Positions 1 to 21,168 of a DNA stretch of 21,168 bases are shown here, piece by piece (positions within the stretch are counted from its first letter, which is position 1; each line of letters begins with the position of its first letter). Both the position numbers and the translations under genes were made by a program. Source of the DNA: a virus; the IMG/VR virus record IMGVR_UViG_3300020009_000079, positions 1-21,168 of that record; one strand, 5' to 3'. A model generated the notes under the pieces. That model was not told the DNA's origin, made no database searches, and saw nothing but the letters and a program-made list of their open reading frames with translations.

Positions 1-244
1 ACGCGAGATTGGCTTTGAGTTCTTTCTCTTTGCCGATCAACTCGCCGTTCTTCGCTTTCAATCCCGCAACTTGCTCGTTGACTGCTGCCTCAATCATGCC
101 TTGCACAAGAGGCTTCAGGTTCTCGGGAATCTGGGGAGGAGGAGCAGGAGGGGGAGGAGCAGGAGGGGGAGGGGCACCGCCGCCGCCGGACGTATCCGGA
201 TCGGGTGCGCGGTATTTCATCATGACATTGCGAGTCAGGAACAT
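1..244 (-). CDS. Probable phage scaffold protein, N-terminal part (cut by window edge)
   Basis: The frame starts at ATG 242-244 and stays open to the window edge, giving about 81 residues. It begins MFLTRNVMMKYRAPDPD, then a Gly run, then a Pro/Ala-rich hinge (about residues 24-37), then a charged helical stretch containing EQVAGLKAKNGEL and GKEKEL. From memory, phage scaffold-type proteins often have this kind of helical VAGLKAKN-x-ELxGK segment, and its place downstream of portal and MuF genes on the same strand would suit a scaffold. The start lies 3 bases after the stop of the upstream minus-strand gene, and an AAGGGA ribosome site lies inside that gene's end. The internal start at MMKYRAP is an alternative. 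The scaffold call is an inference from composition and position; the C-terminus is not visible. Confidence 0.55.
   Translation of the reverse strand, partial: MFLTRNVMMKYRAPDPDTSGGGGAPPPPAPPPPAPPPQIPENLKPLVQGMIEAAVNEQVAGLKAKNGELIGKEKELKANLA
135..175. repeat. GGAGGA-rich tandem repeat coding a Pro/Ala hinge
   Basis: A 15-base unit is present twice in perfect tandem (141-155 and 156-170), with partial units on both sides. Read on the minus strand it encodes the alternating proline/alanine hinge of the probable scaffold. Copy number could vary by slippage. Confidence 0.8.
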
Positions 245-247
245 ACT

Positions 248-508
248 TCAATTCCCTTTGGGAGTTGGCGTCATTGAGATTGTGTCCCAGATCATAGGCG
301 CAGTGATGCCGCCCATCAAACAGTCATAGCAGACGCATGCGTACACGACTGTTCCACCGGAGGGACCACGCTTACCCTGGACAGCCCCATTGACCACACG
401 TGCATAGGTTTGCGAGCCACATCGTCTGCATCGCAGCAGTCCAGGCCGCAAAGGTCGAGCCTTGGCACGCAGCAACACCGCCAACTTAGATGATGGTAAT
501 CCAGACAT
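248..508 (-). CDS. Small CxxC zinc-ribbon-like protein, unknown function
   Basis: 86 aa from ATG at 508 (a TTG two codons upstream is possible). Two Cys pairs are visible, CRRC near residue 30 and CYDC near residue 62, a spacing that would suit one zinc ribbon. The stop (248-250) is directly followed by the ATG of the probable scaffold gene, so the two are likely translated together. No strong Shine-Dalgarno is seen before ATG 508, which leaves the start uncertain. It is the first minus-strand gene left of the plus-strand block, so its promoter should lie in 509-640, where I found no convincing minus-strand -35/-10 pair. Function is unknown. Confidence 0.55.
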   Translation of the reverse strand: MSGLPSSKLAVLLRAKARPLRPGLLRCRRCGSQTYARVVNGAVQGKRGPSGGTVVYACVCYDCLMGGITAPMIWDTISMTPTPKGN

Positions 509-626
509 AAGCAAACCGTCGACACCTTACGCCATGTGGACAACGATTACAAGTTAAATTTCCTGCCACATCATTGCCGTCGAGTCAAATACCCGACTAA
601 AAAACTCGAGTTATGCTGCGTTACGC

Positions 627-656
627 GTGACTCGGCTTAATTTCCTGTGCTACAAT
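627..656 (+). promoter_or_regulatory. Array promoter P1
   Basis: GTGACT (627-632), an 18-base gap, then TACAAT (651-656). Only one half of the operator, CGTTA at 619-623, is recognisable. A class B leader follows (CATCAGCAAC...CAACAGAAAG) and ends before ATG 695. It is the leftmost member of the promoter family. Confidence 0.65.
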
Positions 657-694
657 TGCGTCATCAGCAACCCGCAACCAACAGAAAGCACACC

Positions 695-1252
695 ATGACC
701 CGCGCATTCAACTCCAACATGATCGAAGACGAAGCAGCATACGAAGCCGCCATCAAGCGGAAGATCAAGAACGCTTCGCAAGACAAGTTCCACCGCGAGA
801 ACACCGACGGCTATGATGTCATCGACTTCCTGCGCAACGCTTCTAGCTGGTCCGAGTACGCCCGGTCCCTCGCCGGTTCATATGATGACTTCGGCAAGCT
901 GTCACCCGCTCAACTCGACGCCGCCCGTGGCATGATGGCTAAGTCCGCAGCACGCAAGGCCGAGCGCATCGCTCAGCGTGACGCGCCTGCCACCTCTGGC
1001 AATCACATGGGCACCGTCGGTCAGCGCGAAGTGTTTACGCTCACCATCAATAAGATCATCGAAATGGATGGCATGTACGGCACCTCTTATATGCACCTGT
1101 GCAGCGACGCTAACGGCAACGTGTTTAAGTACAAGGGCACGACTGAACTCGGCGAGCAAGGCGCAACCGTGACCGTTAAAGCGACGGTGAAAGAGCATGC
1201 AGCGTACAACGGTGTCGCACAAACCGTCATCAACCGCCCGAAGGTGCAATGA
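695..1252 (+). CDS. Phage protein with predicted C-terminal OB-fold-like domain
   Basis: 185 aa. ATG 695 is chosen because it follows the conserved ACAGAAAG leader; a start at 647 would lie inside promoter P1. The N-terminal half is helical and ends in a segment (about residues 65-95) with KLSPAQLDAARGM. The C-terminal part (about 105-185) contains GTVGQREVFTLTI, MYGTSYMHL and VKATVKEHAAYNGVAQT, a beta-rich pattern that I recall from OB-fold-like C-termini of other phage proteins. A role in binding nucleic acid is an inference. It is the longest of the plus-strand proteins without a recognised enzymatic domain, and the first gene of the array. An intrinsic terminator follows its stop within 9 bases, so it is probably monocistronic. 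Confidence 0.85.
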   Translation: MTRAFNSNMIEDEAAYEAAIKRKIKNASQDKFHRENTDGYDVIDFLRNASSWSEYARSLAGSYDDFGKLSPAQLDAARGMMAKSAARKAERIAQRDAPATSGNHMGTVGQREVFTLTINKIIEMDGMYGTSYMHLCSDANGNVFKYKGTTELGEQGATVTVKATVKEHAAYNGVAQTVINRPKVQ

Positions 1253-1260
1253 ACAATAAG

Positions 1261-1287
1261 AGAAGGGCTCTTGCCCTTCTTCTTTTT
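1261..1287 (+). terminator. Intrinsic terminator after the first array gene
   Basis: Perfect 8-bp stem AGAAGGGC / GCCCTTCT with a TCTT loop, followed by TCTTTTT. It starts 8 bases after the stop of the upstream gene. Confidence 0.85.
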
Positions 1288-1301
1288 ATCTGTGCTATAC
1301 T
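1271..1301 (+). promoter_or_regulatory. Array promoter P2 (no operator; terminator in its place)
   Basis: TTGCCC (1271-1276), a 19-base gap, then TATACT (1296-1301). The -35 lies in the loop and 3' stem of the upstream terminator. The class A leader CACACCAACAGAAAG follows. The CCGTTA/TAACGG repeat is absent. Confidence 0.7.
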
Positions 1302-1327
1302 AGCGGCACACCAACAGAAAGCGCACC

Positions 1328-1525
1328 ATGAACCAGCTCAATCTTTATCGTACAAAATCCATCGGCGAACTCGAATTCATCGTGCGCGACGCAGGCGAAG
1401 CCGCTCTCGCGATGCGCGGCCATGATGAAAAGGCCGAGTGCAAGTATCTCGATCAAGTCAACGACGCGTGCACGGTGTTGTACGAACGCCGCCGCCTGGG
1501 CAAGCCGCAACTGCCGAAAGAATAA
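1328..1525 (+). CDS. Hypothetical small phage protein, 65 aa
   Basis: ATG 1328 follows the CAACAGAAAG leader by 8 bases. The product is short, charged and probably mostly helical (NQLNLYRTKSIGELEFIV at the N-terminus; RRRLGKPQLPKE at the C-terminus). It has no Cys pairs, signal peptide or membrane segment, and I recognise no family. It sits between promoters P2 and P3 and so is likely its own transcription unit. Confidence rests on the dedicated promoter and leader rather than on homology. Confidence 0.75.
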   Translation: MNQLNLYRTKSIGELEFIVRDAGEAALAMRGHDEKAECKYLDQVNDACTVLYERRRLGKPQLPKE

Positions 1526-1532
1526 AAAGAAA

Positions 1533-1563
1533 TTGCACCGTTACGCGGAAACGGTGCTATAAT
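1533..1563 (+). promoter_or_regulatory. Array promoter P3 with operator
   Basis: Perfect inverted repeat GCACCGTT-N7-AACGGTGC (1535-1542 and 1550-1557) directly abuts TATAAT (1558-1563). TTGCAC (1533-1538) could serve as a -35 with a 19-base gap. The leader TCACACCAACAGAAAG follows. Confidence 0.85.
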
Positions 1564-1589
1564 TCCCTCACACCAACAGAAAGCCAGAA

Positions 1590-1904
1590 ATGACCACCTC
1601 CACCATCAAGTTTCAAGAAATCGCCGCCTGGGCAATCGCCGAAGAGAAGGACGCTCGCGCACTGTTCGAATGCGTCGCTCTCCTGGGGCTCGAAGGCAAG
1701 TGGATTCGCCTGAGCGCTGCACAGCAACGCGCAATCATGGGTGCGAACGTCTTCGGCAAGAAAGAATTTTGCATCGGCGAAGACGGCGAGCTTCGCGTCG
1801 CTCACTCGGTCGCCTTCGGTCAAGACAAGGAAATCATTTATTACACTCTCGCCGATGTCCAGCGCGCAATCGCTGCTCCTGGCCTGACAAATATTTCTAA
1901 CTGA
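1590..1904 (+). CDS. Hypothetical phage protein, 104 aa
   Basis: ATG 1590 follows the leader ACAGAAAGCCAGAA. The N-terminal two thirds look helical (IAAWAIAEEKDARALFECVA), followed by a shorter mixed region containing FGKKEFCIGEDGEL and a C-terminal helix LADVQRAIAAPG. It has no metal-binding cluster or membrane segment, and I recognise no family. It lies between promoters P3 and P4 with no co-transcribed partner, so it is probably made alone. The start is well supported by leader position. Confidence 0.75.
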   Translation: MTTSTIKFQEIAAWAIAEEKDARALFECVALLGLEGKWIRLSAAQQRAIMGANVFGKKEFCIGEDGELRVAHSVAFGQDKEIIYYTLADVQRAIAAPGLTNISN

Positions 1905-1907
1905 TTG

Positions 1908-1937
1908 TTGACCCGTTACGGAATAACGGGTTATAAT
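1908..1937 (+). promoter_or_regulatory. Array promoter P4 with operator
   Basis: TTGACC (1908-1913), an 18-base gap, then TATAAT (1932-1937); this is the closest family member to a textbook sigma70 promoter. Operator CCCGTTA-N5-TAACGGG lies at 1912-1930, inside the gap. Confidence 0.88.
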
Positions 1938-1963
1938 TCATCCACACCAACCGAAAGACAGAA

Positions 1964-2266
1964 ATGCAAATCGCAGAAACCATCATCAAGCAACTCGGCG
2001 GCAACAAGTTCGCGGTCATGACCGGCGCGAAGAACTTCTCGTTCGACTCCAAGGACCAACGCGGAACGCTAATGTTCTCGATTGGCCGCAACGCCAAAGG
2101 CGTGAATCGTGTTGCCGTCACGCTGACCGAAGACGACCTGTATAACGTCACGTTCTATTCGCTGCGCTCGCTCAAGCTCACCACGAAGGCCGCAGTCAAG
2201 AGCATCTTCGCCGATCAACTGTGCGACGCTTTTACTGAACATACCGGCCTGTATACGAGCCTGTAA
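1964..2266 (+). CDS. Conserved phage hypothetical protein (QLGGNKF/MTGAK family)
   Basis: 100 aa from ATG 1964, after leader CAACCGAAAGACAGAA. It contains IKQLGGNKFAVMTGAKNF at the N-terminus, an ITL-like beta strand followed by DDLYNVTFYSL in the middle, and TEHTGLYTSL at the C-terminus. From memory, these three segments mark a widespread family of uncharacterised phage and plasmid proteins. The full-length pattern is present, so it looks intact. Function is unknown; no enzymatic residues can be assigned. An HNH endonuclease gene follows 15 bases downstream without its own promoter and is likely carried on the same transcript. Confidence 0.85.
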   Translation: MQIAETIIKQLGGNKFAVMTGAKNFSFDSKDQRGTLMFSIGRNAKGVNRVAVTLTEDDLYNVTFYSLRSLKLTTKAAVKSIFADQLCDAFTEHTGLYTSL

Positions 2267-2281
2267 GATACAATGGCTCTC

Positions 2282-2764
2282 ATGCTAAACGCCGAACGCG
2301 TCAGAGAGCTATTGCTCTATGATCCCGACACCGGGATTTTTACGCGACGCACCGACACCGGCAACGGACGCCGAATCGGTGACGTTGCCGGATACCTCTC
2401 GACAAGAGATGGTTATGTGTTCATCGGTGTCGATGGGCGCGACTATCCCGCGCACCGCTTGGCATGGCTCTACATGACCGGCGAATGGCCGACAACTACC
2501 CTCGACCATCAAGACACCGACAAGGCGAACAACTGCTTCAAAAACCTGCGGCTTGCAGGCCACTCCATGAACGGCGGCAACACACTAAAGCGCATCACCA
2601 ACACATCAGGCGCAAAAGGTGTCTCTCGTTGCTATGGGCGCGGTAAACCCTGGCACGCGCACATTCAGGGTCGATACATCGGCTCATTCGACACAATCGA
2701 AGAAGCGAAAGCCTGTTACGACAAAGCAGCGCGCGAAATATTCGGTGAATTCTTTCGCTCGTGA
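2282..2764 (+). CDS. HNH endonuclease with C-terminal AP2 domain (copy 1)
   Basis: 160 aa. Residues 58-88 hold the HNH core: HRLAW, then TLDHQD with the DH pair at 75-76, then NN at 83-84 and N88. Residues 107-160 resemble an AP2 DNA-binding domain (NTSGAKGVS, WHAHIQGRYIG, EEAKACYDKAAREIFG). Such proteins are typically free-standing homing-type endonucleases that cut DNA and spread by repair. ATG 2282 is preferred over 2273 because the paralogue at 7854 begins MLTVERLKELL, aligning with MLNAERVRELL here. It has no promoter or array leader of its own and sits between a stop codon and promoter P5, which suggests insertion at a gene/promoter boundary. Activity is inferred from motifs. Confidence 0.92.
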   Translation: MLNAERVRELLLYDPDTGIFTRRTDTGNGRRIGDVAGYLSTRDGYVFIGVDGRDYPAHRLAWLYMTGEWPTTTLDHQDTDKANNCFKNLRLAGHSMNGGNTLKRITNTSGAKGVSRCYGRGKPWHAHIQGRYIGSFDTIEEAKACYDKAAREIFGEFFRS

Positions 2765-2785
2765 CGCGGTAACTCGTGCTATACT
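2761..2785 (+). promoter_or_regulatory. Array promoter P5 (degenerate operator)
   Basis: TATACT (2780-2785) in the context GTGCTATACTAGCGGCACA, which is identical to P2. Only one half-site, GGTAAC (2768-2773), remains, and there is no clear -35. The class A leader CACACCAACAGAAAG follows. It begins at the stop codon of the HNH gene. Confidence 0.65.
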
Positions 2786-2811
2786 AGCGGCACACCAACA
2801 GAAAGACAGAA

Positions 2812-3003
2812 ATGACAGCACGCAAATCCTGGGACGAGATCATGGAACGCAAGCACATCACGCGCATGAATCGTGACGACAAGACCGTCGAACGTCTGGA
2901 ACGACTCGAAGAGAAGGCAATGCATCTGATCGGCGAACTATGCCGCGAAGGCTCACAGGCCGATCTGCTGGCATTCCTGATCCGCAATGGGTACGTGCGA
3001 TGA
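2812..3003 (+). CDS. Hypothetical small basic/helical protein, 63 aa
   Basis: ATG 2812 follows the leader ACAGAAAGACAGAA. The product is highly charged (KHITRMNRDDKTVERLERLEE) and predicted mostly helical, with a heptad-like Leu pattern in the middle that could mediate dimerisation. No family is recognised. Its TGA overlaps the ATG of the next gene (ATGA), so the two are likely translationally coupled and share promoter P5. Confidence 0.72.
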   Translation: MTARKSWDEIMERKHITRMNRDDKTVERLERLEEKAMHLIGELCREGSQADLLAFLIRNGYVR

Positions 3004-3215
3004 TTCGCCGCTCGATCACCCTGATGGAACTGCCTGCGGGCGGATGGCTCTGGAAAGAGCACGACCGAACCTACAAGAGCGCCGCAACGGCTCTACGTGC
3101 CATCAGGCGCGCAGACCGGCTCATGGTGCGTCCAGGCAGTGCCGTGACCACCGTTATCACCTGGGAACCCTGTACCTATGCAGGACAACTCGCCGCCAAA
3201 GCCGTCGCCAAATAA
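3000..3215 (+). CDS. Hypothetical small protein, 71 aa
   Basis: ATG 3000 overlaps the previous stop in an ATGA junction, which decides this start. The sequence begins MIRRSITLMELPAGGWLW, then a helical Arg/Ala-rich middle (ALRAIRRADRLMV), then a C-terminus with VITWEPCTYAGQLAAKAV. No family, Cys cluster or membrane segment is recognised. It is the second gene of a two-gene unit under promoter P5. Promoter P6 begins 16 bases after its stop. Confidence 0.68.
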   Translation: MIRRSITLMELPAGGWLWKEHDRTYKSAATALRAIRRADRLMVRPGSAVTTVITWEPCTYAGQLAAKAVAK

Positions 3216-3231
3216 TTATTTTCATTTGCTG

Positions 3232-3261
3232 TTGCGTTACGCGATAACGTCGGGCTATAAT
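3232..3261 (+). promoter_or_regulatory. Array promoter P6 with operator
   Basis: TTGCGT (3232-3237), an 18-base gap, then TATAAT (3256-3261). The operator core CGTTA-N5-TAACG lies at 3235-3249. The right arm sits 11 bases from the -10 rather than the usual 8-9. The leader is a variant (CGAATTAACGAAAGACG). Confidence 0.8.
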
Positions 3262-3293
3262 TCGTCATCGCAACGAATTAACGAAAGACGCAA

Positions 3294-3647
3294 ATGACCA
3301 AAGCAACTAAAATCACCTGCACACGCTGCATGGGCTCGGGCAAGTTCAGTTTCAACCTGACACGCGGCACGGTGTGCTTCGGCTGCAATGGCGCAGGCTT
3401 CATGATGGTCGACGCCGCCAAGCACACGAAGGCCCAGGCAGCGAAGGCCGCACGTCAAGCGAAGGCTGACGCCACGATGGCCCGCCGTCAGGAACTCGCT
3501 CGCCAATTCAGCGCCGAGATCGACGCTCTGTATGGTCCCTTCGCCGACAATGAGAAGGGCGCATACGACCGCATGTGCGCAGCCAAGCGCAACACCGGCA
3601 AGACAATCGGCGAGATGGTCAGCGCTGCCCTCGCACAAGAGATGTAA
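3294..3647 (+). CDS. DnaJ-type zinc-finger-like protein (paralogue of 5951 gene)
   Basis: 117 aa. Two CxxCxGxG-like motifs occur early: CTRCMGSG (about residues 9-16) and CFGCNGAG (about 27-34). These match the cysteine-rich module of DnaJ-like proteins and could bind one zinc ion. The rest is a long Ala/Lys/Arg-rich helix (KAQAAKAARQAKADATMARRQ) followed by a conserved-looking C-terminus with ALYGPFADNEKGAYDRM. No J-domain is present, so it is not a chaperone of the standard type. The 5951 gene shares RCMGSG and the V-C-F-x-C-x-GAG motif. Its role is unknown; nucleic-acid or protein binding is an inference. Confidence 0.82.
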   Translation: MTKATKITCTRCMGSGKFSFNLTRGTVCFGCNGAGFMMVDAAKHTKAQAAKAARQAKADATMARRQELARQFSAEIDALYGPFADNEKGAYDRMCAAKRNTGKTIGEMVSAALAQEM

Positions 3648-3658
3648 CAGTCAAAAGA

Positions 3659-3700
3659 TTTTCGCCGTTACCACCATAACGGCGAAAAACTCGCTATAAT
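3659..3700 (+). promoter_or_regulatory. Array promoter P7 with long operator, shifted register
   Basis: A perfect 12-bp inverted repeat, TTTTCGCCGTTA and TAACGGCGAAAA (3659-3670, 3677-3688, 6-base loop). TATAAT lies at 3695-3700, so the right half-site is 18 bases from the -10 instead of 9. The class B leader (CTTCAGCAACCGACACACAGAAAG) follows. No T-run follows the stem, so it is not a plus-strand terminator. Confidence 0.8.
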
Positions 3701-3735
3701 CGAATCTTCAGCAACCGACACACAGAAAGAACATC

Positions 3736-4119
3736 ATGGCCTACGTAGATCAAGACAAGAAAGCAAAAATCGCCGCCGCACTCAAGCCGGTGATGCCGAA
3801 GGGTTGGAAGTACACACTCGCTGTGCAGAACCACTCCACCATCGTTCTGAACATCGCTTCGGCACCCGTCGACATCATCGCAGCCCTGGTGCCGAGCGAG
3901 TTCCGCAACCCTGCCACGATGACCTATGCGCAGATTTACCACAAGCGCACCGACGAGTGCTTCACGTGCGCCGAGATGACCGCGATTTTCGCAAAGATCA
4001 GCGACGCTCTGAACCTCGACAACTTCGACAAGTCAGACAGCATGACCGATTATTTCCACGTCGGTCACTATGTCGACATCAACGTCGGCAAGTGGAACAA
4101 GCCCTTCGCCGTCAAATAA
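3736..4119 (+). CDS. Conserved phage hypothetical protein (DYFxVGxYVDxNxGKWxKPF type)
   Basis: 127 aa from ATG 3736, 10 bases after CAGAAAG. The C-terminus has DYFHVGHYVDINVGKWNKPF, which I recall as the signature of a widespread uncharacterised phage protein family. The middle has a short beta-like NHSTIVLNI segment followed by APVDIIAA, also typical of that family. The pattern is complete from end to end, so the gene seems intact. No catalytic motif can be assigned, and its function is unknown. It is a single gene between P7 and P8. The family link is from memory, not from a search. Confidence 0.85.
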   Translation: MAYVDQDKKAKIAAALKPVMPKGWKYTLAVQNHSTIVLNIASAPVDIIAALVPSEFRNPATMTYAQIYHKRTDECFTCAEMTAIFAKISDALNLDNFDKSDSMTDYFHVGHYVDINVGKWNKPFAVK

Positions 4120-4130
4120 AAAAAAAGAAC

Positions 4131-4159
4131 GCACCGTTACCCGCTAACGGTGCTATAAT
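4131..4159 (+). promoter_or_regulatory. Array promoter P8 with operator
   Basis: Perfect 9-bp arms GCACCGTTA-N5-TAACGGTGC (4131-4139, 4145-4153) directly abut TATAAT (4154-4159). The leader CTCACCAACAGAAAG follows. This is one of the cleanest family members. Confidence 0.88.
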
Positions 4160-4186
4160 TCAAGCTCACCAACAGAAAGGCACAAA

Positions 4187-4360
4187 ATGCAAATCGGACA
4201 AACAGTCAAAGGCGTCAAGGTCGGAACCTTCGTGATCCTGGGGTTTCGCACCATCGGCAACGAGCAGTATGCGCAACTCAAAGAGGTCTGCCCGACCACA
4301 GGCCGCAAGATGCGCGGAGAGATCGCGTTGCCGATGTCGGCACTCAAATCCATCAACTGA
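4187..4360 (+). CDS. Small conserved phage protein, 57 aa
   Basis: ATG 4187 follows leader CAACAGAAAGGCACAAA. The product starts MQIGQTVKGVKVGTFVILGF and ends ALPMSALKSIN. It looks like a small beta-rich fold with a KEVCPTTG loop. From memory, similar short proteins with VGTFVILGFR occur in other phages without known function. It is the first gene of an unbroken run 4187-5647 that appears to share promoter P8: the next gene starts 9 bases on, and later genes overlap or nearly do. Confidence 0.75.
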   Translation: MQIGQTVKGVKVGTFVILGFRTIGNEQYAQLKEVCPTTGRKMRGEIALPMSALKSIN

Positions 4361-4369
4361 AAGAAAGAC

Positions 4370-4549
4370 ATGCCAGAATACTTTGTATGCGAAGCCGGAC
4401 CGATGGGAGGTTGTCTCATCGTCTGGGCAGGCGCAACCCTGGAAGAGGCGAAGCAATTCATCACCCGCAGAACGTCCCTGTATAACTCTAGGGACAAGAA
4501 GCACGGCAACCCTGCCGAGTATTTCATCTACCATCAAGAAAGCAACTAA
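4370..4549 (+). CDS. Hypothetical small protein, 59 aa
   Basis: ATG 4370 is preceded by GAAAGAAAGAC, a variant of the array leader. The product starts MPEYFVCEAGPMGGCLIVWA and continues into a helical LEEAKQFITRR segment and an aromatic C-terminus (PAEYFIYHQESN). The TAA stop overlaps the next ATG in TAATG, indicating coupling. No family is recognised. Two Cys occur but not in a metal-binding spacing. Confidence 0.68.
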   Translation: MPEYFVCEAGPMGGCLIVWAGATLEEAKQFITRRTSLYNSRDKKHGNPAEYFIYHQESN

Positions 4550-4953
4550 TGCCCTTCAAGCTCACCAAAGAACAAACAGCACAGCGCGACGCAATCGCGG
4601 TGAAGATTCAAGAGCAACGCGAAGCGGTCAACACCGCAGTGACAGCGTTTAATGATGCGATGACCGTCGCACGCGCAGAACTGCAAGAGGCACTCGACGC
4701 CTACAATGAAGCGCTCGCTGAAGCGAAGTCGTTCGCTGAAGATGTCGCGCAGAATTGGGAGAACGATTTCGAAGAGAAGTCCGAACGCTGGCAAGAAGGC
4801 GACAAGGGCAGCGCAGTGCGCGAGATGATCGAAGCATGGCAGAGCGTCGACCTAGACGAAGCAAGCATCGACATGCCCGACGCAGAGATCAGCTTCGATG
4901 ATGTCGAGATGCATGACGAACTGTTGACCGACCTACCGAGCGAAACCGAATAA
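4549..4953 (+). CDS. Acidic coiled-coil phage protein, 134 aa
   Basis: ATG 4549 overlaps the preceding stop (TAATG). Residues about 5-75 form a long, nearly uninterrupted helix rich in Ala, Glu and Gln (KLTKEQTAQRDAI, AELQEALDAYNEALAEA), followed by an EEKSERWQEGDKGSAV segment and a strongly acidic tail. I recall similar proteins, with a KSERWQEG segment, as conserved hypotheticals in phages and plasmids. The low isoelectric point could suit a DNA mimic or a protein-binding role, but that is speculation. It shares the P8 transcription unit. Confidence 0.78.
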   Translation: MPFKLTKEQTAQRDAIAVKIQEQREAVNTAVTAFNDAMTVARAELQEALDAYNEALAEAKSFAEDVAQNWENDFEEKSERWQEGDKGSAVREMIEAWQSVDLDEASIDMPDAEISFDDVEMHDELLTDLPSETE

Positions 4954-4976
4954 CCACCCACAGCAGAAAGCACACC

Positions 4977-5441
4977 ATGAAATTCAGAATCGCGAACGAC
5001 GCAAAGAACAACGCAGGCAAGCTCCTCGACTCGGTCAGCGTACACCAGCACGAGAACGGACGTGTGAGCGTCACAGGCCGCATCAACGGCAGACAGGCAC
5101 CGTGGGAGGGTAGTCTAGGCACGAGCGTAATCTTCGCCGATGCCGAAGCAGAGGCATGGTTGCTCGATCAAAATATCGATTGGATACGGCACGGCAGATG
5201 GCTCGATGAACAGCGCACAAAGCTCGAAGAAGAGCAGCGCATCATAGATGCGGATCGCGCAAAGCGACACGCTCGCGCACGCGAAGAACTCGCCATCATC
5301 GAGGCAGCACAGCGCAAGTTCGCCGTCGCCGTGCGCGAAGGCGTCATGCAATTCGACGGTGTGCCGCAGATCGCGAGCGTCCCAGGTGAAGCAGGCCGCA
5401 AATGGGTATCCGCCTGGGTGCTCGTGGAGGTGCCCGCATGA
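4977..5441 (+). CDS. Hypothetical protein with central coiled coil, 154 aa
   Basis: ATG 4977 follows CACAGCAGAAAGCACACC, the array leader without a promoter in front of it, so it is probably read from P8. The N-terminal 50 residues look beta-rich (VSVHQHENGRVSVTGRINGR). Residues about 70-115 are a charged helix (RTKLEEEQRIIDADRAKRHA), and the C-terminus ends WVSAWVLVEVPA. No recognised domain or catalytic pattern. Its TGA overlaps the next ATG (ATGA). Confidence 0.72.
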   Translation: MKFRIANDAKNNAGKLLDSVSVHQHENGRVSVTGRINGRQAPWEGSLGTSVIFADAEAEAWLLDQNIDWIRHGRWLDEQRTKLEEEQRIIDADRAKRHARAREELAIIEAAQRKFAVAVREGVMQFDGVPQIASVPGEAGRKWVSAWVLVEVPA

Positions 5442-5647
5442 GATGGCACAGGCACAAGTATGCGCACGGGCGGTACATCTGCGGCAACTACACGTGCGAG
5501 AAGGATCATTCTCGCCTGGGTGACGTGTGGAGTCTGAAGTACAACGGTGTCGAGGTGTCGCAGTCGACCACGTTCCGACAAGCGAAAGCAGACGCCTATG
5601 AACATTTTCAGAAAGCGCTTGCGACGTTACGCAATAACGGGTTATAA
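5438..5647 (+). CDS. Hypothetical small protein ending inside promoter P9, 69 aa
   Basis: ATG 5438 overlaps the previous stop (ATGA), which fixes the start against an in-frame ATG further upstream. The N-terminus is His/Arg/Tyr-rich (MRWHRHKYAHGRYICGNYTC) with two Cys. The middle has SLKYNGVEVSQSTTFRQAK. The last residues ATLRNNGL are encoded by the operator of promoter P9, and the TAA stop lies within its TATAAT. It is the last gene of the P8 unit. No family is recognised. Confidence 0.7.
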   Translation: MRWHRHKYAHGRYICGNYTCEKDHSRLGDVWSLKYNGVEVSQSTTFRQAKADAYEHFQKALATLRNNGL

Positions 5648-5648
5648 T
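5619..5648 (+). promoter_or_regulatory. Array promoter P9 inside a coding 3' end
   Basis: TTGCGA (5619-5624), an 18-base gap, then TATAAT (5643-5648). Operator core CGTTA-N5-TAACG lies at 5625-5639. The upstream gene's stop TAA is part of the -10. The class A leader CACACCAACCGAAAG follows. Confidence 0.83.
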
Positions 5649-5674
5649 TCGGTCACACCAACCGAAAGACGAAA

Positions 5675-5890
5675 ATGACCAAATATCAAGCAGCAGACAA
5701 GGCAATCGCCACTTACGACGCGTTTATCTTCGCCGACTTCGGGCGTCCCTTCGATCAAGAGAAGGCCGATCTCCTTGCCGCTGTTGCGGTGTGCGAGTGC
5801 GAAGAAGCCTCGCGTGACCGCTCGGTCAATCAGGCCACACGCGATTACTATCGCGAGCAGGCGAAAATCTTCCGCGCAATTTGCGCATAA
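5675..5890 (+). CDS. Hypothetical small helical protein, 71 aa
   Basis: ATG 5675 follows leader CAACCGAAAGACGAAA. The product is Ala/Glu/Asp-rich and mostly helical (MTKYQAADKAIATYDAFI; QEKADLLAAVAVCE). It has two closely spaced Cys (VCECEE) but no second pair, so zinc binding is unlikely. It is alone between promoters P9 and P10. No family is recognised. Confidence 0.72.
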   Translation: MTKYQAADKAIATYDAFIFADFGRPFDQEKADLLAAVAVCECEEASRDRSVNQATRDYYREQAKIFRAICA

Positions 5891-5895
5891 ACAAC

Positions 5896-5924
5896 GCACC
5901 GTTACCCGATAACGGTGCTATAAT
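5896..5924 (+). promoter_or_regulatory. Array promoter P10 with operator
   Basis: Perfect arms GCACCGTTA-N5-TAACGGTGC (5896-5904, 5910-5918) directly abut TATAAT (5919-5924). The leader GCTCACCAACAGAAAG follows. Confidence 0.87.
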
Positions 5925-5950
5925 CTAGGCTCACCAACAGAAAGCAGACG

Positions 5951-6190
5951 ATGACACACTATTACGAAGAGACGCAAGAGCAGAAAGATGCGTTCTGGTC
6001 CTGGGCAGTCGGCGAAGATACCGCCCGCGCCGCTGTCAAGGCAGTGCTCGCCACTCGCGCCGCTAAGCGCACCGCTGCCGGTGTCATGCGCTGCGGCAGG
6101 TGCATGGGCTCGGGATGGATCAGGAGCTTCGCTCACGTCGCGAATGGTGTATGCTTTGCCTGCGATGGTGCTGGCAACGTTACGCAATAA
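5951..6190 (+). CDS. DnaJ-type zinc-finger-like protein, 79 aa (paralogue of 3294 gene)
   Basis: ATG 5951 follows leader CAACAGAAAGCAGACG. A helical N-terminus (EETQEQKDAFWSWAVG, then an Ala/Arg-rich helix) leads to CGRCMGSG (about residues 48-55) and CFACDGAG (about 68-75). The two Cys pairs match those of the 3294 product (RCMGSG; V-C-F-x-C-x-GAG), but here they lie at the C-terminus, so the module order is swapped. The last codons and stop coincide with an operator-like CGTTACGCAATAAC. Function is unknown. Confidence 0.82.
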   Translation: MTHYYEETQEQKDAFWSWAVGEDTARAAVKAVLATRAAKRTAAGVMRCGRCMGSGWIRSFAHVANGVCFACDGAGNVTQ

Positions 6191-6191
6191 C
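6178..6191 (+). promoter_or_regulatory. Operator-like site without a -10 box (possible relic)
   Basis: CGTTACGCAATAAC is identical to the operator cores at 5625-5638 and 10020-10033, but the next bases (TGGAGCAATCAATG) hold a ribosome site instead of TATAAT. It overlaps the end of the zinc-finger-like gene. Confidence 0.55.
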
Positions 6192-6202
6192 TGGAGCAAT
6201 CA

Positions 6203-6400
6203 ATGAAAGACAAAGACCATGTGGATGATAATCCGTTGTATACTGTTCATGTCTCTCCTTCTTTTCCTGCTGGATGTCAGCACACGTGGGAGTACGCTCA
6301 ACATCTGGACACTGCTGGGAATGTGATCGACGAAGAGCCGACTCACTGCACCAAATGTGGCATGAGCTTCACACGATACATTTTTTTGGAGTGTCCCTAA
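6203..6400 (+). CDS. Small protein with C-terminal CxxC, 65 aa
   Basis: ATG 6203 has a canonical GGAG (6193-6196), unlike genes with the array leader. The product contains GCQHTWEYAQ and HCTKCGMSFTRY. Together, C-x-H in the first and H-C-x2-C in the second could form a small zinc site. No array promoter precedes it, so it is presumably read from P10. Its TAA overlaps the ATG of the next gene (TAATG). No family is recognised. Confidence 0.68.
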   Translation: MKDKDHVDDNPLYTVHVSPSFPAGCQHTWEYAQHLDTAGNVIDEEPTHCTKCGMSFTRYIFLECP

Positions 6401-6579
6401 TGAGCGCACAAACTACCGCAGAACGACAAGCACTGTACCGAGCCCGACGCACCGTCGAAGGTCTTACAGAAGTCAGAGGCATCTACTTGCTGCCCGAGCA
6501 ACACGCCATCCTTCGTGCAATGGCACGCACACTGCAACCCACAGAAAGAAAGCACCACAATGACCGCAACCATAGCTGA
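6400..6579 (+). CDS. Small basic protein, possible ribbon-helix-helix DNA binder, 59 aa
   Basis: ATG 6400 overlaps the upstream stop (TAATG) with GGAG 8 bases ahead. The N-terminus TTAERQALYRARRTVEGL followed by TEVRGIYLLPEQHAILRAMA resembles short phage and plasmid proteins in which a beta strand (VRGIYL) precedes two helices, as in ribbon-helix-helix proteins. This is a pattern-based guess. The C-terminus (RKHHNDRNHS) overlaps the next gene by 20 bases in another frame. If it does bind DNA it is a candidate, untested, for the array regulator. Confidence 0.6.
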   Translation: MSAQTTAERQALYRARRTVEGLTEVRGIYLLPEQHAILRAMARTLQPTERKHHNDRNHS

Positions 6580-6832
6580 CATCGTCGGCAGCACGAAGAA
6601 CATGATCTTCATCCCGGCGCACATGGCGTTGACGTTTGTCGACGCACCGATGATCGGCGTGAAGCTCGGTGAAAAAGGCTTCTGGCCGGTGTTTCATCCG
6701 GACCATGAAGAACTGAACGGACGACCCGCAAGCGATGCGGTGCTTCGATCCGCTGTGCAAGCGAGCATGTTCGGATGGGATGCACCATGCGCACGCGAAG
6801 CGCTCGACTGGCTCGCAGATGGCGCGCAATGA
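6560..6832 (+). CDS. Hypothetical protein, 90 aa
   Basis: ATG 6560 follows the array-type leader ACAGAAAGAAAGCACCACA, which lies inside the preceding gene. The sequence has a hydrophobic MIFIPAHMALTFV stretch (too short and polar to call a membrane segment), then GVKLGEKGFWPVFHPDHEEL, and a helical C-terminus (AREALDWLADGAQ). No family is recognised. It overlaps the following gene by 14 bases. Confidence 0.72.
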   Translation: MTATIADIVGSTKNMIFIPAHMALTFVDAPMIGVKLGEKGFWPVFHPDHEELNGRPASDAVLRSAVQASMFGWDAPCAREALDWLADGAQ

Positions 6833-7460
6833 TGTCGCCTTACGCGGGCGCGACAATCAGCGCAGCCGGGTCTATGCCTGGGAAACGCGGATCACGAAGG
6901 GCACGCACCACTTCGGCACGCTCGCGACCCTGGAAGACTGCCAGGACTACCTGCGCCCGATCTGGCGCGCAGAGCGCGGGCGCTATGGGCGCGCTAGGGT
7001 TGCCGCGCCGCCCATCGAGCGGCCCGCCTGGGGGCAGCGTAGCGCGATTGCGCACGACTGCCACAGGATCACCCTGCCCCGATGGGCGCGCAACCCCTGG
7101 ACGATCCTGCACGAGGCCGCGCACCGGCTGACACCGGACGACGAAGGGCATGGCCCGCGCTTCGTCGGTGTGCTCATGGGGCTCGCTTGTCGGCACCTGG
7201 GGTACGACGCTGACACGCTCATGGCGACGGCTGACGCAATGGGCGTGAAGTACCACGTGCGCAGCATCGGCAGCGTGCCAGTGATCGAGCGCGGTCCCTC
7301 TGCTGCCGTCGCACGAGCGATACGCGACGAAGGCCCGATGACTGAGATGGACCTCGCTTGCTGGTGTGATCTCACCTACTTGCAAGTGCGCGGTGCTGCG
7401 ATGCATTTAATCAAGACGGGACAGGCCCGATGGCTCAGAAAGAAATTAATTCTGATTTAG
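6819..7460 (+). CDS. SprT-like zinc metallopeptidase-like protein
   Basis: 213 aa from ATG 6819; longer upstream starts would run deep into the 6560 gene. HEAAH at residues 98-102 matches the HExxH zinc/catalytic motif, and HGPRF (111-115) supplies a third His, the pattern seen in SprT/WSS1-like and related phage proteins. In the SprT family such proteins cleave DNA-crosslinked proteins; here the substrate is unknown. The C-terminal 50 residues look like a winged-helix-type domain (PMTEMDLACWCDLT, then GAAMHLIKTGQARWL). The N-terminus is Arg-rich. It overlaps the upstream gene, so it is probably read from P10. The start is uncertain because no clear ribosome site is seen. Confidence 0.75.
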   Translation: MARNDVALRGRDNQRSRVYAWETRITKGTHHFGTLATLEDCQDYLRPIWRAERGRYGRARVAAPPIERPAWGQRSAIAHDCHRITLPRWARNPWTILHEAAHRLTPDDEGHGPRFVGVLMGLACRHLGYDADTLMATADAMGVKYHVRSIGSVPVIERGPSAAVARAIRDEGPMTEMDLACWCDLTYLQVRGAAMHLIKTGQARWLRKKLILI

Positions 7461-7490
7461 TTGCGTTACGCGGCAACGGTGGTGTATACT
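7461..7490 (+). promoter_or_regulatory. Array promoter P11 with operator
   Basis: TTGCGT (7461-7466), an 18-base gap, then TATACT (7485-7490). GCGTTA-N5-CAACGG is the operator, with the right arm 11 bases from the -10. It begins immediately after the metalloprotein stop codon. The leader CACACCAACCGAAAG follows. Confidence 0.78.
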
Positions 7491-7516
7491 TCGTGCACAC
7501 CAACCGAAAGACAGAA

Positions 7517-7846
7517 ATGAACGCACTTCAAGCCGCTTGCCCCAAATGCAACCCGCTCTATCCTGAACTGGACGAAGACGGTATTCCTTACACGTGTTAT
7601 GCATGCTGCGACACCGGCATTGTGTCGAAGGATTACGCTGACGCTTACCTGCGTGATCTGGACGACGCTTGCGAGTATCGCGGTATGCGTCCCGTCGTGA
7701 ACGGCAAGCATCAGCGTCTCGACGGTGATGAATACGATAGCTGGTACGTCGCCGAGCCCCTGCTGCCTGCTTCGCTGTTCCCGAAGGTTCGCCGCGCCGC
7801 GCCGGTTTACGCCGCCGAGATCGAATTCGACGATTTACCTTTTTAG
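7517..7846 (+). CDS. Cys-rich zinc-knuckle-like protein, 109 aa
   Basis: ATG 7517 is chosen because it follows leader CCGAAAGACAGAA; an in-frame ATG at 7430 lies upstream of promoter P11. CPKC (about residues 8-11) and CYACCDTG (about 27-34) form a zinc-ribbon-like pair similar to the two other Cys-pair proteins in this block. The rest is acidic (DLDDACEYRG, DGDEYDSWYV) and ends EIEFDDLPF, a phenylalanine-ended acidic tail. Tails like this recruit replication proteins in SSB, but that parallel is speculative. An HNH endonuclease gene follows after 7 bases. Confidence 0.78.
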   Translation: MNALQAACPKCNPLYPELDEDGIPYTCYACCDTGIVSKDYADAYLRDLDDACEYRGMRPVVNGKHQRLDGDEYDSWYVAEPLLPASLFPKVRRAAPVYAAEIEFDDLPF

Positions 7847-7853
7847 GCTAAAC

Positions 7854-8339
7854 ATGCTAACTGTTGAACGACTCAAAGAGTTGTTGACCTATGAGCCCGA
7901 TACCGGGCTCTTTGTTCGACGCATCACCATCGGCAATGCTAGGGCATGTCGGGCCGGTGAAATTGCCGGATACCACAGGACCGATGGATACGTATGCATC
8001 TATGTCGACAATCGAAGGTATCTCGCGCATCGTTTGGCATGGCTATACATGACCGGCGAATGGCCGACGACTAACATCGACCATTGGGACCATGACGAAT
8101 CAAATAACCGTTGGGAAAATTTACGCCTTGCTGGTCAGTCAATGAACAACGGCAACATGACAACACCGATCTCCAACACTTCAGGCGCAAAAGGCGTGAG
8201 CCCTTCGGGATACGTCAATAAGCCGTGGAGAGCAAGACTTCAACACCGAACGCTAGGCTACTTCGCCACAGTCGAAGAAGCGAAAGCCTGTTATGACAAG
8301 GCAGCACGCGAACTTTACAAAGAATTCTTCAACCCGTAG
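7854..8339 (+). CDS. HNH endonuclease with C-terminal AP2 domain (copy 2)
   Basis: 161 aa; paralogue of the 2282 product along the whole length (LAWLYMTGEWPTT, NTSGAKGVS and EEAKACYDKAARE are shared). HNH residues: H59 in HRLAW, the DH pair at 76-77, and NN at 84-85. The AP2-like C-terminal half starts near residue 108. ATG 7854 follows the upstream stop by 7 bases; upstream in-frame starts lie inside the 7517 gene and are rejected. As with copy 1, the gene has neither promoter nor array leader and is followed directly by an array promoter (P12), which suggests two insertions at equivalent sites. Activity is inferred. Confidence 0.92.
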   Translation: MLTVERLKELLTYEPDTGLFVRRITIGNARACRAGEIAGYHRTDGYVCIYVDNRRYLAHRLAWLYMTGEWPTTNIDHWDHDESNNRWENLRLAGQSMNNGNMTTPISNTSGAKGVSPSGYVNKPWRARLQHRTLGYFATVEEAKACYDKAARELYKEFFNP

Positions 8340-8342
8340 CGG

Positions 8343-8366
8343 GTTACGCGATAACGGTGATATACT
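8343..8366 (+). promoter_or_regulatory. Array promoter P12 with partial operator
   Basis: GTTA-N5-TAAC core (8343-8355) and TATACT (8361-8366), with TAACGG 9 bases from the -10. No clear -35. The class B leader (GCTTCAGCAACCGAAAACAGAAAG) follows. Confidence 0.75.
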
Positions 8367-8400
8367 CTAGGCTTCAGCAACCGAAAACAGAAAGCACAGA

Positions 8401-8646
8401 ATGATTGATCTCAACCGCTTCGCCTTTAACAAAACATCCGGCCTTCTTTCCGCTAGCCTCTCTGACCTGGGCATGCGTCGCCTGCCGACCGAAGTCGAGA
8501 TTCGCTCGCACCTGACCGGGCACGTCGTCAAGTTCGTGTACGACACCGAAGCCGCAGAGCGTCACGAGTTCTGGGATGGCGAGATGGCCGAATACGTGCC
8601 GACGACGGCATGCAAAGTGAAAAAGCTCGCGATTATCGCGGCCTAA
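8401..8646 (+). CDS. Hypothetical small protein, 81 aa
   Basis: ATG 8401 follows leader ACAGAAAGCACAGA. It begins MIDLNRFAFNKTSGLL, continues LGMRRLPTEVEIRSHLTGHVVKFVY, and ends VKKLAIIAA. The middle reads as alternating beta strands and may be a small beta domain. No family, Cys pair or membrane segment is recognised. It is alone between P12 and P13. Confidence 0.74.
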   Translation: MIDLNRFAFNKTSGLLSASLSDLGMRRLPTEVEIRSHLTGHVVKFVYDTEAAERHEFWDGEMAEYVPTTACKVKKLAIIAA

Positions 8647-8655
8647 AAATAAAAG

Positions 8656-8685
8656 GCACCGTTACCGCAATAACGGTGCTATAAT
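8656..8685 (+). promoter_or_regulatory. Array promoter P13 with operator
   Basis: Perfect arms GCACCGTTA-N6-TAACGGTGC (8656-8664, 8671-8679) directly abut TATAAT (8680-8685). The leader CACACCAACAGAAAG follows. Confidence 0.87.
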
Positions 8686-8730
8686 TCAAGCACACCAACA
8701 GAAAGCAGCTCACCTCTACGCCTAATCATC

Positions 8731-8925
8731 ATGAAGAAGACCATCACCTACACTGCCGATAACGGCGACATCTATGAGGCCACAAAGGCCGCGCCTGCGG
8801 ACGCCTGGGATGTGAATCATCCTGCCGGTGCGTTCCGCATGTACGGCACGCAACTCGAAGTGCAGCACACGATGAAAGAGATCGCGAAGAAAATGTCGAA
8901 AGACGAAGGGGAACAACATGAGTGA
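8731..8925 (+). CDS. Hypothetical small protein, 64 aa, with unusually long leader gap
   Basis: ATG 8731 is the only sensible start, but it lies 26 bases after the GAAAG of the array leader, compared with 7-10 elsewhere. Product: MKKTITYTADNGDIYEATK, then a short loop, then a helical charged C-terminus (MKEIAKKMSKDEGEQHE). It could be a small beta-hairpin plus helix. No family is recognised. Its 3' end overlaps the next gene by 8 bases. Confidence 0.65.
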   Translation: MKKTITYTADNGDIYEATKAAPADAWDVNHPAGAFRMYGTQLEVQHTMKEIAKKMSKDEGEQHE

Positions 8926-9181
8926 ATTTGCCAACATTAAAGTCGCCGGGCGCGCAACCATTGAAGACTGCGGTCATTACCAAATCGAAGAGAGCGTTGT
9001 GCGTGTGTTCGCGAACACTCCCTTTCAGTGCGCGGTGCAAATCAGGCATCACGGCGGCATCACGCACGGCGGACGTGGCGGCAAGAAGCGTAACATGCTC
9101 GCGACGGTACAACTTGATCGCGCCGGTTTGACCGAACTGCGCGACGCACTCAATGCTTACTTGGAGACAGTCAATGGCTGA
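8918..9181 (+). CDS. Hypothetical protein, 87 aa
   Basis: ATG 8918 is preceded by GAAGGGGAACAAC, a purine-rich ribosome site. Predicted beta-rich: ANIKVAGRATIED, VVRVFANTPFQCAVQI, then a Gly/His/Arg-rich loop (HHGGITHGGRGGKKR) and a C-terminal helix (LTELRDALNAYLETVNG). The basic Gly/His loop could contact nucleic acid, which is an inference. It overlaps the next gene by 8 bases. Confidence 0.72.
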   Translation: MSEFANIKVAGRATIEDCGHYQIEESVVRVFANTPFQCAVQIRHHGGITHGGRGGKKRNMLATVQLDRAGLTELRDALNAYLETVNG

Positions 9182-9407
9182 TTACGCAGGATGGCCGAAG
9201 GACATGCTCGAAGACATCTTCGATGGCATGATGAAGAACATCGCCGAGCGTCCCTATTGGGTCGGCATGGGCGAGAAGCAAGCGTTCGACGCTGTGCGCA
9301 ATGGGCGCATGACGTTCGAAGATTTCGTAGCATGGCACGTGTACCGCTTCGAAGAGATCGAACAAGCAAAGAGCTTTGTTCATACCGGGCGGTCTAACCG
9401 CACATAA
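9174..9407 (+). CDS. Hypothetical small protein, 77 aa
   Basis: ATG 9174 is chosen for its TTGGAG ribosome site 7-12 bases upstream. The sequence is helical and Met/Glu-rich (WPKDMLEDIFDGMMKNIAERP; FEEIEQAKSFVHTGRSNRT) with a FEDFVAWHVYRFEEIE segment. No family is recognised. It is the third gene of the P13 unit. Confidence 0.7.
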   Translation: MADYAGWPKDMLEDIFDGMMKNIAERPYWVGMGEKQAFDAVRNGRMTFEDFVAWHVYRFEEIEQAKSFVHTGRSNRT

Positions 9408-9424
9408 CCCACGAAAGGCAAACC

Positions 9425-9748
9425 ATGAAGAACAGCGAACTACTCAACACCGAGCCCGAACTACTTGGCAGCATAGACAGGCAAAAGCGCTTTCTCGTGT
9501 CGGCGTTCTCCTATCCATTGCCGTGCCCTAATCAAGGCTGCGGCAAGCCCGTCAACGTGTTTGAAGCAATGGGCATCGACATCGATGACTACGTCTTCAG
9601 CGGTCCTAATTCGAGCTATAACCAGCATCAGAAGTACGAATGCCCGCACTGTCACTACAAGCTACGCAAAATTGTGCCGATCTTCAAGCTCAATGAGCCT
9701 GGGCATCATTGGGTGATCGATGAGCCTTTGCCACCCAAAAACAAATAA
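9425..9748 (+). CDS. Zinc-ribbon-like protein, 107 aa
   Basis: ATG 9425 follows CACGAAAGGCAAACC, an array-type leader. CPNQGCG (about residues 34-40) and CPHCHY (about 74-79) give four Cys in a zinc-ribbon arrangement with a 34-residue loop. The rest is mixed with a Pro-rich end (DEPLPPKNK). The variant spacing of the first pair (C-x4-C) is unusual but compatible with zinc ribbons. Its function is unknown; it is the last gene before P14. Confidence 0.76.
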   Translation: MKNSELLNTEPELLGSIDRQKRFLVSAFSYPLPCPNQGCGKPVNVFEAMGIDIDDYVFSGPNSSYNQHQKYECPHCHYKLRKIVPIFKLNEPGHHWVIDEPLPPKNK

Positions 9749-9756
9749 TCGAAATA

Positions 9757-9798
9757 TTTTCGCCGTTACGGCTATAACGGCGGAAATCTGGGTATACT
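9757..9798 (+). promoter_or_regulatory. Array promoter P14 with long operator, shifted register
   Basis: TTTTCGCCGTTA-N6-TAACGGCG with one extra G in the right arm (9757-9768, 9775-9786). TATACT lies at 9793-9798, so TAACGG is 18 bases from the -10, as in P7. The class B leader (CTTCAGCAACCGGAAACAGAAAG) follows. Confidence 0.8.
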
Positions 9799-9832
9799 CT
9801 AGGCTTCAGCAACCGGAAACAGAAAGACAGAA

Positions 9833-10003
9833 ATGAAAGCCTTCGAAATTTTCAACCCCTCGTTCAACGACATGCCCCTGGCCGACCAAATCGCCCACGG
9901 CATCAACGACTGGTGCGTCATCGGTGTGAGCGGTCACGAGTTCTATGGCCGCACCGCTGCCGAAGCCCTCGAAATCTGCGCGATGTATCAGGACAACAAA
10001 TAA
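9833..10003 (+). CDS. Hypothetical small protein, 56 aa
   Basis: ATG 9833 follows leader ACAGAAAGACAGAA. Product: MKAFEIFNPSFNDMPLADQI, then a C-terminal part with WCVIGVSGHEFYGRTAAEAL. It has mixed alpha/beta character, and no family is recognised. It sits alone between P14 and P15, so it is very likely real despite its length. Confidence 0.73.
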   Translation: MKAFEIFNPSFNDMPLADQIAHGINDWCVIGVSGHEFYGRTAAEALEICAMYQDNK

Positions 10004-10013
10004 ATTGAGAAAC

Positions 10014-10044
10014 TTGCACCGTTACGCAATAACGGTGCTATACT
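10014..10044 (+). promoter_or_regulatory. Array promoter P15 with operator
   Basis: TTGCAC (10014-10019), a 19-base gap, then TATACT (10039-10044). Perfect arms GCACCGTTA-N5-TAACGGTGC (10016-10024, 10030-10038) abut the -10. The class B leader (CTTCAGCAACCCGAAACAGAAAG) follows. Confidence 0.86.
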
Positions 10045-10078
10045 CTAGTCTTCAGCAACCCGAAACAGAAAGCGCAAA

Positions 10079-10354
10079 ATGAACGACTATTCTAACGCAG
10101 ACCACATCAACAACGCAGCCGCCCGCGCTCTGGTCCTGGGCGTTCGTCGCAAGTTTTGCGGCATCACCAAAATCTACGGCTCGCGTTACATGAGCCAACT
10201 CGAAACCCTGTGCGGCTACATGGGTGGCGCAACCCGCACGGGCTACGTGCTGACCATCAGCGGCGTCGACAAGGAATTCAAGGCATCCAAGGATGCGGGC
10301 CTCTTCATGGAAGCGAAGATCAACGATCTTTTCGACCTGGGCATCATGGGCTGA
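10079..10354 (+). CDS. Hypothetical protein, 91 aa
   Basis: ATG 10079 follows leader ACAGAAAGCGCAAA. The sequence starts with a helical MNDYSNADHINNAAARAL, then LGVRRKFCGI and a middle with LCGYMGGATRTGYVLTISG, and a C-terminal KINDLFDLGIMG. No family is recognised. The last codons and stop form the 5' arm and loop of an intrinsic terminator, so transcription probably ends right at the gene. Confidence 0.75.
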   Translation: MNDYSNADHINNAAARALVLGVRRKFCGITKIYGSRYMSQLETLCGYMGGATRTGYVLTISGVDKEFKASKDAGLFMEAKINDLFDLGIMG

Positions 10355-10363
10355 TGCCCTTTT
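10339..10363 (+). terminator. Intrinsic terminator overlapping a stop codon
   Basis: Stem GGGCATC / GATGCCC (10339-10345, 10353-10359) with a 7-base loop, then TTTT. The 5' arm and loop are the last codons and stop of the preceding gene. Confidence 0.75.
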
Positions 10364-10367
10364 GATG

Positions 10368-10373
10368 TATAAT
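10368..10373 (+). promoter_or_regulatory. Array promoter P16 (terminator in place of operator)
   Basis: TATAAT (10368-10373) sits 5 bases after the T-run of the terminator. No -35 or CCGTTA/TAACGG is seen. The class B leader (CTTCAGCAACCGCAAACAGAAAG) follows. Confidence 0.65.
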
Positions 10374-10407
10374 CAATTCTTCAGCAACCGCAAACAGAAA
10401 GACAGAA

Positions 10408-10632
10408 ATGACCAAATCGCACATCCTCTTCTCCGGCCTTGAGCGTGACACACGCGGCATCAAAGTTCGCTTCTCCATCATGGGCAAGGGCTCGCTCGCA
10501 GGCTTCGAGGTCGCCACGTGCACGAGCGGCTACGCGTTCCCCTCCTACGGTGCCGCACTCAAAGGCGCACGCCGCGCACTCGTCAAGATCGAGCGCACCG
10601 GCAAATTTCCCAATATGTGCGAGCGCTTCTAA
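10408..10632 (+). CDS. Hypothetical small basic protein, 74 aa
   Basis: ATG 10408 follows leader ACAGAAAGACAGAA. The sequence is basic and beta/alpha mixed: ILFSGLERDTRGIKVRFSIM, then AGFEVATCTSGYAFPSYG, then AALKGARRALVKIERTG at the C-terminus. No family is recognised. It is the last plus-strand gene of the block. Its stop overlaps the stop of the convergent minus-strand gene by two bases (10630-10631). Confidence 0.75.
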   Translation: MTKSHILFSGLERDTRGIKVRFSIMGKGSLAGFEVATCTSGYAFPSYGAALKGARRALVKIERTGKFPNMCERF

Positions 10633-10772
10633 CGCTTGGCCTTCTTCGCCGCTGCCTTGCGCTTCACAGCGTAGGCAATGGCGACGGCTTGCTTCACCGG
10701 CTTGCCGCTCTTGATCTCGGCCTTGATGTTCTTCGCGAACGCTTTCTTCGAGGTCGACTTCTTCAGCGGCAT
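10629..10772 (-). CDS. Small Lys-rich conserved phage protein, 47 aa
   Basis: Minus-strand gene from ATG 10770-10772 to TAG 10629-10631. It starts MPLKKSTSKKAFAKNIKAEI and continues SGKPVKQAVAIAYAVKRKAA. From memory this is a common small basic phage protein with KKAF and KQAVAIAY(S/A)VKR segments, function unknown. It overlaps the upstream gene's end by 10 bases, implying coupled translation. Confidence 0.8.
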   Translation of the reverse strand: MPLKKSTSKKAFAKNIKAEIKSGKPVKQAVAIAYAVKRKAAAKKAKR

Positions 10773-10966
10773 GATACGACCCTCGCACGATAGGCGACAC
10801 GGTTCTCGCCTGGGCGCTTCACCGGCCTTGCATGCGCCGCTTCAAGCTGATCGACCTGCTTGCGCAGTGCCTTCGCGAGATGCCCGTCAGACGCCCGTTT
10901 TTCGAGCTTCGTGAGCATGTCGCTGAAGTCGCTCGCATCTTCAGTTGCACGGTTAATCATTTGCAC
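10763..10966 (-). CDS. Hypothetical small basic protein, 67 aa
   Basis: The GTG start at 10966 has AAGGAG (10975-10980) 8 bases upstream; the next ATG at 10960 is too far from it, so GTG is preferred. The product is charged and helical (ASDFSDMLTKLEKRASDGH, then ALRKQVDQLEAAHARPVKR), probably a short coiled coil with a basic tail. No family is recognised. It follows the membrane protein gene with a 1-base gap and overlaps the next gene. Confidence 0.7.
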   Translation of the reverse strand: MQMINRATEDASDFSDMLTKLEKRASDGHLAKALRKQVDQLEAAHARPVKRPGENRVAYRARVVSCR

Positions 10967-10967
10967 G

Positions 10968-11111
10968 TCATATGCTCCTTGACGCCAGCAGCGACGCCAT
11001 CCAGCAGGCAAGGCCCGCCGCCATTAGATTGAATCGTCCTGTCGTCACGCCGATTGCGGCAACGACAAACAACACGAGCGCTGCGACTAGCAGTATCAGT
11101 CCTATCGTCAT
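10968..11111 (-). CDS. Small membrane protein, 47 aa
   Basis: ATG 11111 has AGGAG 7 bases upstream; a start further upstream would enter the MuF gene. Two hydrophobic segments are visible: about residues 4-21 (LILLVAALVLFVVAAIG) and about 28-42 (FNLMAAGLACWMASLL), so it is likely a two-pass inner-membrane peptide. It lies directly after the head gene cluster. A role in lysis or exclusion is possible but has no support in the sequence. Confidence 0.72.
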   Translation of the reverse strand: MTIGLILLVAALVLFVVAAIGVTTGRFNLMAAGLACWMASLLASRSI

Positions 11112-11121
11112 GATGAATCTC

Positions 11122-12240
11122 CTATAAACCAGCTTTCTTAAACGCACTGGCGTACTTCTTTCGAAGATCGTCAAGCGTCACCTCTTCGCCCCTTGCATTG
11201 CGTAACTCATCGAACGATAAGCCGCCTTCATTGAATAACTTCGCCCGTGTTGCACCGAGCACCTGCACTTGTCTCTTCTCTGATTGATTACCGAGCCACT
11301 CTTCGTAAGTCGTCTTTGCTGGCACTTGACCATCCATGCTAGATCGCGTGCCCGCGTCGAAATCTTCCCACTCACCGACCTCGCCTTCTGCCCCTAGCTC
11401 TTTCCATGACTTCGTGAGTTGCACATAGGTCGATCTGCACTGCCAGTGCAACCGGCCTGGACCTGCGCCCCACGGGTATTCATGATCGACCGGCTTATGA
11501 TCGAGCGTATACACCATGCCGTCACGCACCTGACACTCTGGCGTTGTGCGTGCGTCAAGCGTCGAGAGCCACTGAAGATTGCCCAGGATGTCAGCATTCG
11601 CTTCTGTCACTCGATCTTTCGCGAATTGTGCAGTGTGCGAGAGTGCCGTGCGCACCACCGCTGCAACCTCGCGCCTGTTGCCTTCTAGGATGCCATCACG
11701 ATACTTGTTCTCGCGTGTGCCGCGCAAGTCACGCACGATCTGATCTGTCGTGCGGTTCTGCACGTACCCATCTGCGATTGTACGCCGGATTAGCTTCGCC
11801 TTCGATGCCTCTTGATCCTTCATGAACTCGGACAGTAGCGCACCTTGGAAAGGCCGCGACATCGCGCCTGCATACGCTTGATTGATGTCGACACGTGCGA
11901 TGTCGATTGATGGTGGCATGTTGTTTGCGAGCAATCCCTCTTGAAATTGCAATTCAACAGCAGTGAGCCCCTTGATCTCTTCACGTAGCGTGCTGTCGAC
12001 CTCTGCGAACATGGTGTGATTCAACTCGCGCACGCTCTCAAGCATCACTTCGAGACGCTTCACCGTGAATCGTTCCGGCGTCATGTATTCGAGCTTCTGC
12101 ACTAGCTCACTGAATAGCGCCGCATCGGCACGATTGAGAATCGAGATGATGCGCCTCACCACGTTATCAGAATAGGCACGTAAATCGACCGCATGATCGA
12201 TCTGCGCATCACGTAGCTCGGTGTTGACCTTGCGCGCCAT
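11122..12240 (-). CDS. Phage minor head protein, Mu gpF / SPP1 gp7 type
   Basis: 372 aa. The C-terminal part has the Phage_Mu_F-like signature STLDARTTPECQVRDG (226-241) and PGRLHWQCRST (261-271). The N-terminal half is helical, consistent with the portal-associated domain of SPP1 gp7-like proteins, which work in procapsid assembly and DNA ejection. ATG 12240 lies 3 bases after the portal stop with TAAGG just ahead, so it is coupled to portal expression. Length is in the usual range. There is no C-terminal toxin fusion: after the MuF motif only about 100 helical/charged residues remain, without a recognised toxin domain. Confidence 0.9.
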   Translation of the reverse strand: MARKVNTELRDAQIDHAVDLRAYSDNVVRRIISILNRADAALFSELVQKLEYMTPERFTVKRLEVMLESVRELNHTMFAEVDSTLREEIKGLTAVELQFQEGLLANNMPPSIDIARVDINQAYAGAMSRPFQGALLSEFMKDQEASKAKLIRRTIADGYVQNRTTDQIVRDLRGTRENKYRDGILEGNRREVAAVVRTALSHTAQFAKDRVTEANADILGNLQWLSTLDARTTPECQVRDGMVYTLDHKPVDHEYPWGAGPGRLHWQCRSTYVQLTKSWKELGAEGEVGEWEDFDAGTRSSMDGQVPAKTTYEEWLGNQSEKRQVQVLGATRAKLFNEGGLSFDELRNARGEEVTLDDLRKKYASAFKKAGL

Positions 12241-12243
12241 GCC

Positions 12244-13908
12244 TTACCGCGCCCGAGCCTTCGCCCGCCGCTCCTCTGGCTTGACCTGGATCGGCATCGC
12301 AGGCCCCGCCTGGGGCTTGCCTGGGGGCTGCGCTGCGCCGTTCGCCGCTGCCGCTGCCGACGCTGCCAGCGCGGGCGGTGTGACGCCTGGGGCTCCTGGG
12401 ACCACCGGCAGGCCCATCGTCCCGAGCGGCTCTTCTTCTTCTACGTCCTTGTCAATATCATCATTGCTGCGCTCAGTAGCAATAAGACCCAGACGACGGA
12501 AGAAATCACGAACATCATTCTTCGCCAGAAGACCACTTTGCCACGCCTTCGTGAGTTCTGCCATGAGTTGCGGATTAGCCTGTAGCTGGACGAAATCTTG
12601 CTGTATCTTGAATGCGTCCGCATAGCCTTCTTTCTTTTCTGCCATGTCCATGAAGATCGCACAAAAACCTATGGCCCGTTGATATGCCTCGCTTACATTC
12701 GACACGCACAAGGACAACACCGATGTAGTTGCCTCTCGATCATTGTTCTCCCCTGTTGCGGTCTTGTTGCCCTTCGTCGCCTCGATCATGCGCGCACCGG
12801 CTGCGACCATCTGCGCTTCTTTGTGCTCCATCGCTTCTTTCGCTAGCGAATTGGGCTGCGCCTGCGCCATGCCGAACGATGCGCCTTGCGGCAACAGCAA
12901 CGGGCTGCGTGAGCCAATATACATCTTGTGCCCGGTGTAGCGTCGCTCGCCATTCGAATCGATGATCCACGGGTTCTGCATGAAGTCGCGCCATTGCTCG
13001 GTCAGTCCACTGATCCAGGGTTGCACTTGCCCGCAGAAGAAGACGCTGTCCTCATAATCTGCGCTATTACGAAAATGGGCCAAGTTAAGCTGTGCCAATC
13101 CATAAAGAGGTGCCGGATCAATGCTCGCATCATTGTTGTTGCTCCCGATGAATGTGAAGGGTATCTCGGTCAGCACCTTGCCACGGCTGCGCAATTCAAC
13201 TGCCTCGATGATGCGCTCTTCGCCCGTTGCTGCGTTCTGCACTGTGCCCATGCTCACGAGACGCTTCGTCTTCGTCACGCCTGTATCTTCGCGCCACAGA
13301 CGCACTTGCACATTCCCGGCCTCGTTGATTGTGATCTCGCGCCACTGCTTCACGAGCAGGATACCCCACTCACCATCTTCTTCTTCGGCCTCTTCTTCGA
13401 GTACCACCATCACGAGAGTTGCCTTACCATCAACGATGTCATATCGCCAATTGATGATGCTCTCTGCGTGATAAGCCTTGATGACCGGATGCCCCGATGC
13501 CTCTGACCAATCGACAAACAAACCATGACGACCGACTGCGAGATTGTTGCTCAACACCGCTTGCGATTGTTGATACAGTGAGACGCCCATCCCATCACAA
13601 TCCTTGAGCAAATACTCTAGCTCTGTTGGTAGCTCTGTCACAGGGTCACGATGAAAGGCCAAGCCGACAAGCCCTTCGAGCGTGAACTGTGTTGCGGGAT
13701 ACCACACCGCACGCGTGCGATAGGCTTTGTTGCGCGCTATGTTCTCGACACTCGCGTCGGTGGCATTGAGCATCGGCAAGTATGTGTCGCCGCGCAACTC
13801 ATTGTCGCCTGATACCACGTCACGCACAACAGACCAGCGCTCTTTGATCGCTATTGGAACGCGATTGAATGAGACATCCGCGACGATGCCTGTCGAGAGT
13901 GATGCCAT
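12244..13908 (-). CDS. Portal protein (DUF4055 type)
   Basis: 554 aa. The early part (residues about 20-120) contains VVRDVVSGDNELRGDTYLP and LEGLVGLAFHRDP, which I associate with DUF4055 portal proteins. The middle has EIPFTFIGSNNND, also characteristic. The C-terminal 80 residues are acidic (DIDKDVEEEEPLG) then low-complexity Ala/Pro/Gly. The portal forms the dodecameric ring at one capsid vertex through which DNA is packaged. The order TerS-TerL-small gene-portal-MuF supports this. ATG 13908 is one base after the upstream stop. Family assignment is from memory and position. Confidence 0.88.
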   Translation of the reverse strand: MASLSTGIVADVSFNRVPIAIKERWSVVRDVVSGDNELRGDTYLPMLNATDASVENIARNKAYRTRAVWYPATQFTLEGLVGLAFHRDPVTELPTELEYLLKDCDGMGVSLYQQSQAVLSNNLAVGRHGLFVDWSEASGHPVIKAYHAESIINWRYDIVDGKATLVMVVLEEEAEEEDGEWGILLVKQWREITINEAGNVQVRLWREDTGVTKTKRLVSMGTVQNAATGEERIIEAVELRSRGKVLTEIPFTFIGSNNNDASIDPAPLYGLAQLNLAHFRNSADYEDSVFFCGQVQPWISGLTEQWRDFMQNPWIIDSNGERRYTGHKMYIGSRSPLLLPQGASFGMAQAQPNSLAKEAMEHKEAQMVAAGARMIEATKGNKTATGENNDREATTSVLSLCVSNVSEAYQRAIGFCAIFMDMAEKKEGYADAFKIQQDFVQLQANPQLMAELTKAWQSGLLAKNDVRDFFRRLGLIATERSNDDIDKDVEEEEPLGTMGLPVVPGAPGVTPPALAASAAAAANGAAQPPGKPQAGPAMPIQVKPEERRAKARAR

Positions 13909-13909
13909 G

Positions 13910-14116
13910 TTATTTGCCCCTGTTTAGCCAGCGTGTCAACGCGCCGCGAATGCCACCGATCATCGCTTCTTGCTCTGCGTCCGCTGCAAGTGCGGTGTCT
14001 ATCCTTGACGTGAGCACAGCGCGCCATTCGGGTCGACCTGTCCACGCGCCGTCTTGCACTGACGCCATGAATTCTTTTATCTCGCCTAGTAGCATGCGCT
14101 GATCTGGTGACATCAT
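13910..14116 (-). CDS. Small phage protein between terminase and portal, 68 aa
   Basis: Two adjacent ATGs at 14116/14113 follow AGGAG (14123-14127), so the start is well defined. The sequence is helical: MMSPDQRMLLGEIKEFMASV, ending IGGIRGALTRWLNRGK. A small protein often sits between terminase and portal genes in phages, but I recognise no family. Its stop is one base before the portal ATG. Confidence 0.76.
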   Translation of the reverse strand: MMSPDQRMLLGEIKEFMASVQDGAWTGRPEWRAVLTSRIDTALAADAEQEAMIGGIRGALTRWLNRGK

Positions 14117-14127
14117 AGCTTTCTCCT

Positions 14128-15585
14128 TTAACCGTTGGTGCTGAATCCCATGCGAATGAACATCGCATCAGTTGCTTCTTTCAACAAGCGATAGCCCGCT
14201 TCGTCTGCGACGTGATCTTCTGCATCAGTGTCGATGTCGTCCGGATCACGCTCTAGACGTGGCAACACTGGTATCGTGCGGATGAAATGCGGGCACGTGT
14301 TGAAGATGAATATGCCCGCATCTTCCATGCGCGGCTTGAGCGATGCGGTCATGCGATTGCGCATCAGAGCCCATCGCCTTTTGCGTGAGCCCGGAGTCTT
14401 GTCGGCCTTCGTCCAGTACACACCGAGCGCTGATTGCTGCTTCGCTGGACTATCCCCGTTGATCTCATCGAAGATGCTGCTGTCCGCTGGCCCAGGCGTA
14501 CACCGCATGTGAATGCCCCACTCTTTCTGTCTCTCGATAATGCCATTGCCGATTGTTCTATCGGATAGCTTCATGCCTTGATTAGGCTTGCCGTTCCAAC
14601 CGTACCACTCATTGATCCTGAACAACGTACCTCGTGGATAGGACCAGCGTCGACCATCTGCACGATAGCACTCTGTACCGTCACTCTCTGCCCACCATCC
14701 CACAGAGAACGGTTTGCTCGATCCCCAATCGAATGCACGATCAATCGCCCATGATGGAGGTATCGCGAAGGGCTCGATGACATGCACATCACGACGCCAT
14801 ACATCATCGAACATGCCGCCTGCGACGATGTCCCAATCACCTTCGAGCATAGCGCGCACAAGGGCAGGAGAGCCCAGGCCCGCAAGCCTTGCGCGATACA
14901 TCGGGTCAGACTTGAGAAGAGCGGGATTGTCTGCGAGCTTCGCCGGTATGAATGCGCGCCGCATGCCTCCATCTTCTTCTTCCATCTGCCTGATCGCGAA
15001 CGGTGCGACGTTGTCTATGAACGCTGCCTTCACCCAATTGTGCCCGATACCGCCTGGATTGCCACTCACCACAACACGCGGGAACAAGTCTGCATACTCA
15101 GGGGGAACAACGAGCCCCACCATGCGCACACGTCCGCGCAGGTAGTTATACATCGGCTCTGTCCAGTGTGTTATTTCATCGATCAATAGAACATGAATCT
15201 CTGCCCCTTGATAGTTGTATACGTTGTGCTCGTATTGGCAGTGACACAGGTGTATAACCGAGCCGTTATAGAAACGTATCAGACCCTCTTGATAGTTGAT
15301 CTTGCACCATCGAAAAAGAATCCACCCAGCAAGCAAAAGAGGGAACGATGTCGGTCCCTCCATGTGGTTCTTGTGCAAGTCTGGAAACGTGCGCCGGAAT
15401 ATATAGACCTGAAGCCCAGGTATCAGTACACACCATGCAATAGCCGCAACGCGCAAGAGATAACTCTTGCCGCCGCCCGCTGCACCACCATACAGAAGCT
15501 CAGTCGCCTTCGAAAGAAACGCGAGCCCTTGCTTATACTGCAAGCGCAGAATTGAGCCGAGATCAGGACTCGGGTTCTGACTCAC
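14128..15585 (-). CDS. terL: Terminase large subunit
   Basis: 485 aa; GTG start at 15585, inside the 3' end of the small-subunit gene. Walker A GGAAGGGKS (33-41) and Walker B VLLIDE (132-137) mark the packaging ATPase. The C-terminal RNase H-like nuclease shows FDWGSSKPF with its Asp, then PADSSIFDE, then DAEDHVADEAGY carrying the final Asp pair. Domain order ATPase then nuclease matches terminase large subunits, which translocate DNA through the portal and cut it. Length fits. The small gene 13910-14116 follows directly. The exact terminase subfamily (and thus cos or pac packaging) cannot be told from the sequence alone. Confidence 0.95.
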   Translation of the reverse strand: MSQNPSPDLGSILRLQYKQGLAFLSKATELLYGGAAGGGKSYLLRVAAIAWCVLIPGLQVYIFRRTFPDLHKNHMEGPTSFPLLLAGWILFRWCKINYQEGLIRFYNGSVIHLCHCQYEHNVYNYQGAEIHVLLIDEITHWTEPMYNYLRGRVRMVGLVVPPEYADLFPRVVVSGNPGGIGHNWVKAAFIDNVAPFAIRQMEEEDGGMRRAFIPAKLADNPALLKSDPMYRARLAGLGSPALVRAMLEGDWDIVAGGMFDDVWRRDVHVIEPFAIPPSWAIDRAFDWGSSKPFSVGWWAESDGTECYRADGRRWSYPRGTLFRINEWYGWNGKPNQGMKLSDRTIGNGIIERQKEWGIHMRCTPGPADSSIFDEINGDSPAKQQSALGVYWTKADKTPGSRKRRWALMRNRMTASLKPRMEDAGIFIFNTCPHFIRTIPVLPRLERDPDDIDTDAEDHVADEAGYRLLKEATDAMFIRMGFSTNG

Positions 15586-15994
15586 CGGGCTTGCCCTCGA
15601 TAGTCACGCGCAACACCGGAGGGGCAAGAGGCTGTCCTCCTGGGCCTGTGACCTCCGTTCGCGTGAGCTTAGGGGCAACGTACTCGGCGAGCTTGCCCAG
15701 GAGGTCTACAGCCCGCGCAGGGTCCGCAGCGATAGGATGGCGCACGACATCACGCCCGCCGCCTTCAGGCCGATCTAGGTACTCACCCGGCACACCGTTG
15801 GCAACCTGATTGAGCCACAGCCGCACGTTGTCGGCGTTTTCGTCAATCAAGTCTTGCACTATCCCTTTGAATTCTCGCGTCACTTTGTTTTGCACACCCT
15901 TCTTGCGGCCAGAGTTCTCCATTTTGCGCCCGCGAAAATTCCATCCCGGCGAGCGGTCTTCGGGATCGTATGGAGGTTTAGATTCATCGCTCAT
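15563..15994 (-). CDS. terS: Probable terminase small subunit
   Basis: 143 aa from ATG 15994, chosen because MSDESKPPYDPEDRSPG is a normal start, whereas the longer frame begins in a likely promoter region. NSGRKKGVQNKVTREFKGIV and the later AVDLLGKLAEYVAPKLTRTE are of the type I recall from phage terminase small subunits, which recognise the packaging site. It overlaps terL by 23 bases, a common arrangement. No clear Shine-Dalgarno is seen, so the start is less certain than the identity. Confidence 0.82.
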   Translation of the reverse strand: MSDESKPPYDPEDRSPGWNFRGRKMENSGRKKGVQNKVTREFKGIVQDLIDENADNVRLWLNQVANGVPGEYLDRPEGGGRDVVRHPIAADPARAVDLLGKLAEYVAPKLTRTEVTGPGGQPLAPPVLRVTIEGKPGESEPES

Positions 15995-16034
15995 GCACTG
16001 AAGAACACTATGAAAGTGTCGGCAACACCGCACA

Positions 16035-16061
16035 AGTATACGACGCATCGCAACTTGTCAA
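16035..16061 (-). promoter_or_regulatory. Possible minus-strand promoter for terminase genes
   Basis: On the minus strand, TTGACA (16061-16056) and TATACT (16040-16035) are separated by only 15 bases, shorter than the ideal 17. It lies just upstream of terS and overlaps the 3' end of the 16058 gene. Confidence 0.35.
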
Positions 16062-16345
16062 GAGGTCAACGACTCACTAGCGAGCTTTTTGTACCACCAA
16101 TCACGCGCCGGATCGCCAGAACGCACCGCGAACTCGCCTGAAGCATTCACCGTAACAAAAGCGTTTTCCGTTATGTCGCATATGTCAGCACGACATTGGA
16201 TGCCGATCTCATTGCCAAGCTCAACTGCATACCACTCATCATGCGGATACATTTTTTGTAGTCTTGCAATAATTCGCTCAACCGTATCTGCTCTAGCTCT
16301 TAACCCTGCGACGATTTGCTCAACTGTTTCTGTTCTAGTAACCAT
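16058..16345 (-). CDS. Hypothetical protein between helicase and terminase, 95 aa
   Basis: ATG 16345 is set by TTAGGAG with 8 bases of spacing; a longer frame would run through the palindrome at 16378-16508 and is rejected. The first 30 residues form an amphipathic helix (ETVEQIVAGLRARADTVERI) with a repeat-like VEQIVAGL / VERIIARL, perhaps a dimerising coiled coil. The rest is mixed (PHDEWYAVELGNEIGIQC, then FAVRSGDPARDWWYKKLA). No family is recognised. Confidence 0.75.
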   Translation of the reverse strand: MVTRTETVEQIVAGLRARADTVERIIARLQKMYPHDEWYAVELGNEIGIQCRADICDITENAFVTVNASGEFAVRSGDPARDWWYKKLASESLTS

Positions 16346-16377
16346 AAATTTAACTCCTAAGTTAACACCGTACAAAA

Positions 16378-16508
16378 GCAACACCGGGCAGGATGGCGGA
16401 ATGGTGGAATTTCTTGATTTCCCTGAACTATCTCTAGAGCGTATCTTATAAGGGGTATTTCGGGTAAATTGAAAAAAGACGCCATTCCGCCATTCCGCCC
16501 GGTGTTGC
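16378..16508. repeat. 29-bp imperfect palindrome with 73-bp spacer
   Basis: Arms 16378-16406 and 16480-16508 pair over 29 positions with one A:C mismatch and two G:U-type positions. The outer 12 bp (GCAACACCGGGC) are perfect. The right arm holds GCCATTCC twice in tandem. The spacer is AT-rich (TATCTTATAAGG). It lies just downstream of the SF3 helicase stop and upstream of the 16058 gene on the minus strand, in a gene-free gap. It could be an origin, a structured transcript element or a mobile-element relic. Confidence 0.85.
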
Positions 16509-16511
16509 GAG

Positions 16512-18272
16512 CTAGTATTTATCACTATTGTATTCATTCATAGTGCGGTTGAGTAAAACGCGCCCTTCATCTGTCAGTTTTACCCAACGATACAGGCGAG
16601 CCTTGCTAGTGCGGTGTTCATGCATCGACGGCATGACCAATGTTTGATTGTCTTCATCTGTCCACATTCGACCATTGGTCATGACATACTCATTGAATTC
16701 TGACTTGCTCTCCATCTTGCGCTTATCCACGCCGGTATTGCGGCACCATGCTTGATACATCCTGAAGAACGTCGTGCACTCGATCTGACACTTGTCGGTT
16801 ATCGCTTCCCACACGGCACGCTTCTCCGCATTACCGCCCGATGTAGACGAAGACTGGAGCTTTTCGAGTTCGACCTTGCCAATGTACTGCGTTGCTTCAT
16901 GGATGAACGTGCCGACGTGATCCATGTTCTTGCGGTGTATTGCAAGTTGTCGAAGAACTTCTTCAGGTGGATTCAATCTTCCCTCTGCCAAGTATTTTTG
17001 CGTACCTTTCACAAGCCATAGAATAAGCGCTGATTTCCCTTTAGGCTTTGAGCATCTGTCCATGATCGTCGGGTCTTGCACGAAATGTGCATAACCTGTC
17101 TCGACCTGTTCCGGTGAGCCGTATTTCACCTTCATCTCGACCGGCATCAGCCGATTGAACATGGCATTATCTTTTCGGGGAATGTTTGGCGTGAAGTTAG
17201 TTGCGAGCGTGAACTTGTGCGTTGCCTTAAATGTCTTGAAACCCTGGTGTGCGTGTCGTGCTGTTATTGTGTCATCTCCTGTCAGCGACTTAATCATTGA
17301 TGACTTGAGGCCAGTGTCGCGCTCTGTCTCTGACATGAGCGCAAAGCGAACACCGTTCAGAGTTGCTTTTGCGTATAGCTCATTGTTGCCGCCGTCTGCC
17401 TTTGATTCTTTGCTGAAGTCCGTGTCCATCTTGCATGCGTAATCCCCTAGCGCATTAGCTATTGCGTCGGTGAAGAGGCTCTTGCCATTATTCCCGCTGC
17501 CGAACAGCACGACAAGTGCATGATCCCAACGCAGACCCGTGACACAGTAGCCCGCCCAACGATGCATGAACTCATACATCTGTTCACTGCCGAATATCTG
17601 TCGAGCCACTTTCTCCCATTCCGAATAATCGGCATCAGGATCAAACCTCGTGCCCGTCGTCACTGTCAAATAATCCTCCGGTTTCGCGTATCTGTGCTCA
17701 CCCGTCTTAAGATCGACAACAATACCGTCAGCGCAACTCAAAAGAAGTGGATCAGGATTCATCTCTACAGGCTTTGATATATGCAGCGCTGTCAAATGGT
17801 TATAGACCATCGTCGCAATTGAACTGATCGTGTTTGCCTTGCCCCATCGCTGAATCAGTTTCATCAAATGATTGCGCTGTCGATCAAACTGATCTCGATC
17901 TTCCGGCGCTACCGTCTGCATGTTCGTCATGAGATCATTGAACTCATTGCGTATGATGTCCTTGGACATCGTTGCGACTTGTGCATGAATCAACTCGCGA
18001 ATCTTTGCACGTGACCACATGCCGGTAGTCGGGTTGTATGCGCATAACTCTGAACCTTCATTCTTCTGACCTCGATCCATGCAGAACAGATGCCCGTACT
18101 TACGAAGGAACGCATGCTTCAAGTCGGTGTCAAGAACGCCGATACCGTCGACTGTCGCATGATCTTCTAAGTTAGGCGCATCAATGACAACTCGCTCACC
18201 TTTGGGTTTTAACCTCTCGCGTTCAATTCGTTCTTTGTCCTGTTCGCTGTCATTGAGGTCTTCGGGATTCAT
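16512..18272 (-). CDS. SF3 helicase, P4/D5-like replication protein
   Basis: 586 aa. GSGNNGKS (258-265) is the Walker A of SF3/D5-type helicases, ALMSETE (311-317) fits Walker B, and the later THKFTLATNFTP (N at 359) fits the sensor/motif C Asn. The N-terminal 170 residues are helical, and a beta-rich D5_N-like region (about 180-240, ADGIVVDLKTGE, then WAGYCVTG) precedes the ATPase. The C-terminus carries a winged-helix-like tail (ARLYRWVKLTDEGRVLL). SF3 helicases unwind DNA at the origin. The ATG overlaps the primase stop (ATGA) with GGAG 7 bases upstream, so primase and helicase are coupled. The primase is separate here rather than fused as in P4 alpha. Confidence 0.92.
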   Translation of the reverse strand: MNPEDLNDSEQDKERIERERLKPKGERVVIDAPNLEDHATVDGIGVLDTDLKHAFLRKYGHLFCMDRGQKNEGSELCAYNPTTGMWSRAKIRELIHAQVATMSKDIIRNEFNDLMTNMQTVAPEDRDQFDRQRNHLMKLIQRWGKANTISSIATMVYNHLTALHISKPVEMNPDPLLLSCADGIVVDLKTGEHRYAKPEDYLTVTTGTRFDPDADYSEWEKVARQIFGSEQMYEFMHRWAGYCVTGLRWDHALVVLFGSGNNGKSLFTDAIANALGDYACKMDTDFSKESKADGGNNELYAKATLNGVRFALMSETERDTGLKSSMIKSLTGDDTITARHAHQGFKTFKATHKFTLATNFTPNIPRKDNAMFNRLMPVEMKVKYGSPEQVETGYAHFVQDPTIMDRCSKPKGKSALILWLVKGTQKYLAEGRLNPPEEVLRQLAIHRKNMDHVGTFIHEATQYIGKVELEKLQSSSTSGGNAEKRAVWEAITDKCQIECTTFFRMYQAWCRNTGVDKRKMESKSEFNEYVMTNGRMWTDEDNQTLVMPSMHEHRTSKARLYRWVKLTDEGRVLLNRTMNEYNSDKY

Positions 18273-19228
18273 TCATTATCTCCATAGAACGGACCGCGCC
18301 TGCGCTCGCCCTCTTCAATGATCGTGTCGGCAACCCATGATTCTAGGTCGCCCCAATTCTTTGCCTCACAGTGCCCGTGATGGCACTTGAAGCCGCCCAT
18401 GTAGCCATTGGCCTTCATAGGAGGAGCAACAGCACTGCCGGTGTTGGCACGTGCGGTGTGGTGCTCGATCCAGGGGCACGTAATATCAAACCACCCGCCG
18501 CCGGTATCGCCTTTGAACAAGCCCAGGAATTTAAGCGCATCGCGCATGATCTTGAACGACTGAATCCGCGCCTGTGTCACACCGTCATTCGGCTCGACGT
18601 AAGGCATCCTGAAGCGCTCGATGATGCCGAACGCTTCACGCACCTCTTGCCATGAGACGCGCACCTCTGGTCGCCACCTCCACACCTTGCATTGCCACGG
18701 ACCATCAGCACGCGGCTTGCCGTTGATGCCTTGAGGCAAGCGCAGCACGCGTGTGACTCCTGCCATGCCAGGGTCTACACCACCGTCTGTGAGCTTCTTG
18801 ATGATCTCGCGAATAGCGTCGCCGACATGGTCGGCATTGGTGTGCGGCTGATCGAGAAAATAGGTGAACTGGAAATTACCCGGTGATGTCTCGATGACTA
18901 GAGTAGACGGCAAGTCTTTCGGCAGTGCGTCATACTTAATCTTCGTATTGACATCATCGATCATGATGCACCACGTTCGCGAGAACTGTGCTTTGCGTCG
19001 CTTGAATCGGCCATCTTCTTCGAGAAACGAACTTATGGCGACGTAGTTGTTGCGATCATGATGCAGTGGACATTCCCCACCTTTCCACGGTACGGGACTC
19101 CACGACATCGGTGCTGCTTCGCTAGGATTTCCTTTGACAGAACAGAGAATTGCTCTCTCTTCTGGTCCCATGCCTTTGAACAACTCGGCAAGGACAACGG
19201 AATTAGTTATGCCATCAAGGGCAGGCAT
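18269..19228 (-). CDS. DNA primase, archaeo-eukaryotic (RepB-like) type
   Basis: 319 aa from ATG 19228. CIMIDDVNTK carries the Asp pair D91-D92 expected for metal binding in the archaeo-eukaryotic primase (AEP) fold, and RVLRLPQGINGK (160-171) is a typical later conserved segment of RepB-like AEPs. The C-terminal part (about 251-290) has CPWIEHH and KCHHGHCE, a likely zinc site. AEPs make RNA or DNA primers. Coupling to the SF3 helicase by an ATGA overlap supports a two-protein primase-helicase. The start follows AGAAAGG in a duplicated leader element (19240-19254). Family call from motif reading, not a search. Confidence 0.82.
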   Translation of the reverse strand: MPALDGITNSVVLAELFKGMGPEERAILCSVKGNPSEAAPMSWSPVPWKGGECPLHHDRNNYVAISSFLEEDGRFKRRKAQFSRTWCIMIDDVNTKIKYDALPKDLPSTLVIETSPGNFQFTYFLDQPHTNADHVGDAIREIIKKLTDGGVDPGMAGVTRVLRLPQGINGKPRADGPWQCKVWRWRPEVRVSWQEVREAFGIIERFRMPYVEPNDGVTQARIQSFKIMRDALKFLGLFKGDTGGGWFDITCPWIEHHTARANTGSAVAPPMKANGYMGGFKCHHGHCEAKNWGDLESWVADTIIEEGERRRGPFYGDNE

Positions 19229-19291
19229 CTTCTTTCTAACCTTTCTGGGTTCGACTGTTACTGCTGGGCAGCCTCGCTGGCTGGGTCATAA

Positions 19292-19320
19292 ATTCTACAC
19301 GCTATTTCCGGCGCGAGCAA
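19292..19320 (-). promoter_or_regulatory. Minus-strand promoter for primase-helicase
   Basis: On the minus strand, TTGCTC (19320-19315), a 17-base gap, then TAGAAT (19297-19292). It is 63 bases upstream of the primase ATG. No CCGTTA/TAACGG operator is seen. Confidence 0.55.
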
Positions 19321-19343
19321 CTCCTTCTCATCCATTGGGGCTA

Positions 19344-19371
19344 TTGACAGAGCCCGGTTCTATGGTAAAGT
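19344..19371 (+). promoter_or_regulatory. Plus-strand promoter for DUF3567-like gene
   Basis: TTGACA (19344-19349), a 16-base gap, then TAAAGT (19366-19371). A leader CCCAGAAAGGACAGAA leads to ATG 19400. It lacks the array operator. Confidence 0.6.
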
Positions 19372-19399
19372 CAGCCATTCGAACCCAGAAAGGACAGAA

Positions 19400-19654
19400 A
19401 TGGAACTCAGATGCTTATTCGAGAACGAGCACTACATCGTGTGCACGCTCACCGGCAGCGGTGCTCTACGCACCGAAGGTATTGAGGTAGTCAACAAGTC
19501 GGATCACGTCTGCACTTATTTGACTGGCAAGATGCGCCGCGTCTTCATGCGTCAAGTCATCGACTGGCGCAAAAACACACCCGATGAAAAAGTAGTCGAA
19601 GCACGACTAGAAGAATTTCTCGTGCTCAACACGCAGCCGCTAGTGCTTCACTAG
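19400..19654 (+). CDS. DUF3567-like protein
   Basis: 84 aa from ATG 19400. It begins MELRCLFENEHYIVCTL, has a middle TEGIEVVNKSDHVCTYLTG followed by a helix (RVFMRQVIDWRKNTPDEK) and a second helix (EARLEEFLVLNTQPLVLH). From memory, Burkholderiales DUF3567 proteins share this build: an N-terminal beta part with YEIVDK-like residues, a helix with a conserved V/I-x-x-L/I pattern, an acidic helix with EEFL, and a terminal P-L/V-VLH. Function of the family is unknown to me. It is the best host clue in the window. It has its own promoter and is divergent from the replication genes. Confidence 0.75.
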   Translation: MELRCLFENEHYIVCTLTGSGALRTEGIEVVNKSDHVCTYLTGKMRRVFMRQVIDWRKNTPDEKVVEARLEEFLVLNTQPLVLH

Positions 19655-19674
19655 CAACACAACAGAAAGATAGA

Positions 19675-20226
19675 ATGAACGCAACAAGCATAGCTCCCCC
19701 TAGCTCATGGCCTAACAAGTGGCCTAACTCCAACTCATCGTACATCAACGAAGTGCAGGCGATACACATTCCCCCAGGCACCCGGTTCGGAAAATTAACA
19801 GTCATCAAACGCGGAGAGAACATCGGAAAGAATCGCAGTTGTCTAGTCGAGTGCGACTGCGGCACATTCAAGACAATTCAAGCTCGTTACCTGCGCATCG
19901 GCAAGATCACGTCATGCGGGTGCGAGAAGAAGAAGCCACCTAACAGCGGCATCAAGACCAGTCACCCACTCTATCAAATCTGGAAGAACATGCACAACAA
20001 GTGCACCAACCGCAAGCATCAAAACTATCCCTCATGTGGCGGTGTTGGCGTTCGCGTGTGCGAGCGTTGGCATGACTTCGCGCTCTTCATCGAAGACATG
20101 GGAGAGCGCCCGCCGAAGACGCAACTCGTGCGTATGAATCCGATGAAGGATTTCACGCCAGAGAATACACAATGGCTCACGCCAATGAAGAAACGGGCGG
20201 CACACCTTGCATCCATTGCCTGCTAA
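19675..20226 (+). CDS. Zinc-finger/HNH-like phage protein, possibly inactive
   Basis: 183 aa from ATG 19675, after leader ACACAACAGAAAGATAGA. The N-terminal domain has RFGKLTVIKRGEN, CDCGTFKTIQ and SCGCEK, with Cys at 60, 62, 81 and 83, a probable zinc site. The C-terminal part (97-170) has LYQIWKNMHNKCTNRKH, YPSCGGVGVRVCERWHDF and NTQWLTPM, typical of a common phage homing-endonuclease-like family. Where family members usually read LDRIDN-x-G, this protein has LVRMNPMKDF, so key residues may be missing. It may bind DNA without cutting. Its stop overlaps the following helicase frame. Confidence 0.8.
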   Translation: MNATSIAPPSSWPNKWPNSNSSYINEVQAIHIPPGTRFGKLTVIKRGENIGKNRSCLVECDCGTFKTIQARYLRIGKITSCGCEKKKPPNSGIKTSHPLYQIWKNMHNKCTNRKHQNYPSCGGVGVRVCERWHDFALFIEDMGERPPKTQLVRMNPMKDFTPENTQWLTPMKKRAAHLASIAC

Positions 20227-21168
20227 TTTCAAGTACAAGACGCCGCCGAGAGGCAAGCAACGCGATGTGATCGAATCATCGTGGGATAGGCCCATGCTCG
20301 CGTTTCTTGCTCGACCGGGAACAGGAAAAACGAAGATCGGCCTCGATACTGCGGCAATGAATTTTCTTGTTGGTCGCATCGACGCACTCGTTGTCATCTG
20401 CCCCGACGGTGTCGACCGGCAGTGGATAGAAGAAGGCGTGCCGAAGCATTGCGCAGTGCCTACGGTGTGCTGCAACTATTATTCGAAGATGGGCAAACAA
20501 GCCTATGCACAGCTTGAACGGCTCGTGACGGCAACACCGTCAGGTGATGTGCTGTTCATCCTCACAATGAGCTTCGATGCATTGCAGACAGTGAGAGGCA
20601 AGAAGATCATTGCGCTGCTTCAGACAGTGAAGCGCTACATGCTCGATCTCGATGAGAGCCATCGCGTGAGCAATCCGAAGAGCGCAGTCTACAAAGCTGT
20701 AAAGCCGGTGATGCGCATGGCCCGCGTGAAGCGCATCGGCACGGGCACGCTCTTGCGTCAGAATCCGTTCTCTGCATGGGGGCAATTCGAACTGATGGCA
20801 GATGCGTGTCTAGGCTTCGCATCGCTCGCATCATTCAAGTCGACATACGCACAGATGCTCTCGCCGAATAATCCGCTTGTGCAGCACATCACTGATGGCC
20901 TGAGGGAAAAGAAGCGCCTGCGCTATGACAGGAACGGCAACCCGATCTATCCTGCGATTATTGCGAAGGACGATTTCGACCGGCCAATCTATCGCAACCT
21001 TGGCGACTTGCGCAAGCGTCTTGAACGTCACGCAATCTTTCTCTCACTGGCAGACGTGAGCGGCACAGAGCCCGTCGTCAACGAAGACCCGCGTTACGTG
21101 GAACTAACACAGGAGCAACGCACAGTCTACGCGGACCTAATCAAGTGGGGCGTGACGCAGGCCCCAGG
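20216..21168 (+). CDS. SNF2/DEAD-type helicase, N-terminal part (runs off window)
   Basis: At least 317 residues, open at the right edge. Start assumed at TTG 20216, overlapping the previous stop by 11 bases; there is no good ATG before 20294. Motifs: LARPGTGKTK (Walker A, about 31-40), VVICPDGVDRQW (motif Ia, about 59-70), DLDESHRVSN (motif II, DESH at 146-149) and TGTLLRQNP (motif III, about 176-184). This is a superfamily 2 helicase of SNF2 type. In phages these are thought to remodel or restart replication. The C-terminal helicase domain is outside the window, so completeness cannot be judged. Confidence 0.9.
   Translation, partial: MPANFKYKTPPRGKQRDVIESSWDRPMLAFLARPGTGKTKIGLDTAAMNFLVGRIDALVVICPDGVDRQWIEEGVPKHCAVPTVCCNYYSKMGKQAYAQLERLVTATPSGDVLFILTMSFDALQTVRGKKIIALLQTVKRYMLDLDESHRVSNPKSAVYKAVKPVMRMARVKRIGTGTLLRQNPFSAWGQFELMADACLGFASLASFKSTYAQMLSPNNPLVQHITDGLREKKRLRYDRNGNPIYPAIIAKDDFDRPIYRNLGDLRKRLERHAIFLSLADVSGTEPVVNEDPRYVELTQEQRTVYADLIKWGVTQAP

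Follow-up and report, generated by a model that had tools for sequence, protein, structure and literature searches.

Repeated promoter-operator-leader cassettes in a small-gene array of an uncultured virus suggest co-ordinate control by one dimeric DNA-binding protein

The locus described here raises the question of how a large block of very small viral genes might be controlled together. Arrays of tiny genes are a main reservoir of host-takeover functions in phages, and their regulation is usually obscure. The window, i.e. the whole stretch of 21,168 nucleotides that was analyzed (positions 1 to 21,168 of the IMG/VR record IMGVR_UViG_3300020009_000079), comes from an uncultured bacterial virus whose host probably belongs to the order Burkholderiales. 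Its small-gene array extends on the plus strand from 695 to 10632, the end of the last gene, and is antisense to the flanking late genes. By our own count it holds about 30 small genes, in agreement with an earlier, sequence-only reading of this DNA. The first of them (695-1252) belongs to PHROG 27218, a family of unknown function, and looks SSB-like by eye. A putative single switch for all these genes could be a phage or a host protein.

All 16 promoters of the earlier reading were recovered de novo by a pattern of -10 element and leader, 16 of 16 on the plus and none on the minus strand. In general they have the features of sigma-70 promoters, a -10 hexamer with either a -35 or an extended -10, the class with its operator 20-22 bp upstream being mostly devoid of the latter two. 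Exact CCGTTA-N4-7-TAACGG repeats occur seven times in the window versus 0.00 expected. If a single mismatch is tolerated over the ten bases of the two arms, a dyad is present at 12 of the 16 promoters (P3, P4 and P6 to P15; 0 expected by chance), as had been claimed, its near-perfect form in the window being CGTTA-N5/6-TAACG. In the cassette the operator comes first, then the -10, in many cases of the TGn extended type, and then a short leader, in which AGAAAG or CGAAAG would serve as ribosome-binding site. The leaders, with GAAAG before ATG, are of three types and not two as stated before, the third being that of P6 (TCATCGCAACGAATTAACGAAAG).

All features that follow are on the plus strand. 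Operator, TATAAT and leader make up P3 (1539-1589; operator 1539-1553, -10 at 1558), P4 (1914-1963; operator 1914-1928, -10 at 1932), P8 (4135-4186; operator 4135-4149, -10 at 4154), P9 (5625-5674; operator 5625-5639, -10 at 5643), P10 (5900-5950; operator 5900-5914, -10 at 5919) and P13 (8660-8730; operator 8660-8675 with a 6-nt spacer, -10 at 8680), and P6 (3235-3293; operator 3235-3249, -10 at 3256) is built likewise with its own leader type. TATACT takes the place of TATAAT in P11 (7464-7516; operator 7464-7478, -10 at 7485), P12 (8342-8400; operator 8342-8356, -10 at 8361) and P15 (10020-10078; operator 10020-10034, -10 at 10039). About one helical turn further upstream lie the operators of P7 (3666-3735; operator 3666-3681, TATAAT at 3695) and P14 (9764-9832; operator 9764-9779, TATACT at 9793). 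The remaining promoters deviate. P1 (619-694), in front of the first array gene, has a degenerate dyad (619-632) far upstream, centred about 25 bp from its TACAAT at 651, and a leader; P5 (2760-2811) has a degenerate operator (2760-2774) and TATACT at 2780. P2 (1260-1327; TATACT at 1296) and P16 (10339-10407; TATAAT at 10368) have a leader and no operator, the operator's usual place being taken by terminator-like hairpins (1260-1281 and 10339-10359, respectively) that fit intrinsic terminators. One orphan operator (6178-6192) without a -10 overlaps the 3' end of the gene at 5951-6190 and is a probable recombination joint.

The distance between operator and -10 is not fixed, contrary to the earlier description: the dyad centre lies 10.5-13.5 bp upstream in ten promoters and 21 bp upstream in P7 and P14. 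As for the -35 boxes, said to be poorly conserved, they are indeed weak yet not absent, TTG at a spacer of 18-19 bp being common in the 10.5-13.5 classes.

A weight matrix was built from 39 sites of other phages, all with a 5-nt spacer, leaving out the clade of the window. Nine of the 12 dyad promoters scored 18.5-26.6 bits, the 6-nt spacers of P7, P13 and P14 lying outside what this matrix models; the degenerate P5 reached 13.9 and the orphan site at 6178 20.3 bits, and nothing else in the window exceeded 8 bits. The top score in 40 first-order Markov simulations was 15.8. Thus, a matrix from other phages recovers most sites and finds nothing strong in the window outside the array. With the same matrix, nearly all strong sites fell within the array of the window and those of the relatives G011, G014, G007 and G001, and in two near-complete genomes of about 59 kb strong sites are almost confined to the array.

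Among IMG/VR relatives, 75 distinct cassettes were collected, 53 of them with a dyad (at least 9 of 10 arm bases). Forty-five dyad centres lie 10-14 bp upstream of the -10, i.e. between the -35 and -10 elements, eight lie at 20-22 bp, and none in between. Across relatives the dyad is locked to promoters, and the proposed regulon of repeated promoter-operator-leader cassettes is supported. Orthologous genes keep the operator while its exact position, position class and sequence vary; what is conserved is therefore its presence and not the individual copy. G014 retains GTKACGCNNTAAC at the same promoter position, where the core outlasts its surroundings. The syntenic sister G022 has the same backbone and also leaders and -10s; at the array locus it has only about 2 kb with a handful of genes, and no dyad was found there. 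By this comparison, the dyad and the expanded array are gained or lost together. GTKACGCNNTAAC was absent from the gene-sharing parts of P106B, HMSP1-Susan and Medea1, the part of HMSP1-Susan examined containing two stray GTTA-N5-TAAC motifs, and searches with the promoter DNA in annotated phages gave marginal matches only. G010 (27% GC in the stretch read) is without the cassette and was excluded as a chance pattern match.

Judging from these sequences, one dimeric DNA-binding protein most likely serves the array. We favour, with moderate confidence, co-ordinate repression of the 16 cassettes as its action. Sixteen copies of one cassette would act as host RNA polymerase promoters and drive the about 30 small genes; the dimer, presumably phage-encoded, would bind the operator CGTTAC-N3-ATAACG, which in most cassettes lies between the -35 and -10 elements. 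From there it would exclude RNA polymerase, which makes repression the likeliest action; the gene set might, for instance, be shut off after an early burst. In its favour, the promoters of the 11.5-12 class look competent unaided, having a conserved -10 and, in 23 of 24 cases, a TGn extended -10. Against it, the eight sites at 20-22 bp, with none in between, represent a helical-turn jump for which a repressor that simply blocks would have no need, and the promoters of this distal class are mostly devoid of both -35 and TGn, which fits an activator. The spacer of the dyad is asymmetric and oriented, 46 of 49 beginning with C. This is not expected of necessity for a symmetric repressor, although it could stem from the common ancestry of the copies.

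The two separate position classes, the weak distal promoters and the oriented spacer all count for an activator, of phage or host origin, that would bind the same operator, contact RNA polymerase from either of two places spaced by a helical turn, and so turn on the array as a set. G005 and G008 point the same way, having a third half-site, some 10 bp off, that resembles an intermediate between the classes. We consider such an activator possible but not probable. The centre of most sites falls near -24, a position from which no activators other than those of the MerR type are known to work, and the geometry differs from that of MerR-type operators, in which the dyad is centred in a 19-20 bp spacer: TTG stands mostly at an 18-bp spacer and the centres vary from 10.5 to 21.5 bp. 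Furthermore, a full operator is missing from its usual place at P1, P2, P5 and P16, and likewise at homologues in relatives. In an extended version, which seems unlikely to us, an apparently virulent lineage would have gained a self-contained regulon island of some 25 accessory genes with their own operator as a unit; the activator would be a small phage protein, so far unrecognised, that is encoded by the island itself and can act at or inside the promoter spacer from either of two places a helical turn from each other.

Somewhat less likely still, the binder might be a regulator or nucleoid protein of the host, by which the phage would tie the array to the state of its host. No phage regulator was recognised in the near-complete relatives, and a DUF3567 gene suggests a long association with one host order, since reports of this family come from Burkholderiales alone; however, the syntenic G022 also has the DUF3567 gene and is without the site. 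Two genome-collection scans for two specific promoter-plus-operator patterns, covering 84,980 species genomes of bacteria and archaea, gave no exact match and no host operon with the same promoter pattern; a host operon need not share the flanks of these patterns.

That the inverted repeats are RNA hairpins or transcription terminators is very improbable, even though the arms of many dyads reach 8-12 bp, several T-rich tracts adjoin the hairpin on the minus strand, the array is antisense to late genes, and terminator-like hairpins stand in the operator's place at P2 and P16. On both strands most T-tracts score close to background, arms of about 5 bp are found at many sites of the 10.5 and 13.5 classes and at G014 sites, and the arm extension of the 11.5-12 class coincides with the TGC extended -10. 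Moreover, no covariation of the outer arms was seen inside a position class, which counts for the repression model and against an RNA hairpin; together with the mostly weak T-tracts, this argues for a DNA operator. As a set, the operators do not show the GC-rich hairpin with directly following T-tract of intrinsic terminators. Relics of cassette duplication, acting as recombination seams for swapping small genes, are hardly credible: the orphan operator sits at a gene-end joint, gene content of the array differs strongly among relatives and one segment differs even between the 98-99% identical window and G006, but the core retained in G014 outlasts its surroundings and operators persist before orthologous genes though the position class changes.

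Which protein might carry out the repression that we favour? No sigma factor or RNA polymerase was recognised. Neither an integrase nor an HTH_3 domain was found in G011, G014, G001, G007 and G006, two of these relatives being near-complete; on this ground a role in lysogeny is not supported and a temperate repressor was rejected, although repressors of other types may exist. A basic protein of 59 aa (6400-6579, plus strand) has a 45-aa core that is strongly conserved in the operator-bearing relatives covering that part of the array, and it was not found in G022; by co-occurrence it is a candidate regulator. AlphaFold predicts helix-strand-helix (pLDDT 81), and Foldseek gave no match to this model at E <= 0.001. 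A ribbon-helix-helix identity, first suggested by sequence, was discarded as no Pfam, PDB or phage-record match was obtained. The 2812 family, a second conserved small protein, was set aside with a low-confidence structure model. The regulator, if phage-encoded, is narrowed to about five genes, the candidates being those at 2812-3003, 4549-4953, 6400-6579, 6560-6832 and 6816-7460 of the window.

Many copies of one regulatory site per phage genome are also known from the stoperators of cluster A mycobacteriophages, which are asymmetric, oriented and located away from promoters, and to which a temperate phage's immunity repressor (L5 repressor) binds. A likeness to stoperators in the strict sense is not supported, as dyads inside promoters, nearly always just upstream of a -10, are found here. 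The temperate actinophage phiC31, with a known repressor, has many dyad operators, conserved inverted repeats at early promoters, and resembles the array in having such operators at many promoters of one phage. The nearest published design, which the sequence-only reading had not mentioned, is that of the ESAS/SAS cassettes found in mycobacteriophages of cluster K (Pope 2011, PMC3203893; Adephagia 2024, PMC11373665), which share a repeated intergenic promoter with inverted repeat, a start-associated leader and a subset of small non-structural genes. Here, too, an inverted repeat overlaps or adjoins the promoter hexamers in front of several genes, and a conserved leader adjoins the start codon; leader and operator differ from the cluster K sequences (SAS GGGATAGGAGCCC), making the array an analogue and not a member. 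The ESAS repeat is longer, imperfect (15-17 bp) and of variable spacer (PMC3203893; PMC11373665), and the temperate Adephagia has 7 ESAS/SAS cassettes (PMC11373665) as compared to 12 dyads in 10 kb without sign of lysogeny here, in unrelated sequence and hosts. Cluster O mycobacteriophages have more than 30 17-bp dyads with predicted dimer binding and, as here, no integrase, but most of these dyads lie elsewhere than at promoters, roughly one third of them within genes (PMC4351075), whereas almost every strong site here is at a -10. The virulent siphophages T1, TLS and Stevie carry about 20 mostly intergenic repeats of 21-22 bp of unknown function (PMC11447400, PMC4319613); unlike the sites here, these are asymmetric direct repeats without a dyad or clear promoter. 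Thus, the shared repeated promoter-operator is a design known from other phages with other sequences; the sequence variant is new, the principle is not.

The 53 natural operator variants, the two position classes and the operator-less syntenic sister provide a ready comparison for studying how many promoters can be controlled by one protein, and also for asking if small genes that are new to a phage come in by docking behind a cassette already in place. P5 of the window adjoins a segment with an HNH gene, which was not found in G006, and the counterpart of P5 in this 98-99% identical sister has a perfect dyad.

The search for the -10/leader pattern recovered all 16 promoters (P1-P16) that the sequence-only reading had claimed, each of them on the plus strand, and the inverted repeat it had described as their operator is present at 12 of them (P3, P4 and P6-P15) with at most one mismatch in the 10 arm bases. 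Seven exact dyads occur in the window as compared to 0.00 expected. A weight matrix was built from 39 sites of phages that do not belong to the clade of the window. It scored nine of the 12 operator promoters at 18.5-26.6 bits, against a simulation maximum of 15.8; P7, P13 and P14 have a 6-nt spacer, which lies outside what the matrix models. Apart from these nine promoters, P5 (13.9 bits) and an orphan site at 6178 (20.3 bits), no site above 8 bits was detected in the window. The strong sites of the relative G011 are nearly all located in its array, with one 20-bit match inside a distant gene, and G014 has one 16.6-bit match outside the array. The array finding is real and well conserved.

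The window is a complete IMG/VR record (21,168 bp) of an uncultivated phage fragment. The array of small genes lies in its left half, on the plus strand, and the right half encodes, on the minus strand, MuF-like, portal, terminase and D5-type primase/helicase proteins. Megablast of the window revealed no close DNA in annotated phages, the sole match being 41 bp long. In IMG/VR, G006 (35.8 kb) and G002 extend the window phage at 98-99% identity, and G001, G003, G007, G011, G005, G008 and others are clade relatives with about 72-90% nucleotide identity. G011 (59,217 bp) is near-complete, since G005 joins both of its ends; G014 (59,275 bp) is related more distantly and is for the most part co-linear.

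The anatomy of the cassettes was derived from an alignment of 75 distinct examples. The operator CGTTAC-N3-(A)TAACG, preceded in some classes by an A-rich tract, is followed by a -10 box TATAAT or TATACT and then by a leader with CAGAAAG or CGAAAG at its end; the distance from the -10 is about 7 nt to the likely start and usually 32 or about 38-41 nt to the ATG. The leader's AGAAAG presumably base-pairs with the 16S rRNA 3' end of beta-proteobacteria. Of 53 dyads, 45 are centred 10-14 bp upstream of the -10 and the remaining eight 20-22 bp upstream (distal class), with none in between. The outer C and G of the operator as originally read, CCGTTA-N5/6-TAACGG, hold mainly for the class centred at 11.5-12. 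In this class the arms reach GCACCGTTA/TAACGGTGC, and on the right side the added bases are TGC, which forms an extended -10 (TGn in 23/24), whereas the 10.5 and 13.5 classes usually have TTG at an 18-bp spacer. The operator spacer is oriented, with C as first base in 46 of 49 sites. A cassette in G005 and G008 contains three half-sites about 10 bp apart and resembles a transitional form between the two position classes. In four viral contigs that lack the operator (L046, L048, L052, L055), a -10 occurs together with CACACCAACAGAAAG or a near variant of it; the leader may extend more widely among phages of this host group, or chance may account for some of these matches.

The operator is usually kept before orthologous genes of different phages, while its position class and sequence vary. 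It is found at 10.5, 11.5 or 13.5 before the gene at 1964, at 21 or 13.5 before the gene at 3736 and at 10.5, 11.5 or 21.5 before the gene at 8401; some genes, such as the one at 1328 and those of the 2812 family, have no operator in most phages. As judged from such comparisons, the operator itself appears to be under selection. The orphan operator (6178-6192) is situated at the very end of gene 5951-6190 with no -10 close by, and looks like a recombination joint, because the G007 orthologue of this gene has a different tail. P5 is degenerate in the window and adjoins a segment differing from G006, in which P5 has a perfect, reversed dyad. The HNH-type genes 2273-2764 and 7855-8339 share about 73% DNA identity; the former has an HNH_3 and a weak AP2 match, and its segment is missing from the otherwise 98-99% identical G006.

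Furthermore, the array was compared with that of G022, a syntenic sister of 51.5 kb with most of the backbone in common (98% identity to G014 for a capsid-region protein, 83% for DNA polymerase). No operator was found in G022 (best score 11.3 bits), and its array locus spans only about 2 kb, occupied by gp1 plus a handful of tiny genes. The expected neighbouring genes flank this locus, although other parts of the record may be missing. The locus has four promoters, which possess leader and -10 without the dyad. Thus, leader and -10 can occur apart from the operator, and the operator goes together with the expansion of the array. These promoters are located at 46266, 46024, 45770 and 45551 on the minus strand, and most of them have a different motif, roughly TTCTGGTG, immediately upstream of the -10. 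Missing from G022 and present in operator-bearing relatives with array coverage are the 2812 family and genes 4549-4953, 6400-6579, 6560-6832 and 6816-7460, the last with a SprT-like look by eye. The binder, if phage-encoded, is probably one of these five, none of which has a recognised DNA-binding fold.

Within position classes, no covariation of the outer arms beyond composition was detected, save for a few weak single positions, and G014 retains the core alone, GTKACGCNNTAAC, at the 13.5 position. On these grounds the operator is read as a DNA site, not as RNA. Hairpins on the minus strand followed by T-rich tracts are present at several operators and first suggested antisense terminators, which were rejected as the T-tract scores are mostly near background.

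The simplest reading, to which we lean, is co-ordinate repression of the array, since an operator centred near -24 overlaps polymerase contacts and promoters in the 11.5-12 class look functional on their own. Counting against this, the one-turn jump in dyad position and the weak promoter elements of the distal class fit an activator acting at the operator, a possibility we hold to be rather unlikely. That a host protein serves as the binder seems quite improbable. As for timing, the array genes would be early ones, judging by their size and location and by resemblance to other phages.

The closest known system are the ESAS/SAS of cluster K mycobacteriophages, and the array works alike. Adephagia of this cluster has seven motifs of 46-47 bp with SigA-like hexamers, an imperfect inverted repeat and adjoining start-associated sequences (PMC11373665). 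However, the two have no sequence in common: the design is known from ESAS/SAS, and what is new is the sequence. In contrast, the dyads of cluster O mycobacteriophages are mostly away from promoters (PMC4351075), T1-like repeats are asymmetric (PMC11447400, PMC4319613), and stoperators are asymmetric and part of immunity systems. Integrase and HTH_3 had no match in five relatives, and the 25 top families listed (Pfam and PHROG) for 65 G011 non-structural proteins include neither a repressor nor a sigma factor nor an RNA polymerase.

The host belongs probably to the Burkholderiales, because window positions 19400-19654 encode a DUF3567 protein (PF12091, E 4e-10) and this family is reported from that order only (PMC4364669). 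The gene is present in all four long relatives covering the region; a search of 50,697 phage records with its G011 orthologue gave no match. The final gene of the array and the late gene converging on it share 4 bp (10629-10632), which leaves no room for a terminator, so that transcription of the late genes may continue into the array in antisense. In G014, three tandem genes (42486-44599; 225-249 aa) with a DPPYG-type motif, DNA methyltransferase-like by eye, are inserted after the array.

Follow-up and report, generated by a model that had tools for sequence, protein, structure and literature searches.

Inverted tandem iterons behind a D5-type helicase gene as the probable replication origin of a group of uncultivated tailed phages

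Introduction

The window analysed here is a 21,168-nucleotide stretch of viral DNA (positions 1 to 21,168 of IMG/VR virus record IMGVR_UViG_3300020009_000079), and just downstream of its primase and helicase genes lies a large imperfect palindrome. A first-pass annotation offered three explanations for this structure, namely an origin near a P4-like primase-helicase, a hairpin in a transcript and a small mobile element. Which of these, if any, accounts for its anatomy, its place and the way it changes between related phages? We conclude, with a probability of roughly 85%, that the palindrome serves a tailed phage as replication origin (or initiator-loading site), used by the adjoining D5-type helicase. 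The conclusion is drawn from the anatomy of the palindrome, its fixed place, its near-fixed spacing, its co-variation with the helicase, and the occurrence of the same layout in Lactobacillus phage A2 and the archaeal plasmid pRN1. An origin is thus the best supported of the earlier suggestions, although "P4-like" describes the enzyme only loosely, the helicase being of the D5_N/SF3 kind with a separate RepB-type primase.

Results

The palindrome is a composite of tandem 8-bp units and a dispersed octamer

The 29 paired positions with a single true mismatch reported in the first-pass annotation (16378–16508) were recounted as 26 Watson-Crick pairs, two G-T pairs and one mismatch. The inverted-arm score reaches 30, compared with a shuffle maximum of 12 (n=60), and the predicted folds are exceptionally stable both as RNA (z = -7.4) and as DNA (z = -8.0), with 0/200 shuffles as stable in either case. 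Among inverted repeats of the window with loops of 20–130, the palindrome ranks first; it is single-copy within the viral record, and a DNA search of the phages collection returned no match. Its spacer is AT-rich as originally noted (62% A+T versus 46% in the window), and only 0.5% of equal-length stretches are equally A+T-rich. The structure is flanked on one side by the helicase stop (16512) and on the other by a small ORF with a likely start at 16348 and an AGGAG motif upstream of it, and it lies upstream of the packaging genes on the minus strand. The interval between the helicase stop and the start at 16348 is non-coding, but a mechanical ORF from ATG 16537 crosses the palindrome, so that the gene-free location claimed for it hinges on that start. 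A smaller inverted repeat (16632–16683; 20-nt arms, 85% complementary) is found within the 3' end of the helicase gene.

The arms themselves are composite: their outer 9 bp are copies of an octamer, and only the inner part consists of 8-bp tandem units (Table 1). The tandem repeat seen at first pass, GCCATTCC, was confirmed in the right arm. With the ends of the arrays placed by eye, the two sets of units have an outer span of 113 bp.

Table 1. Features of the palindrome and of the neighbouring genes in the window.
Feature	Coordinates	Strand	Basis or remark
Outer arm, copy of octamer CGGTGTTG (GCAACACCG on +)	16378..16386	-	Inverted relative to 16500-16508
Iteron array, one direction	16387..16410	.	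Three 8-bp units GGCAGGAT GGCGGAAT GGTGGAAT; from sequence
A+T-rich core, proposed melting region	16411..16483	.	62% A+T
Inverted iteron array	16484..16499	.	Two 8-bp units ATTCCGCC ATTCCGCC
Outer arm, copy of dispersed octamer, CGGTGTTGC	16500..16508	+	Inverted relative to 16378-16386
D5-type SF3 helicase, 586 aa, proposed iteron-binding initiator	16512..18272	-	PF08706 E 1.4e-14, phrog_1156 E 2.2e-68
Helicase C-terminal domain, proposed iteron-binding part	16515..16955	-	Model pLDDT 82
Primase, RepB_primase domain, separate gene	18269..19228	-	PF16793 E 1.7e-8
Small ORF, 96 aa, between palindrome and small terminase	16058..16348	-	No Pfam or PHROGs match
Gene in small-terminase position	15563..15994	-	Identity by place only, no family match
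Large terminase	14128..15585	-	PF03237, phrog_979

The octamer CGGTGTTG is dispersed at a density of about one per 1–2 kb in these genomes. Together with CAACACCG it is the commonest 8-mer in four of six records (the window, G001–G004 and G006), with 57, 53, 32, 26, 26 and 17 copies on both strands of the six. The copies fall mostly within ORFs, in all frames and on both strands, and the reversed pattern has 0–5 copies where tested. A literature search for the octamer string returned nothing relevant.

The place and spacing are fixed in relatives whose arm sequences diverge

Scans by helicase and by large terminase, the latter serving as the anchor for finding relatives, yielded a group of uncultivated phages which share the gene order primase, helicase, palindrome, small terminase, large terminase and portal; a search of genome_contigs for the host, again by large terminase, found only distant relatives (35–58%). 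Merging of duplicates left 14 distinct sites including that of the window, L047 (no helicase match) and L027 and L034 (contigs without the helicase region) having been left out. Looking for the palindrome in related phages had been suggested at the outset, and it is present behind the helicase stop codon at all 14 sites, at each of which the inverted pair beats all 60 of its own shuffles. It is also the top inverted repeat in the long records G001, G002 and G003, while those of G004 and G006 fall below the reporting score of the inverted-repeat scan. The arm sequences diverge widely between relatives (e.g. GGCAAAAC, GTGAAACA, GCAAAAAT and CCCTAAAC), and the anatomy of tandem 8-bp units opposite an inverted copy is kept. 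Across 12 lineages (L031 and L045 were omitted as near-duplicates), the lag-8 periodicity amounts to 265/384 (0.69) compared to 0.31 in shuffles, and 0/1000 shuffles reach it. The outer span of the arrays is 106–117 bp over the 14 sites and 111–115 bp in 12 of them. In some of the relatives the A+T content of the core is only mildly raised; for G004, 25% of stretches are equally A+T-rich.

These observations also bear on the idea that the palindrome is a small, MITE-like mobile element. Its inverted ends would suit such an element, but it occurs once in the record, it occupies the same place behind the helicase with different arm sequences in all relatives examined, and the first-pass annotation itself noticed no target duplication, which together make this explanation extremely improbable.

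The exact pattern of the window's repeat matched 14 stretches, one being a near-identical contig of the same phage and the remaining 13 sharing a different sequence that looked coding on inspection by eye. Exact-pattern scans for the same iterons in other elements (satellites) gave 4 and 9 stretches. Among the nine of these 13 that were examined, a helicase of the same kind was found only in L184, which is the family's own contig, and the other four are family contigs already known. Two of the stretches, L185 and L193, are repeat-rich regions. In L003, four tandem 10-bp CGGTGTTGCT copies (the last being CGGTGTTGTT) lie directly behind the palindrome at 6503–6541. In the L045 contig reading frames are broken and the helicase row is incomplete; its helicase, large terminase and portal genes are each split over two frames, reflecting either sequencing errors or decay.

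In several relatives, changes in the arms preserve the repeated unit at the expense of pairing

A palindrome may be maintained either by pairing of its arms or by repetition of a binding unit, and we compared the differences between the arms, held in register, in the 12 lineages. In L003, L035 and L040 an identical cross-arm difference is present in both units of an arm, and in L035 and L042 differences are swapped between units. Such changes break arm-to-arm pairs yet preserve the 8-bp unit, and DNA binding sites therefore fit these four lineages better than a hairpin does; in the others the arm differences do not discriminate between units and pairing. Arms varying in relatives without matching changes had been named beforehand as evidence against the first-pass reading, which passes that test.

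The alternative is an RNA hairpin in the leftward transcript which ends, protects or processes the mRNA between the replication and packaging genes. The very stable RNA fold, the location between two functional blocks on one strand and the matching arms in relatives are all as it would predict. However, a consensus scan found no terminator-like site (GC-rich stem, short loop, T run), there is no Rfam match, and the lineages with a difference in both units (L003, L040) or with swapped units (L042) lose pairs while keeping units. Nor is there an obvious reason why a hairpin should have an 8-bp period and a near-fixed span, and the same layout in pRN1 is needed there for replication (PMC4234260). 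We consider the transcript hairpin of the first-pass annotation unlikely.

The palindrome changes together with the helicase

Relative to the proteins of the window, identities range over 42–80% for the helicase, 64–86% for the primase, 64–85% for the small terminase, 85–94% for the large terminase and 81–90% for the portal. In a partial Mantel analysis (13 taxa, 78 pairs; L031 was excluded as it has no primase), the palindrome was associated with the helicase given the four other genes (r = 0.43, 1/2000 permutations). There was no association with the primase (1479/2000), small terminase (834) or portal (954), and a weak trend with the large terminase (76/2000). The pair L042 and L043 provides an example: the helicase and palindrome DNA is about 47–69% identical, but identity is 95–100% over 5.8 kb starting about 100 bp past the palindrome, a pattern read as one natural exchange ending just behind the palindrome. 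The palindrome adjoins the helicase gene and neighbouring DNA is co-inherited, so the correlation reflects a shared cassette and is not proof of recognition. The link is moreover not one to one, since the iteron units of L041 differ from those of L043 and L031 although the helicases are 94–96% identical. Comparison of L040 with L042, and of L030 with L038, shows that the C-terminus and N-terminus of the helicase both diverge more than its core.

Terminases often cut near the small-subunit gene. The position of the palindrome directly upstream of the packaging genes would suit a pac or cos site for packaging, with the product of the small-terminase gene just downstream recognising it, but the palindromes of L042 and L043 differ despite small and large terminases that are 99% and 100% identical, respectively, and this function is highly improbable given also that the permutations link the palindrome to the helicase and not to the small terminase. 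An operator with repeated sites for a regulator of the small-terminase or replication operon is also very unlikely. The repeated sites do lie near a promoter-like TTGACA-15-TATACT (16035–16061, outside the 16–18 spacing rule of the consensus scan), and the CGGTGTTG octamer brackets both the palindrome and this promoter-like site. Against this, palindrome similarity tracks the helicase instead of the small terminase, and the palindrome keeps its place behind the helicase even where the gene before the small terminase is missing or replaced.

The small gene at 16058–16348 was found by eye to be absent from some relatives (e.g. L003, L026 and L038) and to have different small ORFs in its stead in others (e.g. 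L035, L041 and L046), and its place between the palindrome and the small terminase was judged, likewise by eye, to be an insertion hot spot.

The layout is common behind D5-type helicase genes

We surveyed 25 loci for an inverted pair with a span of 70–140 and a loop of at least 30 within 700 nt behind the helicase gene. Of these, 22 were from isolated phages, hand-picked for host spread among the 60 matches listed of 884, and three (Bordetella phage BIP-1, pRN1 and L125) had been seen beforehand. At 13 loci, comprising 10 of the 22 phages together with BIP-1, pRN1 and L125, the pair was reached by at most 2/100 shuffles. The other 12 phages have no such inverted pair within 700 nt, and the layout is therefore common but not universal. 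Scores at the positive loci were 11.5–22.0 compared to 6.5–12.0 for in-gene control stretches, such that the two weakest, A2 (11.5) and Javan57 (12.0), overlap the controls. By eye, the arms are built of tandem 8–10-nt units in 11 of the 13, PSA and YS43 being the two in which this is not clear. Hosts among the surveyed loci include mycobacteria, Microcystis, Salinibacter, Arthrobacter, lactic acid bacteria and an archaeon (pRN1). In phage A2 (NC_004112) the arms fall inside the annotated rep_origin.

The helicase resembles known primase-helicases and has a putative DNA-binding C-terminus

Structure comparison of the modelled helicase (mean pLDDT 73) gave matches to AsfvPrimPol, poxvirus D5/E5 and the SaPI5 primase-helicase, the last (7om0) with Z 21.7 over 391 aligned residues (rmsd 5.5). 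For the C-terminal domain, the best VIA matches are RFX winged-helix DNA-binding domains, with a modest Z of 7.5 (2.5 Å over 78 residues), and Foldseek gave no match at E <= 0.001; the predicted structure of this domain is compatible with a winged helix. The window carries terminase, portal and head genes, which identifies it as a phage with its own set and not a satellite island. In the circular record G002, GC skew climbs along nearly the whole length and gives no origin signal.

Discussion

For the phage of the window we infer origin activity, iteron binding, melting and loading, in the following way. The two 8-bp iteron arrays face each other across the A+T-rich core and would be bound by the C-terminus, putatively a winged helix, of the helicase whose gene lies immediately upstream. 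Two facing sets of subunits could then assemble as two hexamers around the core, which ATP-driven helicase activity would open, and the neighbouring RepB-type primase would prime the exposed strands. On such a scheme the palindrome would be a consequence of one binding unit being present in both arrays in opposite orientation, and no hairpin is needed.

Phage P4 provides a familiar precedent, its ori1/crr containing short iterons recognised by the primase-helicase alpha. The P4 ori site is mentioned in PMC6092414, and the alpha chain itself includes a Toprim primase (PMC4234260). The helicase chain of the window, in contrast, has no Toprim-type primase, and the primase is a separate protein of the RepB type.

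Parallels are also provided by pRN1 and BIP-1. In PMC4234260 and PMC3869888, an approximately 100-bp stem-loop 3' of orf904 is described as required for pRN1 replication, with a loop that is sensitive to 3-bp deletions, and PMC4234260 proposes the same origin type for BIP-1. The intolerance of the pRN1 loop is in keeping with the near-fixed span in the window's group. Both elements resemble the window in having an inverted structure of about 100 bp behind an SF3/D5-type replication gene (at 53 nt in pRN1 and 466 nt in BIP-1), and, as in the window's group, the structure is retained while the sequence changes. In PMC4234260 the authors describe pRN1 as devoid of iterons, and a term search of PMC3869888 found none of 'iteron', 'tandem' or 'direct repeat'. 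The pRN1 arms nevertheless hold two 9-nt units (TTATGTCCA TAGTGTCCA), and those of BIP-1 contain 9-nt units of the GTTTGCCTC type, twice. The tandem units are thus 9 nt in these elements as opposed to 8 bp in the window, and pRN1 further differs in having an archaeal host and in combining primase and helicase in one protein, where the window has a separate primase gene.

The phage satellites offer a second comparison. PICI origins are located 3' of rep, and in them two sets of iterons surround an A+T-rich stretch (PMC6092414). The C-terminal domain of SaPI Rep and Cch2 recognises the downstream direct repeats, perhaps as two hexamers, and Cch2 binding survives deletion of the inverted repeats but is lost on deletion of the direct repeats (PMC7581432). 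The window shares with these elements an origin-like site immediately 3' of the replication gene, the two iteron sets around an A+T-rich region and the helicase fold match, a likeness which takes no account of set orientation; SaPIs and PICIs are satellites, however, whereas the phage of the window encodes terminase, portal and head proteins itself. In phage A2, likewise, repeated units (ACGGGAGGAT) in inverted orientation flank an A+T-rich core directly after a primase/helicase gene, but the A2 helicase is only distantly related (25.8%), and A2 has extra copies and less regular spacing.

Most likely, then, the palindrome is a fast-changing version of an origin type already described in a few phages, in phage satellites and in an archaeal plasmid. 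What looks new is the make-up of the 'stem-loop' origins, whose tandem iterons meet head-on at near-fixed spacing and evolve fast with the helicase; a literature search reaching few subscription papers found no paper stating that stem-loop arms are iterons. We give even odds to a broader proposal, in which the D5/SF3 stem-loop origins (pRN1, BIP-1 and the window's group) and the iteron origins (PICIs and A2) are one kind. In each, two tandem 8–10-bp sites would face an inverted pair at a near-fixed span so that two helicase hexamers can be loaded head-on, the stem being a by-product. The helicase and origin of the window's group would then form a fast-evolving specificity cassette that is swapped between phages near-identical in other respects, possibly escaping titration or hijacking by competitors. 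Under such a proposal, origins that have been described either as stem-loops or as iterons would share one explanation. The proposal also provides a sequence rule for finding phage origins (tandem 8–10-bp units, inverted, with a span of roughly 85–130 bp, behind a D5-type helicase), and the relatives provide a natural series of helicase-origin pairs in otherwise similar phages in which the evolution of initiator specificity can be tested.

Other repeats in the window

A second inverted repeat lies upstream of the primase gene (19233–19400; CCTTTCTGGGTT / AACCCAGAAAGG), and a similar motif occurs in one place each in G002 (57827–57962) and G003 (53387–53538). At 1300–10408 on the plus strand, many short genes each have their own promoter, with an inverted repeat resembling CACCGTTA-N5-TAACGGTG directly before TATAAT, and with CACACCAACAGAAAG and ATG after it. 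This repeat looks like a candidate operator common to a regulon.
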